From: a virus
DNA length: 64,000 nt
IMG/VR virus record: IMGVR_UViG_3300032242_000468
Coordinates: 1-64,000 of that record
Strand: one strand, 5' to 3'
Part shown: positions 1 through 64,000 of the stretch, piece by piece
Layout of the letters: the number at the start of each line of letters is the position of its first letter
How positions within the stretch are numbered: position 1 is the first letter of the stretch
The notes under the pieces: model-generated
Seen by the model: the letters and a program-made list of their open reading frames with translations, nothing else
Told to the model about the DNA's origin: nothing
Database searches by the model: none
Translations under genes and position numbers: made by a program

Positions 1-404
1 ACAAAATAATCAACATACTCCATTACTCCTATTTTGAGTAGGCTGAGTTTTACTGTTTCTCTAATACTGTTGCTGGCCACTGCAATTTGATAGCCCTGTT
101 GTTTCAGTTTAGAAAATATATCTACCAACTTAGGGTCAATTGTAAATTTTTTAAGTAATTCAAATGTTGCAATCTGTTTACGTTGCCACACCATGTCATG
201 ATACTCTGTAGGCAAACCTTTTGATTCGCTCAGTAATTTTAATTTTTTAGTTGTGTTAAGACCATCATACACAGACAGGTGTTCGTCTCGTGATATAACA
301 TATTTAGAGTCTATAGAATTTAAAGCGTCATTGAGGCTTTGGTAGTGTAACTCTCTGCTTTCAATTAGTACACCATCGAGGTCAAAGATTATTAATTTGT
401 TCAT
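1..404 (-). CDS. HAD-superfamily phosphatase-like protein (partial, C-terminus outside window)
   Basis: Translating the minus strand from the ATG at 404 gives 134 open codons that run off the left edge. The N-terminus has the HAD motif I, FDLDGVLIES, with the predicted nucleophile Asp8 and acid/base Asp10. A motif II-like serine follows near residue 111 (VASNS). The helical cap between them resembles the beta-phosphoglucomutase / phosphoglycolate phosphatase class, so a small phosphorylated metabolite is the likely substrate; the exact one cannot be read. Motifs III and IV would lie outside the window. The gene diverges from the glycosyltransferase-like gene at 440. It has no Shine-Dalgarno sequence; a late-promoter octamer ends 5 nt before the ATG. 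The family call is secure, the substrate is unknown. Confidence 0.8.
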   Translation of the reverse strand, partial: MNKLIIFDLDGVLIESRELHYQSLNDALNSIDSKYVISRDEHLSVYDGLNTTKKLKLLSESKGLPTEYHDMVWQRKQIATFELLKKFTIDPKLVDIFSKLKQQGYQIAVASNSIRETVKLSLLKIGVMEYVDYF

Positions 405-409
405 GATTG

Positions 410-417
410 TATTTAAT
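410..417 (-). promoter_or_regulatory. T4-type late promoter octamer, leaderless spacing
   Basis: The minus strand reads ATTAAATA, then CAATC, then the ATG at 404. In T4 the late octamer TATAAATA covers -13 to -6, which would put +1 on the A of the ATG. The fit to the T4 consensus is partial, but the position is the same as at 427-434, 7075-7082, 55169-55176 and 60773-60780. Confidence 0.5.
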
Positions 418-426
418 ATATGAGTA

Positions 427-434
427 TATAAATA
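427..434 (+). promoter_or_regulatory. T4 late promoter, perfect TATAAATA
   Basis: A perfect TATAAATA is followed by TTTCT and the ATG at 440. By T4 rules, transcription would start on the A of the ATG. It faces away from the minus-strand octamer at 410-417, so the short gap between the two genes holds back-to-back late promoters. Confidence 0.75.
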
Positions 435-439
435 TTTCT

Positions 440-1138
440 ATGAAAATTGCTATATTACTTCCCGGGCAACCTAGATTCACTCCAGGGTTTCAAGATTTTT
501 TATCCAAACTTAAAGGATATGATACCGCAGATTGGTTTGTGTATTTCACAAATAACAATGTTAATCTCACCACCAATAAGCCATTTGCAATTATTCCTAG
601 TGAATGGGAGCAATTTGACTGCGAGTGGGGACAGCAACGAGTACAGTCAATGTTACCTGATAATAATTTTGTTAAGTATTTTGGAATTTCTGATGCTGAC
701 CAACAAGAATTTTTTCACCCGCAAAATGTTTCTGAGGTAGGAAATGTAAGTCATGTGTTTAAGATGTTTTATAATCTACATAAGGTAGACCAAGCAAGAA
801 AAAACTACGAACGTGATAATCAGTTTCAATATGATCTAGTTATCCGTACTAGACCTGAACTATATACGTTGTCTGATATTGAGTTATCTCTGGTAGAAAT
901 TAAGGACCGTCATATAATCATGCCTAGCAATGACTGGCATGGTAATCCTGCCGCCAATGATCAGTTTGCAATAGGAAACTCTGCAGCCATGACAGTATAT
1001 GCAGATGTACACAATCGTCTAAAAGAATATAATGATCACGGAGTTCTGTTCCACCCTGAAACTATTGTAGGGCATAATTTATCAGCAAATGGCATAATCT
1101 CAGAGCGAGGTAATTTTGAAGCGTACCTTAATCGTTAA
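440..1138 (+). CDS. Glycosyltransferase-like protein, copy 1
   Basis: A 232-residue protein starting MKIAILLPGQPRF. An earlier in-frame ATG at 407 is possible, but it lies upstream of the perfect late promoter at 427-434 and would add a poor sequence, so 440 is chosen. The N-terminus looks like a beta-alpha nucleotide-binding start. Motifs YDLVIRTRPEL (middle), ANDQFAIG and LFHPET are shared with the protein at 51692-52411, which has YDLVIRSRGDI, NDQWFA and RFHPET. Proteins of this look occur as uncharacterised glycosyltransferase-like genes in polysaccharide clusters and in marine T4-like phages. A role in sugar transfer to virion or host surface is inference. It is a single-gene unit closed by the terminator at 1138-1161. 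Confidence 0.6.
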   Translation: MKIAILLPGQPRFTPGFQDFLSKLKGYDTADWFVYFTNNNVNLTTNKPFAIIPSEWEQFDCEWGQQRVQSMLPDNNFVKYFGISDADQQEFFHPQNVSEVGNVSHVFKMFYNLHKVDQARKNYERDNQFQYDLVIRTRPELYTLSDIELSLVEIKDRHIIMPSNDWHGNPAANDQFAIGNSAAMTVYADVHNRLKEYNDHGVLFHPETIVGHNLSANGIISERGNFEAYLNR

Positions 1139-1161
1139 AAAAGGCTCCTAAGAGCCTTTTT
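1138..1161. terminator. Bidirectional rho-independent terminator
   Basis: AAAAAGGCTC, loop CTAA, then GAGCCTTTTT. The A and T runs flank the GC stem on both sides, so it can end transcription from the plus gene finishing at 1138 and from the minus gene (gp19) finishing at 1181. Confidence 0.85.
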
Positions 1162-1180
1162 ATTTTCTGTAATATTTCTA

Positions 1181-1822
1181 TTATAGAGTCTTTGATAAAA
1201 TACCGCCGCCGCCTTGTTGTACACCTGCCGCAAACGCTTGACCTAATTGTCCTGCAGGACTATCACCAGAGTCGCCATTAACTTGGATAGCATTATCAAA
1301 TTCAATTGTTAATGCAATTTCCATTGGGGTGCTCTCAGCATAGGCTAATTCGTTGTAGTTTACAGTTTGTAAATAACATCCACTGATTAACCATGTTTCA
1401 AGGATTTTAGGATCATGTGATCCGTTGCCGCCATCTAACATTTCAAGACGTGTTTGGAATTTATAATCAATACCAGCCGCCGCACTTGCTTGTTCAAAGA
1501 AGTCGAATTGTTTCTGTAACTGTTCGCCGACTAAGTTTGTAACTAATCCGCCAACATCATCACGTATTGTAATAGCCATTGATTGCCATGTTGGTTTACC
1601 AGCATATTTGATCATACTGTTATATACGTGAATAGTTTGATTTTCAAACTGGACTTGTGGACGACTTGCTGTAACTACCTGCTTTGTTAGTTCAGTAGTA
1701 GGCTTAGTTACACCAAACCCTTCAAAATATACTCTAAAGCGATATTTTAGTTTTGGCATCAATAGGCCCTGCGTTGTGCCTCCTATTGGAACTGTAAATC
1801 TATTTAAACTTGCGATTGACAT
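1181..1822 (-). CDS. 19: Tail tube protein gp19
   Basis: A 213-residue protein with the T4 gp19 family layout: short N-terminus, the conserved stretch around LMPKLKYRFRVYFEGFG, a central region with IHVYNSMIKYAGKPTW, and a C-terminal part ending in EFDNAIQV. Length is close to the 163-210 residues seen in this family. It polymerises into the inner tube around which gp18 contracts. It starts 26 nt after gp18 ends, behind a strong Shine-Dalgarno (AAGGAG), so it is read from the gp18 transcript. The last ~25 residues are Gly/Gln-rich and probably flexible. Confidence 0.93.
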   Translation of the reverse strand: MSIASLNRFTVPIGGTTQGLLMPKLKYRFRVYFEGFGVTKPTTELTKQVVTASRPQVQFENQTIHVYNSMIKYAGKPTWQSMAITIRDDVGGLVTNLVGEQLQKQFDFFEQASAAAGIDYKFQTRLEMLDGGNGSHDPKILETWLISGCYLQTVNYNELAYAESTPMEIALTIEFDNAIQVNGDSGDSPAGQLGQAFAAGVQQGGGGILSKTL

Positions 1823-1848
1823 CTTATTGCTCCTTATTCTTTATTAAA

Positions 1849-4800
1849 TTATAGTCCTGCCTTGATTGCACCAGTATTCTTCAAGCGTAATGGTATGTAA
1901 ATGAATTCCACTGCTTTTGTTGGCTCAATCGCGATGTCTAACCAAAGTTCAGAACGATCGATTCTTGTAGGAGTATTATTGCTCTCATCGCAAACTACTG
2001 CGAAGTCGTACAATGCTCTCTTACTTACTAACTCTTGTAAGAAACTTTGTGCCGAGGCTTTGATCTCATTACGAGTGATTTTATCGTTTGGCTCAAACAA
2101 GAATGGTTTTACTAAACGATCTAATTGTCTGCGCATGTAACAAACTAAACGTGCTACATTGATTCTATCTAATGAACTTGCGTTTCTAGCACGAGTATAT
2201 TGTCCAAAGTTAACAATTCCAGCACCTGTTAGTGTAGCAATTGGGTTAATTTTAACTCCTGCTAATACATCGCGTAGGCTTTGTGGAAGAGTTGTGCTCT
2301 TAAACTCGCCGTCTAGGATGTAACCAACTGATGTAGCGTTGTCAACACCACCACGTCTTGTACCAGCAGGAGCAAACCATTCAAAACTCTTCTGGTCACT
2401 TTCTGCAATAGTACGTAGCATCATGTGGCTTGGTGGAACAACAATATAGTTTCCTGTATTGTCATTTGTGTAACCACTTGGATAGAACATAGCCATATAT
2501 TCGTCATAACTTACGGCACCTGTGTCGTTATTGTCAAATGCACCGTTTGTGTTATTACCCCAGGCTGCTAAATCAGTGCCTGTTGGCTTTAAGCGGAATG
2601 GTGTATCACCAACAACAAATGCTGTTAGTCCACGATCAGTGTTGTAAGCAATCATGTTTTGAATTGCTTCTGGATATCCAGGGCAAGCAATCAAATTAAA
2701 CACAACTGAGTCTGTATCACGGATAGCCTGATTAGTATCAATCTGTGCTTTCATACCAGCAACAACAAATCCGCGCTGTGCATGACGACCAAACGATCCT
2801 GTGCCAGATGGTTGATTTGGACTTACAGTAACCCAACGGTCTGCATTGTAAGTTAATCCACCGTTTGAACCGTTCATAATCTCGTTGCCATAACGTGCGT
2901 TTTCGCCGTTATTAGAATTGATGTTAATGAATGATGTTTCAAATTTCTTAACATTAAATCCAGAACGACGTAGATTCCATAGTCTCATACCTTTTGGATA
3001 TAGTGCAGGATCTGGTGCATCTGGGTCTAAGTAATTACTTGCTAACAAAGTCTTAATTGAAGTGTTTACTGTAGGACCATCTGTTCCTATGTTAGACCAA
3101 CGTGCGTCAGCAAACAACCAACCTGTTGGTGTTGTTTGATCTGTTGTATCTTGTGCTACCCATTTTAGAGTAGATCCGTTGTAAACATATACATTTTGAC
3201 CATACATTTCAATATCGGATGTATCAATCCAAATATCTCCATTTTGTAATGGTGTACCGTCACTTTGTACTGTTGGTTGTAGTGCGGAAACTAATGGGCC
3301 ATTTGGGTCTGAGTTTGGAAATGCTGTTGCATCTTGGTATCCAACCCATGTTTCACCGTTGTGATATAGAACATCAACTTCGTCAACTACAGAACTGTAG
3401 AACAATGCTCCGTTTGCAGGATCAGAATATGGTACTACAGAGTCTGGTTGATATACTAATGGTTTCCAGTTACTTGCATAATACTGATATCCGCCTGATT
3501 CAAATTCACCTGAAGCGTAGAAGTTTTGTGTTCCACTTTCAACTCCGTTTGTATCTCTTGCCCATGGAGTCAATTGTAGTATTCTTGATAATGGTGTACC
3601 AAGTCCGTCTAAGAATTTGATCTCACCACCACCGGAGTGTTGAATACTAACGCTTGTAGCATTGCCGTTTGTATCAAAACTTGCGGCGCTTGCTGAAACG
3701 TAAGTTAGTCCGGCGCTATTAATGTGACTGATAATTGTATCAAGTGTATCATTTGCTGCCAAACTAATAGTTGCATCTGTGCTGTATTGAGCGTGACCAG
3801 TTGCTGTAGTGTTGGTTGTTAACCCTTCACTAATGTTAAAACTTGATGATGTAGTTACAACCGCTGTAGTTACAGTAGAAACAACTGTGGTTGCGCCTGT
3901 TGAATTTCTACGGAATATGTAGAACTCGGCGTACTGTGTGTTGTTAGTTAATGTATTCCAAGCACCTGTACCTTTGTCATAGTTTTGTTCAATATAAACA
4001 CTACCTACTCCTGCTCCTTTAATAGAGTTAAGAGCAGTTTGTCCGTCAAAGTATATAGGAGCAGTTGTGCTTACAAATGCGTTACTAGCGGCGCTATAAT
4101 ATTTTACTGACCAATTAGCACCGGTGTTAGGTGCAGTAGTCTTAACATAAACTGATCCACTTGGGTTAACAGTAAAGTCTGGGAATTTTGTATGTGGGCC
4201 TTGGAATAATGCCAATCCGCTATTATTTGCGGCAACTAATCCAATTGCGGTCAACATAGCACTACCACCAGTACCAGTTGCTTGAATAAGGATCTTACCA
4301 TCTGGAGTTGTGCCATTAGATTTTGCAGTAGCATCTGCGTAGAATTCTAAGTAGCCGTTCTTGTTGACCTTAACACCAAAACCGTGAGTTTTACCAACTG
4401 TGTTGATAGAAGTTGCTAGTGCTGTTAGTGTTGATCCGCTTAGGGTAATTGTTTGATAGTTAATTACTATAGTTTGACCGTTGTATAGCGATAGGTCTGG
4501 GTTAGCCCTAGTGCTTGTTAAAACAGGCCATGAAGTTTGCCAGCAAGTTGATTTCCATGTAGCGGCAGAACTAAAACCGTTTTCTACGTTATCACCAATC
4601 TGTACCCAATTGCCGTCTTTGTTTTTATACCAGTAGTGAACTTCTGTTGTTAGAGCAACAACAGCATAAGCACCATTAGATCCAAAACTTGCTTTTGGTG
4701 TAAAATTATCACTTGTAGCAGTTGATAAGTTTGTGTTATCGATTACTAAAGGAATCTTATTTGTGAAAACACCGTTAACTGTGTCCCACTCAAAAATACC

Positions 4801-5232
4801 CCATTTAGTATTTGATGTATCTAACCAATAAGTTCCGTCTACTGGATTACCTACTGGAGCAGATGATTGTGGAAGTAAAGACCCTAAATCTAAATCAGCG
4901 CGAACAACATACGCTCTTGAACTTACTCCTAGTAATGAGTAAGCGGCTTGTAAGCCATATTCGTTTAGTTCTCCACCGTTAACTGGATTACCACTTGCAT
5001 CTGTGTAGAACAATGGTGTTCCAAATGTATCTGTTAAATCTCGTTGGCTAGTAATTAGCCAAACTTTACCTGCGTTTGCTGGATCAGTTCCTTTTGCGAT
5101 ACCTGTTCCGCTTGCATTTTCCTTGTTACTTTTACTCGCTACAAAAATCATAGGAGTTGTTGACGGAGCCGCTGGTAGGTAAAAACTCTCGTCTATAACT
5201 GATATCTGTACGCCTGGTGAATTTAAAGCCAT
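1849..5232 (-). CDS. 18: Contractile tail sheath protein gp18 (long form)
   Basis: An 1127-residue sheath protein, against about 659 in T4. The first ~120 residues (start MALNSPGVQISVIDESFY, then YGLQAAYSLLGVSSRAYVVR) and the last ~400 (ARNASSLDRINVARLVCYMR, then SELWLDIAIEPTKAVEFIYI near the end) are the conserved sheath core. Between them lies a Ser/Thr-rich beta-type insertion of several hundred residues. It contains short Trp-bearing modules such as GTYWLDTSNTKW, LYHNGETWVGYQD and GDIWIDTSD. The insertion probably decorates the sheath exterior; related long sheaths exist in marine T4-like phages. The gene is followed by gp19. Its leader has a late octamer at 5264-5271 and a GGGAG Shine-Dalgarno. 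Confidence 0.93.
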   Translation of the reverse strand: MALNSPGVQISVIDESFYLPAAPSTTPMIFVASKSNKENASGTGIAKGTDPANAGKVWLITSQRDLTDTFGTPLFYTDASGNPVNGGELNEYGLQAAYSLLGVSSRAYVVRADLDLGSLLPQSSAPVGNPVDGTYWLDTSNTKWGIFEWDTVNGVFTNKIPLVIDNTNLSTATSDNFTPKASFGSNGAYAVVALTTEVHYWYKNKDGNWVQIGDNVENGFSSAATWKSTCWQTSWPVLTSTRANPDLSLYNGQTIVINYQTITLSGSTLTALATSINTVGKTHGFGVKVNKNGYLEFYADATAKSNGTTPDGKILIQATGTGGSAMLTAIGLVAANNSGLALFQGPHTKFPDFTVNPSGSVYVKTTAPNTGANWSVKYYSAASNAFVSTTAPIYFDGQTALNSIKGAGVGSVYIEQNYDKGTGAWNTLTNNTQYAEFYIFRRNSTGATTVVSTVTTAVVTTSSSFNISEGLTTNTTATGHAQYSTDATISLAANDTLDTIISHINSAGLTYVSASAASFDTNGNATSVSIQHSGGGEIKFLDGLGTPLSRILQLTPWARDTNGVESGTQNFYASGEFESGGYQYYASNWKPLVYQPDSVVPYSDPANGALFYSSVVDEVDVLYHNGETWVGYQDATAFPNSDPNGPLVSALQPTVQSDGTPLQNGDIWIDTSDIEMYGQNVYVYNGSTLKWVAQDTTDQTTPTGWLFADARWSNIGTDGPTVNTSIKTLLASNYLDPDAPDPALYPKGMRLWNLRRSGFNVKKFETSFININSNNGENARYGNEIMNGSNGGLTYNADRWVTVSPNQPSGTGSFGRHAQRGFVVAGMKAQIDTNQAIRDTDSVVFNLIACPGYPEAIQNMIAYNTDRGLTAFVVGDTPFRLKPTGTDLAAWGNNTNGAFDNNDTGAVSYDEYMAMFYPSGYTNDNTGNYIVVPPSHMMLRTIAESDQKSFEWFAPAGTRRGGVDNATSVGYILDGEFKSTTLPQSLRDVLAGVKINPIATLTGAGIVNFGQYTRARNASSLDRINVARLVCYMRRQLDRLVKPFLFEPNDKITRNEIKASAQSFLQELVSKRALYDFAVVCDESNNTPTRIDRSELWLDIAIEPTKAVEFIYIPLRLKNTGAIKAGL

Positions 5233-5263
5233 TTCAATCTCCCATATAATGGTTTCTTGCTAA

Positions 5264-5271
5264 TATTTAGC
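5264..5271 (-). promoter_or_regulatory. Late promoter octamer for gp18-gp19
   Basis: The minus strand reads GCTAAATA, the same octamer as upstream of gp13 and of the gene at 53530-54555. Predicted +1 is 5258, giving a 26-nt leader with a GGGAG Shine-Dalgarno before the ATG at 5232. The octamer is part of a small inverted repeat, GCTAA-ATA-TTAGC. Confidence 0.6.
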
Positions 5272-5293
5272 AGATATGGTTAAAAAATACCGG

Positions 5294-5301
5294 CTTAAAT
5301 A
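5294..5301 (+). promoter_or_regulatory. Possible late promoter octamer
   Basis: CTTAAATA lies 31 nt before the ATG at 5333, with AAAGGG in the predicted leader. It is a weak match supported mainly by position in the divergent gap with gp18. Confidence 0.35.
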
Positions 5302-5332
5302 CTCATGAAAAGGGCATGAAAAAGGGCGGCGT

Positions 5333-5668
5333 ATGCGTAATACTTGTAAAAAATGCAGGCAAAGACCTGCGGCAGTAAACTATCACAAAGAAGGCAAGAC
5401 CTATTACAGGTCAATATGCGATCATTGTGCTAGAGGATACTTAACTGAGCAACCTAAGTGGCAAAAGTTTGGCTATAAGAAAAAGAACAGTTGTGACAAA
5501 TGCGGATTCAAGAGTCTGCATGAATCTGTATTCTCTGTATTTCATGTTGACGGAAATCTATCTAATGCCAACCCTGCCAATTTAAAAACTATATGTACAA
5601 ACTGCTTTCAAATCCTGGCCCTAGAGGGAGGTCGTTGGCGTCAAGGCGGTCTGCGACCAGACTTCTAA
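5333..5668 (+). CDS. Zinc-finger HNH-like protein
   Basis: A 111-residue protein with four CxxC pairs: Cys5/Cys8, Cys29/Cys32, Cys54/Cys57 and Cys88/Cys91. The segment around residues 70-91 (FHVDGNLSNANPANLKTICT) follows the HNH pattern: His71, Asp73, then Asn-rich turns and a closing zinc knuckle. This suggests a treble-clef fold that may bind or cut DNA. Similar small zinc proteins occur near packaging and tail genes of T4-like marine phages. Whether it is catalytic is not clear. Its last 80 bp overlap the kinase gene on the other strand. The start at 5333 follows an AAGGGCGG stretch; no upstream in-frame ATG was seen. Confidence 0.65.
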   Translation: MRNTCKKCRQRPAAVNYHKEGKTYYRSICDHCARGYLTEQPKWQKFGYKKKNSCDKCGFKSLHESVFSVFHVDGNLSNANPANLKTICTNCFQILALEGGRWRQGGLRPDF

Positions 5669-6278
5669 CCTGCTGGAATAACTCATCAATTGTACCGTCA
5701 TTGGATAGTATGGCATCAAACTTAGTTCCTACCCACGCTGTTTCTGAAGCATGAATCTTTAACTTTTCCATCCTAGTCTTAGCCAGTATCCAATTTATAT
5801 GATGGTCACCTGCATTCATATCTATAGCGTCTTGATACCATTCAGGTTCATCACCACGTTTTACACGAATAACAATTCCGCCTGCATCTTTGATTGATTT
5901 AATTTCATTAGGAAAACGACAATCTGAAATAACAATATCGTCTGTACTGTTGCGTAGTTTATTTTCTAATGAGGCAATCCACATATCATCGTGAAAACCA
6001 TTGCGGCATACTTCTGTGCCCCAATATTGTAGTATCCAGCGTGGAGTTAGATGTGGCATACCTAAACGTTCTGCCCACCATGTATCTACTTCTTCTCGCC
6101 ATTCACGGGCTTGTTTTGTACGGCCTTCTAACATGGTACGGTCCCAACCAAATACCATACTTACTGAGTCTTTTAAACTGTTAGCAAAACTTTCTCGTCT
6201 AAATCCGTGAAAGTTAGTAAGATAATCAGCAATAGTATCTTTGCCAGAACCAATAAAACCGCACACACCTATGATCAT
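5589..6278 (-). CDS. 1: Deoxynucleoside monophosphate kinase (T4 gp1-like)
   Basis: A 229-residue P-loop kinase, close to the 241 residues of T4 gp1. The Walker A motif GFIGSGKDT is at residues 7-15. The lid and base-binding region (residues ~35-100) has WREEVDTWW and WILQYWGTEVCR, typical of the phage dNMP kinase family; DIVISDCRFPNEI carries the Walker B-like segment. It phosphorylates dNMPs (dGMP, dTMP and hydroxymethyl-dCMP in T4) in the cytoplasm for DNA synthesis. It lies 32 nt downstream of gp13 with a GGAGAG Shine-Dalgarno, so it appears to be made late with a neck gene. Its C-terminal 26 codons overlap the zinc-finger gene antisense. Confidence 0.88.
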   Translation of the reverse strand: MIIGVCGFIGSGKDTIADYLTNFHGFRRESFANSLKDSVSMVFGWDRTMLEGRTKQAREWREEVDTWWAERLGMPHLTPRWILQYWGTEVCRNGFHDDMWIASLENKLRNSTDDIVISDCRFPNEIKSIKDAGGIVIRVKRGDEPEWYQDAIDMNAGDHHINWILAKTRMEKLKIHASETAWVGTKFDAILSNDGTIDELFQQVRSLVADRLDANDLPLGPGFESSLYI

Positions 6279-6310
6279 AGTATCTCTCCAAACAGATACT
6301 ATAATTTAAC

Positions 6311-7069
6311 TTATCCTATCACAAAAGTCAATGGTTGTTGGTTATCTTTATTGTTAATTAGATCTTGCTCTAATATTTCCATTTCGGCTTTGCCTTCGGA
6401 CTTTAGGGCTGTTCCGTTTAGATTTGTTCCGCCTTGCGGGCTAGCAATGGTGGCAAACTTTTCACGAGCTTCGCCTAGTATTACTTTGGCTCTTGCTGTT
6501 GCATAGTCTCTAATCCAAATTCCTGCCCAGGTATCTTGGAATAGAATAAAGTCTGGCTTATAGTTGTACATCCAAAGTAGAACGTTTTCTTCTCCACGTG
6601 GGCGTTGTGTAATTCTTAACTTTTTAGTAACTGAGTTCCAGTCAAAGTTAATAAACGATCCAAACATTTTACCAACTAAATTTTGATATTGTGAAAACAT
6701 CATATAGGTTGCTAGGCCGCCCATGTTAGAACTACTTAACAGATAGGTATTAGAATAGGCTAGGTTAAACGGTTCAAATAGTGTACCGCCATCGCCACCG
6801 CCTGATCTACTACCGATACTACGTCGGAAAATCTGCCTAACCTGCATAACTTCGGGTGCTAACTGATATTCGTTAACATCTGTTTGTAGTGTTAGATACC
6901 CAAAACTTTCCTCTACAGAGTTTTGACTGCGTTGTCTGTACTTGCGTAGAGCAATATCTATGGCCAAATCGTAGTGTTTAGGATCCAGCTCAACATCAAT
7001 CATACCGTCACCTAATGAGGTTTTGATATAATCGACAACTTTTTGCTTTTCTGTTTCAGTTTCGTTCAT
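6311..7069 (-). CDS. 13: Neck protein gp13
   Basis: A 252-residue protein starting MNETETEKQKVVDYIKTSLG. Conserved segments include DVELDPKHYDLAIDIALRKY and YQLAPEVMQVRQIFRRSIG, as in the head-completion/neck protein of T4-like marine phages (T4 gp13 has 309 residues). It caps the filled head together with gp14 so that the tail can join. A longer frame opens at 7165 but would overlap gp14 and the late octamers, so 7069 is chosen. The octamer GCTAAATA ends exactly 5 nt before this ATG and no Shine-Dalgarno is present. It diverges from gp14, whereas gp13 and gp14 are adjacent and co-directional in T4. Confidence 0.82.
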   Translation of the reverse strand: MNETETEKQKVVDYIKTSLGDGMIDVELDPKHYDLAIDIALRKYRQRSQNSVEESFGYLTLQTDVNEYQLAPEVMQVRQIFRRSIGSRSGGGDGGTLFEPFNLAYSNTYLLSSSNMGGLATYMMFSQYQNLVGKMFGSFINFDWNSVTKKLRITQRPRGEENVLLWMYNYKPDFILFQDTWAGIWIRDYATARAKVILGEAREKFATIASPQGGTNLNGTALKSEGKAEMEILEQDLINNKDNQQPLTFVIG

Positions 7070-7074
7070 ACCAA

Positions 7075-7082
7075 TATTTAGC
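7075..7082 (-). promoter_or_regulatory. Late promoter octamer of gp13, leaderless spacing
   Basis: The minus strand reads GCTAAATA, TTGGT, ATG (7069). Predicted +1 is the A of the ATG. It abuts the plus-strand octamer at 7083-7090, giving back-to-back promoters in a 28-bp gap. Confidence 0.6.
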
Positions 7083-7090
7083 CATAAATA
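7083..7090 (+). promoter_or_regulatory. Late promoter octamer of gp14
   Basis: CATAAATA followed by 7 nt and the ATG at 7098. Predicted leader is about 2 nt and no Shine-Dalgarno is present. It should drive gp14, gp15 and the Nudix gene. Confidence 0.6.
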
Positions 7091-7097
7091 TACTACT

Positions 7098-8312
7098 ATG
7101 CCAAGACTATCCCTGTATCGTCCCGAAAAGGGCAATGATTTTAAATTCCTTGATCGTGTAATCAATGAAGAATTTCAAGTGGGCGGAACTGATGTTTTTG
7201 TTCACAAATATCTAGGACCTACAGATCCGGATCCCGGTAATGCTACTCCTACAACTCCGATTAATGGATCAACAGTAGGAGAATTGGGAATACAAGATGT
7301 GTTGTTTATGGAAAACAGAGATCGTAATTATGCACCCGATGTATACATTATGCGTGGCATTTACACAATGCAAGACATAGACTTTAATCTGATGCAGTTT
7401 GGCTTCTTTTTAGCAAACGATAATATCATGGTTACTTTTCATCAGCGTAACTGTGTTGATACGCTAGGGCGCAGACTGATGGCAGGCGATGTTTTAGAAC
7501 TGCCTCACTTAAAAGACGAGTATGCACTAGGTGATGCTATGGTTGCACTAAAAAGATTTTATGTAGTAACCGATGTTGCTCGTGCCGCAACAGGATATAG
7601 TCAAACTTGGTATCCTCACCTAATTCGTGCCAAGTGTGAACCGCTTGTTGATAGCCAAGAATTTAGTCAAATATTCAGTGCTGATAGCGGTGCCGGAGAT
7701 GGAAGTACTTTAAAAGACATATTGTCTTTGTACAATAAAAATATAGAAATTAATAATCAAATTATTGCTCAAGCAGAAGCAGATGCTCCCTTAAGTGGTT
7801 ATGATACTAACCAATTCTACGTGTTACCATTAAATCCAGATTCTCCTTATCAGACTTTACAAACACAAGATGCTAGTGATGAAGAACGCGATGCCAGCGA
7901 AGACGATCATACAGTTGATGCAAGTTTTACATATGTAACTCCTGACAAAAATATGTATGTGGGATACTTAACTGGAGATGGTGTTCCACCTAACGGTGCT
8001 CCCTACACTGCCGGAATTGATTTTCCATCAAGCCCTTATAAGGGTGCTTATTGTTTAAGAACAGATTATTTGCCTAACAGACTTTTCAAGTTTGATGGTA
8101 CTACATGGGTTTATCAGGAATCTAATGTAAGAATGACTATGACTAATAAGCCTACTGATGGTAAACCTGCAGATAATACATTAACAAGACAAACCGAAGT
8201 TACTGGATTTGTTAATAATAATACAACTGCGACAATCAATGGCAAAGTTGTACAAGAGCGTCAAGCATTAAGCAAGGCGTTGGCAACAAATAAACCGAGA
8301 GCAGACAACTAA
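7098..8312 (+). CDS. 14: Neck protein gp14
   Basis: A 404-residue protein. Conserved gp14 blocks include DVLFMENRDRNYAPDVYIMR, MQFGFFLANDNIMVTFHQRN and LMAGDVLELPHLKDEY. T4 gp14 has 256 residues; the extra C-terminal part carries LPNRLFKFDGTTWVYQE and a closing RQALSKAL segment, as in marine T4-like relatives. It forms the head-to-tail neck with gp13. Its stop overlaps the gp15 start (TAATG), so the two are translationally coupled. It has no Shine-Dalgarno and starts 8 nt after a late octamer. Confidence 0.88.
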   Translation: MPRLSLYRPEKGNDFKFLDRVINEEFQVGGTDVFVHKYLGPTDPDPGNATPTTPINGSTVGELGIQDVLFMENRDRNYAPDVYIMRGIYTMQDIDFNLMQFGFFLANDNIMVTFHQRNCVDTLGRRLMAGDVLELPHLKDEYALGDAMVALKRFYVVTDVARAATGYSQTWYPHLIRAKCEPLVDSQEFSQIFSADSGAGDGSTLKDILSLYNKNIEINNQIIAQAEADAPLSGYDTNQFYVLPLNPDSPYQTLQTQDASDEERDASEDDHTVDASFTYVTPDKNMYVGYLTGDGVPPNGAPYTAGIDFPSSPYKGAYCLRTDYLPNRLFKFDGTTWVYQESNVRMTMTNKPTDGKPADNTLTRQTEVTGFVNNNTTATINGKVVQERQALSKALATNKPRADN

Positions 8313-9769
8313 TGGACTTCTTTTACGACGGGCAAATACGCCGATACTTAACTCAATTTATGCGACTGATGAGTAACTTTGCTTACCAAGATGGTCGCGG
8401 AAATATCATTCAAATACCTGTTCGTTATGGAGATATGAACAGACAGGTAGCCAGTGTGCTAAAAAAGAACAGTGAAAATATTGTAAACTCTGCTCCTTTT
8501 ATTGCCTGCTATGTAAAGGGGTTAGAACTTGCGAGAGAAAGATTACAAGATCCTACTTTTGTTAGTAAAATGAACATTCGAGAACGTCAATGGGAGTACA
8601 TTGACGAGAATCCAGACAGTCCTACTTTTGGTCAAACTATACAAGACTACGGAAATACACAAGGAGAAAATTATACGGTTGAAAGGCTGATGCCCACCCC
8701 GTATAGTATTCAATTTGCCGCAGATGTATGGTCAACAAATACAGAACAAAAATTGCAGATTCTTGAACAGATACTTGTATTGTTTAGACCGGCCATGGAA
8801 ATTCAAACAACCAGTAATTATATTGATTGGACTAGTTTAAGTTATGTTGAGTTAGACGGAGTTATTTGGTCAAACAGAAATATTCCACAAGGTACAGATG
8901 TAGAAATTGATATTGCCAATCTAACATTTAAATGCCCTATCTGGATTACCACTCCTGCTAAAGTCAAAAAACTTGGTATTATCACAAAAATTGTTGCTAA
9001 TATTTTTACAGAAGCTCAAGGAACAATAGGAAATGGTGAACTTGTATTTGGTAATCCTAATGCCCAAGTAGTTGTTACCCCAGGCAACATCGGAGTATTG
9101 GTGGTTGATAATACTGCTAGATTAATACACCATGGAGAAAATATTGGCGGTACAAATTTGCAAGATATTCCTATTAAAAATGGAACAAAACTTAATTGGA
9201 AATACTTGCTGGACATGTATCCTGGACATTTTAGATCAGGTTTAAGTCATATATCATTAACTAAACCAGACGGCACTAATGTTATCGGATATTTAACGGC
9301 AAATCCGTTAGTAGAAGATGAGATGGAAGTGTTAAACATGACGTTTGACGGAGATACTATTCTTAATACAGACATACATGATTTAACAAACACATATATT
9401 CGAGGAACAGTGAATGCTGTAATTAACCCTACAACATTTAATCCCGGCATAACTCCCGCTATTGATACCAGATATTTAATACTAGAAGACATTAATACAG
9501 ATATCAATATAGAAATAGATTTGTTACCTACTGCTTGGAAAAAATACGGACAACATAATACCAATGCAGAAAGATTTATAGCCCATGCTAACGACATTAT
9601 TCAATGGGACGGTACAAAGTGGAATGTAATATTCGATACTACAACTACACAACCTGTCACTTACATAACTAATTCATATACAGGTATACAATACAAGTGG
9701 GATGGCACAGAATGGTCTAAAACTGTAGACGGGGTATACCTTCCAGGAGATTGGCGTTTAGTTTTATGA
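8312..9769 (+). CDS. 15: Tail sheath stabilizer and completion protein gp15
   Basis: A 485-residue protein. The first ~270 residues match gp15: FFYDGQIRRYLTQFMRLMSN at the start, IPVRYGD, and LMPTPYSIQFAADVWS followed by QKLQILEQILVLFRPAMEIQ. gp15 forms the hexameric tail terminator that holds the sheath and binds the neck. T4 gp15 has 272 residues; here a ~215-residue extension ends in two Trp modules, WDGTKWNVIFD and YKWDGTEWSKT. It starts by TAATG overlap with gp14 and its stop overlaps the Nudix start (ATGA). Confidence 0.85.
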   Translation: MDFFYDGQIRRYLTQFMRLMSNFAYQDGRGNIIQIPVRYGDMNRQVASVLKKNSENIVNSAPFIACYVKGLELARERLQDPTFVSKMNIRERQWEYIDENPDSPTFGQTIQDYGNTQGENYTVERLMPTPYSIQFAADVWSTNTEQKLQILEQILVLFRPAMEIQTTSNYIDWTSLSYVELDGVIWSNRNIPQGTDVEIDIANLTFKCPIWITTPAKVKKLGIITKIVANIFTEAQGTIGNGELVFGNPNAQVVVTPGNIGVLVVDNTARLIHHGENIGGTNLQDIPIKNGTKLNWKYLLDMYPGHFRSGLSHISLTKPDGTNVIGYLTANPLVEDEMEVLNMTFDGDTILNTDIHDLTNTYIRGTVNAVINPTTFNPGITPAIDTRYLILEDINTDINIEIDLLPTAWKKYGQHNTNAERFIAHANDIIQWDGTKWNVIFDTTTTQPVTYITNSYTGIQYKWDGTEWSKTVDGVYLPGDWRLVL

Positions 9770-10194
9770 CAGATATAGTGTGTAGTGGCGGATTTTTTGT
9801 AGCAAAAGATACAAGACGATTTTTATTTTTGTTGCGTAATCAAGGACGTACAGCAGGGTCTTGGGGTATTGTAGGCGGCAAAAAAGAACCATTAGACTCT
9901 ACTCCTTATCAAGCACTTGAACGAGAAATTAGTGAAGAAGTAGGCAAGACTCCTACAATTAAAAAAGTCATTCCGCTTGAATTGTTTACTAGCGAAGACC
10001 AGCACTTCTTTTATAATACTTACATCCTGTTAGTTGATAAAGAATTTATTCCTACTCTAAATGAAGAGCATGTGGGCTATGCTTGGTGCGATTACGGTCA
10101 ATGGCCTAAGCCTTTACATCAAGGTGTAAAGCGTAGTCTGTCTAATAAGACTAATAAAACTAAAATTGAATTGCTTTTAGAAATGCTGTCCTAA
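9766..10194 (+). CDS. Nudix hydrolase
   Basis: A 142-residue protein starting MTDIVCSGGFFVAKD. The ATG at 9766 overlaps the gp15 stop (ATGA) and is preferred over non-ATG codons upstream. The Nudix box runs from GGKKEPL to REISEEVG: the metal-binding REISEE core is intact, while the spacing from the first Gly is one residue longer than the usual GX5EX7REUXEEXGU. Such enzymes hydrolyse nucleoside diphosphates linked to another moiety, such as oxidised dNTPs, ADP-ribose or dinucleotide caps; the substrate cannot be read here. It lies in the late neck/tail operon. Its stop directly abuts the stop of the minus-strand gene at 10195. Confidence 0.85.
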   Translation: MTDIVCSGGFFVAKDTRRFLFLLRNQGRTAGSWGIVGGKKEPLDSTPYQALEREISEEVGKTPTIKKVIPLELFTSEDQHFFYNTYILLVDKEFIPTLNEEHVGYAWCDYGQWPKPLHQGVKRSLSNKTNKTKIELLLEMLS

Positions 10195-10527
10195 TTACCA
10201 AGGACGAGATAGTGTTGCAATGGTTGGTTGAATCTGTTGTGCAATTTGATTTGCTAGATTTGATTTAATGTCTGCAATGGCATCGTCACCTAATGCAGTT
10301 GTTACCATTTGCTCTACTGCTGGTTGAGTAAGTTGATTGAATGGAATGAATGTAAGAGGATCTGGCTCACCCAATCCTACGTTACCAAAATACTGAGCTC
10401 CGTGCCCATCTTGATCAGTCACAGATATAACAAATTCAATGTTGTGCACAACATTTGTTAAATCATTTAGAACAGGATGTGCTAGAAAACGTCCAAATTC
10501 CCAGGTGTATGTTAGTGCGACGTCCAT
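10195..10527 (-). CDS. Small fibre-cluster protein, paralogue 1
   Basis: A 110-residue protein of unknown function, last gene of the fibre operon. It shares a pattern with the proteins at 10531 and 11149: an opening YTW strand, a conserved 'V.H..W/F' strand, an acidic DG turn, then a proline-aromatic segment (here LTFIPFNQLTQPAVEQMV) and a C-terminal amphipathic helix. Similar small proteins sit beside fibre genes in T4-like marine phages. The set may be fibre-associated or assembly factors (inference). A GAGG Shine-Dalgarno overlaps the end of the previous gene, 3 nt away. Confidence 0.65.
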   Translation of the reverse strand: MDVALTYTWEFGRFLAHPVLNDLTNVVHNIEFVISVTDQDGHGAQYFGNVGLGEPDPLTFIPFNQLTQPAVEQMVTTALGDDAIADIKSNLANQIAQQIQPTIATLSRPW

Positions 10528-10530
10528 TTA

Positions 10531-10854
10531 TTAAACCTCAGGTATTCCGCCATTGGGATCTGATGTAAAGTGTTGTGTAAATGTATTAGGTATCAACGAA
10601 CGCTCTACCGCCGGTACATTCACCCATACTTTTACCCATTCAAGGATTTGTTCTTTGGTTACTGATTCATAAGGGACAAATGTATCAGCATCAATATTAG
10701 AAATATTTAAATCTTGAACACCGGTCATCTGTTTTGTGTTTGTTCCATCATCTGCTGTACAGTTCCAAACAACACGACTCACAATATTTGTGTTGGTATT
10801 GTATTCAGAAATTACATCAATTGACTGAACATCCCATGTATAAGTAATAGCCAT
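10531..10854 (-). CDS. Small fibre-cluster protein, paralogue 2
   Basis: A 107-residue protein of unknown function, homologous in pattern to its neighbours at 10195 and 11149: start MAITYTWDVQS, a SRVVWNCTADDG strand-turn, and ADTFVPYESVTKEQILEWVK. The latter is the best conserved segment, with FVPYDQITEEMGLEWAQ at 11149. It has a strong Shine-Dalgarno (AAGGAG) and a late octamer at 10875-10882. Confidence 0.65.
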   Translation of the reverse strand: MAITYTWDVQSIDVISEYNTNTNIVSRVVWNCTADDGTNTKQMTGVQDLNISNIDADTFVPYESVTKEQILEWVKVWVNVPAVERSLIPNTFTQHFTSDPNGGIPEV

Positions 10855-10874
10855 CCTAACTCTCCTTGATGTAT

Positions 10875-10882
10875 TATTTATT
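10875..10882 (-). promoter_or_regulatory. Late promoter octamer inside the small-gene cluster
   Basis: The minus strand reads AATAAATA, with predicted +1 about 15 nt before the ATG at 10854; the short leader contains CAAGGAG. It overlaps the last codons of the 10878-11099 gene. Confidence 0.5.
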
Positions 10883-11099
10883 GTGTATTGACACTAATAC
10901 CATCTGGACGAGTAGTCTGTTGTACCGCTTGAAGTTGTGTTTGAGCCTGTGCTCTAACTTTTTCTACCACTTGAGCAGAAGTTTCGTAGGGCAATTTCAC
11001 CAAACCCATAATAATAATATTGACTTCATCAATTGAGAAATCTGTTAGGTTTAGAGTAGGCGCTTGCTGTCCGGTTGTTTGTGGTTGTGATGGTTGCAT
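10878..11099 (-). CDS. Small conserved phage protein
   Basis: A 73-residue protein: a Gln/Pro-rich N-terminus of ~15 residues, then a helix-type core (LTDFSIDEVNIIIMGLVKLP, YETSAQVVEKVRAQAQTQL). Small proteins with this core occur among structural genes of T4-like marine phages without an assigned role. It has a perfect late octamer (11119-11126) and an AGGAG Shine-Dalgarno. It separates two members of the small paralogous family. Function unknown. Confidence 0.6.
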   Translation of the reverse strand: MQPSQPQTTGQQAPTLNLTDFSIDEVNIIIMGLVKLPYETSAQVVEKVRAQAQTQLQAVQQTTRPDGISVNTQ

Positions 11100-11118
11100 A
11101 AAAATCTCCTATTTGTTT

Positions 11119-11126
11119 TATTTATA
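11119..11126 (-). promoter_or_regulatory. T4 late promoter, perfect TATAAATA
   Basis: The minus strand reads TATAAATA, with predicted +1 at 11113 and a 14-nt leader containing AGGAG before the ATG at 11099. It is a clear example of the leadered class. Confidence 0.75.
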
Positions 11127-11148
11127 TAGGTGTTTAATGATAAGAAAA

Positions 11149-11562
11149 TTATATGATAATTGTTGTAGAAGTGTTCCAAGGAACTGCTTGCGATCTTACT
11201 ACCGCCGGCATGTTTTTAAGTCGTTCTGCTAGTGCATCAACAACAACCGAAACTCCAATATGGCTTTGTGCCCATTCTAATCCCATTTCTTCTGTTATTT
11301 GATCATAGGGAACAAATGACTCCGGATCAAAAACTCCTGGATATGTTGTAGTTTCACCTGTGAGTCTATCTTTAACTATCACATCACCTAATTGAAATGG
11401 AAGTGTTCCGTTTGAACTAACTCGGTTTCCGTTACTGTCTTCTGCCATTAGTTTCCAATGAACATGAGACACAACATCAGTCCATGTTCCATGGTTGGTA
11501 GTATTGACTTGTGTAACACTAAGAGTATATGTGGCTGTAGTGGTTGTAAAAATGTATGGCAT
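11149..11562 (-). CDS. Small fibre-cluster protein, paralogue 3
   Basis: A 137-residue protein of unknown function and the longest of the three paralogues. It has a Thr-rich N-terminal strand (ATYTLSVTQVN), VVSHVHWKLMAEDSNG, and ESFVPYDQITEEMGLEWAQS, which aligns with the corresponding segments at 10531 and 10195. Its start codon overlaps the stop of the 2323-residue fibre gene (TAATG), implying translational coupling. A chaperone or accessory role for that fibre is an inference from this coupling only. Confidence 0.65.
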   Translation of the reverse strand: MPYIFTTTTATYTLSVTQVNTTNHGTWTDVVSHVHWKLMAEDSNGNRVSSNGTLPFQLGDVIVKDRLTGETTTYPGVFDPESFVPYDQITEEMGLEWAQSHIGVSVVVDALAERLKNMPAVVRSQAVPWNTSTTIII

Positions 11563-14500
11563 TATTGTTTACCTTTTAGGTCTTCAATTTCTTTCTTTAA
11601 TAATTCTATTTGTTCTTTTTGTGTCTTGATTAACTCATGTACATCTTTAAACGCTTCAATAAACAATCCAGAAAAGTTTCCATAACTAACACCATACTCA
11701 TCTAATTCTTTGTTGTAAGTAACAACTTCTGGTAAAATTGGCTCAACTTCTTGAGCAATAACACCTATATGCTGTTGATTAGGATCCCAATCATCTGAAT
11801 TGGCTACAGGATTTTCTGTACGTTTATAATAGACACCTCTTAATTGTAAAACTTTATTTAATGCGTTATCAACTGTGAAAATATCTTTTTTCTTTCTGCG
11901 GTCTGAATACGCATAAACCTCTGATGTGGCATAAAGTTGTCCGTCAAAATAATGACTACCGTTTGTTCTTGCTTTATATCCGTTAGCCGCATTGGATCCA
12001 CCTATACCTAAACAACCATATGATCTGTTCCAATAGAAATGCCAACCTGTTGTAGTATCGTAATCGCCACCGTTGCCGCTTGTGTCAAACATAGCACCAA
12101 CGGTGTTACTTGCGCTGATATAATTAATACCAGTATAACTGTTACGGTATCCCTGCAAGTCAAAGCCACCGTATGTATAATCATAATTTGGATACCAATA
12201 GGGTGTACTGCTATAAGATGATGCTGAGAAACCAGGCCAATATAGTCCAAAGTTACCGTTACCCTGCAACCATGTTTGCCATTGATAATAGGATTGTCCC
12301 TGTTGACTTAGAACACGTGATCCTGTGTCATATAATGACCCGGCATACAGAGCTTGGTTACCGTTCGTACCAGTACCAATTCTTACACCGGCAGTACCTG
12401 TGATATAAACCATTTCTAATGGATCAGCATTTGAGCCAGAGTTTAGGGTATCAGAGTATACGTTATTTCCAAAGAATCCGTACGTTGTACTCTGGCTTGC
12501 GTACCAGTTAGTGCCCCATACGTTAGAACAATAAATGTCTGCATACCCAGAACCTGCACTATTTAACACCTGTAGTCTACTACTGGTGTCAATGCTCAAT
12601 TGAACAGCATAACTTGTTGCCCATTGTAATGATAATCTTGGAGCAATTTGGGCTGTACTACCAGTTAAGTTATATTCACGTAATTTGAGTGAAGCATATT
12701 GATAACTTGTACTGTTGGTGTTACTTGCTAATGCCCAGTCACCTGCGGTGTAGTTAGCAATATAACCAGGACCGTTAGTCAACTGATTCAAGTTAGTTAA
12801 GTTACCGCTGTCCCAAACTGTGTAACCACTACGTTGCAGAACCTGGTTAAAGTAGAAATATGGTCTATCAGTATAGATATGTGCATAACTTGTGTTAGCA
12901 GGACCGATTGTGATATAACCGTTTGATGTTGAGTTTGTGATACCCCATGTGTTAGCAGTACCTGCTACCCATGTACCTGCATTTGAACTATTATCAAATC
13001 TAATACCATAACCGGCAGTGGATGCAACATGGAAGTTAGCATCACCACGTGCTGAATATAAGTTTAATCCGCTACCATTACCTGTAGCAAATGATCCACC
13101 GCAAGTCCATGTTGTATTAGTATATCCAGAAGGAACAACACCAGTCGTATTACTTACAATAGTTGCATTACGAGCATCCATCAAACTATAGTAGAATGTG
13201 GCCGGAGTAGCACCTATGTACGGAATATAAATTTCTAAGTATTGTGAATCATACGTAGTTTTTGTAAGTACACGAACCTGAGTAACCGCATTACCGTTAT
13301 AACTTGATCCTGCTATCTGTGTAAAAGTTATACCGGCAACATCGTTAAATGCACCAGCAACAATAAATTCTTGTGAACTGTGTGGTCCGCTACTTGTACC
13401 GTCGTTAATTAATACATGGGCATAAAACTGTCCACCACCTAGATTGGCAATACGGAACCAACCAGTTGAACTTGTTGTCAAGGTGCTATTTTGTGTACCT
13501 TGGTAGTTTGTAGGAATAGTTATGTAAGTTGTACTACCACCAGCAATACCACTAGCACTTAGGTTGTAGGTATTATAGAATTCACCAGTAGTTGCTGTAG
13601 CATTAGTGTTGGCGGTAAATGCACGTCCCGCACCGTTTATGTAAAATTGATATGTGGTTCCGTCATATACTGTGAATGCTTTTGAAGCCCCTGTAGCAAC
13701 TTTAATTAATTGACCAAAATCGTTACCTGTTTTATCAATGTACAGACCGTAGTATCCACTTGCACTTTGGTCAACAATCATTACCGTAGCATTTGTACTA
13801 CCAGCAGTATAAGGATTGGTTAGATAGTAGAATATGTTTCCACCACCAGTTGTTCCACCACCAATAATACCTTTGCTTGATGTTATTGTACCCGCTGGAG
13901 CAGTAACAGCACCACCAAACTGGGCGGCATTGTTTGTAAGGTTAATCTGTAAAGGCCAATAACCATTGTACTGAGTCAATGTTAGACTGTTGTTAGCCTG
14001 AGATGCCTGAATGTAAAATGTGTTGCCTGACGAGTTAAACGCAGTGGTATACCCGCCTGTTGGTTCTAAGTATAAAGTAGGTGAAGCATTGTTGATAACA
14101 ATGTTACCAGTAAATGTCGGACTTGAACCTGTAACATATCCAGGACCATTAGTTAACTGGTTCAAGTTAGTTAAGTTTGTACTACCCCAAACGTTACCGG
14201 CGGCTAGTGTGTTTAGTACCCCACTTGAATTCAAATTCATCAACAGTGCGTTTGTTGTACCGTTGATCTGTCGCCACTTAAACACACCACCGTAGTCAAA
14301 GAATAGTGTACCGTCTTGGGCTGTACTGGTATTGCCGTCAGCAGATGTAATATCACCATGGAACATGATACCATGGAAATTATCATAAGACCCAATTCTA
14401 CCAGAACTGTTTGTATTCCAGTTGTTGAAATATACTGTAGCATTGGTACCTTGGAATCTAGAGTTACCTACAACGTCAAGATAATAACTAGGGCTAGTTT

Positions 14501-17500
14501 GATTAATACCGACATAACCATTAATTGGATCAATGGTCATACGTTCTATTGGTATATCGTTACCTGCACCAGAAGTTCCAGTACCAGGTTTAGTAGCAAA
14601 TACTAGGTAATCACGTTCAGATCCAGAGAAGTCATAACTTCTTGTACCAATCCATGCTTGAGGTGATGCATTATAACTTGTACTGTCAAGATTTAATGTA
14701 CCTCCACTGTAGTTTAACAAATGGTTAAATGCAATACCGCCATAATAACTGTTAGCAGTTGTCGATCTAGTCTGTGCAGGACCAATCTGCATTGCGTAAG
14801 TACCAGTATTAAGAGTAGATGCTCCATTTCCGCCCGATGATACCATGTGATTACCACTGCGGAAATCAATCGGTGCTGTGTAGTAAGCAGTTACAAACGA
14901 TAAGTTATTGCTTAATTGACTTAAATTGGTTAAGTTATAATTGTTCCAAGATTTAGCGGCTGTAACTGGACCAGTTTCAATTGTAGGTAGTGACGTAACA
15001 AAACTAATACCCCAGTTGTTAATCCAAGAAGTAAAGTTATAGTTACCAAAGCCCGCATAGAATTCTGTAACAAATACTTGAGGATAATTCCATACCGTAC
15101 CTACTTCACCAATTGTTATACAGTTGTAAGTACCATCGTTGCCCCATCGAACATTTACATCGCCACCGCCATGTGTACTCTGTGTAGCAAACACATTTAA
15201 CCAACCGCCTGCTGAATAGTTATATCCACCAACTTCAATTGATCTACTTGTACCTGCCGTAGTTCCTGCATATTCATAAATCTTGATAACCATGTACATC
15301 ATTGTACTAGTTCTGTACTGAGGCAATCTAATTTTTATAGCGCCAGTTACAGTTGGTGATGTCGTTACATAAGCGCCACCACCTGGGAAGTTTTCACGTA
15401 GACCTGCGGAGTTCTCACCTATACCGCCACTGGTATCTAACACATTTAAGAAAGTTACAGATGTTCCACTACTTACGTAGCCACTATTGTTACCTAACTG
15501 ATTCAAGTTGGTTAAATTACCAGAGTGATAAATCTGGAAGCCACCATAATAAGGCTGATAACCAAATGTAAATCTACCAGTTGAAGCATTAACATCAAAC
15601 GCCGCATCAGGGCGTGCCGCTGTACTACCTGTAAATCCTGCTTTTAGTAATGCAAATGAATCTGCATAAGTCGGAGTGTTTAACTTACCGATAAACCAAG
15701 CGGTTGTACTACCTGTGGTTAAGGGAAATACAACACCGGCATAACTATTACCAAAGTTAGGATTAATACGCAGGCCTTCGGTATAGGTGGTTGCTGTACT
15801 AGAAGCAAAATTTGTGTTTACAGTTAAACCCGGACTACCGGCAGTTAAACCGGCTATTGTACTACCTGAGGGTTGGAATGTGCCATAGTTAGTAATTGTT
15901 CCGCCAGAACCTGACCAACTTGTACCATTGCCGAGATATAGAATACCGTTAGAACCCTGAATAGTAGCAGGGTTATTAGCACCACTACTATCTTGGTTAC
16001 CAATTAAGAATGTTTGAACACCTGTACTATTGGTTAGACGTAGATAACTAGTAATTTGTGCCGCACCAGCAACATCTAACGGATACAAACCTGCTGTAGT
16101 TGCACCAATTTTAACGTTTCCGCCAGCACCTGCTAGGTTAACGTTACCTGCGACGTATTGATTTAGGGCAACAATGCCAGTTGAATCTTTACTATCAATT
16201 ACAATATCGCCTTGACCGTAACCTTTGATGTTTGCAGTTGCGGCAACACGATCTAGTTGCAGGTAGTCACTACGTAAATCGCCTAGATCATAAATCGCGG
16301 CAGAAGCCAAATACCAATTAACATTCCCGCCTGATGAAGGAACAGGACTACCGCTTAGAGAATAAAAATGTGTTGTACTAAATGTTCCTGTACTTCCGCA
16401 AATTACAACATAACTGTATTCTTCCCACTTACCGGTACCTACGTTATTTGTCAGCCAATAACCAGTTCCATCACTACCTGTTGAGTTGCCGCCAAAGTTT
16501 AGGGTATAACCTGCAGGAATAAATGCCTTGAACACACTGACTAAAACTGCATTTGCTCTTGATTGAACACCAAAATAGAATCCACCAAAGTTTGGACTTG
16601 CTGTGTTAGCAGTATGTTTGATGTTTAATAAGTATCCAGAAGTAGTTGGAGGTACATTTACCGGATAAGATGTGCTTGCCGCAGTAACTCTGGTAATTGT
16701 AACAGCACCTGATGCTAGATTATCGTATACTGTTAGGTTGTTGATTGAACTAACAAAGGTCTCATCCGGGTAGTTGATGTTTTTACGACCGTGTCTTGCT
16801 GATGCAAAACCTATAGTCGGTGCACCTTCGTAAGTCGTATCACCCGCTGTATACCAGTTTAATTTGTTATTAAATTTCAATCCACCGGCCGGGTTACCAA
16901 TATTAACGTTTGTGCCGTCGTATGTAAATCCGCTTGATCCTGCAAAACTGTTTCCACTGTCTTTGTAGATAACTTGATTTGCCGCACCAGCACCAATACC
17001 AGAACCTTGTTGACCAGTAGCACCAATTTCTCCCATTGGGCCAAAGGCTACGTTTGTTAATGATGTATTTGTTTCAAAGAATGCTGAATCAAAATACAAT
17101 GGTGTAGATATTGAACGTGCTGTAGTTCTTAAGAGGGTACCATTTTGCCAATATCTAATATTGCCGCCGTCATAGGTAATAGACAGCACATCGGTAATGG
17201 TATATCCACCACCTGTGTATACTGAACTACCGTTTTCGTAGATAATAATTGTGCCAGCATCAAAATAAATTGCATAGTCGATGCTTGAATATGAAGCGTC
17301 TGTTGTAGGGTCTGTGTTAAGACCAAACATAACACGATTGGCAGTTGAAGCACTTGATGCAGAAGAGTAAACACCTCTAACATAACCTTGTAGTGAATAT
17401 ACCTGCGCATCCCAAGTGTTATTATTGCCTAAAGCCTTTGTAAAAGTGCTATTGTTAGTTGTAGATACACCACCTGTCATTACAGGTGTCCATTCATAAG

Positions 17501-18533
17501 TACCTGCTAGACCAGTAGCACCTGTAGCACCTGTAGCACCAGTGGTACCTGGTGTTCCGCTAGGTCCAGTGGCTCCTGTAGCCCCCGTTAAACCTGTAGC
17601 ACCTGTTGCGCCAGTAGCACCAGTATATCCAGTGGCACCTGTAACACCGTTTACACCACTGGCTCCGCCAGTACCTGTAGCACCTTGAGGACCGGTAGCA
17701 CCAGTAGCACCTTGGCTACCTTGGGGACCAGTAGCGCCAGTAGCGCCAGTACCACCAACAGTACCTTGTGTACCTGCAGGACCTGTTGCACCTTGCTGGC
17801 CTGTAGCACCTGTTGCACCAAAATTACCTGCTATTGAAAAATACCAGTTAGTATAAGGACCAGCACCAGGAGTCCCGCCTACAAAATCTACATTAACTGT
17901 AATGGTCAAACCACTGATGTTAGAAATTACACCTTCAAGATAATTTGCAGGATTTACAGGATAAATTATTCTTACTCGAGTACCGACAATATAAGCATTA
18001 GCAGTATTAACTGTCCAAGTTAAACTTCCAGTATTCAATAAATTGGCAGATGTAGAAGTTACATAATAACCTAAACCAGTTGCACCTGTAGCACCTTGGC
18101 TACCTGCTGATCCCGCCGCACCTGTAGCACCTGTAGCACCAATTGGTCCTGTAGAACCTGTTGCGCCAGTAGCACCTGTAGAACCTATGGGTCCTGTAGC
18201 ACCTGTTGTACCTTGATAGCCACTTGTTCCTCCTGGCCCAGTCGCACCTGTAGCACCAAAAGCACCTGTTGCGCCAGTAGCACCTGTTGATCCCGCAGGA
18301 CCTGTTGAACCTGTTGAACCTGTAGCACCAGTGGGTCCTGTAGCACCAGTAGCACCTTGAGGTCCTGTAGCACCGCTATTTGATGGTATAAAACTTAAAA
18401 CACCAGTACCGTCTGTAGACATAACATATCCACTAGACCCTGAGTTTTGAGGTAAAGTTAAAGTAACCGTACCTGTTGTTGGCGATTTAAGTGTTATCTG
18501 ACCTTGTTGACTGGTATCTAAATTGATTGACAT
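11562..18533 (-). CDS. Tail fibre with collagen-like stalk and S74 chaperone C-terminus
   Basis: A 2323-residue fibre. A short start (residues 1-52) is followed by a Gly-X-Y block to ~153, an ~80-residue non-collagen domain, a second Gly-X-Y block to ~345, then a lectin-like beta domain (~350-500; [20 protein letters not shown]). A long beta-rich shaft follows, with a recurring [15 protein letters not shown]-type motif (at least four copies). The last ~114 residues are a peptidase S74 intramolecular chaperone: SDRRKKKDI supplies the Ser (~2210)/Lys pair, then [17 protein letters not shown] and a C-terminal coiled coil. In this family the domain folds the trimer and cuts itself off. It is the best receptor-binding fibre candidate here. 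Confidence 0.88.
17500..17823 (-). repeat. Collagen-like Gly-X-Y block 2
   Basis: About 108 codons of Gly-X-Y triplets dominated by GAT and GPQ in the 2323-residue fibre. At the DNA level it is a near-tandem 9-bp pattern built from 'ccagtagca' and 'cctgtagca'. Confidence 0.9.
18076..18375 (-). repeat. Collagen-like Gly-X-Y block 1
   Basis: About 100 codons of Gly-X-Y triplets ([12 protein letters not shown]) close to the N-terminus of the same fibre. Likely a trimeric triple-helix stalk. Confidence 0.9.
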
Positions 18534-18554
18534 ATTCTACGACTTATAATCCAA

Positions 18555-18562
18555 TATTTATT
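18555..18562 (-). promoter_or_regulatory. Late promoter octamer of the collagen-like fibre gene
   Basis: The minus strand reads AATAAATA, with predicted +1 at 18549, 16 nt before the ATG at 18533. No strong Shine-Dalgarno is visible in the short leader. Confidence 0.5.
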
Positions 18563-18575
18563 CTAACAAAATTCA

Positions 18576-21500
18576 TCAGTTTGTAACCTCGCTTGTCTGC
18601 ACATTTGCAACAAAACGTAGGGTATTTGCTCCGTCACCTTTACCTTGAACAAACAAACCGCCAGTTGTCGAATCTGCAATAATTTGGCAATCCCAAGTAG
18701 GATTACTTGACCAAATTTTTGTCTTGTTAACTACCTTCATCACAGTAGTTGCGGCACCATTATAACGGCTAATCACTCCATTAAACTGCCAAGCACCTTC
18801 ATCTAGGCTAGTAGTCGATTTGGCTGATACCAAAATACTAAACGAGTATGTTGAATTATCAGGCATTACCAATTGATTGGTTGTTCCGGGAGTAGCATTA
18901 TCTGTGGTTAGATTTGTAAATGCAGATCCTGTAATCTGGCGTCTTAGTACATATATACCTGCTTGAGAATCACCTGCTGTTGCAAATGCACCATTGGCAA
19001 ATATTTTGGATCCAGTTATACCTCTTGTTGTAGCACCACCACCTACGGCTAGATTATTTCCGCCAATGTATACATCACCGGCAATACCTGCACCGCCACC
19101 AACTGTTAAGGCACCGTTAGTTGTTCCTGTGGAAACTGTGATTGCTTGTATGTGAGTGTTACCGCCAATATTGACATCTTTAGAAATACCTACACCGCCG
19201 GCTACTATTAGCGCACCCGACGCAGTATCTAAACTTTGTGTACCGCTCTTAGCATATAAATTACCCGACAAATCAATAGATACTGCAATTGTGCCAGTTG
19301 TTGGGGCACTTCTGCTGGTCATTGTAGCATTGGTTGAGAAGTTAATTCCACCAGATGAATAAACTGTGTTGTAACTTGCACCAGCAGTCCATAAACCTAT
19401 ACCTTGACCTAAGTTGTTAGTTGCAATTTGTAGTACTTGATTGCCACTTATACCTTCGTTGTAAATACCGCCTGTTGTAGGCAAATAAATTGTGGCACTT
19501 GATCCTGCAATAATTGCACTTGTTGCTGTTAAAGCGCCTGCGACAAATATATTTCCACCAACACCTACACCACCTGTAACTACCAATGCTCCAGTTGTCG
19601 AACTAACAGCCTGTGTTGCATTTTGTGTAACTAGTTTGCCAGCAAAATAACCGTCACTGCCTACACCTAAACCACCAACAACCTGTAGTGCACCACTAGT
19701 TGGAGATATAGCATTAGTTGCATTAAGAATTGTTATTAGTTGATGAGTAGAACTTCCTCTACTTGTGACAGATTCTAAAGTAGAAGTTCCCCAAATTGTA
19801 ATAGCACCAGTACTTGTACTAATAGCCGTATCAGTTCCAGCAATAAGATTAGATACATAACCACCACTACCACCACTACCACCACCGCCTGTAAGTACAC
19901 TTTGTCCATTAACAGTTAAACTACCGTTAACATTGACATCACCACCAACACCAATACCACCTAATACAATTAGATCACCCGTATTTGTGCTTGTGGAGGC
20001 TGTACCACCTATTAAGGTTAACCCGCCAAATTTTGCACGACCGAATGTTCCAGTGTTGGCAAAACTGGGGGTATATGTTTCTGTGCCACCTGGATAAACA
20101 TTAGTCTTATACACCAGTACTTGTGTAGCATTGTCCATACCTAAGAAGGCGTGGTTATCGTACAGAGTATTTGCTGTAGCGGTTGTATTATAATGTAAAA
20201 TTAAACCGCGATCAAATCCGTCATTTACTGTTAATGCAGTATTTTGTGCTCCGGCACCTAATTCAATTACAGGATCAACAATGTAAGTCTGTGTAGAATT
20301 TACAAATGTCTGTTGTCCAAATACTTGTAAATTTCCGTAGATAGCAGTATTGCCACCTACAACTAAACTCTTACTAATTCCAACACCACCGCTAACAATT
20401 AAAGTTGCGTATGTACTAGAAGTTGCATCTTGGCCATTGTTAAGAGTGATAATTCTATCACTGATTGCACCGCGACTTGTAACACTTTCTAGTGTGCTAT
20501 TATCCCAAATTGTGACAGCACCTGTAGATGTACTGACAACCGTATCTGTACCAGCAGTGATACTTAGAACACCAGTATTGTTGATACTAAATGTTGCTGT
20601 TGTACCTGTTGAACTAATAATTGTTACACTAGTTCCTGTTCCTGCTGTTGGCAATACTGTGGTAACAACACGTTGTCCCCTGTCGTATACGCCTTGACCT
20701 GAATATATAGAACCATTAACACCTAAACCACCAGCAATAGTTACTGCACCAGTTAATGGGCTAATTGATTGAACAATACTTGTAAATGTTGCAGTACCGT
20801 TTACAAGAAGTGTTCCTGTGTTTATGATACCGCCGGTTACAATTTGTGCCGAAGTCACTGTATTAGCAACATACAATGATCCACCAATACCAACACCACC
20901 GCCAACTGTTAAAGCACCTGAATTTGTTGAAGTTGAAACAGTTACTGACAAAAATCTAATATCGTCAGTAGTGCTATTTCCTCTGTCAGTTACATTCTGT
21001 AGTGTATCAATACTAGATATTTGAACTTGACCAACACCGGTTGGTGGATTAATTGAAATACCACTGCCGGTTGTAATCTTTGTAACTCCATAACTACCAA
21101 TTGAAGATGTAGTTAATACCTGTGCACCTTGTGTGAATATAGGTCCAGTAACATCTAATTCACCTGATGGCAACAATTTCATCAAGATAGTAGCCGTTGT
21201 ACTAGTTTGACTTTGTAACCATTCAAAAGATACAGAAGGAGCCGGATATAGATTATAAAAATCTATCTCGTTAGATCCGCCGCTGGCATTATTACTGAGT
21301 GCTAATCCGCCTAATGGATTTGCTGGTATTTCTGTTTGAGTGTTATAGTTAAAGACCGAGTATCCACCAAACACAGTCATACCATTGTTAATGGAAGCAC
21401 CACCATTAACATTTATGTTTCCACTAATACCAACACCGCCAGTTACAACTAGAGCACCGTTAGTTGATCCAGTTGAACTTGTAGGGTTAGTAAGTGTGAT

Positions 21501-24266
21501 AATCTGATTGGTAGAACTACCTCTGCTGGTTACAGATTGTAAAGTAGATATATCTGAAATTACTACAATACCAGAACTGGTATTAACAACTATATCAGTA
21601 CCGGTTTGGATTTGTGTAACAGCATGTAATACTATACTGGCTTCAGTAATAACTCTTGAATTTGAATCATATACAGAACCTGCATAGATATTTCCCTTAA
21701 CGCCTAAGCCACCTGAAGTGATAACAACTGCACCTGATGTACTTGCATAACTTTCAATATTAGCACCAAAGAATAGTTGAGAAGTTGTTGTATTACCTCT
21801 ACCTGTAACTGTGGCTAATGTTGAGGTATTCCAGACTGTGACTAGTCCTGTATTTGTGTTTACCGCAGTATCTGTACCTGCATAAAGTGCTGTTAAACCT
21901 TGCTGTGCTAACGTACCTTGAGTAATAACTTGACTACCATTGGCAAAAATATTCTGTGCATACAAATCGCCTTGTATACCAGCACCTCCTGAAACAACTA
22001 AAGCGCCTGTTGTTGTACTAAATGCTCGGTTATTACTATAAACAAATGTTGTACCAGTTGTTACAACTAATCTAGCAGTATTATCAATTAACAGCGATGT
22101 AATACTACCAGTTGTTAAAATTTTAAATCTAGATATCTGACTTCCGTCTTGGAAATTCAGTGTAAACGCAGGATGGTATAACGGAGCACCGGTAGTAGTG
22201 TTGGTATCGGTGATAGTTATACCAGGATAATTACCTGTCAATGACAAATTAGTACCCGCTGTAATGCTTCCACTTAGATTTAAATCACCGCCTGCACCAA
22301 TACCACCGCCAACTATTAGTGTACCAGATGTTGTATTAAGAGAGGCTGTACCATTTGCTAATGTTAAACTACCAAATTTAGCATTTCCAAAACTACCTAA
22401 ACTCAAAAATCCGTTTGTACTGGCTAAGTAAGGACCACCAGGATTTACATTGGTTTTGAACATCAGCGTTTGAGTAGCATTGTCCATACCAAAAAACGCA
22501 TTATTTGCAAATGCTACATTTGATGTTGCTGTAGTGCTGTAGTGGAAAACAAAACCTCTATCAAATCCGTCATTGACTAGTAGAGGAGTAGCATCGGGAC
22601 CTCCGCCTAATTCTATAATAGGATCTACTATATATGAAACAGATGAATCAATATAGGTATATGTACCGAATACTTGTAAATTTCCATAAACTGCCGCACT
22701 ACCACCAACAACTAAATTACGGCCAATACCAACCCCGCCTGATACAACAACTGAACCTTGTGTTGAAGTATTGCTATCTAACGGATTACTAAATGTTATA
22801 ACCTGATTGGTATAACTTCCACGTTGTGTAATACTGTCTAGTGTTGATGTACTGTATACAACAACATCACCAGTTGCTGTGGTTACTACGGTATCAGTAC
22901 CTGCTCGTAATGATGTTACGCCAAATGTTCCTAATGTTGCTTGAGTAACAACTCGACTATTTTGATCATATATTGCAGTACCGTATAAATTACCGCCAAC
23001 TCCTAAACCGCCTGTAATAACAAGAGCACCAGTTGTTGTAGAAATACTGTTTGTAGTGTTGCTGAATAATAAAGCGTTAGAAGTAACAGTACTCCTGTTG
23101 GTAATACTTTGTAGTGTTGCGGTACTATAAATTAAAATTGTACCTGTACTTGCTGATACAAATGTATCTGTGCCTGCTGTTAAAGTTTGTACACCTAGAT
23201 TAGTCAGTGTAAATGTAATTGTTGTCCCACTAGAATTTAAATTACCAATACCAATAAAAGGATCGCTAGTTGGGAAGACATTTGTAACTACTCGTCTATT
23301 AGAATCGTATAATTGCCCAGCAGTTAGACCGCCTGCTACTAGTACTGCATTGGTGCTAGTACTGGTAACAACTAGCGCATTTGTAATTGTTAAAGTTGTA
23401 ATTCTACCAGAACTTGCACTTAGTAAATTAGATACTAAAGAATTTGCTGTTACTGTTCCGCCAACATTTACATCTTGACCTATACCAACACCGCCAGCAA
23501 TAATTACAGCACCCGAGTAAGTTCCTGTAGAATTAAGTAAACTGGTAGATGTAAAAATTCCGCCAACTAAAAGAGCACTTGTTTGAAAGTTTGTTACATT
23601 ACCAAAACTACCAAGGATGTTAAAAATAGAAGCAGTACTGTTTACATATAAATTATTTCCAATACCAACCCCGCCTGCTACAATTAAAGCACCTGTAATT
23701 GTACTTCCGGAAGGTGTGTTGTTGTTGATTATGATAGCATTGGTTGTAGAGTTACCCCTATCAGTTACAGTCTGTAGTGTGCTTGTATTCCATACTGTTA
23801 CAATACCTGTGCTACTACTTACAGCAGTATCTGTTCCTGCAACTAAAGCAGTGACTCCGTAATTCCCTAGTGTTTGTAGTGTAACAACACGGCTGCCTTG
23901 ATCAAATAATGAAGAAGCATATAATGCTCCTTGAATTCCAACACCACCGACTACGGTTAATGCACCAGTTGTTGTAGATGTTGCGCTTGTTGTGCTTAAA
24001 ATGCTAACAGTGTTTGTGGCTGTAAGATTACCACCAACCCATAAATCGCGGCCAATACCTGCCCCACCATAAACAACTAGGCCACCACTATTAGTACCTG
24101 TAGAATTTGTAGATGTGGTAACAATTACTCGATTGGCTGTTAACGGATCAAAACTAGTGATTCCGCTTTGAATTTGCCATCCATTTCCGTTCCATATCCA
24201 GGTACGGTTACCGATTGTATAGGTTTGACCTACATATGGATTTGAGGGAAAGTTTAAATTAGCCAT
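18576..24266 (-). CDS. Repeat-rich fibre/virion protein (GGVGIGG repeats)
   Basis: An 1896-residue structural protein. The N-terminus (YVGQTYTIGNRTWIWNGNGW) is a Trp module of the kind seen at ends of phage fibre proteins. The body holds about 19 copies of a beta repeat with consensus T-G-A-L-x-V-x-G-G-V-G-I-G-x-N/D-L, interleaved with 'AGTDTxVxxxTGxVxVWxxSTL' units. Two copies of a module containing NLQVFG, YIVDPxIELG and GFDRG are present. The last ~110 residues form a separate beta domain with a Trp-rich strand (SLDEGAWQFNGVISRYNG). It is probably an elongated beta shaft with a C-terminal knob (inference). No enzymatic motif is seen. Confidence 0.75.
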   Translation of the reverse strand: MANLNFPSNPYVGQTYTIGNRTWIWNGNGWQIQSGITSFDPLTANRVIVTTSTNSTGTNSGGLVVYGGAGIGRDLWVGGNLTATNTVSILSTTSATSTTTGALTVVGGVGIQGALYASSLFDQGSRVVTLQTLGNYGVTALVAGTDTAVSSSTGIVTVWNTSTLQTVTDRGNSTTNAIIINNNTPSGSTITGALIVAGGVGIGNNLYVNSTASIFNILGSFGNVTNFQTSALLVGGIFTSTSLLNSTGTYSGAVIIAGGVGIGQDVNVGGTVTANSLVSNLLSASSGRITTLTITNALVVTSTSTNAVLVAGGLTAGQLYDSNRRVVTNVFPTSDPFIGIGNLNSSGTTITFTLTNLGVQTLTAGTDTFVSASTGTILIYSTATLQSITNRSTVTSNALLFSNTTNSISTTTGALVITGGLGVGGNLYGTAIYDQNSRVVTQATLGTFGVTSLRAGTDTVVTTATGDVVVYSTSTLDSITQRGSYTNQVITFSNPLDSNTSTQGSVVVSGGVGIGRNLVVGGSAAVYGNLQVFGTYTYIDSSVSYIVDPIIELGGGPDATPLLVNDGFDRGFVFHYSTTATSNVAFANNAFFGMDNATQTLMFKTNVNPGGPYLASTNGFLSLGSFGNAKFGSLTLANGTASLNTTSGTLIVGGGIGAGGDLNLSGSITAGTNLSLTGNYPGITITDTNTTTGAPLYHPAFTLNFQDGSQISRFKILTTGSITSLLIDNTARLVVTTGTTFVYSNNRAFSTTTGALVVSGGAGIQGDLYAQNIFANGSQVITQGTLAQQGLTALYAGTDTAVNTNTGLVTVWNTSTLATVTGRGNTTTSQLFFGANIESYASTSGAVVITSGGLGVKGNIYAGSVYDSNSRVITEASIVLHAVTQIQTGTDIVVNTSSGIVVISDISTLQSVTSRGSSTNQIITLTNPTSSTGSTNGALVVTGGVGISGNINVNGGASINNGMTVFGGYSVFNYNTQTEIPANPLGGLALSNNASGGSNEIDFYNLYPAPSVSFEWLQSQTSTTATILMKLLPSGELDVTGPIFTQGAQVLTTSSIGSYGVTKITTGSGISINPPTGVGQVQISSIDTLQNVTDRGNSTTDDIRFLSVTVSTSTNSGALTVGGGVGIGGSLYVANTVTSAQIVTGGIINTGTLLVNGTATFTSIVQSISPLTGAVTIAGGLGVNGSIYSGQGVYDRGQRVVTTVLPTAGTGTSVTIISSTGTTATFSINNTGVLSITAGTDTVVSTSTGAVTIWDNSTLESVTSRGAISDRIITLNNGQDATSSTYATLIVSGGVGISKSLVVGGNTAIYGNLQVFGQQTFVNSTQTYIVDPVIELGAGAQNTALTVNDGFDRGLILHYNTTATANTLYDNHAFLGMDNATQVLVYKTNVYPGGTETYTPSFANTGTFGRAKFGGLTLIGGTASTSTNTGDLIVLGGIGVGGDVNVNGSLTVNGQSVLTGGGGSGGSGGYVSNLIAGTDTAISTSTGAITIWGTSTLESVTSRGSSTHQLITILNATNAISPTSGALQVVGGLGVGSDGYFAGKLVTQNATQAVSSTTGALVVTGGVGVGGNIFVAGALTATSAIIAGSSATIYLPTTGGIYNEGISGNQVLQIATNNLGQGIGLWTAGASYNTVYSSGGINFSTNATMTSRSAPTTGTIAVSIDLSGNLYAKSGTQSLDTASGALIVAGGVGISKDVNIGGNTHIQAITVSTGTTNGALTVGGGAGIAGDVYIGGNNLAVGGGATTRGITGSKIFANGAFATAGDSQAGIYVLRRQITGSAFTNLTTDNATPGTTNQLVMPDNSTYSFSILVSAKSTTSLDEGAWQFNGVISRYNGAATTVMKVVNKTKIWSSNPTWDCQIIADSTTGGLFVQGKGDGANTLRFVANVQTSEVTN

Positions 24267-24270
24267 ATCT

Positions 24271-24278
24271 TATTTAAT
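24271..24278 (-). promoter_or_regulatory. Possible late promoter octamer
   Basis: The minus strand reads ATTAAATA, then AGAT and the ATG at 24266. Spacing is 4 nt rather than 5, and no Shine-Dalgarno is present. It overlaps the stop codon of the preceding gene. Confidence 0.35.
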
Positions 24279-27220
24279 TACACACCTGTGAATTGTATCC
24301 AGTAAAAATTAGTACCATCTTGAATCCATTGATACTCTACACCAATGCTTGGATCGATCCAAAAATCTCCTACATTATTAGTAGCCGTTGTTGGTGGCAT
24401 TGTTGATACAGTAATCTTTGTATTGTATAAAGGATTACCTTGTGCACTATAAACATTTCCACCTACATGTAAATCGCCGCCTATACCAACACCACCTGCT
24501 ACAACAATTGCACCCGTTGTTGTGCTAGTCGATGCTGTAAGATTAGGCGAAGTAAACACACCAGTATATAAGAAACTACCATTTACTTGTAATCCGCTTT
24601 CAATAGTAGTTAACAATCCTGACGGATTAATTCTCAAATCACCAGCAAGTGTGGAAATTGAATTTGAAGATAGTAGTAATGTACCAACCTGAATACTAGT
24701 GGGTTGTAAAATAGAAGCATTAACACCATCGCTAATTGTTAAACTTGAAACAGGTCCTAGTTTAAAGTTAGCAGTTCCAAAATCAACATTACCTGTACGT
24801 TGATTAATACGGAATTGATCGCCTACACGGAAATCACCTAAATGGTCAACAGTTTGATAGTAAACCTTAGCACCATTTATTTTGTAAATTTCTTGTGTTT
24901 GTATGGCTAGATTGGGATTGTCTGTTAAGTCACCACCACTTCCAACATAACTCATGTTGAAAGCAATTAATTTTAAATCAACACCTGCACCATCTGCATA
25001 GACACCGTAGTTACCAAATACAGCCGCACTACCAATACAGCGTAGTTCAGCACCAAACTGATGATAATCTGCTAGGGTAATTTGATTTGCTTGTCCTAGT
25101 TTTGTAGCATTGTAAGCACCAGCAGTGGAGTATACAATCTGTGTAGCATTACCATCGTCTGTAATAACTGAACTACCGTCTGCTCCGTCACCGTGAATCA
25201 ATATTGCTGTCGCTAAATCGCTAGCAAACGCTGTAGTTGGTTGAGCAAATCCTGCTGTATATCTGTATGTAGTACTGACACGTATTTCATCTAAGTATCC
25301 ACCTAGATATAATGTACCGTCTGACTCTTCTCCGCCAATTGTAAGTGGGTCACCGTTAGTTACATTGGCAACAGATGTAAATGTTGCTTCTAAATTACCA
25401 TCTAAGAACAGACGTATATTATTAGAAGGATCTCTACACATAGCAACATGGTGCCACGTACCTGTACTAATACTGTTAGTACCTGTGAATACGGTTGTTC
25501 CGTGTTGGCCTGTTATTTTATTATTAGCATCTATATACAATCCAAAAGTTGTACTAGGAATAATACCTTTATTGAATATCTGTTGACGTCTATTGTGATC
25601 GTTTAGGAAAACTTCTGCTTCAATTGTGAAAGGGCCTGTATCAAACTGTAAATCAGTAGCATTGACCAGTGATAATAAATCGCCATTGGCTTGAAATAAT
25701 ACAGAACCTGTTCCAAATTTTCTTTGGAAAGAACTAATACGAGGATTTCCAAATACGTTAACAACTTTTGGTGTGCGGTCTGCCGCTTCAACAAAGCCTG
25801 GAGCATTACTCTTGATGTAGATATAATTACCGTTTACTTCATCAATTAACCCATTTGCGGCAATAGTACCTGTTGAACTAATATAGTATAAATTTTGTCC
25901 TGCGGCAAAAGTACCTGTACTAATGTTTAACGATAATCTTACGCGACCTTGGCCGCCCCAACCTTCTTGGCCAGCATAGGCATAAACTCCTTTGTCGGCA
26001 AAATAAGTAAATCCATTTAATAATTCTGAACGAGTACCGTTAGTCAATACAATAGCGTTAGCGCCTGGTGTAATAAATGTTGCTTCGTTGAATAAAACAG
26101 CAGGCTCGATACTTGATGTACTAACAAATTGTCCATCAAAAAATCCACCGCCACCTGCATCATTACTGGCATAACCATATGGATCAGTTGCTGTACGTAC
26201 ACTACCTCTTGTTAAAACTGTAAAGCGTTCAATGTAAGGAGAACGAAGGCTAATAGTAGCAGTAGTTTCAGCAAATTTGAACGCATAACCTGGTTTATAA
26301 AAATTACCAACAGTAAAATCGCTGATTGTGGTTCCACCATTTAGGTAGAAAGCAGTTTGTGTATTGGTTGCGGTAGTTGGTTGAACAAATACTTCACGAA
26401 GTCCAGCACCTTTAACAGCAACACCTTCAGGTATTGTTAAAGGAAAATCTTCAGTAAAAGTTCCAGGTAATAGATTAACTGTATCGCCACTATTAGCAAC
26501 ACTAAATGCTTTTGCAATTGTCTTAAATGGATCCAGATGTCTTAAGCCTGTATTTGTATCACTGCCTACTAATGGATCGACATAGTACGAGTTTTGATTG
26601 TATGCTAAAAGATCAACACCTTGAACTGTGGCAGTATTAAGAACAACTAAATTTTGGAATGTAGCAGTATTAAGAACTCCAACATTTTGAGCGTATAAAT
26701 TAGCCCAATAACTTGTTGTAGAACCAATACTAAATCTATTATTATATTTTGGAATTAAATCTGAATTAATTTCAGATTCAATTGTTAAAGAATCTGTGCT
26801 GGTATTATTACCTAATACAATATTACCGTTAGCAGTGATGTTGCCTTGAGCAGTAATACTACCTTGTACCTGTAAATCACCTCCAATACCTACACCGCCA
26901 GTTACTACCAATGCGCCTTCTGTTGCAGTAGTAGAATTTGTTACATTATCAATGTAGATATTACCGCCTACACCAATACCGCCGCGAACCCTCAGAGCGC
27001 CCGATGTGCTACCTGTACTCAATACAAGAGGAAGAATATCTACAGAACTAAATGCTGTGACTGTACCGGTGAATGCTGTACGACCACCAATATTAACATC
27101 TTCAGTGATGCCTACACCACCGTAGACAACTGCGGCACCCGAAACCGTGCTAGTTGATGTCGCAGTTAGATGGTTAAGAACCGTCAGACCGTTCTTAACA
27201 ACGAAGTTACTTTGTGCCAT
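24278..27220 (-). CDS. Fibre-like protein with beta-helix start and LamG-like domain
   Basis: A 980-residue virion-type protein. Residues ~1-150 hold four GGVGIGG-type repeats. From ~212, YYVDPLVGSDTNTGLRHLDP opens a right-handed beta-helix-like region, related to the starts of the 4058- and 2197-residue proteins. Residues ~495-690 are a LamG/concanavalin A-like domain (FTIEAEVFLND, GTWHHVAMCRDPSNNIRLFL, YLGGYLDEIRVS), a fold that often binds sugars. A segment near 790 (GDFRVGDQFRINQRTGNVDF) matches the C-terminal domain of the two giant paralogues, and the last ~30 residues are a Trp module (VGDFWIDP). Glycan binding is inference. It has an AGGAG Shine-Dalgarno and an octamer at 27264-27271. 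Confidence 0.78.
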   Translation of the reverse strand: MAQSNFVVKNGLTVLNHLTATSTSTVSGAAVVYGGVGITEDVNIGGRTAFTGTVTAFSSVDILPLVLSTGSTSGALRVRGGIGVGGNIYIDNVTNSTTATEGALVVTGGVGIGGDLQVQGSITAQGNITANGNIVLGNNTSTDSLTIESEINSDLIPKYNNRFSIGSTTSYWANLYAQNVGVLNTATFQNLVVLNTATVQGVDLLAYNQNSYYVDPLVGSDTNTGLRHLDPFKTIAKAFSVANSGDTVNLLPGTFTEDFPLTIPEGVAVKGAGLREVFVQPTTATNTQTAFYLNGGTTISDFTVGNFYKPGYAFKFAETTATISLRSPYIERFTVLTRGSVRTATDPYGYASNDAGGGGFFDGQFVSTSSIEPAVLFNEATFITPGANAIVLTNGTRSELLNGFTYFADKGVYAYAGQEGWGGQGRVRLSLNISTGTFAAGQNLYYISSTGTIAANGLIDEVNGNYIYIKSNAPGFVEAADRTPKVVNVFGNPRISSFQRKFGTGSVLFQANGDLLSLVNATDLQFDTGPFTIEAEVFLNDHNRRQQIFNKGIIPSTTFGLYIDANNKITGQHGTTVFTGTNSISTGTWHHVAMCRDPSNNIRLFLDGNLEATFTSVANVTNGDPLTIGGEESDGTLYLGGYLDEIRVSTTYRYTAGFAQPTTAFASDLATAILIHGDGADGSSVITDDGNATQIVYSTAGAYNATKLGQANQITLADYHQFGAELRCIGSAAVFGNYGVYADGAGVDLKLIAFNMSYVGSGGDLTDNPNLAIQTQEIYKINGAKVYYQTVDHLGDFRVGDQFRINQRTGNVDFGTANFKLGPVSSLTISDGVNASILQPTSIQVGTLLLSSNSISTLAGDLRINPSGLLTTIESGLQVNGSFLYTGVFTSPNLTASTSTTTGAIVVAGGVGIGGDLHVGGNVYSAQGNPLYNTKITVSTMPPTTATNNVGDFWIDPSIGVEYQWIQDGTNFYWIQFTGV

Positions 27221-27263
27221 TCAGATTCACTCTCCTCTTTCCGGCTGGATTAAATTGTATTGG

Positions 27264-27271
27264 TATTTATG
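27264..27271 (-). promoter_or_regulatory. Late promoter octamer of the LamG-like fibre gene
   Basis: The minus strand reads CATAAATA; predicted +1 is 27258, giving a ~38-nt leader with AGAGGAGAG before the ATG at 27220. It overlaps the stop of the upstream gene. Confidence 0.5.
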
Positions 27272-30200
27272 ACGATGTAATTGCTGTTCGTAACACTTGG
27301 ATAGCCATGTTTGTTGGGACATAGTTAGGTGTAAACACAATATTAATTAAACCACCGTTATAAACAGCATCAAAATTTCCTAGTTCGCCTGTGTTGTTAA
27401 CAATACCGTATTCGGATATGTAAGCGCCATTTGTTTGTGCGCTGCCATCATAAGCAATCATAATCTCTTCAACATGGAATCTATTTGGAACGTATCCTGT
27501 ATCAATAATCTGTACAATATATTTGGCAGTTCTAAAAGCACCTGCGTTAAATGTATCTATTGTAATTTGGCTATTAGAAGCAATACCTACTGTGCTTGTA
27601 GAAGCAATTTGGTTGTTTACAATCTGAACTGTAACACCTTTAACAGTAGCACCTGAAGTAATACTACCACCGGCACCAATACCACCTGTGACAACTAAAG
27701 CACCTGAATTAGTTGAACCGTTATTAACTGAGTTAGAACCAATTTTAACCTGACCATCATTGACCCATAAGGCCCATTGATTAGCCGCCGCCGCTCCGCC
27801 AACTATAGTAGGCGAATTTTCAATGAATAATGTAGCAATATCTCGCCAAGTTGGGTTCAATGTGCCTACTAGATTAGGTTTATTGATACTGTGTATTACT
27901 GCTGTACCGGCATTAATACCAACCGATGTTAAATCTGTATAAGTGCTAGTTGATAGTTGTAAGCCTGGACCATTTACAGTCCATTTGTTGGCCTGTACAT
28001 CGCCTACTCGTTTAACACTACCTGCTACATAGAGGCCGCCACCGACACCAACTCCACCCCAAACTTCTAATGCTCCAGATCCTGTTGTACTAGAAACAGT
28101 AGTAGTTGATAGAATGTGTGTATTGCCGCCGATCCATGTGTCTAAACCAATACCAACACCGCCGGCAACAACTAAATCACCAAATGTTGTTCCTGTTGAT
28201 TGAGAACCACTATTAACACTTGCTGTGTTAATATTAATTCTTGTGGCATTAATAGTTTGAGCAACACCTAAACCACCTGCAATAGTTACAGCACCAACAC
28301 TTCTTGAAGGACTATCTTGTGTACCAAGAACAACTAGATTATTGTCAACTTCTAAATTAGTACCAACTCGTGCACTTTGACCAATGTCTAATATACCACC
28401 AAGCCAGACATCTTGAGCAATGCCAACACCGCCCGCTACAGTAAATGCACCACCTGAACTTGTAAATGCGTTACCTGAGTTTATAAATGCTACTGGGCCG
28501 CCTACATTTAAGTTGCCGCCAATACCAACACCACCTACAACTGTTAATGCACCACTACCAGTATTGTTAGATGTTTGATTGCTCCATACATATGCAGTAC
28601 CTGTAGTAACAAAAGTACCGCCCATGTTTAAATTGCCACCTAAACCTAAGCCACCGTCAATAATAATAGCACCTGTAGTGGTGCTTGTTGACTGTGTTAA
28701 ATTAGTAAAGTGGAAAGTTAGTGTAAAAACACCACCAATTGTTCCGTTAATTGTTCCTGTAGTAAGAACTTGAGAATTACCAACATACGCGGCTTGTTCA
28801 GCATATAAGTATTTTGCACCAACACCACCATTAGGAACATAAACTGTGTTTCCTGTTGTAGTTGTTAGATTATAATTGTATCCTAAGAATGTTGTATCAG
28901 TACTGAATACGTTTGTCTTACCAGAACTAATTCCGCCTGGTACAATTAACGCACCTGTTCCTGGAACTGTTGCAGGTGTACTATCGTGTAGTATTAACGA
29001 TCCTGCTTCTAGAGTTGCCCAAGAACCTGTTGTGTACAATTGAGTAATATCTACAAATCCATTGGCATTAGGTAGAATATTATTCTTTAAGAAGAAATGT
29101 TGAGCAGTATGATCAAGACCAATAATTGCTCTGTAGTCTGTTAGTGTGCTGACATTAGGTTGATAGTGGATCATCAATCCTTTATCATAGATGTCAGGAG
29201 TTTGTAGCATTGAACCATCAACACCACCACCAATATCAATAACAGGATCAACAATATAGGTATTTGTACTATCAACAACAACTTGTTTACCAGTACCTAA
29301 TAACAATAAATCACCACGGATAACAGCGTTTCCGTTTACCGTTATATCTTTTCCGATACTAACACCACCAGCAACTACAACCGCATTAGTTGCTGTTGTA
29401 CCAGTAGAACTGATTGAGGAACCAATAATTAAGTTTTGTCCAATGCCAACACCGCCGGCAACAACCAATGGTGCTACCGCAGAAGATTGAGCAACTGATG
29501 CATCTGCTACAACTATGTCCTGTGCCCAAATAGTATTAGCAACGCCAAGACCGCCGTTGATAATTACTGAACCAGATTGTGTATTTGATGCATCTATCTG
29601 AGCATTAAAGTATGCTTGTCCACCAAAGTAGCCAGTTCCACTAACACCTAGACCACCGCCATTGGTAACTTGTAAACTATTTCCAGTGTAATTTGTTAAA
29701 TTAAATGTGCCGGATGTAAAGAATCCGTTCTGAGCATATAGATCTTGCCCAACACCTAAGCCGCCTGCCAGTGTAAGAGCACCAGTACTTGTACTTGTGG
29801 CATTAATTGTACTTAAGAATGTACCTGTTCCTAAACCTACAATACGTCCGCCGACATAGATGTTGCCAGAAATACCAGCACCACCGCCATTTCTTAATTG
29901 TAAAGCACCAGTGCTTGTACTAATTGCTTGAGTAGCAGTTAATAAAATTAATTCATTAGGAAATTGTTGTTGTCCGTTGTTAGCAGTGGCTCGTGTTAAG
30001 ATTTCACTACTATTGATATTATATGTACCGTATAAATTACCGCCGCCGTAACCAACAATTCCGTTATTGAAACCAAAACCGCCTTGTACTTGTAAGGCTT
30101 CGTTGGCAAATGTTGTTGTACTACCTCTTGTTTCTCCAATATATACTGTACCTGATGTAATATAAAGTGAGTAGGGATTAACAATTGATAGATTACTACT

Positions 30201-30551
30201 TGCTGTACTAGGAGCGCCGTTGATGTAAACGCTAGCCGCATTAGTTACTGTAACGTTTGTATTGGTTGCATCTAATAATGGTTGACCAAAATAATTAACA
30301 ATTTCCCAAGGAACTAGGCCAGTACTAGAAATATCAGTGTATGTATTGTCACTAAAACGTAAAGCCGCACCATTAGAAAATACATTATCGCTTATTGGTC
30401 CAACACGACCAATGTAACCTTGTACATTTAAGTTACCACCAATACCAGCGCCACCGGCAACTTGTAAAGCACCTGAATATGTATTAGACGAGACAGCGGT
30501 TCCTTCAACTGTCAGGCCATATTTTAATACGAAATCTTTATTCAGTGCCAT
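27267..30551 (-). CDS. Repeat-rich fibre/virion protein (GGVGIGG repeats)
   Basis: A 1094-residue structural protein with about 16 GGVGIGG-type repeats and a Tyr/Asn-rich first third. It carries one copy of the module with LLLLGTGKQVVVD, YIVDPVIDIGGG and DKGLMIHYQ, also found twice in the 1896-residue protein. The C-terminal ~100 residues (FRTAKYIVQIIDTG, FHVEEIMIAYDG, ISEYGIV) form a domain shared with the 600-residue protein next to it. No catalytic motif. The start has an AAGGAA Shine-Dalgarno. Probably a beta-structured shaft or adhesin subunit. Confidence 0.75.
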   Translation of the reverse strand: MALNKDFVLKYGLTVEGTAVSSNTYSGALQVAGGAGIGGNLNVQGYIGRVGPISDNVFSNGAALRFSDNTYTDISSTGLVPWEIVNYFGQPLLDATNTNVTVTNAASVYINGAPSTASSNLSIVNPYSLYITSGTVYIGETRGSTTTFANEALQVQGGFGFNNGIVGYGGGNLYGTYNINSSEILTRATANNGQQQFPNELILLTATQAISTSTGALQLRNGGGAGISGNIYVGGRIVGLGTGTFLSTINATSTSTGALTLAGGLGVGQDLYAQNGFFTSGTFNLTNYTGNSLQVTNGGGLGVSGTGYFGGQAYFNAQIDASNTQSGSVIINGGLGVANTIWAQDIVVADASVAQSSAVAPLVVAGGVGIGQNLIIGSSISSTGTTATNAVVVAGGVSIGKDITVNGNAVIRGDLLLLGTGKQVVVDSTNTYIVDPVIDIGGGVDGSMLQTPDIYDKGLMIHYQPNVSTLTDYRAIIGLDHTAQHFFLKNNILPNANGFVDITQLYTTGSWATLEAGSLILHDSTPATVPGTGALIVPGGISSGKTNVFSTDTTFLGYNYNLTTTTGNTVYVPNGGVGAKYLYAEQAAYVGNSQVLTTGTINGTIGGVFTLTFHFTNLTQSTSTTTGAIIIDGGLGLGGNLNMGGTFVTTGTAYVWSNQTSNNTGSGALTVVGGVGIGGNLNVGGPVAFINSGNAFTSSGGAFTVAGGVGIAQDVWLGGILDIGQSARVGTNLEVDNNLVVLGTQDSPSRSVGAVTIAGGLGVAQTINATRININTASVNSGSQSTGTTFGDLVVAGGVGIGLDTWIGGNTHILSTTTVSSTTGSGALEVWGGVGVGGGLYVAGSVKRVGDVQANKWTVNGPGLQLSTSTYTDLTSVGINAGTAVIHSINKPNLVGTLNPTWRDIATLFIENSPTIVGGAAAANQWALWVNDGQVKIGSNSVNNGSTNSGALVVTGGIGAGGSITSGATVKGVTVQIVNNQIASTSTVGIASNSQITIDTFNAGAFRTAKYIVQIIDTGYVPNRFHVEEIMIAYDGSAQTNGAYISEYGIVNNTGELGNFDAVYNGGLINIVFTPNYVPTNMAIQVLRTAITSS

Positions 30552-30574
30552 TTCTTATTCCTTGTAATACATGA

Positions 30575-32377
30575 TTAAATTGTTATGCTCGTTCTAGCAA
30601 TCTTCATAGTCTTATTGCTTGGTGTATAGGCTGAAAATAATAATCTTATCAACCCATTACCTCCTGCATTATAGTCTACAGTAAAAACCCCTTTTTCACC
30701 AGCAGTTGCGATAATACCGTATTCTGATTTGTAAACATTACCTGAATTGTCGTATAATATCACAATTTCCCTCACTTCGAAACTTGCTGTCGGTCCTGTC
30801 CCGTCAGTTATTTGAACGAGACTCTTTGTAGTCCTATAATTCAGTGCCGGCCAACTGTCAACCACTGTAGTACTTGTGTTATTTATGCTGGTGGCACGAG
30901 TAAACAGTTGAGCGTCCTTAAATTGGATACTACCATTAACTTGGAGTTTATCTACTCCGTTATCTGACTGCTGTCCTACAAGTAAATTACCAGTAGTTTT
31001 TACGACCGCTAGTCTATAAGTTGAATTTTTATCGTCATAAAGAGTTAAACTACCTTCACGTAGACTTGTACCGCCCTGACCAGCGGCATTGTTACCGCCT
31101 ACATTCCAAGTATAACTCTGTCCGTTTGTAGCAGTATTGCGCATACGGAAATAAACACTGTCAACAATCTTAGGACTTTCGAGTGTTAAACTTTTTCCAA
31201 TATAAACATCACCACCAATACCCACACCACCAAGTACTTTTAGAGCACCTGTATATGTGTTATAAGCACTTTCAATGTTAGCAACATAGAACGGATCTGT
31301 AATTTGTCCGCCGTTCCAGTAAGGATTGTTAAGAGGAACTCCGTCAACATAAACTGCGCGAGCATAGATTGAGCCGTTAACACCCATACCGCCTGCTACC
31401 AACATAGCCGCAGAGAACGTTGAAGTGGCACTTGTAGCGTTTGTTACCTGTGTAATACCTGCAATATTTGTGTTGCTAGAAAATGTAGCAAATCCCCCAG
31501 CAGTAATGTTGCCTCCGGCATTAATATCTCCGCCTACACCAACCCCGCCTGCTATTACTACTGCTCCAGTTGTTGTGCTAACACTTGAATCAGTACCAGT
31601 AACTGACAGTTTTTTAACTTGGAATGTACCCGATGAATATAAATCAGTAAAATATCCTACATTAGGAGTAATTGTTCCAATAGGACTATCGTCAATAAGT
31701 TTTTTGGTTACTGCTTGGTTAGGTACATTATCACCAACAATCTGATACCAATTGACAGGGTCAACATCTAGTACATTCTGTGATTCAAAATCAGTATAGA
31801 AATAACGGCCAGCATAAGCAGTTCCAGAACTAACGTTAACAATAGCACCAGCCATTTTATCTGCTGTATTATCGTCTGTAGTTCTTGACCATGTACCATT
31901 ATATCCTACACCTAGGTAAGTGATATAATAGATACCATTTTCAGCAGGATTATCCTGAGCACGAACTAGGATACGATCTAAATAGGACGCATCATATCCA
32001 CTAACAGTTATAGGAGCACCACCGACAAGTACAATGTTTGCAGTAGTAGCGGCCTTCACCGGGCCTTTGAATGCGGTGTTGGCCTGTAGATCAGGAATAT
32101 ACGTTGGACCTAAAATATAGTTTCCACCAGTTCCTTGTGATACAATAACATTATTACCATCCGGAATAATTGTCTGCATGTAGGAACTAGTATTACTAAA
32201 AGTAAAATTAAATTTACCTAATGTAGTTGCATAAACTGTTTGGCTATTAGCGGTAATAATTGTATAACCAGTCGAAGTTGTAGGGCTGTTACCCAAAGCC
32301 GCCTGTGTTTTGTTTAGTGTAATAAATCCAGATTTTGAACTAGGATTTTTTACTGCACCGCTTAATAAATTAGCCAT
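30575..32377 (-). CDS. Fibre/virion protein sharing the C-terminal domain of its neighbour
   Basis: A 600-residue structural protein. Its N-terminal ~220 residues include a segment (VRAQDNPAENGIYYITYLG, GRYFYTDFES) typical of phage virion proteins. Three GGVGIGG-type repeats follow, then a C-terminal ~110-residue domain (YRTTKSLVQITDGT, FEVREIVILYDN, YKSEYGII) homologous to the end of the 1094-residue protein. The start is 2 nt from the end of the 4058-residue gene and has a strong GGAGGA Shine-Dalgarno. Function beyond a virion role is unknown. Confidence 0.75.
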   Translation of the reverse strand: MANLLSGAVKNPSSKSGFITLNKTQAALGNSPTTSTGYTIITANSQTVYATTLGKFNFTFSNTSSYMQTIIPDGNNVIVSQGTGGNYILGPTYIPDLQANTAFKGPVKAATTANIVLVGGAPITVSGYDASYLDRILVRAQDNPAENGIYYITYLGVGYNGTWSRTTDDNTADKMAGAIVNVSSGTAYAGRYFYTDFESQNVLDVDPVNWYQIVGDNVPNQAVTKKLIDDSPIGTITPNVGYFTDLYSSGTFQVKKLSVTGTDSSVSTTTGAVVIAGGVGVGGDINAGGNITAGGFATFSSNTNIAGITQVTNATSATSTFSAAMLVAGGMGVNGSIYARAVYVDGVPLNNPYWNGGQITDPFYVANIESAYNTYTGALKVLGGVGIGGDVYIGKSLTLESPKIVDSVYFRMRNTATNGQSYTWNVGGNNAAGQGGTSLREGSLTLYDDKNSTYRLAVVKTTGNLLVGQQSDNGVDKLQVNGSIQFKDAQLFTRATSINNTSTTVVDSWPALNYRTTKSLVQITDGTGPTASFEVREIVILYDNSGNVYKSEYGIIATAGEKGVFTVDYNAGGNGLIRLLFSAYTPSNKTMKIARTSITI

Positions 32378-32378
32378 C

Positions 32379-35300
32379 TTATGCTCCTCCGATCACTAAT
32401 ACGAACGGAGTCATCTCAGCATACAAGGATTTTTGGAATGTACGACCTGAAAGCACACCAGTTGCTTGACTGATAACCAGCGTTGGTCCAATACGGAAGT
32501 CACCGTTTTGGTCAGTTGATGTAAAGAATACCTTACCGTTATTCAATTGTATTGTTTCCTTAGATTGTACTGGGTCAGCCTTACCAACCTGAGGTAGTGC
32601 ACCATACTGTGTTCCAGCACCCACATATTCAAACAAATAGCCTGAAGCGGAAATGTAACTCTGTTGATAGAAATTAACTGTTGCGCCATCGACAAATAGT
32701 GTCGGATCTGTAACGTTCTGTTCAAGTGTAACAATATGATACTGTCCTTTTCTCGTATAATATCCCTCACCTGTATTTACAGATTTATAATTTCCCCCAT
32801 TTACAACATCAAAGATAACAGAGTCTATGATAGATCCCATGTCTCGATAGCATTTGTTCTTATCATAGTTTGCCTGACCAGTATAAGTCCAGTCAATATA
32901 ACCTGTAATCTCTGCCTTAATAAAATCTCTATTGACTTCTAAGATGTTGTAGGTATTAAGCACATTTGTGTTTGTACTTTCAGCATATGCTATAGGCATA
33001 GCCGCTGGAGCAACACTAGGACCGTTTACAATAATATTTGTTATTGTATCAATGTTTGCTTGAACTAGCGCAACTTCTGCACTTGTACCAACAGGCATAT
33101 CAGTAACTTGTTTAATCTTAATTTGATAAACATTATCTACTGGCTGACCTGTAATAATATTAGAAACAATTTCTCTTAGATAATTGTAAGCCGCAGTAGT
33201 CTGAGGTATTTCGTCAGGTATGGCTGTTGTATAACCAAAACCATAATAGTAAACACCTGCTTGAACACTTTGACGATTTCCTGTATGAGTTAAATCAAAT
33301 CCTACACAGTCAATTACATAACCTATGTCTCTCATACAGGTTGTATGATCAAAGTTCCAACCAGGATTATCGTTAGTAATTCTTGCTACAACTTCATTCT
33401 TAATAAAGTCTTTATTTGTTTCAAGAATGCTATAAGCATTGAGTGTATCTGCATCAGTTGTTGTAGCACTATTAGGCACAATAATGTCAGTAACACCTGC
33501 TGTTCCATTTTCTAAAATATTTAAGACAACATTCATATTACCAGCCAATGTGGTAGCCGCAGAAGCCATTCCCATGTATGGAGTTGTAATTTGTGTACCT
33601 GTTGAATAACGTGGACCGCTAGTATCAGACAGTATAATCTGTTGTGCCAGCGATCTCACATAACCAATAGCCGCTGTTGTAGTTGTCAACTCGCCTGGAA
33701 TAGTAGCAGAAGTGTCATTGTTTTGATTCCAATATTGTAGGCCAGCAAATGTTGACTGACTTGTGCCGCCAAACAACAAGTCTTGTGCAATAGCATCGAC
33801 TACCAGTCCTGTATCACGTTGGCATTTTGCTTGACTGTAACTGAACCCTGGATATGCACTACTGATGTACCCAGTCATCTCAGACTCTAGATAACTTCTA
33901 TTAAGTTCTAGTAACTGTACAGCATTTATCACATTGGTTGCTGTGCTTGCTGTAGTTCCAATGGCAGTTTTGTCAGGAGCCGCACTTGGTCCGTTGGCAA
34001 TGATATTAGTGATTACATCAAGATTTGACTGTGCTACTGCGGCTTCTACACTTGTTCCAATACTGCCGGTATTAAACACCTGTGGATGTATCAATTGATA
34101 ACCAGAATTTACAGGGATATTTTCAATTACTTTAGGTACAATACTTCTTAGATAAGCGTAGGCCGCTAGTGTCTGAGTAGATTCTCCTGGAATAGCAGTG
34201 GATGTACTATTGTATCCATAGTAGTAAGAACCACTTTGGACTGCCTGTCTGTTTCCGCCATACAATATATCGACACAAACACTATCAACCATATAGCCTA
34301 CATCTCGAGCACATGTATCTCTGTTGTAAGTAAATGTAGAAGTAGTTTGACTAATGTAAGCCACAACTTCTGCTTGAATAAAAGTACGGTTAGAATGAAT
34401 TAAATTAGCCGCTTTGACCACATTGACGTTGGTAGAAGTTGTCACTCCTAATGGAGATTTTACGGTAACAATGTCAGGTCCGTTGTTAATAATTTCTGTT
34501 GCTAGATCAATTTTACTTTGTGCTAGGGTAACTTCAGCCGCAGTTCCTGTAGAAACACTAATAGTTTGAGTATATGTATTTTGATAAGTTACAGGCATTG
34601 CTTGACCTTGTACAATGTACGGTAACATTGTTTTAATATAGTCATAGGCAATAGTTGTTTTAACTTGTTCTCCAGGAATAGCACTTGAAGTATCGGAGAA
34701 TGTGTAGTAATATACACCGGATTGAACTGCCTGTCTGTTTCCGCCATATAACAAGTCAATAGAAACACTATCAACCATAAATCCTACATCTCGGTAGCAT
34801 TTGGCTTGATCATAAACAAAACCTGTGCTAGATGTAATATGATTTACATAGGCAACAGCCTCAGTTTGAATGTACTGTTTATTAGCCTGGATAATACCGT
34901 ACGCATTTTTAGTAGTAACATTGGTACTAGATGTTATTCCGTTAGGAACAATTAAGTCTGTGACACCTGCTGTTCCACTGCTCAAGATATTGGTAATAAT
35001 ATTAAAATCAGCCAACACTGCTGATGCATCAGTAGCGGCACCGTGTGGCACGTTTGTAATTTGACTTACGGTACTCTGATATCTTGTACCAGTAGATATA
35101 CCTTGAATAACCAACTGCATCAAAGAACTTACATAGTTGATTGCCTGTGTAGTTGTAGTAATTTCACTAGCAATAGATCCAGTGTAATCACCTTGATTCC
35201 AATATTGTAATCCAGCAAATGTCATCTGACTTGATGTATTAAACAACATGTCTTGCACAATAGCATCAACAATCAATCCTGTATCACGAGAACATTTATT

Positions 35301-38300
35301 TTGATCAAACACATACGACGGATTAGATGCATAATCAACATAGGCTACTGCTTCTTGTTGTAGATATGCTCTGTTGGCCTGCAAAATATTAAACGCATAG
35401 ATGTTACTTACAGTTGTACTGGCTGTTACACTATTAGGCACAATCATATCAGTTACACTGTTAGTACCTGTTGCTAATATATCAAGAATAACATCAAAAT
35501 CTGCGGCTACTTGGGCCACTGTTGCTGTAATACCTGTTGGTAAAAATAATGACTGTGTTAAAGTGTTGCCTGTACTAGTAGTAACTGGTGTGCTTTGAAC
35601 TACATTCTGTATTACCTCACTCAAATATCTGAATGCGTTTGTGGTAGTAGTAATTTCGTTGGCAATTGTGTTAACATACCCATCTTGATTCCAATATTGT
35701 AATCCGCTGAATACGCTCTGAGTAGTACCTTCATGCAACACATCAAGTGCAATACTGTCAACAATTAATCCTGTGTCACGTGCACATTTAGTTTTGTCAT
35801 ATTTGAACTTAGTGTTAAATCTATTATCAATGTAGGCAATTACCTCAGATTGAATAAACGATCTATTGGCATTTAGTAATTTTGCCGCATTCTGCGTCGA
35901 TGTTGTATCGCTTGGATCTAACGGAATTGGTGTACCATCTTGAGCCACGCTAGGACCAACATCAATAATGTTAGTAATCAGGTCAACATGATTTCTCACA
36001 AAGTCAACATCTGTCTGTTGCCCAACAAGATAAACATAATTTACATAATTTACAATTTCGTTTTGGATAAAGTCTCTGTTAGCCTCAAGAATCTTGGCAG
36101 CGTTCAAAACAGTAGCAGTACTTGTAGCAGTTAATCCAATTGAAGTTGCTGTGTTAGCCACAGTTGGTCCGTTGTTAATAATATTCACAATTAAATCAAC
36201 CATGCTCTGTACTTGGGTGGATTCAAATATTGTTGCTGATGTCAGCGTAGTAACCTGAGTAGCAGTGTTATTTGGCGAAGGAGTAACTGCTTGATTTTGT
36301 ACAATTTGAGGAACAATATCTCTTAGGCGTTCATATGCCGCAATGGTTTGAGCACTTTGATAAGGAATAGCAGTTGATGTTGTATATGAATAATAGTAAA
36401 CACCGCTCTGAATTGCTTGTCTGTTACCACCATATAAGATATCAAAACTTACACTATCAACCATATAGCCTACATCTCTGTAACACTTGTCTGTGTCAAA
36501 TGTAAATCCGCCGGTTGCGATACTGCTAACATAAGAAAGAGTCTGCTGTTGTAAGTAAGTCTTGTTAGCCTGTAGAATATTGTATGCTCTTGTAGCGTCA
36601 GTTGAAACAGCAGTTAATCCGTTTGGAACAATTAAATCTGTAACACCAGAAGTTCCGCTGTTTAATATATTAAGAATATATTGGAAATCATTCTTGACAG
36701 CATATAGTTGAACATATGTTGCAGTAGTTCCTGTAGTAACTTGTGTTGCAGTAGTAACAAAACGTCGAACAGTACCTGTACTTTTAACAACAACTTGTTG
36801 AGCAAGATCACTTAGATACTGTATTGCTTTTGTTGTTGTAGTTAATTCTCCCGGAATAGTTCCAACAGTAGATGTTGATTGATTCCAGTATTGGATACCG
36901 GCAAAGTTACTTTGTGTGTAGCCTTTGACAGGAAATTTTAAGTCAATAGCAAAACTATCAACTAATAATCCTGTGTCTCTAAAACATTTATTAGAGTCGT
37001 ATGTATAACTTAAACTTGTAACTTGAGGTACCAGAGTCTGTTGAGGATTAGTAATAGTCTGACCTAGTATAATTGGTTGTACAAGATCTTTAATATAGTT
37101 ATAGGCCGCAGTAGTCTGTGGAATTTCATTAGGAATTACTGTAGCAGTTGTATAATAGTAATAATATACACCTGATTGAATTGCTTGACGATTACCGCCG
37201 TAAAGTGTATCAAAACTAACACTATCTAACATAAATCCTACATCACGGAAGCATTTATTTTGATCGTAAGTAAACCCTGTATACTTACTATCAATATAGG
37301 CAATTACTTCATTTTGAATGAACTCTCTGTTAGCCAATAATAAACTAAATGCGTTTGCAACATTTGGATTTGAATTAGGTGTTAGTCCAATTGGTTTTGG
37401 AGGACTTGCAACTACAGGTCCTTTGTTAATAATATTTGTAATTGTAGAAACATATCTACTTGCTAATACAACTTCGTTGGCAGATGCTGGTAACAGATAT
37501 GTAACCTGAGTAGCAGTATTACCGGGACTCTTTTGAACAGTATTGCCTAACAATATTGTAGAAACAACCTGTCCTAGATGATTGTAAGCATCATTAACTT
37601 GGGGCAATTCGTATGTTATAACAGAAGATGTGTTTATATAACTGTAATAGTACACACCGCTCTGTACAGCCTGTCTGTTACCGCCGTGTATCAAGTCAAA
37701 ACTTACACTGTCAATCATATAACCTAAGTCACGAGCACATGTATCTCTATTATAAACAAATGTTGAACTAGAAATATAATTGATATAGGCCAAAGTTTCT
37801 TCAATCATAAACTCACGATTAGCCTGTAGAATAGCATAGGCATTGTTAGTGCTTGTGGTATTTGTTAATCGACCATTAGGCACAATAGTGTCAGTCACTC
37901 CAGCAGTACCATTCTGTAAGATGTTGATAATTACGCCAAAATCTGCGCCTACCGCAGATGCATCAAGTGATGTTGCTTTGGTTAAACTGATATTTTGTGT
38001 TGTAGTATTTTGATAACGTGTACCTGTATTATTAACAACAACCTGTTGAGCCAACGAACTTAGATAAATTACTGCTTGAGTAGTTGTGGCTAATTCTCCA
38101 GGAATAGTTCCGTTAGTTGATGTTGATTGATTCCAGTATTGAATACCTGCAAATGTTGACTGACTATTTCCAACACTTGGGTACATCATGTCAAATGCAA
38201 TTGCATCTACAATTAAACCAGTATCTCTAAAACAGTTATCTTGATTATAAGAGAAGTTGGAAGTAGAATTTACATAAGCAACAATTTCACGTTGTAAGAA

Positions 38301-41300
38301 TTCTCTATTCTGTTGTATCTTATTGTATGCTTGAACAATATCATTATTTGTACTTGATGTTATTGCGTTAGGAACAATAGCATCAGTGACTCCAGCAATA
38401 CCATTTTGTAAAATATTAATGATGTACTGGAAATCTCCTTTAACAGCATTTACAGTTGCAGTCGATACCTTGTATGTGCCTGTAATTTGGAATGGCTGTG
38501 CATTATAATAATTATTAACATAGGCAATAGTTTCTGCCGCAATAAAATCTCTGTTAGCATGAACAATAGCCGCCGCGTTTAAAATACTTGCGGTTGTGGT
38601 TATTGTCATTCCTATTGGAGACTTGACAGTAGAACTTGTCTGTCCGTTAGTAATAATATTAGTAATGGTTGTTATAGATTTCTGTAAACTCTTAGCATCA
38701 TTAAGTGTACCAGGTGTTAAATTGGTAACTTGTGCTACATCTTGTTGGTATGTTGATGTTGTAACTCCTGTCACAATCCAAGGTAACAAATTACTGATAT
38801 GGTCGTAAGCACCTAATGTTTGAACGCTTTCATTTGGAATTACTGTATTGGTTGTTGTAAAGTTATAATAGTAAACACCACTTTGAACTGCTTGTTTGTT
38901 TCCACCATATAGTGTGTCAAATGCAATACTATCAACAACAAATCCAATATCTCTTGAACAACTTGTTGTACTGTAAGTAAATCCTGTACCTGAACTAATA
39001 AAGTTTGTATAAGCAACACCTTCTGCTTGAATATACGCTCTGTTTGCTCTAATAATATTGTAAGCGTTTACAGCATCTGTTGCTGTGCTTGCTGTAATAC
39101 CATTTGGTACAATAAGATCAGTAACTCCTGCTGTCCCACTTGTTAGTATGTTTAAGAACACATCAAAGTCTGCTTTGACTGTAGCAGAAGTAGAAGCCGC
39201 AGGTAATGACACATTTTGAGTAGTACCAATTTGGTAACGTGTCCCAGTGCTGTTAATTACTAGTTGTTGAACAAGCCTACTTACATACTTAAATGTATTA
39301 GTAGTTGTAGTTTCTTCTCCAGGAATAATTGAACTTGTACTTGTGCTCTGAGCCCAGTATTGCAATCCAGCAAATACTGATTGACTTGATGTACTAAACA
39401 ATAAATCTTGCACAATAGAGTCTACAATTAAACCAGTATCGCGTTTACATTTCACAGAGTCATAAGCAAAGCCGGCAAAATATCTCGAGCCTGTAGTTAC
39501 ATTGGTTAAAACTTCGCCTACTAGTCCTTGTAAGTGAATAACAGCATTAGTTGTAGTTGTTAATTCGCTGCCAATAGCACCAACATAGCCCTGTTGATTC
39601 CAATATTGAACACCTGCAAATGTTGATTGACTAGATGTATTGAATAATAGATCTTGTGCTAGTGCATCAACAATTAAACCAGTGTCGCGTTTACATTTAA
39701 CATCGTCATAGACAAATTGACTTGGCCAAATATGGTCAACATACGCAACTGTTTCTGCTTGTAGGAAGTTTTTATTTTCTTCTAACAAACGTCTTGCACT
39801 GTTTACACCTTCTGATATATTAACATACTGTGAAGGACGAATAATAGTAGGACCAGTTCCTGCTCCGTTCTGAACAATACCAGCAATGATATTAAACTTA
39901 TCAGCAACACTTGTAGCCGCATCGGCACCGTGTTGGAAGTTGGTATCAATAATTTGAGAAACAGAAGTTTGATAAGTTGTTGTTATCAGTTGGTTAGCAA
40001 TAATTTGTACTGCCAACTCTCCAGCATGTGCAATTGCCTGGCTAGTTGTTGTAATTTCTCCAGTTGGCAAAACTGCCGCTAATGTTGATATTGGCGAACT
40101 TATTGATGTATCTACCACACTAGATAGCACGTTGTAGTAAGCATTACCGCAGAAATATAAGTTTAGATAGTTGTTGTTGGTTATGTCCCCGCCACCATTT
40201 AGAATAGGTCTATCTAAAGTAATACTTCTGTAATTTACATCAGAAACTCTTGTTCCTGTAGAAATATACAATTGTCCAGTAACCGGGCCTTCATTTCCGT
40301 AAATATCTTTAATATGAATTGTATGCCCAATAGCAATATCAGTTATATCAATATCGTTGATGGTATAACTGCCTGTACTCACCGTACTTGTATTAGAACT
40401 AGCCACTAGATATCCGGGATATCCTTCTGAATTAATATACGGAACACGATTACCGTTGTAATCTAAATAGGTAGCAGGAGGAACAATTTCCATAACTTGA
40501 CCAATGTGTGGTCTGTTTAAGTTATCAGGAACAAATACTTCTACCTGCTGAGCATTTGGCCAATAACCAATAGGATAGTATTCACTGTTAGGTATATTAG
40601 TAGGGAATGGTGGATTCCAAACAATACCAGCAAAACTCAATTGCCCAATACCTTTAGCAACCAAACATTGATTTCCAAAGTTGGCGTTAGAGTTAGTAAT
40701 AGAAGCAATACCTCCATTCTCAACCAACACAGAAGTAGAACAGAAGATTGTAAACACCGACACCAACTGTGCATATCCGTTATTGATGATGTGAATACCA
40801 ATACCGCCTTGATTCAATTGTGTGAACGCATCAAAAACAAATGATTGAATAGGTGATCTTAATGAAGGAGCATTGCCGTCAACAAGTGCACCACCACCTG
40901 ATCCGTTAGGATCTAGTCTACGGTCAGCATTAGTACTTGTTGACCAATACTCGGGTATTTGGTCGTCTAAGAAAGGATAAACGCTAGTACTACCAAAATA
41001 TACTGTGGCATTATCGCTGGGCGCAATTGTAGGATTGTTCAGTGTAACCGCATAGCATCCTGTTGATATCTCGGTAACCGCAGTAACTTGACTGGCAGTA
41101 TTAATAGCATCGGGGCTTAAGCCGCTTGGTACAATTAGAGCATAGATATCATCTACTACCGCAGGAGCGGTTGTAGGCCCACCATTAATAATTGTTGTAA
41201 TAATACCAAAATCAGTTGTAAGTCTTCCTGCAGTCACTCCACCATTTGGCTTAGTTGTGTCTATTACCTGACTTACAGAAGTTTGGTAAGTAGCGGTGAG

Positions 41301-44300
41301 CGGAGTATTAGAAACAACTTTTGCGGCAATTGAGGCTAGATAATCAATAGCACCAACTGTTTCAACTTGTTGACCTGTAATCAAACTATTTGTACCTGAC
41401 CAATAACTTAACCCAGCAATAATACTACGTTTATTACCGCCATATCTAGCATCGCCGGATACTGCATCAACAATTAATCCTACATCTCTAAAACATAATG
41501 GTTGGTTATAAACAAAGTAATTGTTACCAATATATGCAATAACTTCTGCCTGTATAAATGCTCTATTGGCTTCTAAAATTGCCGCCGCATTTTTAACGTA
41601 TGAATTTGTACTTGGATTTAGCGGTAGTGGTGATAAAGGTTGAGAAACACTAGGGCCATTGTTAATAATATTTGTAATGGTAGACACAATTAATTGTGCC
41701 TGAGTTCCTTGCGTAGTTTGACCACCAACTAGATTAGTTACTTGTAAAACATTAGTCTGTTGTGGCGATATTGTTTGACCAGTAATAATAGAAGGCAATA
41801 TGCTACTGATATAGTTGTAGGCCGCAGTTACCTGCGGAATTTCATTAGGTACTGCTGTTGAAGTAGTATAACCATAATAGGCTACACCGCTTTGTATTGC
41901 TTGGCGGTTACCTCCATATAGTAAGTCAATAGATACACTATCAATCATGTATCCTAAATCTCTATAGCAAGTTTCTTTGCTATAATCAAACAATGGAGGA
42001 TATTTGCTATTAATGTAGGCAATGACTTCAGATTGGATAAACGATCTATTAGATTCTAATAATTTAGCCGCTTGATAAGAGTATGTATCAGTGCTTGACG
42101 TTAGACTAATAGGAGTTTTATCTGCCGCAACACTTGGACCATTTTGTATAATATTAGTAATAGTGTTAACAATCGAAAGTACATCAGCAGATTCTATATA
42201 TGTTGCTGTGTATGCAGAGAACACTTGCGTGACAGTATTTTGATAAGGAGTAACTGCTACATTTTGAATAATACTTTGCGATAGGCTTGCTAGGTATTGG
42301 TATGCATCAAGTGTTGCTGGCATTTCATTTGCCAATACAGTTGAAGTATTATATCCATAGTAATAAACACCTGATTGCACCGCTTGTTTATTACCACCGT
42401 GTAATAAATCAAAGCAAATACTATCTAATACATAACCTACATCTCGGAAACAAGTTTCTTTATTATAAGTGAAGTGTGTTGAACTACTTACAGCATCAAT
42501 ATAGGCAATTGCTTCTCGTTGAATGTAGTCTTTGTTAATTTGAATTAAATTATAAGCACGAACAGTTCCTGTCGCTATGCTTTTATCAATACCGTTAGGT
42601 ACAATAATATCAGTAACGCCTGTAGTACCGCTGGTTAAAATATTAATAAATGTATTAAAATCAGTTTTAATTATTCCTGATTCTACTGCGGTAGCGGCGG
42701 TATATGTAGCAGTGACTTGACTAGATGTAGTTTGATAACGAGTACCTGTTGTAATATTTCTAACAATTAGTTGTGTTAGACTGCTTACATATCTAAACGC
42801 ATTAGTAGTTGTATTAAATTCTCCAGGAAGAATTGCATTTGTGGTAGTTGACTGGCTCCAATATTGTAGTCCAGCAAATGTACTTTGGCTATTTCCAGCA
42901 GTAGGATATAATAAATCTAATGCAAGAGCATCAACAATTAGCCCAGTATCACGTCCACAATTTTGTTGATTGTAATAAAATCCAGAACGTAGTGTTTCAA
43001 TATATGCTAGAGTTTCATTACGAATAAATTCTTTATTAATTTGTAGAGCATTATAAGCATTAACAACATTGGTTGCTGAATTAGCAACTATGCCATTAGG
43101 TACAATAGTGTCAGTTACTCCTACAGTTCCTCTATTAAGAATGTTAACAATAACATTAAAATCATTACTAACTTTTTTTGCTTCTACACTTGTACCTAAC
43201 AATGTGGCTGTTATCTGCGTGACTGTACTTTGATATCTTGTTCCTGTTGTACCTGTAATAACTTGTGCGGCTAATTTACCTGCAAATTGAATTGCTTTTG
43301 TAGTTGTGTTTATTTCTCCAGGAATAGTAGCAGAAGTATCTCCGCCTTGATTCCAGTATTGTAATCCTGCAAAATTTGATTGACTATATCCGCCAAATAA
43401 TAGGTCTTGAGTAATTGCATCAACAATTAGACCAGTGTCACGTTTGCAAGTATCTTGATTATAATAAAAACCGTTATATGTAGTGTTTACATAGGCAACA
43501 ACTTCATTCTGTAAAAAGTTTCTGTTTGCTCGTAACAGTAATTGCGCATTGCGATATCCTTCGTTAGCCGCATCATTGATGCTCATACCAACTGCAATTG
43601 TACCGGTAGATATATAAACTGTAATTGTACTTTGTCCTGCTACCCATGTGCTTGTACCGGCAGCATCTGGAATTTGAACAGTCTGGTTAGGAATAAACAT
43701 ACTACCGTCATACAACCAAGGTCCGGACTGATTGGTACAGTTTTGAATATATGGTGAGTGGTAAACATCAATTGGATTTCCTAAGTTTGGAGGAAATGCA
43801 GTGGCATAAGCACCGGTAGTATACGTACCTGCACCACCCGGAGCATAACGTTCTACACTACCTCTACGTTGGTTAATCATGGCCATCTGTGCAATATACA
43901 CACCAGAATTAACATGGAACAAATCTAGATCTTTGTTCAGAGGTTCAACGAATGTTGTTCTTAAGTCATTACCAATAACAGAAGTATTTGGTAGTAGCAC
44001 TAAAGGATTTTCTTCAAAGTAATGACCAGCCGCTACACGAATAGTAGTACCTTCTTGATAGTAAGGACTACGAATGGCACCGGCAATAGTACGGCAAGCA
44101 CGGCTAGCATCTTGAGCACGACCGTCATTAGTATCGTCTCCGTCTACTGTTACGTATAAAGTATTTCCAACAAAAGGAGCAGTACCTAACGGATCTTCAC
44201 CTAATACTCTAATCTTTCCATTGATCAGTGTATCGCCTGTAACATTTAATTTTCCAGAAACTTTAACTGTGGTACTAGGCTTAAAATTAATTTCACTTTT

Positions 44301-44555
44301 GCCTAATCCGTCTATAGTGATGTCAGTGCCAGAACCTGCGGGAGTTATTTTTTGATTGTTAAAATTTAATTTACCTAATTCACTGCTAAACTGAGTAACA
44401 CCTTTAATGTCTTGTTTTAATGTATATCCGTCGTCTGTAGATGGTGCTTGACCTAAGTTGGGCATTGCTTGGTCAAGGCCAAGCCACTTCCAACGGTCTG
44501 GAGTCATTTCGGCAAATGACTTTAATTTTTTTCTTTGACTTACTAGACGACTCAT
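32379..44555 (-). CDS. Giant fibre/adhesin with ~20 Cys-Arg-Asp repeats
   Basis: A 4058-residue protein from a 12.2-kb gene, the longest in the window. From ~130, TLYVTVDGDDTNDGRAQD opens a beta-helix-like head (ending near residue 310 with GPWLYDGSMFIPNQTVQIP). Five repeats of ~163 residues follow, each with a core like Y-x4-C-x-RD-x-G-x-x-(I/V)-D-(A/S). Next comes a central ~300-residue domain opening with GSGGGALVDGNAPS (~1218) and containing GYAQLVSVFTIFCST. About 15 more repeats follow, then a ~120-residue C-terminal domain (FFTSTDQNGDFRIGPTLVIS). Head, centre and tail are paralogous to the 2197-residue protein. No enzyme motif. Likely a very long fibre (inference). A weak Shine-Dalgarno (TGAG) precedes the ATG. 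Confidence 0.82.
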   Translation of the reverse strand: MSRLVSQRKKLKSFAEMTPDRWKWLGLDQAMPNLGQAPSTDDGYTLKQDIKGVTQFSSELGKLNFNNQKITPAGSGTDITIDGLGKSEINFKPSTTVKVSGKLNVTGDTLINGKIRVLGEDPLGTAPFVGNTLYVTVDGDDTNDGRAQDASRACRTIAGAIRSPYYQEGTTIRVAAGHYFEENPLVLLPNTSVIGNDLRTTFVEPLNKDLDLFHVNSGVYIAQMAMINQRRGSVERYAPGGAGTYTTGAYATAFPPNLGNPIDVYHSPYIQNCTNQSGPWLYDGSMFIPNQTVQIPDAAGTSTWVAGQSTITVYISTGTIAVGMSINDAANEGYRNAQLLLRANRNFLQNEVVAYVNTTYNGFYYNQDTCKRDTGLIVDAITQDLLFGGYSQSNFAGLQYWNQGGDTSATIPGEINTTTKAIQFAGKLAAQVITGTTGTRYQSTVTQITATLLGTSVEAKKVSNDFNVIVNILNRGTVGVTDTIVPNGIVANSATNVVNAYNALQINKEFIRNETLAYIETLRSGFYYNQQNCGRDTGLIVDALALDLLYPTAGNSQSTFAGLQYWSQSTTTNAILPGEFNTTTNAFRYVSSLTQLIVRNITTGTRYQTTSSQVTATYTAATAVESGIIKTDFNTFINILTSGTTGVTDIIVPNGIDKSIATGTVRAYNLIQINKDYIQREAIAYIDAVSSSTHFTYNKETCFRDVGYVLDSICFDLLHGGNKQAVQSGVYYYGYNTSTVLANEMPATLDAYQYLASLSQSIIQNVAVTPYQNTVTQVFSAYTATYIESADVLSIVNTITNIIQNGPSVAADKTPISLTSSTDTYSYQAAKLLESNRSFIQSEVIAYINSKYPPLFDYSKETCYRDLGYMIDSVSIDLLYGGNRQAIQSGVAYYGYTTSTAVPNEIPQVTAAYNYISSILPSIITGQTISPQQTNVLQVTNLVGGQTTQGTQAQLIVSTITNIINNGPSVSQPLSPLPLNPSTNSYVKNAAAILEANRAFIQAEVIAYIGNNYFVYNQPLCFRDVGLIVDAVSGDARYGGNKRSIIAGLSYWSGTNSLITGQQVETVGAIDYLASIAAKVVSNTPLTATYQTSVSQVIDTTKPNGGVTAGRLTTDFGIITTIINGGPTTAPAVVDDIYALIVPSGLSPDAINTASQVTAVTEISTGCYAVTLNNPTIAPSDNATVYFGSTSVYPFLDDQIPEYWSTSTNADRRLDPNGSGGGALVDGNAPSLRSPIQSFVFDAFTQLNQGGIGIHIINNGYAQLVSVFTIFCSTSVLVENGGIASITNSNANFGNQCLVAKGIGQLSFAGIVWNPPFPTNIPNSEYYPIGYWPNAQQVEVFVPDNLNRPHIGQVMEIVPPATYLDYNGNRVPYINSEGYPGYLVASSNTSTVSTGSYTINDIDITDIAIGHTIHIKDIYGNEGPVTGQLYISTGTRVSDVNYRSITLDRPILNGGGDITNNNYLNLYFCGNAYYNVLSSVVDTSISSPISTLAAVLPTGEITTTSQAIAHAGELAVQIIANQLITTTYQTSVSQIIDTNFQHGADAATSVADKFNIIAGIVQNGAGTGPTIIRPSQYVNISEGVNSARRLLEENKNFLQAETVAYVDHIWPSQFVYDDVKCKRDTGLIVDALAQDLLFNTSSQSTFAGVQYWNQQGYVGAIGSELTTTTNAVIHLQGLVGEVLTNVTTGSRYFAGFAYDSVKCKRDTGLIVDSIVQDLLFSTSSQSVFAGLQYWAQSTSTSSIIPGEETTTTNTFKYVSRLVQQLVINSTGTRYQIGTTQNVSLPAASTSATVKADFDVFLNILTSGTAGVTDLIVPNGITASTATDAVNAYNIIRANRAYIQAEGVAYTNFISSGTGFTYSTTSCSRDIGFVVDSIAFDTLYGGNKQAVQSGVYYYNFTTTNTVIPNESVQTLGAYDHISNLLPWIVTGVTTSTYQQDVAQVTNLTPGTLNDAKSLQKSITTITNIITNGQTSSTVKSPIGMTITTTASILNAAAIVHANRDFIAAETIAYVNNYYNAQPFQITGTYKVSTATVNAVKGDFQYIINILQNGIAGVTDAIVPNAITSSTNNDIVQAYNKIQQNREFLQREIVAYVNSTSNFSYNQDNCFRDTGLIVDAIAFDMMYPSVGNSQSTFAGIQYWNQSTSTNGTIPGELATTTQAVIYLSSLAQQVVVNNTGTRYQNTTTQNISLTKATSLDASAVGADFGVIINILQNGTAGVTDTIVPNGRLTNTTSTNNAYAILQANREFMIEETLAYINYISSSTFVYNRDTCARDLGYMIDSVSFDLIHGGNRQAVQSGVYYYSYINTSSVITYELPQVNDAYNHLGQVVSTILLGNTVQKSPGNTATQVTYLLPASANEVVLASRYVSTITNIINKGPVVASPPKPIGLTPNSNPNVANAFSLLLANREFIQNEVIAYIDSKYTGFTYDQNKCFRDVGFMLDSVSFDTLYGGNRQAIQSGVYYYYYTTATVIPNEIPQTTAAYNYIKDLVQPIILGQTITNPQQTLVPQVTSLSYTYDSNKCFRDTGLLVDSFAIDLKFPVKGYTQSNFAGIQYWNQSTSTVGTIPGELTTTTKAIQYLSDLAQQVVVKSTGTVRRFVTTATQVTTGTTATYVQLYAVKNDFQYILNILNSGTSGVTDLIVPNGLTAVSTDATRAYNILQANKTYLQQQTLSYVSSIATGGFTFDTDKCYRDVGYMVDSVSFDILYGGNRQAIQSGVYYYSYTTSTAIPYQSAQTIAAYERLRDIVPQIVQNQAVTPSPNNTATQVTTLTSATIFESTQVQSMVDLIVNIINNGPTVANTATSIGLTATSTATVLNAAKILEANRDFIQNEIVNYVNYVYLVGQQTDVDFVRNHVDLITNIIDVGPSVAQDGTPIPLDPSDTTSTQNAAKLLNANRSFIQSEVIAYIDNRFNTKFKYDKTKCARDTGLIVDSIALDVLHEGTTQSVFSGLQYWNQDGYVNTIANEITTTTNAFRYLSEVIQNVVQSTPVTTSTGNTLTQSLFLPTGITATVAQVAADFDVILDILATGTNSVTDMIVPNSVTASTTVSNIYAFNILQANRAYLQQEAVAYVDYASNPSYVFDQNKCSRDTGLIVDAIVQDMLFNTSSQMTFAGLQYWNQGDYTGSIASEITTTTQAINYVSSLMQLVIQGISTGTRYQSTVSQITNVPHGAATDASAVLADFNIITNILSSGTAGVTDLIVPNGITSSTNVTTKNAYGIIQANKQYIQTEAVAYVNHITSSTGFVYDQAKCYRDVGFMVDSVSIDLLYGGNRQAVQSGVYYYTFSDTSSAIPGEQVKTTIAYDYIKTMLPYIVQGQAMPVTYQNTYTQTISVSTGTAAEVTLAQSKIDLATEIINNGPDIVTVKSPLGVTTSTNVNVVKAANLIHSNRTFIQAEVVAYISQTTSTFTYNRDTCARDVGYMVDSVCVDILYGGNRQAVQSGSYYYGYNSTSTAIPGESTQTLAAYAYLRSIVPKVIENIPVNSGYQLIHPQVFNTGSIGTSVEAAVAQSNLDVITNIIANGPSAAPDKTAIGTTASTATNVINAVQLLELNRSYLESEMTGYISSAYPGFSYSQAKCQRDTGLVVDAIAQDLLFGGTSQSTFAGLQYWNQNNDTSATIPGELTTTTAAIGYVRSLAQQIILSDTSGPRYSTGTQITTPYMGMASAATTLAGNMNVVLNILENGTAGVTDIIVPNSATTTDADTLNAYSILETNKDFIKNEVVARITNDNPGWNFDHTTCMRDIGYVIDCVGFDLTHTGNRQSVQAGVYYYGFGYTTAIPDEIPQTTAAYNYLREIVSNIITGQPVDNVYQIKIKQVTDMPVGTSAEVALVQANIDTITNIIVNGPSVAPAAMPIAYAESTNTNVLNTYNILEVNRDFIKAEITGYIDWTYTGQANYDKNKCYRDMGSIIDSVIFDVVNGGNYKSVNTGEGYYTRKGQYHIVTLEQNVTDPTLFVDGATVNFYQQSYISASGYLFEYVGAGTQYGALPQVGKADPVQSKETIQLNNGKVFFTSTDQNGDFRIGPTLVISQATGVLSGRTFQKSLYAEMTPFVLVIGGA
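32780..39760 (-). repeat. Cys-Arg-Asp repeat array, downstream of the central domain (about 15 units)
   Basis: Cores lie near 39688, 39448, 38953, 38228, 37739, 37246, 36980, 36480, 35785, 35289, 34796, 34310, 33818, 33336 and 32850 on the minus strand. Typical spacing is 485-495 bp. Two intervals of ~240-266 bp and two of ~695-725 bp indicate half-unit losses and gains. Confidence 0.85.
41400..43520 (-). repeat. Cys-Arg-Asp repeat array, upstream of the central domain (5 units)
   Basis: Cores lie near 43441, 42952, 42446, 41962 and 41490, spaced 472-506 bp. The same number of units precedes the central domain in the 2197-residue paralogue. Confidence 0.85.
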
Positions 44556-44570
44556 ATATTTCTCAGGTTA

Positions 44571-44954
44571 TTAAGCGTTGGCTGTTTCTAGAATACTTAG
44601 GATTAGTTTGCAAGTACCAGTTGAATCGGCATATGCTCTAATGCTGTCTTGACTTTCTAAAATCATTTTACCTGTGATTAAAGAAGCAGAATCATTAGGC
44701 GGTATGTCATACCCTGCAACTAATTCTGTTTGTACATTTGGATCCTGTGCATTGTTACCTTGAGCATCTGGTAAGACTCTAAATCTTCTATAATGGCTAA
44801 AAGTTACTGTATGATCAACTGTATCAGTATTTGCAACCTGTGCCATAAGAATAATAGAAGTTACACCGATCGGAGCAACATACACACTAGCCGTTGTATT
44901 TGTATCTAAAATTTTTGTCTTTGTCTTAAACGTGTTTAATGGAATTAATGCCAT
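44571..44954 (-). CDS. Small virion-type beta protein
   Basis: A 127-residue protein of unknown function. The pattern TTASVYVAPIGVTSIILMAQ followed by VDHTVTFSHYRRF and a C-terminal strand (ILSILETANA) suggests a single beta-sandwich, and resembles the 103-residue protein at 53209 (TTLPGPVYQS, ITAIIFCNTSATTDATV). Small proteins of this kind are common near fibre genes of marine myoviruses. It sits between the two giant paralogous fibre genes and has a strong AAGGAG Shine-Dalgarno. A minor virion protein or fibre adaptor is possible. Confidence 0.65.
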   Translation of the reverse strand: MALIPLNTFKTKTKILDTNTTASVYVAPIGVTSIILMAQVANTDTVDHTVTFSHYRRFRVLPDAQGNNAQDPNVQTELVAGYDIPPNDSASLITGKMILESQDSIRAYADSTGTCKLILSILETANA

Positions 44955-44970
44955 TTATATCTCCTTAATT

Positions 44971-47900
44971 TTAACCACCACCTTCGCCAACAACCAAGAT
45001 GAACGGTGTCATTTGAGCAAACAAACTCTTTGTAAATGTTCGTCCGCTTAACACACCAGTCGCTTGACTAATTACCAATCCTGGGCCAATTCGGAAGTCG
45101 CCGTTTTGGTCTGTGGAAGTAAAGAATACCTTACCATTATTTAACTGAACTGTTTCTTTGGTCTGATTTGGATCAACTCTACCAACCTGTGGTAGTGCAC
45201 CGTAATTGGTACCAGCCCCAACATACTCAAATACATATCCAGATGCACTCATATATGAGCGCTGATAGAAATTGACTGTGATACCATCTACAAACAATAA
45301 CGGGTCTCGAACTTGATCTTCTAAACTAACAATATGATATGTACCATCTTTTGTATAGTAGGTAATAGCGGCTTCTACTGCTCGACTATTACCGCCAGTA
45401 CCTAAATCATAAATCAATGCATCTATTATTAGTCCAACATCTCGGCGACATTTTTGTCTGTTATATGTAAATCCACTGTAGGTTTTGTTCACATATGCAA
45501 TGGTTTCTGCTTGAATATAGGCTCTGTTTGCCTGAATTAATTTATAGGCGGCTACTACATTACTATCACTGCTTGCTGTTAACGGAATAGGTACTTTTTT
45601 GGCATCAGTAATTGTTGCTGGACCGTTATTAATAATACCAGTCATTACATCAACAATACTTTGAGCCACGGTTGTTTGAGAATCAGTTCCTGGAACAAGA
45701 TTAGTAACCTGTGATACTGTATTTTGATAACTCGGACTTGTCGGAGTACCTGTGATAATCTGTCCAATAACACCTTTAATAAAATTGTATGCCGCAGTAG
45801 TCTGCGGAATTTCATTTGGAATAGATGTGTTTCCTGTAAATCCAAAATAGTAAGCACCGGCCTGAGTAGATTGTCTATTGCCACCGTGAAGGACATCAAA
45901 AGCCACGCTATCTAAAATGTAGTGTAGGTCTTTACTGCATCTCGTTTGATCGTACATAAATCCAGGATTGTTGTTATTAATCCAATTGAGTGTTGAAGTA
46001 ATAATTGATCCAGTATTGGCTAGCAGTGTATTATATCCATTAATAATTTGAGGGTCAGTACTTGCATTGCCATTAGGAACAATATTATCAGTAAGATTTC
46101 TTACTCCATTGTTAAGAATGTTTAGTACTGTTGTAAATGCAGAACTTACTAGACCAGATGTACCTCCATAACCAGAAGTCACACTAATAGCCGCATCTCT
46201 AGCATGTTGTATTGCCGAGGTTGTTGTAGTGAATTCTCCTGGAATAACAGTATTGGTATTTGTATTCTGTGACCAATATTGTAATCCAGCAAATGTTGAT
46301 TGGCTTGTACCACCGTATAATAAATCTTGAGAAATAGCATCAACTATTAACCCAGTATCTCTATAGCATTTTGCAGAATCATAAGTAAAACTAGGATATG
46401 TTTTGTCTACATATGCCACAGTTTCATTCTGAATGAATATTTTATTTTCAGTTAATAACTGTATTGCATCTGCACTGCCTAATGATTTTGCACCAGTTGC
46501 TGTAGATGCAGGAGCATTTTGCGGACCTTTTAAAATCACTCCTGTAATAATATCTAATTCGTTAGCAATAAATGACACAGATCCTGATCCGCTTGGATAA
46601 GCACCGTCAATTATTTGCAGTACAGTTGATGTATTGTATGTTGTTGTAAGTTGTGTATTGCTAATAACAGATTGGCAAACACTACTCATGTAATTAATAG
46701 CATCAGTTGTTTCGTTTTCTTGTCCTTTAATTTTACTTTGTCCTGTAGGATAAGGACTATTTGCTGAGTAACTTGTTAGAACACTATAGTAAGCATTACC
46801 GCAAGTATAGATATTAAAATAATTTAGATTACCTTCTTCATATCCAGTTGCTGTAATGGGATTACTTAAAGTAATAGTTTGATAGGTAATAGTTGTAATA
46901 TAGGTACCGGTCGCAACATAAGGAGTTCCTGTACCATTTTGATCTGCGGTATATCCGTACTGATCTTTAATATAAACATTTTGTCCAACTGCCATATCAG
47001 TTGTATCAATACCACTGATTTGATAACTTCCTACAAACAAAGTACTTGTATTACTTTCGGCTGTTAAGAATCCGGGATAACCTTGAGCATTACGATAAGG
47101 AACGGTATTTCCGTCGTAGTCAACATATTCATCGGGTGGAATAACTTCCATTACCAAACTGATGTGTGGTCTATTGTCAGCACTTGGAACAAATATACAA
47201 ACATTAGCATCGTTAGGGAAATAACCCTGAGGATAATTTTCATTTGCTATAAAACTATTTGTTAGTTTGTCATACTGATAGTTAGGAGGATTATAAACTG
47301 TGCCTCCGAACTCTCTAGGACCAAAGCCCTCTGCTAACAAACAAATATCACCAAAGTTGGCATTACTGTTAACAATAGAAGCAATACCGCCGCCCTCTAC
47401 GTGTACACCAATGTCAGAGAATACTGTAAACACAGAAACTAACTGTGCATATCCTTTATTAATAATATGTACACCTGGTCCGCCTTGTGTTAATTGTGTA
47501 AAAGCATCGAACACAAACGATTGAATTGGACTGCGAGATGACGGTGCATTGCCATCTACTAAAGCGCCACCACCTGAGCCGTGCGGATCAATTCTTCTGT
47601 CTGCTTCACCATTATTGCCCCAAGTACTTGGAATATTTTTATCTTCTACTGGGTACACAGTTACATTGCCAATATAAAGTGTATCGTTGGTAACGGTAGA
47701 AATTGTCGAAGTACTAATAGTAATCAATAATTGTGTAACCGTTGAATAAGTAGCAGGTGGTGCATATTCAGGACCATCTTGAATAATTGTAGTAATAGCA
47801 TCAAAATTTCTTGATACTAAATCAGCAGCCACATAACCACCACCTAATTGTGAATTGATTGTTTGAGTAACAACAGTGGCAGATGTTGCTGTTTGTAATG

Positions 47901-50900
47901 ATTGAATGATTGGCTCATTGGCAATAATTCTTAGAGCAAGTTCTTTAGCAAATTGAATTGCTCCCGCAGTTTCTTTCAACTGACCATTGATAACACTAAC
48001 TGCACCATCCCAATATTGTGTTCCGGCATAGATACTTTGTTGATTAGAGTGATTACTGATATCTGTAACTACGCTGTCAACTATCAATCCTGTATCTCTA
48101 AAACACAACGGTTCGTTGTAACTAAAGACAAACGGATCTATAAATGTTGTTTCAACAAATGCTAAAACTTCTTTTTGTATAAACGTTCTATTGGCAACTA
48201 GCAGATTATAAGCATTAGTTAAATTTGTGCCTGTATCATAAGTTAAAGGTAATGCAGTCTTGCTTCCTGCGGCACTAGGACCTAATCTAATAATATTATT
48301 AATCAAATTCACACGTTCAACTACAACAGCGGCTTCGGCAGCCGTACCAGGAGTAAGTTGTACATTTTGAGCAACATCTGTTTGATAAGGTGTTGTTATT
48401 GTGATGCCTTGAACAATTTTTTCAGTAATAAATTTTAGATATTTGTAGGCCGCAGTGGTTTGTGGAATTTCGTTAACTAGTACTGTACTAGTACTGTTAT
48501 AGTTGTAGTAGTATGTACCTGCTTGTATAGACTGTCTATTACCGCCTCGTAGGGTATCAATTAGCACAGAATTTATAACATAACCTGTATCTCGTCGGCA
48601 AATAGTTTCATCAAATGTAAATCCCGGAGCGGCATTCTGTCGTACATACTCAATAGTTTCATCAATGATAAAATTCTTATTAGTGACTATCAAATTATAG
48701 GCGGCCACTGTGCCTTGGTCTGTTGTTACTGATCCATTTGGTTGTATAGCATTTGTTACCCAACTTGAACCTGTAGTTAAAATATTGATTACAGTTTGCC
48801 AATTACCTTGTATAGTTGTGGCACCTAGTAGTGATCCTGTAGCGGTTGAATATATTTGACGAGAATTTGTCTGTAACGGAACAATAGGAAGATTTTGAGC
48901 AATATTAAAACAGATGTCTCTAGCATGACTAAATGCCTGTGTTGTGGTTGTCAGTTCTGCAGGAATGATACTGTCTGCAGATGAAGACTGATTCCAATAT
49001 TGTAAACCTGCAAATGTAGAGTTTGAATCGCTCTTATAAATTAAATCCATTGCAATACTATCAACAATCAACCCGGTATCTCTTGAACAACTTGTACTGT
49101 TATAGGTAAAGTTTAATTTTGTAAAAGTTTGATCAATATATGAAACTATTTCGTTCTTAATCCAATTAGCATTGATATTAATCAAATTAAGACTATTAAT
49201 AATATTTGTTAGTGTAGTAGGAGTAATTCCATTGCTAACTAGTGGAGGAGTAACATCTGGACCATTAAGAATAATGTTGTTTAGTATTCCTATGTTTTGT
49301 GCTATCAACTCGGCACTGGCAATAGATCCAGTTGAAGAATTACTTACATACTGTGTAACTGTGGAACAATAAGGATCAGTAATTAAAGTATTTGTTACAA
49401 CATTTTTAATTACCTGTGCTAGGTATTCATAAGCCGCAACTGTTTCTGGAATCTCGCCAGCAATGGTAGAAGTTGTAGAACGACCAGTTCCAGTCCAGTA
49501 CTGAGTTGCGGCATTAATAGTCTGTTGATTGCCTCCAAACGATAAATCGCTAGTCAGCGCACCCAGTATTAATCCTATGTCTCTAAAGCATGTACTTCTG
49601 TCATAGGTGAAACTTGTTGTTGGCTGTCCAACATAATTTTGATTCACAAAAGCAACTGTTTCAGATTGAATAAATCCTCGGTTAGCATTTAACAATGCCG
49701 CCGCATTTGAATATCCTTGTTCATTTAATAAAATATCAGTTAATAAATTACCTAAGCCATCTATTGTTGAAGTAGTTAATTCACCACCACCTAAACTAAT
49801 ATTAAAAGTTTGAGCACTAATATTTCCTGTTGTTATTGCTATAGGAGTATTTGTTACAACATTTTTCAAACACTGAGTCAAATATTGATAAGCATCAACG
49901 GTAGGTGTTAATTCAGCACCTAGTAAATTTGAATTGTTAATAAAATATTGTTGGCCTGCATACACTACATTAGCATTACCGCCTAACAATACATCTTTAC
50001 TAAAAGCATCAATAATATATCCTGTGTCTCTTGAACACAAAGATTGATTGTACACTAATGAAGGATACTTCCAATTGATATAAGAAACAATCTCTGATTG
50101 TAGGAATACTCCGTTTTCAGAAATTAATGTTACTGCATGTTGAACACTGGTATTTGCATTAGTAACTGTTGTAATCACTGCTACAGGAATAGCAGGATCT
50201 ACAGTAAATCCTGTTCCGTTAACTGCCATTCCTACTTCTAACTGCTGGCTAGTTAGAACAGGATTAATGTTGATTAATAATGTTGTGGTATTAGCAACAT
50301 AGGTACTTGTTGCTACAACTAACGGAACTTGAACCGTATTGTTTGGAACAAACATTGTTTTATCGTACAACCATGGTCCGGATAAATTGGTACAGTTTTG
50401 AATGTATGGACTGTGGAATACATCAATAGGATTATCTAATCTTGGAGGAAATGCCGCACAGTATGCACCTGTAGTATATGTTCCAGCACCACCCGGAGCA
50501 TAACGTGTTACCGATCCTCTACGCAGATTTAAAAAAGTCATCTGTGCAATGTACACTCCAGAATTAACATGAAATAAATCTGTATCTTTATTAATGGGTT
50601 CTAAGAATGTCGTACGAAGGTCATCGCCGATAACGCAGGTATATGGTAACAATTCAATAGGATTGTTTTCCATATAGTGACCTGATAGGACTTTAATAAC
50701 TGTACCTTGTTGATAGTAAGGGCTCTTTGTAGCACCACTTACAGTTTTACAAGCACGAGTTGAATCCATTGCTCGGCCATCGTTAGCATCATCCCCGTCC
50801 ATTGTAACATACAATACATTAGTAACAACTGGTGATGTTCCTAATGGATTTGTTCCGTAAACTGCAATATCGCCGTTGACTGTTAGTGTTTTGTTTATTG

Positions 50901-51564
50901 TTCTTTGAAGTTTCGGAATGTCCGGAAACATCTGAAAATTAGTTGCAGTACCAATTGTATCAATACTGTTACCATAGATAGTATCTAGATAGGCTGATTT
51001 CCAGACATTGGCTGTAGAGCCTAAAGAATATTGAGAAACAATATTAGTATTTGTTACAAGTATTGTAGTAGATGTACCAGTGCCTGAACTTGTTGTAGTA
51101 ACAGATGTTTGAGTACTTACATATGGAAGAAAATTTGATTTAACTTCTGAATTAAAAGTAATTGTATTAGTAAGTGTGTTAAACCCTAGAGTAACATTGC
51201 CGTTAACTGATAAATCTTGACTAACAAATAACGAACCAGTTATAGTAGTATCGGCAATGATTGCTACTGTGGCACTATTGGCTGGTTGAACAGTTATAGG
51301 ACCTTTTGTTGTGGTTAAAAAACTTTGATTAGTTGATGTATTTGAATATAGATAAAACAGACCAATTGTGGCTGTATTAACTTTAAGAGCATAACCGTAA
51401 ATATCGCCCGAAACATCTAAGGCTGCGGCTGGTTGAAGATTAAGAATACCAATACGTCGTTTACCAACATCCCATTGCATGAGATTGGTATCCATTGTAA
51501 TGTTAACACCGTCACGAGTCAGGTTACTGGCAAGTAACGGACCGGTAATGCGACCAATGGCCAT
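44971..51564 (-). CDS. Large fibre/adhesin with 8 Cys-Arg-Asp repeats
   Basis: A 2197-residue protein. The first ~240 residues include a GDIYG start and a segment with NGNVTLGFNTLTNTITFNSE. From ~250, VLYVTMDGDDANDGRAMD opens a beta-helix-like head. Five ~163-residue Cys-Arg-Asp repeats follow, then a central domain (GSGGGALVDGNAPSSRSPIQ, ~1328), three more repeats and the C-terminal domain (FFTSTDQNGDFRIGPGLVIS). The 4058-residue protein is colinear with it, apart from its extra downstream repeats. It is the first gene of the fibre operon, with a leader of ~90 nt, an AAGGAG Shine-Dalgarno and a late octamer at 51655. No enzymatic motif is seen. Confidence 0.82.
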   Translation of the reverse strand: MAIGRITGPLLASNLTRDGVNITMDTNLMQWDVGKRRIGILNLQPAAALDVSGDIYGYALKVNTATIGLFYLYSNTSTNQSFLTTTKGPITVQPANSATVAIIADTTITGSLFVSQDLSVNGNVTLGFNTLTNTITFNSEVKSNFLPYVSTQTSVTTTSSGTGTSTTILVTNTNIVSQYSLGSTANVWKSAYLDTIYGNSIDTIGTATNFQMFPDIPKLQRTINKTLTVNGDIAVYGTNPLGTSPVVTNVLYVTMDGDDANDGRAMDSTRACKTVSGATKSPYYQQGTVIKVLSGHYMENNPIELLPYTCVIGDDLRTTFLEPINKDTDLFHVNSGVYIAQMTFLNLRRGSVTRYAPGGAGTYTTGAYCAAFPPRLDNPIDVFHSPYIQNCTNLSGPWLYDKTMFVPNNTVQVPLVVATSTYVANTTTLLININPVLTSQQLEVGMAVNGTGFTVDPAIPVAVITTVTNANTSVQHAVTLISENGVFLQSEIVSYINWKYPSLVYNQSLCSRDTGYIIDAFSKDVLLGGNANVVYAGQQYFINNSNLLGAELTPTVDAYQYLTQCLKNVVTNTPIAITTGNISAQTFNISLGGGELTTSTIDGLGNLLTDILLNEQGYSNAAALLNANRGFIQSETVAFVNQNYVGQPTTSFTYDRSTCFRDIGLILGALTSDLSFGGNQQTINAATQYWTGTGRSTTSTIAGEIPETVAAYEYLAQVIKNVVTNTLITDPYCSTVTQYVSNSSTGSIASAELIAQNIGILNNIILNGPDVTPPLVSNGITPTTLTNIINSLNLININANWIKNEIVSYIDQTFTKLNFTYNSTSCSRDTGLIVDSIAMDLIYKSDSNSTFAGLQYWNQSSSADSIIPAELTTTTQAFSHARDICFNIAQNLPIVPLQTNSRQIYSTATGSLLGATTIQGNWQTVINILTTGSSWVTNAIQPNGSVTTDQGTVAAYNLIVTNKNFIIDETIEYVRQNAAPGFTFDETICRRDTGYVINSVLIDTLRGGNRQSIQAGTYYYNYNSTSTVLVNEIPQTTAAYKYLKFITEKIVQGITITTPYQTDVAQNVQLTPGTAAEAAVVVERVNLINNIIRLGPSAAGSKTALPLTYDTGTNLTNAYNLLVANRTFIQKEVLAFVETTFIDPFVFSYNEPLCFRDTGLIVDSVVTDISNHSNQQSIYAGTQYWDGAVSVINGQLKETAGAIQFAKELALRIIANEPIIQSLQTATSATVVTQTINSQLGGGYVAADLVSRNFDAITTIIQDGPEYAPPATYSTVTQLLITISTSTISTVTNDTLYIGNVTVYPVEDKNIPSTWGNNGEADRRIDPHGSGGGALVDGNAPSSRSPIQSFVFDAFTQLTQGGPGVHIINKGYAQLVSVFTVFSDIGVHVEGGGIASIVNSNANFGDICLLAEGFGPREFGGTVYNPPNYQYDKLTNSFIANENYPQGYFPNDANVCIFVPSADNRPHISLVMEVIPPDEYVDYDGNTVPYRNAQGYPGFLTAESNTSTLFVGSYQISGIDTTDMAVGQNVYIKDQYGYTADQNGTGTPYVATGTYITTITYQTITLSNPITATGYEEGNLNYFNIYTCGNAYYSVLTSYSANSPYPTGQSKIKGQENETTDAINYMSSVCQSVISNTQLTTTYNTSTVLQIIDGAYPSGSGSVSFIANELDIITGVILKGPQNAPASTATGAKSLGSADAIQLLTENKIFIQNETVAYVDKTYPSFTYDSAKCYRDTGLIVDAISQDLLYGGTSQSTFAGLQYWSQNTNTNTVIPGEFTTTTSAIQHARDAAISVTSGYGGTSGLVSSAFTTVLNILNNGVRNLTDNIVPNGNASTDPQIINGYNTLLANTGSIITSTLNWINNNNPGFMYDQTRCSKDLHYILDSVAFDVLHGGNRQSTQAGAYYFGFTGNTSIPNEIPQTTAAYNFIKGVIGQIITGTPTSPSYQNTVSQVTNLVPGTDSQTTVAQSIVDVMTGIINNGPATITDAKKVPIPLTASSDSNVVAAYKLIQANRAYIQAETIAYVNKTYSGFTYNRQKCRRDVGLIIDALIYDLGTGGNSRAVEAAITYYTKDGTYHIVSLEDQVRDPLLFVDGITVNFYQRSYMSASGYVFEYVGAGTNYGALPQVGRVDPNQTKETVQLNNGKVFFTSTDQNGDFRIGPGLVISQATGVLSGRTFTKSLFAQMTPFILVVGEGGG
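45370..46450 (-). repeat. Cys-Arg-Asp repeats 6-8 of the 2197-residue protein
   Basis: Cores lie near 46362, 45930 and 45444. This is the short counterpart of the ~15-unit array in the 4058-residue protein. Confidence 0.85.
47950..50110 (-). repeat. Cys-Arg-Asp repeats 1-5 of the 2197-residue protein
   Basis: Cores lie near 50031, 49583, 49083, 48595 and 48098, spaced 448-500 bp. Confidence 0.85.
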
Positions 51565-51649
51565 CTTCGCTCCTTATACACCGAGTTTCACGGATAACCA
51601 CCTTACATTGCGGGTTTACCACAGTATGATCTGCTAGAAACTCTAGCAT
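51524..51649 (-). CDS. Possible 41-residue leaderless small ORF upstream of the fibre operon
   Basis: The minus strand has ATG at 51649 exactly 5 nt after the late octamer AATAAATA, then 41 sense codons (start MLEFLADHTVVNPQCKVV, Cys15, Cys24 and Cys40) and TAA at 51524. It overlaps the first 41 bp of the 2197-residue gene in another frame. No family is recognised. It may be a real small protein, a regulatory upstream ORF, or chance. The promoter spacing, identical to that of five recognised genes, is the only support. Confidence 0.3.
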   Translation of the reverse strand: MLEFLADHTVVNPQCKVVIRETRCIRSEDGHWSHYRSVTCQ

Positions 51650-51654
51650 CGATA

Positions 51655-51662
51655 TATTTATT
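51655..51662 (-). promoter_or_regulatory. Late promoter octamer of the fibre operon
   Basis: The minus strand reads AATAAATA, with an overlapping TCTAAATA at 51659-51666. Predicted +1 near 51649 gives an ~85-nt leader to the ATG at 51564. The leader begins with a perfect 6-bp hairpin, GCTAGA-GTT-TCTAGC (51634-51648). Confidence 0.6.
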
Positions 51663-51691
51663 TAGATTGGAAAATAACCCTAGTTTAGGAT

Positions 51692-52411
51692 TTAATCGTT
51701 GTCAACACCGCGAAGTATATTTCTAAAATTCATAAATTTAGAATCAGCACCAACGGTTTTAGCAACATGCCACCATAACAAAGTTTCAGGATGGAATCTA
51801 GCGCCTGCTTCAGTGTATTCATCCATATGATCTACAAGTGTTGTTATCTTAGACATAGTGTTGCTATCAGAAGCAAACCATTGGTCGTTACGCATTTCTT
51901 GTCCGGAAAAGTTGTCAACATCCCACCAAGACTTGAACATCCAATTTGATGCAAAGGCTATAGTGTTTGTTAAATTAACACAACTAGGTAAATCAATATC
52001 GCCCCTAATATCAATATCGCCCCTAGATCTAATAACTAGGTCGTATTTAAAATTATGCGTTTGTTCGTATTGTTGTCTAAGTTGATCTACATTTTTTATC
52101 CCGCCAGCCTGTTTGAACATTTGTTCTGGTCTATTGCCTTGACTCCAACAATCACTTTGCGAATATCGACTGGACCAATTAAAATGCGGTGTAAACTCTA
52201 ACCCTGCAATAGCATAAGATCCTGTCATACAATTTGGCAGTTCTCTTTCTAAAAAAGATTTAAAATTATCTAAATCTTGCTCGCCTTCCCAATGACTAAA
52301 AAATAGATCACACTGAGAATAGCCTGAGTATTTTGATAGTTGTGATTTAAAAAAATCCGTGTTTCCAGTTATTCGGTTGGCTTGACCGCTAAAGCAAACT
52401 GCTATTCTCAT
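51692..52411 (-). CDS. Glycosyltransferase-like protein, copy 2
   Basis: A 239-residue protein starting MRIAVCFSGQANR. It shares YDLVIRSRGDI, RNDQWFAS and ARFHPETLLWW with the protein at 440-1138. It is embedded in the structural operon: 4 nt after the 263-residue fibre-like gene, without a Shine-Dalgarno, so probably coupled to it. Next downstream is the 2197-residue fibre gene. A glycosyltransferase acting on virion fibres or capsid is a reasonable inference, not shown. An 18-bp tandem duplication in its centre produces RGDIDIRGDIDL. Acceptor and donor sugars are unknown. Confidence 0.6.
   Translation of the reverse strand: MRIAVCFSGQANRITGNTDFFKSQLSKYSGYSQCDLFFSHWEGEQDLDNFKSFLERELPNCMTGSYAIAGLEFTPHFNWSSRYSQSDCWSQGNRPEQMFKQAGGIKNVDQLRQQYEQTHNFKYDLVIRSRGDIDIRGDIDLPSCVNLTNTIAFASNWMFKSWWDVDNFSGQEMRNDQWFASDSNTMSKITTLVDHMDEYTEAGARFHPETLLWWHVAKTVGADSKFMNFRNILRGVDND
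51992..52027. repeat. 18-bp tandem duplication in the glycosyltransferase-like gene
   Basis: ATCAATATCGCCCCTAAT is followed directly by ATCAATATCGCCCCTAGA. The first 16 bases are identical, so the duplication looks recent. It encodes the hexapeptide RGDIDI/L twice, in frame. Confidence 0.85.
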
Positions 52412-52415
52412 TTAA

Positions 52416-53207
52416 TTAACTGGCTGGGAAGTATCCGTCAAATCCGAGTAAGGCTACAACAGGTTTAGTTGGAACAGCACCTGTGAATAATATGTAACTA
52501 CCTGTAGTATACGAAACAGTAAATGTACTTGCTGAAGTTAAAGTTCTAGTTACAGCATTACTAAACACAAAGTAATAGTTAGTAGCCGTAGGATTTTGTG
52601 TGTGCTCTGTAATAGTTTGTATAATTGTAGTACCGGCAGGTATTCCTACACCTGTAACTAACATTGTACCAACAGTAGCAGTAATAATATTTGTAGTTGG
52701 TGGGTTAACGCCTCCTACAACTTGAACGGTGTTGGTCCCTGTGTATGCAGGTGCCGCCAGTGTTTCAGTAATTGTTGCCGGAGTTAACTGAATACCATAA
52801 TTTGTAACTGGAATTTGATAAACATTATCAACATATACCATGATATTTTGAGCACCTACTGCATAAGATGCCGCATAATCCGAATTTAAAGGACCAAAAA
52901 TTGTACTGGCATAATCACCGTTTCCTAGATTTTGAACTGTGATTGTGGCAGGTCGAACTGTACGAATTCTTTCCCACTGATTTCTTTCATAAACTTCTAA
53001 GTCTCTAAGATCGCTGTTATAACGAACAGTTCCAGTTACCAATGGCTCTGTTGGAAAATTTGTACCGCCAGGACGATTAGCAGTACTACCTGAGGGCAAT
53101 TCCATACCAATAACAGACTTTGTTAAAATCATCCCATTGGAATCCACAGCAAAATTATTGCTCATTGGATCTTTTGGATTTAAAGAATTACGTTTATAAA
53201 ATTTCAT
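52416..53207 (-). CDS. Fibre-like virion protein
   Basis: A 263-residue protein of unknown exact role. Near residue 60 it has GTVRYNSDLRDLEVYERNQW, a module typical of phage fibre and appendage proteins, followed by beta-rich Thr/Val segments (AAPAYTGTNTVQVVGGVNPP) and a C-terminus with VALLGFDGYFPAS. It lies 1 nt after the 103-residue gene and 4 nt before the second glycosyltransferase-like gene, so it belongs to the same operon. No Shine-Dalgarno is evident; coupling is likely. Confidence 0.7.
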   Translation of the reverse strand: MKFYKRNSLNPKDPMSNNFAVDSNGMILTKSVIGMELPSGSTANRPGGTNFPTEPLVTGTVRYNSDLRDLEVYERNQWERIRTVRPATITVQNLGNGDYASTIFGPLNSDYAASYAVGAQNIMVYVDNVYQIPVTNYGIQLTPATITETLAAPAYTGTNTVQVVGGVNPPTTNIITATVGTMLVTGVGIPAGTTIIQTITEHTQNPTATNYYFVFSNAVTRTLTSASTFTVSYTTGSYILFTGAVPTKPVVALLGFDGYFPAS

Positions 53208-53208
53208 A

Positions 53209-53520
53209 TTATAATGATATATAACTTAATGTTGCAGTAATAACTGAATTTTGAGATGCCTGTGCTTGAACACTATCACCATTTGCAAGAATAAATTTTT
53301 CTGTATCGATACTAAATGTTTCACCTCTAGGAATTGAAATTGCTTTACAAATCTTGTTATTATCTCCTCTAGCATACCCGGAAGGCACCATCCAGATATC
53401 CACAGTAGCATCTGTGGTTGCACTGGTGTTACAGAATATAATTGCTGTAATAGCATTATCACCTATTGATTGATAAACAGGTCCTGGTAAAGTTGTTAAT
53501 TGTGTATTAGTAATTGCCAT
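53209..53520 (-). CDS. Small virion-type beta protein
   Basis: A 103-residue protein of unknown function. It has the pattern of small beta-sandwich virion proteins: a threonine-rich first strand (TQLTTLPGPVYQS), ITAIIFCNTSATTDATVDIW, then SIPRGETFSIDTEKFILANG and a final strand. It resembles the 127-residue protein at 44571. An AAGGA Shine-Dalgarno precedes the ATG. Confidence 0.68.
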   Translation of the reverse strand: MAITNTQLTTLPGPVYQSIGDNAITAIIFCNTSATTDATVDIWMVPSGYARGDNNKICKAISIPRGETFSIDTEKFILANGDSVQAQASQNSVITATLSYISL

Positions 53521-53529
53521 TGGCGTTCC

Positions 53530-54555
53530 TTAAAATATTATTGCTAGTAAAACTGCTTTTTTAGCCGAAACTAATTCGCCGGTAGATGTGCTAGTTCCGT
53601 CAAAATGATTGTACATCAATCCAGTTGAGCCTGCACCACTTTTTGTACTACTATACAATTTTGTTTTTCCAACTTCAAAACCTGGAGGGCTTGCTGGCGG
53701 AGTTAATGATATTCCACTATTTATAGCAATAAACCCTGTTCCATTGGTAGATAATGTTAAGTCTGTGTTTGTTGCAATAGATGAAATTGCCGACGGTGTA
53801 AAATTTAAATTAATGATAGGCATTCCAACCGAAGTCGGATATACTCTAAATACATCTATATCATCAAGGTAAGTAGTTATATAACTAGTAGCAGTAACAT
53901 TACGTTGATCTGTGCGATCGTTAATCATAATAGAACTATTGCCTGCTCGGATAAATCTTGCCTCAGTAGCAGTGCCTACCCCTCGGATAGCATTAAACTT
54001 ATAATCAACGTACCCTTTGTTAGGAATATCGTTGTCGTTAGTAGAGTTTTCCATTCTAGCGGTATAGCCAAGATCGGTTACAGCCAAATTTTCAATTCCG
54101 TCTGTTAAGATATAATTTTTATCTTGTCCTGATTGTGCACCATTAATTTTTAAGAATCCAACTTCTGCACCGGCAAATTGATTTTTAACTTTAAAAGTCC
54201 ACAATCCCTGTCCCGTAGCCGCCGCAGTATATGGTCTATTATCATCCCATAAGAAAGTAGTAGCATACTGTGTACTATTAGTTGGGTCTCTAGAAATTTG
54301 TATACCCGATGTTCCCATTGTAACGTGTCCAACACTAGTTTCACCGCTATTTAAAATAATGAGATTATCTGATATTTGTAAATTATTTTGAGTAACATTA
54401 GTAATTGTACTGATCTGTACTGTTTCACCTTTCACTGTAAGGTTACCGGTGATAATAACTTCACCTGATAGATAACCTGTGTCAAGCGTAATCGTGCCAG
54501 AACTAGCAGTTTTAACATAATAATCACCAGAAAGAACTAACTTGTCAGCACTCAT
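53530..54555 (-). CDS. Virion structural protein, fibre-module type
   Basis: A 341-residue protein. The N-terminal third holds NLTVKGETVQIST, DNLIILNSGE and SGIQISRDP followed by FLWDD. This is the same module that appears in the 1896- and 1094-residue fibre proteins (NLQVFG, DPIIELGGG, GFDRGFVFHY). The middle has a DIPNKGYVDYKF segment common in phage fibre proteins, and the C-terminus ends in ELVSAKKAVLLAIIF. A GCTAAATA octamer and AAGGAA Shine-Dalgarno lie upstream. A fibre or fibre-attachment role is likely. Confidence 0.72.
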   Translation of the reverse strand: MSADKLVLSGDYYVKTASSGTITLDTGYLSGEVIITGNLTVKGETVQISTITNVTQNNLQISDNLIILNSGETSVGHVTMGTSGIQISRDPTNSTQYATTFLWDDNRPYTAAATGQGLWTFKVKNQFAGAEVGFLKINGAQSGQDKNYILTDGIENLAVTDLGYTARMENSTNDNDIPNKGYVDYKFNAIRGVGTATEARFIRAGNSSIMINDRTDQRNVTATSYITTYLDDIDVFRVYPTSVGMPIINLNFTPSAISSIATNTDLTLSTNGTGFIAINSGISLTPPASPPGFEVGKTKLYSSTKSGAGSTGLMYNHFDGTSTSTGELVSAKKAVLLAIIF

Positions 54556-54574
54556 GAAACGATTCCTTTAAGCA

Positions 54575-54582
54575 TATTTAGC
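54575..54582 (-). promoter_or_regulatory. Late promoter octamer
   Basis: The minus strand reads GCTAAATA, identical to the octamers of gp13 and gp18. Predicted +1 is 54569, with a 14-nt leader containing AAGGAA before the ATG at 54555. Confidence 0.6.
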
Positions 54583-54584
54583 GT

Positions 54585-55163
54585 TTAATACACCATTAGT
54601 TGAACTGAGTCTATAAGCACAGTTTCTTTGTGTGGGTAATATAAGTGACTCTGCAAACGTAATGTAATTCCAAATGTAGAATCTTGTACCATCGCCGCCG
54701 TTAATTGATTATCCCATAAGTCTGTAGGACTACCGTAAGTCATAGAATTATGAACTGGCACATGATTTAAATCATCTAACAAATAGTTAATTTTATTTTC
54801 TCCCATCAAGTTTCCTTGATGGGTAAGTTGTACAGTTTCGTCCATGATTCTACCTTTTCTACGAATAGAAGTCTGTACCTGTATTCCATTTATAGGATCT
54901 GTTAATCCGGTAATATTAAAACCAGTAAATGTAATATACCAAGTCTTTTGTCTAAGAGGTGCATGTCCATCGTTAGCAATATATAGCAACGGACTTATAC
55001 TTTGAATAGTACCAGTCCTGTTAGATAAATTTGTATTAGGAGTAGTTATGACACGCCCTTGGCCATCAACAGAATTGTTAACACCTGCTTGCCATTGAAT
55101 GTGTTGATCAAACTCTGCATGTTGAGAAGTGATCGAAGGAGAATACCATTGTTGTGTTGTCAT
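54585..55163 (-). CDS. Conserved virion-type protein
   Basis: A 192-residue protein from the ATG at 55163 (start MTTQQWYSPSITSQHAEF). A TTG codon five residues upstream is rejected because it lies inside the promoter region. The centre has TWYITFTGFNITGLTDPING and VQTSIRRKGRIMDETVQL, a beta-sheet pattern conserved in structural proteins of T4-like marine phages without a known role; the C-terminus contains HLYYPHKETVLIDS. The octamer GGTAAATA ends exactly 5 nt before the ATG and there is no Shine-Dalgarno. A UUCG terminator at 55181-55204 isolates it from the gene upstream. Confidence 0.7.
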   Translation of the reverse strand: MTTQQWYSPSITSQHAEFDQHIQWQAGVNNSVDGQGRVITTPNTNLSNRTGTIQSISPLLYIANDGHAPLRQKTWYITFTGFNITGLTDPINGIQVQTSIRRKGRIMDETVQLTHQGNLMGENKINYLLDDLNHVPVHNSMTYGSPTDLWDNQLTAAMVQDSTFGITLRLQSHLYYPHKETVLIDSVQLMVY

Positions 55164-55168
55164 ATAGG

Positions 55169-55176
55169 TATTTACC
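55169..55176 (-). promoter_or_regulatory. Late promoter octamer, leaderless spacing
   Basis: The minus strand reads GGTAAATA, CCTAT, ATG (55163). It lies just downstream of a terminator, where a new promoter is needed. Confidence 0.55.
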
Positions 55177-55180
55177 AAAG

Positions 55181-55204
55181 AAAAACGCCCCGAAGGGCGT
55201 TTTT
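55181..55204. terminator. Rho-independent terminator after the 324-residue gene
   Basis: The minus-strand RNA is AAAAACGCCC-UUCG-GGGCGUUUUU: a 10-bp stem with an ultra-stable C(UUCG)G loop, 17 nt beyond the stop at 55221. It is symmetric enough to work on both strands. Confidence 0.88.
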
Positions 55205-55220
55205 ATCTGCTTACATTTTA

Positions 55221-56195
55221 TTAGTTGTTAGCAATTTGAACAAATTGAGCACCATTTGTACTTACATATGGAGCACTAAAACTCCATGGAGCAGGTCTAA
55301 ATGATGAATAAACAGCAGTACTTGTATTTGTTCTGTTAACTAATAGTGCTTTATGAGCAGTTAGTTTCATAACATAATATGTTGCACCGGCTGTGTCTGT
55401 AGCAAGAACGTGCATGTTACCATGTGTAAGGGTATGTGCCGCACCTGTACCTGAACTTAAATGACAAACACCTACACCTTGTGAATTCACAATCAAGTAA
55501 CGACGCGATGATTCTTGTTTAATAATGTCACCACCTGTTACAGCACTTGATCCTGTTGTTAGGTAAGATGTAAATTTAATCGCGTTCTGACGATTTGTTG
55601 TTAAATTAACTGTACCTACAGGTGCGCTTGGGGCTCCACCGGTAACAATAGGAGTTTCTGTTCCAACGTAACCAGTACCTGGTGTAGTTACAGGAACTAT
55701 ACCATTCTTAACATGGAAGAATAAATCTACAAGGAATGTAGATGTTGTTCCAGGACCGCTTACTTTAGTAGCATTAATACCTTGTGTATATCCGTTTGTT
55801 CCACCTGTTGGGAAAACAGTAATACCAGATCCTGCATTAGTAAATGTGAAGATTGCGTTTGAACCTGCAATGTTCCAAACTGTAAACTGTGCGCCACCTG
55901 TGGTAGGATATGTGAATATATCACCTACTGCTAGGTTACCGCCTCCACGAGATTTACCAGCACCAGTTGACATTGTAATTGCTTCGTATGTAACTGTGCC
56001 AGCAACTGCTTGTTGACCTTCAGCAATTGTTGGAGCAGGGGCTGTGATTGTTACCGGAGCAAGCATACTACCAGCATTGCTTAAAAAATTTAGACTGGCA
56101 AGACCTTCTCCACCAACACCCGATAATTGATCATATAAATCAGTGTATGGGTAATTTGTATTACCGAAATATTTCTTTTTAATTGGACGTCCCAT
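55221..56195 (-). CDS. Virion protein next to the major capsid gene
   Basis: A 324-residue protein starting MGRPIKKKYFGNTNYPY, an N-terminal signature of a protein that accompanies gp23 in several marine T4-like phages. The middle is Gly/Thr-rich beta (GNLAVGDIFTYPTTGGAQFT, TNAGSGITVFPTGGTNG). The C-terminal third has IKQESSRRYLIVNSQGVGVC and YYVMKLTAHKALLV. Location directly after gp23 and between two terminators suggests abundant, separately controlled expression. A capsid-decoration role is inference. It has an AAGGAG Shine-Dalgarno. Confidence 0.72.
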   Translation of the reverse strand: MGRPIKKKYFGNTNYPYTDLYDQLSGVGGEGLASLNFLSNAGSMLAPVTITAPAPTIAEGQQAVAGTVTYEAITMSTGAGKSRGGGNLAVGDIFTYPTTGGAQFTVWNIAGSNAIFTFTNAGSGITVFPTGGTNGYTQGINATKVSGPGTTSTFLVDLFFHVKNGIVPVTTPGTGYVGTETPIVTGGAPSAPVGTVNLTTNRQNAIKFTSYLTTGSSAVTGGDIIKQESSRRYLIVNSQGVGVCHLSSGTGAAHTLTHGNMHVLATDTAGATYYVMKLTAHKALLVNRTNTSTAVYSSFRPAPWSFSAPYVSTNGAQFVQIANN

Positions 56196-56279
56196 TTTGT
56201 TTCTCCTTAATGTTGTGAGCGTTCTAGGCTCTACGCGGATGGTACCGCATAAACTCAGTTAAAATGATAACCGGCTTGT

Positions 56280-56287
56280 TATTTAAC
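56280..56287 (-). promoter_or_regulatory. Possible late promoter octamer
   Basis: The minus strand reads GTTAAATA directly after the gp23 terminator, with a predicted ~79-nt leader to the ATG at 56195. It is a weak match that gains support from position. Confidence 0.35.
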
Positions 56288-56290
56288 AAA

Positions 56291-56310
56291 AAACCCGCCG
56301 AAGCGGGTTT
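56291..56310 (-). terminator. Rho-independent terminator of gp23
   Basis: The minus-strand RNA is AAACCCGC-UUCG-GCGGGUUU followed by UUUG, a stable C(UUCG)G stem-loop 28 nt after the gp23 stop. Confidence 0.88.
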
Positions 56311-56338
56311 CTTGATTTGCTTTAGACCAAATCCAATA

Positions 56339-57520
56339 TTATTGGAAACTTACTGTTGCACTTGTGATAGCAACTTTGGCTAGGTAGTCAGCGGCGTTAC
56401 CTAGTGAAGATGCTGTGTTTGATAACTCAACATATCCGTAACGTGTTAAGAAGCCAACTACTGGCTCAAATGTATTTGGATCTAGAACAACACCAGAACT
56501 CATCAATGGAATATAAGGGCAGTAGAAAGCGGCGGCATCAGCCTCGCTTGAACCTTTATAACCAACTAGAATTTGGTTGTTGTCATCTGTATCGCTCTTA
56601 TAAGCGTCAACATAAATTCTCATGCTACTGTTCAATGTACCAACAAACTTAGTGTTTGTAGGTGCTTCGAATGTACCTTCTGTTGTTCTTGCAAACGCAG
56701 AAGTTGTAGCAGATTGAAGAATTGTCAATGCTTGGTTAGAAACAACTGCCCAGTTAGCAGAACCACGACGTGTTCTTTGAGCAATTAAGTTACTAGCACG
56801 GTTGATCATAACCGCTAAAGCGGCATGCTCGTCACCAACGAATGTTGCTGTACCAGAAACTTGTGATTGGTCATAAGTTTCTTCAACAGAAGCCAAAGAA
56901 CGTAGAGAAGTTAAAATCTCTTGATCGATTTCAACTGTGATCTCTTGTGCTAGGGCGGCCATGATTTCAGCCTCAATGTCAATACCTTGCTGTGCTTGAG
57001 CATCTTGAGCAGCCTCGAATGTCCAACGTGCGCTTAGTTTGCGTGATTTGGCTTCGACTGGTGCTTTCAAGATTTGAATGCTCATACGCTTACCTGGTTG
57101 TCCCTCAAGAACTGAAGTGGCACTAGCACGTGGTGTAGTGTCATTGTTGTTACCAGAATAAGCAGCCGCAATCTTGAATGGGCTTAATGCTTCTTCACCT
57201 GCTACGATACCGTCACCGTTTGATGTATCAGCGTAACGAACACGTAGTGTGTGAATTTGTCCAACAGGGCCAGTCATTGGTTGAACACCAATGATTTCGT
57301 TAGCAATAACTGTTGGCATAACACGACGAATAACTGGAAGAATAACGCGGTTTAATGTAGCGATATTACCAGAACTTGTAGCGCCACTTGTTGCGGCTTC
57401 TGCCAAGTACTTACGTGTGTTCTCTAAGCAGACTTGCATAGATGAACGACGAGTACCTTGTAGGCCTTCAAGCAGAGCGTCTTTGGTCTCTGACCATCTT
57501 TCATTTAATAATTTTGACAT
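56339..57520 (-). CDS. 23: Major capsid protein gp23 (short form)
   Basis: A 393-residue HK97-fold capsid protein of the gp23 family. Diagnostic segments are VILPVIRRVMPTVIANEIIG, VQPMTGPVGQIHTLRVRYA, SRKLSARWTFEAAQDAQAQQ and IEAEIMAALAQEITVEIDQE, then RRGSANWAVVSNQALTILQS. T4 gp23 has 521 residues and marine relatives about 450-470, so this is compact. In T4 the protease gp21 removes the N-terminal peptide; a possible site here is after YLAE (~residue 40, inference). It lies downstream of gp22 in the usual 20-21-22-23 order, with a strong AAGGAG Shine-Dalgarno. Confidence 0.95.
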   Translation of the reverse strand: MSKLLNERWSETKDALLEGLQGTRRSSMQVCLENTRKYLAEAATSGATSSGNIATLNRVILPVIRRVMPTVIANEIIGVQPMTGPVGQIHTLRVRYADTSNGDGIVAGEEALSPFKIAAAYSGNNNDTTPRASATSVLEGQPGKRMSIQILKAPVEAKSRKLSARWTFEAAQDAQAQQGIDIEAEIMAALAQEITVEIDQEILTSLRSLASVEETYDQSQVSGTATFVGDEHAALAVMINRASNLIAQRTRRGSANWAVVSNQALTILQSATTSAFARTTEGTFEAPTNTKFVGTLNSSMRIYVDAYKSDTDDNNQILVGYKGSSEADAAAFYCPYIPLMSSGVVLDPNTFEPVVGFLTRYGYVELSNTASSLGNAADYLAKVAITSATVSFQ

Positions 57521-57546
57521 TTTATGTCTTCTCCTTGAATATTAAA

Positions 57547-58644
57547 TTATTTCAGTCCCGCTAATTTGCGGATATCTAAAATGTTATCTTCGCCTACCTG
57601 AGGCTGATTTTTCTCTTCGCGATTACCTGTGATCTCATGACCTTCTGTTAGTACAGCCTTTTTAGCGGCTGGCTTAACTATATTACCTTCTAGCACTGCT
57701 GGTAGGTACTTGTCAAATGATTCAGTAAGTTTCTGTGTCTTGGTAGACTCAAGCAACTCTTTCATAATCGTTTTCTGTTCAGCACTCAAAGGTGCTAGTA
57801 ACTCACTCATCACCGTTTTACGTTCCATTAGATCTTTAGCAATGCGAACTTCGCGTTCCTTAGATTCAATGACACGTTGCTTTTCTGTGACAACTGTTTG
57901 TGCTTCGGCTAACTCTGCATCTTTCTTTTGAATAATCTTAAGCAATTTACTTGTTTCAGATTTTTCATTTAGATAACTTGTAGAATACTCCTGGGCAAAT
58001 GCTTCAAATACTCGACGACCGAATGCGTTACGACGAGCAGAATCGATATCTTCTTTCAACTGATATAACTCAGAATTAAGTTTTTTCGTTACTGTCTCTT
58101 GTACTAATGCGGCGCTTCTCATAATGAAACGTTGTTTTACCTCATCGAATTTCTTCTTGGCTTCACGTACTAACTTAACTTTCGCTTCTGCTAGTTCACG
58201 CTTGTCTTGACTAAACTCGTTGATTTCTCTTGCTAGAGCAGTTACAATGAACTGTTCTAACTTAGCAAAATTCTCTGCAACCTTTTGACGGTCGTTTTGG
58301 AATTCTCCTAATTCTTTACCTAACTGATTAATAACAAAAGTTTCCATCATTTTAGAATCTCTTGCCATCTTGTTTTGATAAGCAACTTTGGCTTCCACCA
58401 ATCCTTTCTTATCGTCTACAAGCTCAGCCATCTCTGCGGCCAATCTATCGCCAACCATTTTGTCGAGTGCTTCAACAATAGAACGCTTGTCGTGTTCATA
58501 TTTTTGGGCAAACTCTTCGCGTAGTTCAGCAGTGACTTGGTCGCGGTTTTCTTGAATCTTAGCACTGAAAGCAGAGTCTAGTTCAGAACCTACGTCCTCA
58601 CCTATAACACCACTCTCTACTAACCTCTTGAATGCGTCCATCAT
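57547..58644 (-). CDS. 22: Prohead scaffolding core protein gp22
   Basis: A 365-residue, charged, almost wholly helical protein with long coiled-coil stretches (e.g. VAENFAKLEQFIVTALAREI and NAFGRRVFEAFAQEYS). The C-terminal quarter is flexible and ends in NILDIRKLAGLK. Length (T4 gp22 has 269 residues), composition and position between gp21 and gp23 identify the prohead core that templates the capsid and is digested by gp21. It starts at an ATG-ATG pair behind AAGGAG. Confidence 0.9.
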   Translation of the reverse strand: MMDAFKRLVESGVIGEDVGSELDSAFSAKIQENRDQVTAELREEFAQKYEHDKRSIVEALDKMVGDRLAAEMAELVDDKKGLVEAKVAYQNKMARDSKMMETFVINQLGKELGEFQNDRQKVAENFAKLEQFIVTALAREINEFSQDKRELAEAKVKLVREAKKKFDEVKQRFIMRSAALVQETVTKKLNSELYQLKEDIDSARRNAFGRRVFEAFAQEYSTSYLNEKSETSKLLKIIQKKDAELAEAQTVVTEKQRVIESKEREVRIAKDLMERKTVMSELLAPLSAEQKTIMKELLESTKTQKLTESFDKYLPAVLEGNIVKPAAKKAVLTEGHEITGNREEKNQPQVGEDNILDIRKLAGLK

Positions 58645-58656
58645 CGCTTTATCTCC

Positions 58657-59292
58657 TTAGGTTTTTAAGCCATTTATGATACTCAGCATGGCCTCACGGA
58701 CATACTTTTCTGCCTTGGGATCTTTTTGTACCTCCTGCGCAGTCCTAAATGCTCTATGACCATTACGACTATTCATCAAATGTTCATAAATTGGTGTAGG
58801 ATATGCTCCCGGCGCACTTGGTTGAGCAACTATATCAACTGTGATAATCTCGAACTCAGATACTTGACCGTTGCTTTCGTTAACGTTTCCGCTACCTCTA
58901 GAACTTACACCAAGTTTTACACCGCTTTCAAGCATAGTCTTTACTAAATTACCCATTGGGGTAGGAAGGATTTTCATCTTTCCATAACCATTAGGACCGT
59001 CCATCCACATATCAGTGATCATGTGTGACACACGGTCCAAATTTACTTTTAAGTCTTCAGGATGATCTACCTCACCTAGTACAGAGTAACCATTTTGTAT
59101 TTGATCGTTAAGCGTTTTAACTGCAATAGTAATTTCATTCACAGGGTAAACACGCTGGTTAGCGTTGCGAATACCGCCTTGAATTGCAATGCCTTTTAAG
59201 TACAGACTCTTGCCTTCCTGACCTTCAACAGACTCTACCACGCATCTTGCTTGATCAAAACTTAAATGTTCTCTTAGGTAAGATATTTTCAT
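58657..59292 (-). CDS. 21: Prohead core protease gp21
   Basis: A 211-residue serine protease of the T4 prohead protease family (T4 gp21 has 212). Conserved features are QGGIRNANQRVYP, the catalytic His77 in GEVDHPED, and the serine in GVSSRGSG (Ser130/131). It cleaves scaffold and capsid proteins during head maturation. It starts 2 nt after the acidic core gene, with an AGGAAC Shine-Dalgarno, and leads into gp22. Confidence 0.94.
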   Translation of the reverse strand: MKISYLREHLSFDQARCVVESVEGQEGKSLYLKGIAIQGGIRNANQRVYPVNEITIAVKTLNDQIQNGYSVLGEVDHPEDLKVNLDRVSHMITDMWMDGPNGYGKMKILPTPMGNLVKTMLESGVKLGVSSRGSGNVNESNGQVSEFEIITVDIVAQPSAPGAYPTPIYEHLMNSRNGHRAFRTAQEVQKDPKAEKYVREAMLSIINGLKT

Positions 59293-59294
59293 TA

Positions 59295-60368
59295 TTAAGC
59301 GTTCCTGTTAGGTGCGCCTGTCAACGGGCTCTTAGTATTAACGGAACCAGTTTGACCTGATTTACCACCTGTACCAGCACCCCATCCTTGTCCTTCTCCG
59401 CCTGTGCCCTTCTTCTCAGCGCCGTGTCCGCCACTAACTTTGCTTAGTGCCGCGCCCGACTTCATGCTAGAAGTTGCTTTGTTAGAGATATTCTTTTCAA
59501 CACCTTTAGTGTACTCGCCTTTAGTAGCGCCAACTAAACCACGTGAACCTTTGTCCATATTAGGACTTGTTCCACTCATTTCGCCAACACCTTTAGTGTT
59601 TGCTAGAATGTTGTGTGCTGTTGCGCCAGTTGTTGGCTTACCTTTACCAGAACTAACTGGGCTTGGTGTGTTGCTTACGTCTGTTTGACCAGCCTTGTCA
59701 CCTTTTCCTGATCCAACTGGACCTGGTGTTTTCATGCTGTTCTTTTCCCAGTCGTTACCAACTGTGTCACGATATTCACGAACACGTTGACGGCTTTCAA
59801 ACATGCCTTCGTCTTCATCATCTTCTTCGCTGTCGTCTTCTTCTTCATCACCAAACTCTTCACCGTCGTCTTCACCTTCTTCGTCGCCGAAATCAGGATC
59901 ATCAACACCGTCGTGATGCTCTGGCTCGTGTTCTTCGTCAGCCATTAGGGCTTCAAATTCTGCTTTTAATTGCTCTAGGGCATCTTCTAGATCGTCGATG
60001 CGTTCTTCAGTAGAACCTTCGTCACCGCCTAGATCACCGGCCATGTCGTCACCGCCCATATCATCCATATCATCCATTCCGTCGTCGCCCATGTCAGCAC
60101 CAGGTGCTCCCATGTCGCCGGCCATAGCATCTGTTGGGTCGCCGCCGATTTCAAGAGTAGTTTCTTCGTCTAACTCTTCTTCGTCGTCTTCCTCATCGTC
60201 TTCTTGGGCTTCGTCCATTTCTTCTTCGTCTTCTTCCGCTTCTTCAGCGATTAGATTTTCGTATATATCTCTAGATTTTTCTACAACGATTTCATGAAAC
60301 AATTCATTTGCCTTGTCCATTTCCTCGTTTACTAGATAATCTAGAAGTTGTTCAAACTTATTAGTCAT
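59295..60368 (-). CDS. Acidic prohead core protein (gp67-like N-terminus, extended)
   Basis: A 357-residue protein. The first ~40 residues (FEQLLDYLVNEEMDKANELF, then HEIVVEKSRDIYENLI) resemble the helical start of T4 prohead core protein gp67 (80 residues). Residues ~40-195 are extremely rich in Asp/Glu, with Asp/Met/Gly runs. The C-terminal ~150 residues are basic and Gly/Ser/Thr/Lys-rich, with repeated SGKGDKAGQT / GGKSGQTGS motifs. Position between the 80-residue gene and gp21 fits a prohead core component. A gp67-like head fused to a long disordered tail is inference. It has a TAGGAG Shine-Dalgarno. Confidence 0.7.
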   Translation of the reverse strand: MTNKFEQLLDYLVNEEMDKANELFHEIVVEKSRDIYENLIAEEAEEDEEEMDEAQEDDEEDDEEELDEETTLEIGGDPTDAMAGDMGAPGADMGDDGMDDMDDMGGDDMAGDLGGDEGSTEERIDDLEDALEQLKAEFEALMADEEHEPEHHDGVDDPDFGDEEGEDDGEEFGDEEEDDSEEDDEDEGMFESRQRVREYRDTVGNDWEKNSMKTPGPVGSGKGDKAGQTDVSNTPSPVSSGKGKPTTGATAHNILANTKGVGEMSGTSPNMDKGSRGLVGATKGEYTKGVEKNISNKATSSMKSGAALSKVSGGHGAEKKGTGGEGQGWGAGTGGKSGQTGSVNTKSPLTGAPNRNA

Positions 60369-60406
60369 TGCGTTGGTCTCCTATTATATTGGCAAGGCTG
60401 TCGACA

Positions 60407-60414
60407 TATTTACA
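60407..60414 (-). promoter_or_regulatory. Possible late promoter octamer of the core/capsid operon
   Basis: The minus strand reads TGTAAATA, with predicted +1 at 60401 and a 33-nt leader containing TAGGAG before the ATG at 60368. A second weak box, CGTAAATA, lies at 60489-60496. Confidence 0.4.
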
Positions 60415-60445
60415 GCCGCATAGGAATACTTATATGAAATAGCCG

Positions 60446-60462
60446 AAAAAACCAGGTTTTTT
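60446..60462. terminator. Possible weak AT-rich hairpin terminator
   Basis: Plus strand AAAAAAC-CAG-GTTTTTT forms a 7-bp stem with a T run on both strands, 63 nt beyond the stop of the 80-residue gene. It is low in GC, so efficiency is doubtful. The rest of 60369-60524 holds only the octamers noted. Confidence 0.35.
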
Positions 60463-60524
60463 GGTATTCAATGTGAAAAACGCAAAAATATTTACGATTT
60501 TAATGAGAGAAGTTAAGTTTGTAC

Positions 60525-60767
60525 TTAAACAGCACCTTCCTCAGCGGGAGGAGCCGCATACATTACTTTTACAAATTCAAGGTCTTCTTTTTGCTCTTTA
60601 AAGCGAGCTTCGCCGCCTTTTCTCAAGTCATTGAGCATACGTAGGGTAAGCCTTGTTTTACGTAGATCTTTGCTTTTTAGAACCGAAGTATCGTGAAAAG
60701 GATCGTACCTGTCGTTGTCTTCAAGTCCGTGATCTTGATTAAAATAAATGAATTCGTTTAGTAGCAT
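60525..60767 (-). CDS. Conserved small protein between portal and prohead core
   Basis: An 80-residue charged protein: LNEFIYFNQDHGLEDNDRYD, DTSVLKSKDLRKTRLTLRML, then EQKEDLEFVKVMYAAPPAEE. Small proteins with this pattern lie directly after gp20 in marine T4-like phages. It may replace one of the T4 core proteins gp67/gp68, but its sequence does not establish that. The octamer AATAAATA ends exactly 5 nt before the ATG and there is no Shine-Dalgarno. Confidence 0.7.
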   Translation of the reverse strand: MLLNEFIYFNQDHGLEDNDRYDPFHDTSVLKSKDLRKTRLTLRMLNDLRKGGEARFKEQKEDLEFVKVMYAAPPAEEGAV

Positions 60768-60772
60768 ACTGC

Positions 60773-60780
60773 TATTTATT
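60773..60780 (-). promoter_or_regulatory. Late promoter octamer, leaderless spacing
   Basis: The minus strand reads AATAAATA, GCAGT, ATG (60767). It overlaps the gp20 stop codon by two bases. Predicted +1 is the A of the ATG. Confidence 0.6.
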
Positions 60781-62497
60781 ATTGAGCGGGCGGTTGAGCA
60801 CCAGGTACTGCCGCTCCCTGTCCTGCTCCGCTTAGATCTGGCTCAGGACCGCCTTCCATACCTTCTGGTGCTTCCCCTGATTGACTCAAATCATCTAGGT
60901 CACTCTGCATGCCATCGGCAGTTACCCCAGCACCTCGAAGTTCGCTGCCTGCTGGTAGAGAATCCTTGCTCATGCCGTTCTCTTCTCTCCACATCTTTTC
61001 GTTTTCTGCTACTTCTTCTGCTGTCAAACCTAAGAAACGTTTGAGTGCAAAGCGTTTGCTGATGTGAGGTACAGCCGCAATAGAACCAAATGTATTAATA
61101 CGCACACCATCCATTTCTGCTTGTCGATAGGCCGCAAAGTTCTGTGGTGGATTAAACTTAAGGTCAAACACATTGGGATCAAAGTTTATCCCTTTATTAC
61201 GCATAAACAGTTTAAATTCTGTATCAAACTGCTCGTTGATTAGACTCTGTAGGCGCTCACAGTACTTGTTGAACCGTAGTTCTTGGATGTAGGCTGTTCC
61301 AACTCTACCATCATTGAAATTAGATCCGCCGTCGTCAGGCCCGGTAGGAAGGTAACTGCTAGGTATGCGTAAAGCCCTAAATAACTTATTAGTAAAATAT
61401 CTAAGATCATCAATTTCTCCTAAATTAGTACCACCAGGTAGGATTTCAACTTTACTACCTCTTCCCTCGGAAGTCTGTGGGAAAAAGTAGTCGTCGTTCA
61501 TACTTAACGGATTATAACTGCTGTCTGTAACAGTTTGTCCTCCGCCAGTGACACTAGGGATACGGCGTTGATTTACTTCGTTTTTAACACGCTCAACGAA
61601 GCTCATAGCCAAATGGCTTGGCATGTTACCAACGTCAATATAGAATACTCTGCGCTCGGGAGCACGTTGTACACGATAGATAATGATAGCATCTTCTAAT
61701 AGTTCTTTTTGTTTGTATACTTTAAAAATTGGTTCTAATAAACTGTTGCCAAAAGGGAAATTATTGTCTAAACCTTCACTCATTGACAGGTGAATTACGT
61801 GTCTAGCATCGATAGCATACTGGTTTTGATTCAATCCAAAGCGACTACCTTGATTAGGTTGTCCACCTTGACCACCTACCATACCCTTCTGTTGAGCACC
61901 AGCGGTAACATAGTTGCTGTTTCCTGGTGTTCCTGATGGATTATTAGGTGCAATTTGAGTAACTGCCAGGGTCATTAGATTGATATTTAGATCACGGATA
62001 ACATACTGTTCAGGCTCTTTACCTGTGCTTTCGTTAACAATAATCTTGTCAACCTTGTTAGGATCAATGTACATCCAAGCCTGTGTTTCTGGATCACGAA
62101 CAAAGAAACTATCGCCATATTTGAAGGCATTTCTAACAATTTTAAAAATTCTGCTGTTGAACTTGTTTAACTTTGTCCACTGCTGTAGATACTTTTTAAT
62201 AATTTTTGTTTCACTAGATGTGGCTTGTTCTTTAAAAAAGATTTCAAACGGTGTTCCGTTCTCGTCGTTCTCTTGTGAGCAGAATTCTGCCAAAATATCA
62301 AGGGCCGCATTGACTTCTGAGTCACCGTCCATGGTATCGTATTGACCGTAACGCTCTAGACGATTTGGATGTCCGGAGTAGACATCAGGTAGGTAAGAAC
62401 TATAATTGGTCTTAGAACCGTGTGGTCGAAGAGCACCGCTTATAAGGCTCATTTGCCCTGACATGTTTACAGGAGTAAAATACTTTTTCCAAGACAT
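60779..62497 (-). CDS. 20: Portal vertex protein gp20
   Basis: A 572-residue portal (T4 gp20 has 524). Conserved segments are RYGQYDTMDGDSEVNAALDI, FKYGDSFFVRDP, GNSLLEPIFKVYKQKELLED, AIIIYRVQRAPERRVFYIDV and NMPSHLAMSFVERVKNEVNQ. The C-terminal ~70 residues are Gly/Pro/Ala-rich and disordered. It forms the dodecameric DNA entry ring, nucleates the prohead and binds the neck. It starts 7 nt after the preceding gene without a Shine-Dalgarno, suggesting coupled translation. Confidence 0.95.
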   Translation of the reverse strand: MSWKKYFTPVNMSGQMSLISGALRPHGSKTNYSSYLPDVYSGHPNRLERYGQYDTMDGDSEVNAALDILAEFCSQENDENGTPFEIFFKEQATSSETKIIKKYLQQWTKLNKFNSRIFKIVRNAFKYGDSFFVRDPETQAWMYIDPNKVDKIIVNESTGKEPEQYVIRDLNINLMTLAVTQIAPNNPSGTPGNSNYVTAGAQQKGMVGGQGGQPNQGSRFGLNQNQYAIDARHVIHLSMSEGLDNNFPFGNSLLEPIFKVYKQKELLEDAIIIYRVQRAPERRVFYIDVGNMPSHLAMSFVERVKNEVNQRRIPSVTGGGQTVTDSSYNPLSMNDDYFFPQTSEGRGSKVEILPGGTNLGEIDDLRYFTNKLFRALRIPSSYLPTGPDDGGSNFNDGRVGTAYIQELRFNKYCERLQSLINEQFDTEFKLFMRNKGINFDPNVFDLKFNPPQNFAAYRQAEMDGVRINTFGSIAAVPHISKRFALKRFLGLTAEEVAENEKMWREENGMSKDSLPAGSELRGAGVTADGMQSDLDDLSQSGEAPEGMEGGPEPDLSGAGQGAAVPGAQPPAQ

Positions 62498-62504
62498 AAT
62501 TTAA

Positions 62505-64000
62505 TTAAACGTATAAGTTTCCAGATAGTGATCCAAGTTTAGTAGTTTGAGTCTTGTTCTCATCGAGAGTGGCTTTCATATACTTGACTAGATCAGCAGT
62601 TTGTTTATTTAACGTCTGCATCTCCTTTAACATATTTTCATTTGCGGCCGGAACCGCAGTTTGAGCATCTGATTTTTCTTTTTTATCACCTAGTCCAAAC
62701 AGATTTTTAAAATCATCCCCCATAGTTTTGTCAAACATATCTTTCAATGCTTTAGGATCTTTAATCGCTTCGTCTGCTTTTTTGCCAAGATCACCTACAC
62801 TGGGTAATTTATTCATAAATCCGGGTAGTAATGTATCTGTTAGAGATTTAAACATGTCTGGTTGCATTTGTGTTCTACCAGACTGCTCCATTGAGATTTT
62901 ATCTCGTAATGCAGTAGGGTCTTGCATTTTGTCATCCATCATTAAAGATTTTGGAATAGGAGGTAAATCTTTAAATTTTTTGTTCATTTCATCTAATACT
63001 GCCTGAGAAGCCAATTGAGGATCTTTAGTTCCCGGCTGTGGTTGCATCTTAGGCATAAAATCACTTTGGAATACTTTGCTAAACGATACAAGTGTTTCTT
63101 TGGATAGTGTAATATCCTGCTTTTGATTTTGTGATCCTATCATATCATCAGTTAGCCCTTTGAAGTTGCCGCTGAGATTCTTTGTCATGTCCTGCATGTG
63201 AGATTTCATATCCGGACCTTTATCTTTACCCAAATTCTTCATAGCAGAATTAGATAGTATATCTCCTGCCTGTTTAGAAAAGAATATCTCAGGACCGTTT
63301 TCACCTACTAGATACGGGGTATTAGCATCAGTAGGACCTCCTCCTGCTTTCTTTCCGATTTCTTTTCCTTTGTTCTCTTTCTCTTCCATTTCTTTACGAA
63401 CAGCAGATTCAGTTGGTGCCGACATTTTATCGCCTATTGTTTTTCCTAACAGCCCGCCTAACACAACTCCACCAGCACCGCCAAGCCAAACCCCAATTTC
63501 TGAACCTATACTAGCACCTAATATTGTACCTACCGGACCTGCTAATGAACCAATTATGCCGCCTGCCCAGGCACCAGCAACACCACCTCCGACTGCTCCA
63601 CCGACTGCTCCAGCACCTGCTCCGACTGCCATTCCTGCCGCATTTCCTGCTACAGTACCTTGATTAGACTTATCTTTTACTTCTTGCTCTTTTACTTTTG
63701 CCATTTTGGCATCTACTTCGCCGCTATTTTTTAGTGTGTCTTGTTCTTTTTGTAATTTTGCTTTCTTTTCTTCATTAAGTTTACCTTCAGCATCTAAAAG
63801 ATTTAGAGCCGAATTTTTAACATCAATAGAGGCTTGTTCTTTTTTTCTTATTTCTTCGTATTGCTCTTTGGTAATTTTTCCTGCTTTTAATTGTTCATTG
63901 GCATTATCTATTGCTTCTTTAGATGCTTTAACTTGTTGAGCAGTTTTTTCTTGTTCGGCTTTATTACCGTCTAATGATAAAGCAAGATTTCTTTTTTCTG
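62505..64000 (-). CDS. Tape-measure-like / glycine-zipper virion protein (partial, N-terminus outside window)
   Basis: The minus frame stays open from the stop at 62505 to the window end, so the ATG at 63704 is probably internal. The visible ~498 residues begin with ~100 residues of Lys/Glu/Gln-rich coiled coil. A ~75-residue Gly/Ala-rich hydrophobic stretch follows (AGAGAVGGAVGGGVAGAWAG, GGIIGSLAGPVGTILGASIG), a glycine-zipper type that could insert into a membrane. Next is TPYLVGENGPEIFFSKQAG, which closely resembles the LVGExGPExxxP motif near the end of tail tape-measure proteins. The rest is Met/Lys/Asp-rich and helical. A tape measure or an ejected internal protein is likely. Neither is usual directly upstream of gp20 in T4. 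Confidence 0.6.
   Translation of the reverse strand, partial: EKRNLALSLDGNKAEQEKTAQQVKASKEAIDNANEQLKAGKITKEQYEEIRKKEQASIDVKNSALNLLDAEGKLNEEKKAKLQKEQDTLKNSGEVDAKMAKVKEQEVKDKSNQGTVAGNAAGMAVGAGAGAVGGAVGGGVAGAWAGGIIGSLAGPVGTILGASIGSEIGVWLGGAGGVVLGGLLGKTIGDKMSAPTESAVRKEMEEKENKGKEIGKKAGGGPTDANTPYLVGENGPEIFFSKQAGDILSNSAMKNLGKDKGPDMKSHMQDMTKNLSGNFKGLTDDMIGSQNQKQDITLSKETLVSFSKVFQSDFMPKMQPQPGTKDPQLASQAVLDEMNKKFKDLPPIPKSLMMDDKMQDPTALRDKISMEQSGRTQMQPDMFKSLTDTLLPGFMNKLPSVGDLGKKADEAIKDPKALKDMFDKTMGDDFKNLFGLGDKKEKSDAQTAVPAANENMLKEMQTLNKQTADLVKYMKATLDENKTQTTKLGSLSGNLYV

Follow-up and report, generated by a model that had tools for sequence, protein, structure and literature searches.

Repeat proteins are usually pictured as strings of interchangeable beads, and the window analysed here, the first 64,000 nucleotides of the 119-kb virus record IMGVR_UViG_3300032242_000468, raises the question of whether one giant gene at 32379-44555 fits this picture. 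The original prediction had described it as encoding a 4058-residue fibre protein with about 20 tandem Cys-Arg-Asp repeats at ~490-bp spacing and of two alternating flavours. The reading frame is indeed uninterrupted, with an ATG start and 4058 aa, on the minus strand, which the prediction had missed; the plus strand of this interval holds many stops. The repeat count also held: the C-x-RD-x-G motif occurs 20 times, and a unit HMM detected 19 full or nearly full units (E-values ~1e-32 to 1e-44, far beyond chance), a truncated last unit, two remnants and a weak half-unit, the latter with E 0.43 in the window and E 0.0004-0.026 in several relatives. Units measure ~162 aa and usually follow one another at 158-169 residues, but the spacing is not uniform, since two units are joined to their predecessors (82 and 89 aa spacing), gaps of 242 and 233 aa are due to the two remnants, and a 600-aa gap contains a separate beta-rich domain that divides the array of units. 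The two flavours, A and B, are real, but they do not alternate, and a third, neutral class (o) stands beside them. Along the protein the order is AABBo / AAB(t)ABBAB(t)AABBABo (slash, division between arrays I and II; t, remnant), an order that is balanced when A and B are taken as brackets (Table 1). A and B units almost always keep the Cys of C-x-RD, and the unit has no second conserved Cys.

Table 1. Features of the giant gene and of its two paralogues in the window; numbers in brackets name the units.
Feature	Coordinates	Strand	Remarks
Whole gene, 4058 aa	32379..44555	-	Trunk N, array I, trunk B, beta-rich stretch, array II, C-terminal domain
Trunk half N, residues 132-290	43686..44162	-	Beta-helix-like by sequence character; HMM from A1
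Array I unit 1, A (331)	43077..43565	-	Outer partner of 823; 59/59 Phe-Tyr
Array I unit 2, A (494)	42576..43076	-	Inner partner of 661; Tyr-His
Array I unit 3, B (661)	42090..42575	-	Partner of 494
Array I unit 4, B (823)	41607..42089	-	Partner of 331
Array I unit 5, neutral o (984, 'X')	41118..41606	-	Last before trunk half B
Trunk half B, residues 1218-1302	40650..40904	-	HMM
Conserved beta-rich stretch after trunk half B, residues 1303-1497	40065..40649	-	Relatives' sequence alignment
Half-unit, residues 1498-1580	39816..40064	-	Matches only C-terminal end of unit core
Array II unit, A (1581)	39576..39815	-	Fused to next unit; outer partner of 2396; Phe-Tyr
Array II unit, A (1661)	39084..39575	-	Partner of 1825; Phe-Tyr
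Array II unit, B (1825)	38589..39083	-	Partner of 1661
Remnant unit t (1990)	38349..38588	-	Lacks Cys-Arg-Asp core
Array II unit, A (2070)	37860..38348	-	Partner of 2233; Tyr-His
Array II unit, B (2233)	37371..37859	-	Partner of 2070
Array II unit, B (2396)	37098..37370	-	Fused to next unit; outer partner of 1581
Array II unit, A (2487)	36606..37097	-	Partner of 2651; Phe-Tyr
Array II unit, B (2651)	36114..36605	-	Partner of 2487
Remnant unit t (2815)	35907..36113	-	
Array II unit, A (2884)	35415..35906	-	Outer partner of 3376 by bracket order; code off (His-Tyr)
Array II unit, A (3048)	34923..35414	-	Partner of 3212; modelled stretch starts here; Phe-Tyr
Array II unit, B (3212)	34431..34922	-	Partner of 3048
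Array II unit, B (3376)	33942..34430	-	Outer partner of 2884
Array II unit, A (3539)	33456..33941	-	Partner of 3701 by bracket order; code off (Phe-His)
Array II unit, B (3701)	32973..33455	-	Partner of 3539
Last unit, neutral o (3862, 'L')	32688..32972	-	Truncated
Conserved C-terminal domain, residues 3957-4058	32382..32687	-	Common to cyanophage tail proteins
Paralogue, 2197 aa	44971..51564	-	Same plan, order ooABo / ABo; length near-constant in most relatives
Paralogue, 980 aa	24278..27220	-	Trunk half N, C-terminal motif and LamG, no unit; PHROG baseplate wedge subunit

The 4058-aa protein is a member of a known but unnamed family of T4-like phage tail and structural proteins. Its PHROG matches (4527, E 1e-190; 5342, E 2e-157; 701, E 7e-82) are tail-fibre and virion-structural families, 310 cyanophage or marine phage records matched it by tblastn at low identity, and scans of IMG/VR found more than 500 stretches encoding relatives for each of two queries. 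Homologous T4-like cyanophage proteins measure 3338, 4075 and 6619 aa, so that the gene is not unusually large within its family, contrary to what had been stated, whereas the length variability suspected from the sequence was borne out by orthologous genes of 2446 to 4064 aa among the relatives. The relatives share a common plan of trunk half N, array I, trunk half B, beta-rich stretch, array II and C-terminal domain, and typical members carry 0-14 units in array I and 1-15 in array II, between constant boundaries.

In the distant relative L014, N and B are separated by 9 residues with zero units between them, and the 980-aa paralogue carries zero units. The units are therefore, as read from sequence, insertions in a trunk that the unit-free paralogue has in common, where they form nested A-B pairs, and not the single repeat-built appendage originally envisaged. 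The trunk itself appears to be beta-helix-like. Elsewhere the distance from N to B follows ~110 + 162.5n, with n = 1, 2, 4, 5, 6, 8, 10 or 14 (56 distinct proteins). The flanking neutral units X and L have one-to-one counterparts between relatives (identity, 52-59% for X in L013 and L012, and 72-78% for L), and the inner units mostly have none. The paralogue next to the giant gene is 2174-2208 aa long in most relatives, and 1370 and 1708 aa in two. Separately, L014 (ORF 1127-13687) shows repeats of ~55-65 aa between its unit blocks, at residues 1076-1362, 1787-2083 and 2739-3027, which resemble the second half of the unit alone.

We then scored the order of the units. The window's units served as seeds for an A and a B profile, which were then extended automatically. 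The log-odds of 2311 units fell into three clearly distinct groups, with A above +40, B below -40 and the neutral class within ~30 of zero. Balance was scored per array by letting A open and B close a bracket; L014, L015 and L016, which are distant and have units without a clear type, were excluded. The rule had been noticed on loci L009-L087, where 44 of the 45 arrays I and all 24 arrays II were balanced, and loci fetched afterwards, with near-duplicates removed, served for validation. In the validation set, 50/54 arrays I were balanced, against a mean of 17.2 and a maximum of 31 in 2000 shuffles of the labels, and 8/10 arrays II, against a shuffle mean of 3.5 and maximum of 8. Overall, 126 of 133 distinct arrays were balanced at a threshold of 35 (120-126 at thresholds of 25 to 45), as were 23 of the 27 distinct orders that include two or more A units. 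One of the seven unbalanced arrays was examined, and this AAABB of L060 is a scoring artefact rather than a true imbalance, since fusion of the next unit to a neutral one led to the latter being scored as A. The observed arrays rule out both strict alternation and a plain AABB period, and the deepest nesting reaches three levels (AAABBB in L013, AABAABABBB in L059).

The copy number of the units changes with a preference for twos. Along a tree built from the trunk domains of 57 proteins, n shifts at least 21 times, with its parity altered only 3 times, and m, the corresponding number for array II, is odd in all complete proteins save the outgroup L014; the copy number therefore mostly shifts by two. 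AAB and ABB arrays are nearly absent, although unequal crossing-over in AABB would readily yield them, which suggests that selection acts on the balance of the array. The free order and single-unit steps of a plain tandem repeat were not found in these arrays, in view of their balance and of the 3 parity changes in at least 21. It is thus very improbable that the protein is an ordinary tandem-repeat fibre with two bead flavours, ordered by random unequal crossing-over: the fused units and remnants do show that deletions have occurred within the array, but the balance lies far above that of the shuffles, parity was kept in 18/21 changes, and the residue coupling described below is partner-specific.

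To ask which residues link the two types, coupling was calculated as background-corrected mutual information over 248 distinct adjacent A-B pairs, in the numbering of the unit profile. The top column pairs were A59-B59, A64-B67, A135-B65 and A62-B135, with z up to 8.3. A135-B65 and A62-B135 are near mirror images and A59-B59 lies on the diagonal, as expected of a near-two-fold interface. When A was mispaired with another B of the same protein, the couplings were lost and the top value fell from 0.34 to 0.20; 40 within-protein shuffles gave a maximum of 0.18, against 0.337 for the real pairs. The residues at 64/67 were Asp/Glu-Lys in 43 pairs and Gln-Gln in 175, with 0 mixed among these, and those at 59/59 were Phe-Tyr in 78 and Tyr-His in 112, with 6 mixed; the pattern persisted after reduction at 60% identity. 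In the window, 7/9 pairs follow the 59/59 code, the exceptions being His-Tyr (2884/3376) and Phe-His (3539/3701).

Furthermore, the same code identifies partners that are not neighbours. A log-odds score trained on 141 pairs from nesting-free proteins was applied to 51 non-adjacent outer pairs, and the mean score was 2.25 for the bracket partner, against -1.48 for the remaining B units in that protein (p 2e-11). In 36 AABB blocks, the nested pairing won 30 times and the crossing one 4 times, with 2 ties (p 6e-7); both p-values overstate the case, because related sequences were treated as independent. The coupled columns had been picked on adjacent pairs, including the inner pairs of nested proteins, so that the choice of columns is not fully independent, while the outer pairs were never used for it. 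Taking the residues at 64/67 by themselves, the outer pairs comprised 6 Asp/Glu-Lys, 39 Gln-Gln and 0 mixed combinations, and the crossing alternative gave 0 Asp/Glu-Lys and 10 mixed. Two AABB blocks of the window were scored, of which one clearly supports nesting and the other slightly supports crossing. Non-adjacent bracket partners thus coevolve as adjacent ones do, in keeping with nested paired modules, and the statistical case for pairing, drawn from related sequences, is strong. Balance, partner coevolution and nesting together suggest that A...B is one two-half module that accepts inserted modules.

The same balance and matching could instead reflect ancestry rather than a rule of folding, if A-B pairs were copied and inserted together without the partners touching. 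The few recurring pair classes (Phe-Tyr, Tyr-His, Asp/Glu-Lys) could be co-inherited, and the copy number shifts mostly in twos. Such a history, however, predicts coupling over most columns, whereas it was found in a few near-symmetric ones (z up to 8.3) and persists once the set is reduced to 60% identity; AAB or ABB, the products expected of crossing-over between like units, are also nearly absent. We therefore regard shared ancestry alone as an unlikely explanation, and a module formed by the two partners as the preferred one.

The neutral units behave differently. Their pairing (o1-X, X-L and o1-L) was sought with the A-B coupled columns and was not found, so that the bracket grammar does not span every unit. 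L045, L049, L061 and L065 carry, in array II or at the end of array I, runs of neutral units (ooo, ooooo) without A or B, and the unit numbers of these runs in array II are likewise odd.

An AlphaFold2 model of four units (residues 3048-3702) was all-helical, with some six main helices in each unit, and had pLDDT 78 and pTM 0.39. Because of these two values, the predicted fold of the unit appears credible and the arrangement of the units does not. By alignment, column 59 falls at the end of helix 3, columns 62-67 at the start of helix 4 and column 135 in helix 6. The original prediction could not name the domain, and neither could we: the 4058-aa protein gave no Pfam domain and no PDB match by sequence, and the four-unit model no PDB match by fold. 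Phage_antitermQ and the YchF C-terminal domain appeared in Pfam below the cut-off and inconsistently, and were rejected. Among predicted viral structures, the significant named matches were cyanophage tail or structural proteins and uncultured Caudovirales proteins. AlphaFold of the whole short relative L036 gave a poor model, on which no structural claim is built.

We consider it probable that the product of the gene is a giant tail/baseplate protein from an aquatic T4-like jumbo phage and that its trunk carries arrays of nested, paired A-B modules. In the proposed explanation, a beta-helix-like trunk with its conserved C-terminal domain would offer two insertion sites, each filled by an array of all-helical ~162-aa units of two types that complement each other. 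One folded module would consist of an A unit and the B matched to it by brackets, as a near-two-fold-symmetric pair with contacts via the corner of helices 3 and 4 (positions 59-67) and via helix 6 (position 135). Because further complete modules could enter at the A/B junction, modules would lie side by side (ABAB) or nested (AABB, AAABBB, AABABB), and the result would be branched side arms that change in size mostly by whole A-B pairs. These arms probably add reach or bulk to the tail fibre or baseplate, perhaps for host contact. Tail fibres are often trimers and coevolution is blind to whether a contact lies within or between chains, so that A and B might pair between the chains of an oligomeric fibre; balance and nesting, however, fit pairing in a single chain and are not needed by identical chains in register, and we find such an arrangement quite unlikely. 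On pairing within one chain, we lean towards the wider claim of a domain family whose folding requires A-B pairing, nested and branched, with a complementary residue code, which would be an undescribed architecture.

The location of the protein was judged from homologues and gene context. The homologue S-SZBM1_208 (6619 aa; CDS 149248-169107 of NC_070839) contains at least six units; 71 of its peptides were detected in purified virions of phage S-SZBM1, where it was named baseplate wedge initiator, and this phage was reported to be without long tail fibres (PMC9146016). The neighbours of the giant gene are portal, capsid, sheath, sheath-stabiliser, baseplate wedge-like and collagen/S74 fibre genes. 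With this context, the virion detection makes a tail or baseplate component of the virion likely, and the fibre or appendage of the original prediction agrees with it as far as this class of protein goes, as do the tail-fibre and virion-structural PHROG families. S-CREM2 gp85, a 4971-aa 'long tail fiber' detected by MS, was rejected as virion evidence, since it gave zero matches to the trunk or unit HMMs.

The side arms may plausibly contact the host. No receptor-binding or self-cleaving tip was found in the 4058-aa protein among Pfam domains, and a better candidate for a tip-bearing tail fibre is the protein encoded at 11562-18533, with 2323 aa, collagen repeats and a C-terminal Peptidase_S74 chaperone, which is likely a classical tail fibre. 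The giant protein might instead be a structural part of the baseplate or tail and not an adhesin, with the arms as bulk or scaffold, a possibility that we take seriously but rate somewhat below even. It accords with the match of the unit-free paralogue to baseplate wedge PHROGs, and with the name given to the MS-detected S-SZBM1_208 in a phage reported as having no long tail fibres; most other relatives, however, carry tail-fibre names, though by similarity, and the LamG domain of the paralogue hints at glycan binding in the family.

The homologous units of the T4-like cyanophage giants (S-PM2 p091, ACG-2014e gp28, S-ShM2 093 and S-SZBM1 gp68/S-SZBM1_208; PHROG 4527, 5342, 701) occur in proteins of 3300-6600 aa, and S-PM2 p091 has the same order of N, units, B and C-terminal domain, but their identity to the window protein is only ~22-27%. 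Clear A and B types were seen in the aquatic jumbo-phage group only, and the A/B order was read in that group. The baseplate wedge PHROGs 13163, 1469, 19601 and 32294, together with the 980-aa paralogue, are alike in trunk half N and the C-terminal motif, with LamG instead of units. The BACON repeats of crAss-like phages are repeated phage domains too, but of an unrelated kind, and no bracket pairing is described in the abstract of that report (PMC6949934).

Limited text searches, which covered few subscription journals, found no description of nested repeat grammars. Nested domain insertion and RNA stems offer an analogy, as one unit lies within another and partners can be traced by covariation; here, by contrast with nested domain insertion, one family inserts into itself repeatedly, up to three levels, and the branching varies between relatives. 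We know of no other protein with a bracket-paired, nested organisation of units, and to our knowledge such balanced, nested and coevolving pairing is undescribed. The order of the units is bound like matched brackets, partners can be read from sequence across eight intervening units, and two or three positions resemble an interaction code. If the contact is confirmed, the arrays would represent a natural system of branched protein assembly, would explain how a tail/baseplate protein changes mostly in steps of ~325 residues with its fold kept, and would provide a large unnamed domain family, present in cyanophages and in hundreds of contigs from aquatic phages, with a structure that can be tested. 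If A-B pairing is obligatory, the domain tree of the protein would be legible from its sequence, like an RNA stem.

As for the phage itself, its major capsid protein shares ~68-70% identity with the counterparts in jumbo T4-like phages, e.g. Sinorhizobium phage Phosso and Escherichia phage 121Q, and contigs related to the record are up to 354 kb long. The tail sheath protein (1849-5232; PHROG 10581) is large for a sheath at 1127 aa. Two small proteins, at 44571-44954 (127 aa) and 53209-53520 (103 aa), both belong to the unknown PHROG 1276, and one of them sits immediately upstream of the giant gene; the 129-aa neighbour of S-CREM2 gp85 did not match the 127-aa protein. The large neighbours at 18576-24266 and 27267-30551 are rich in a short 'TGALVVTGGVGIGGNL'-type repeat (PHROG 697 structural protein).
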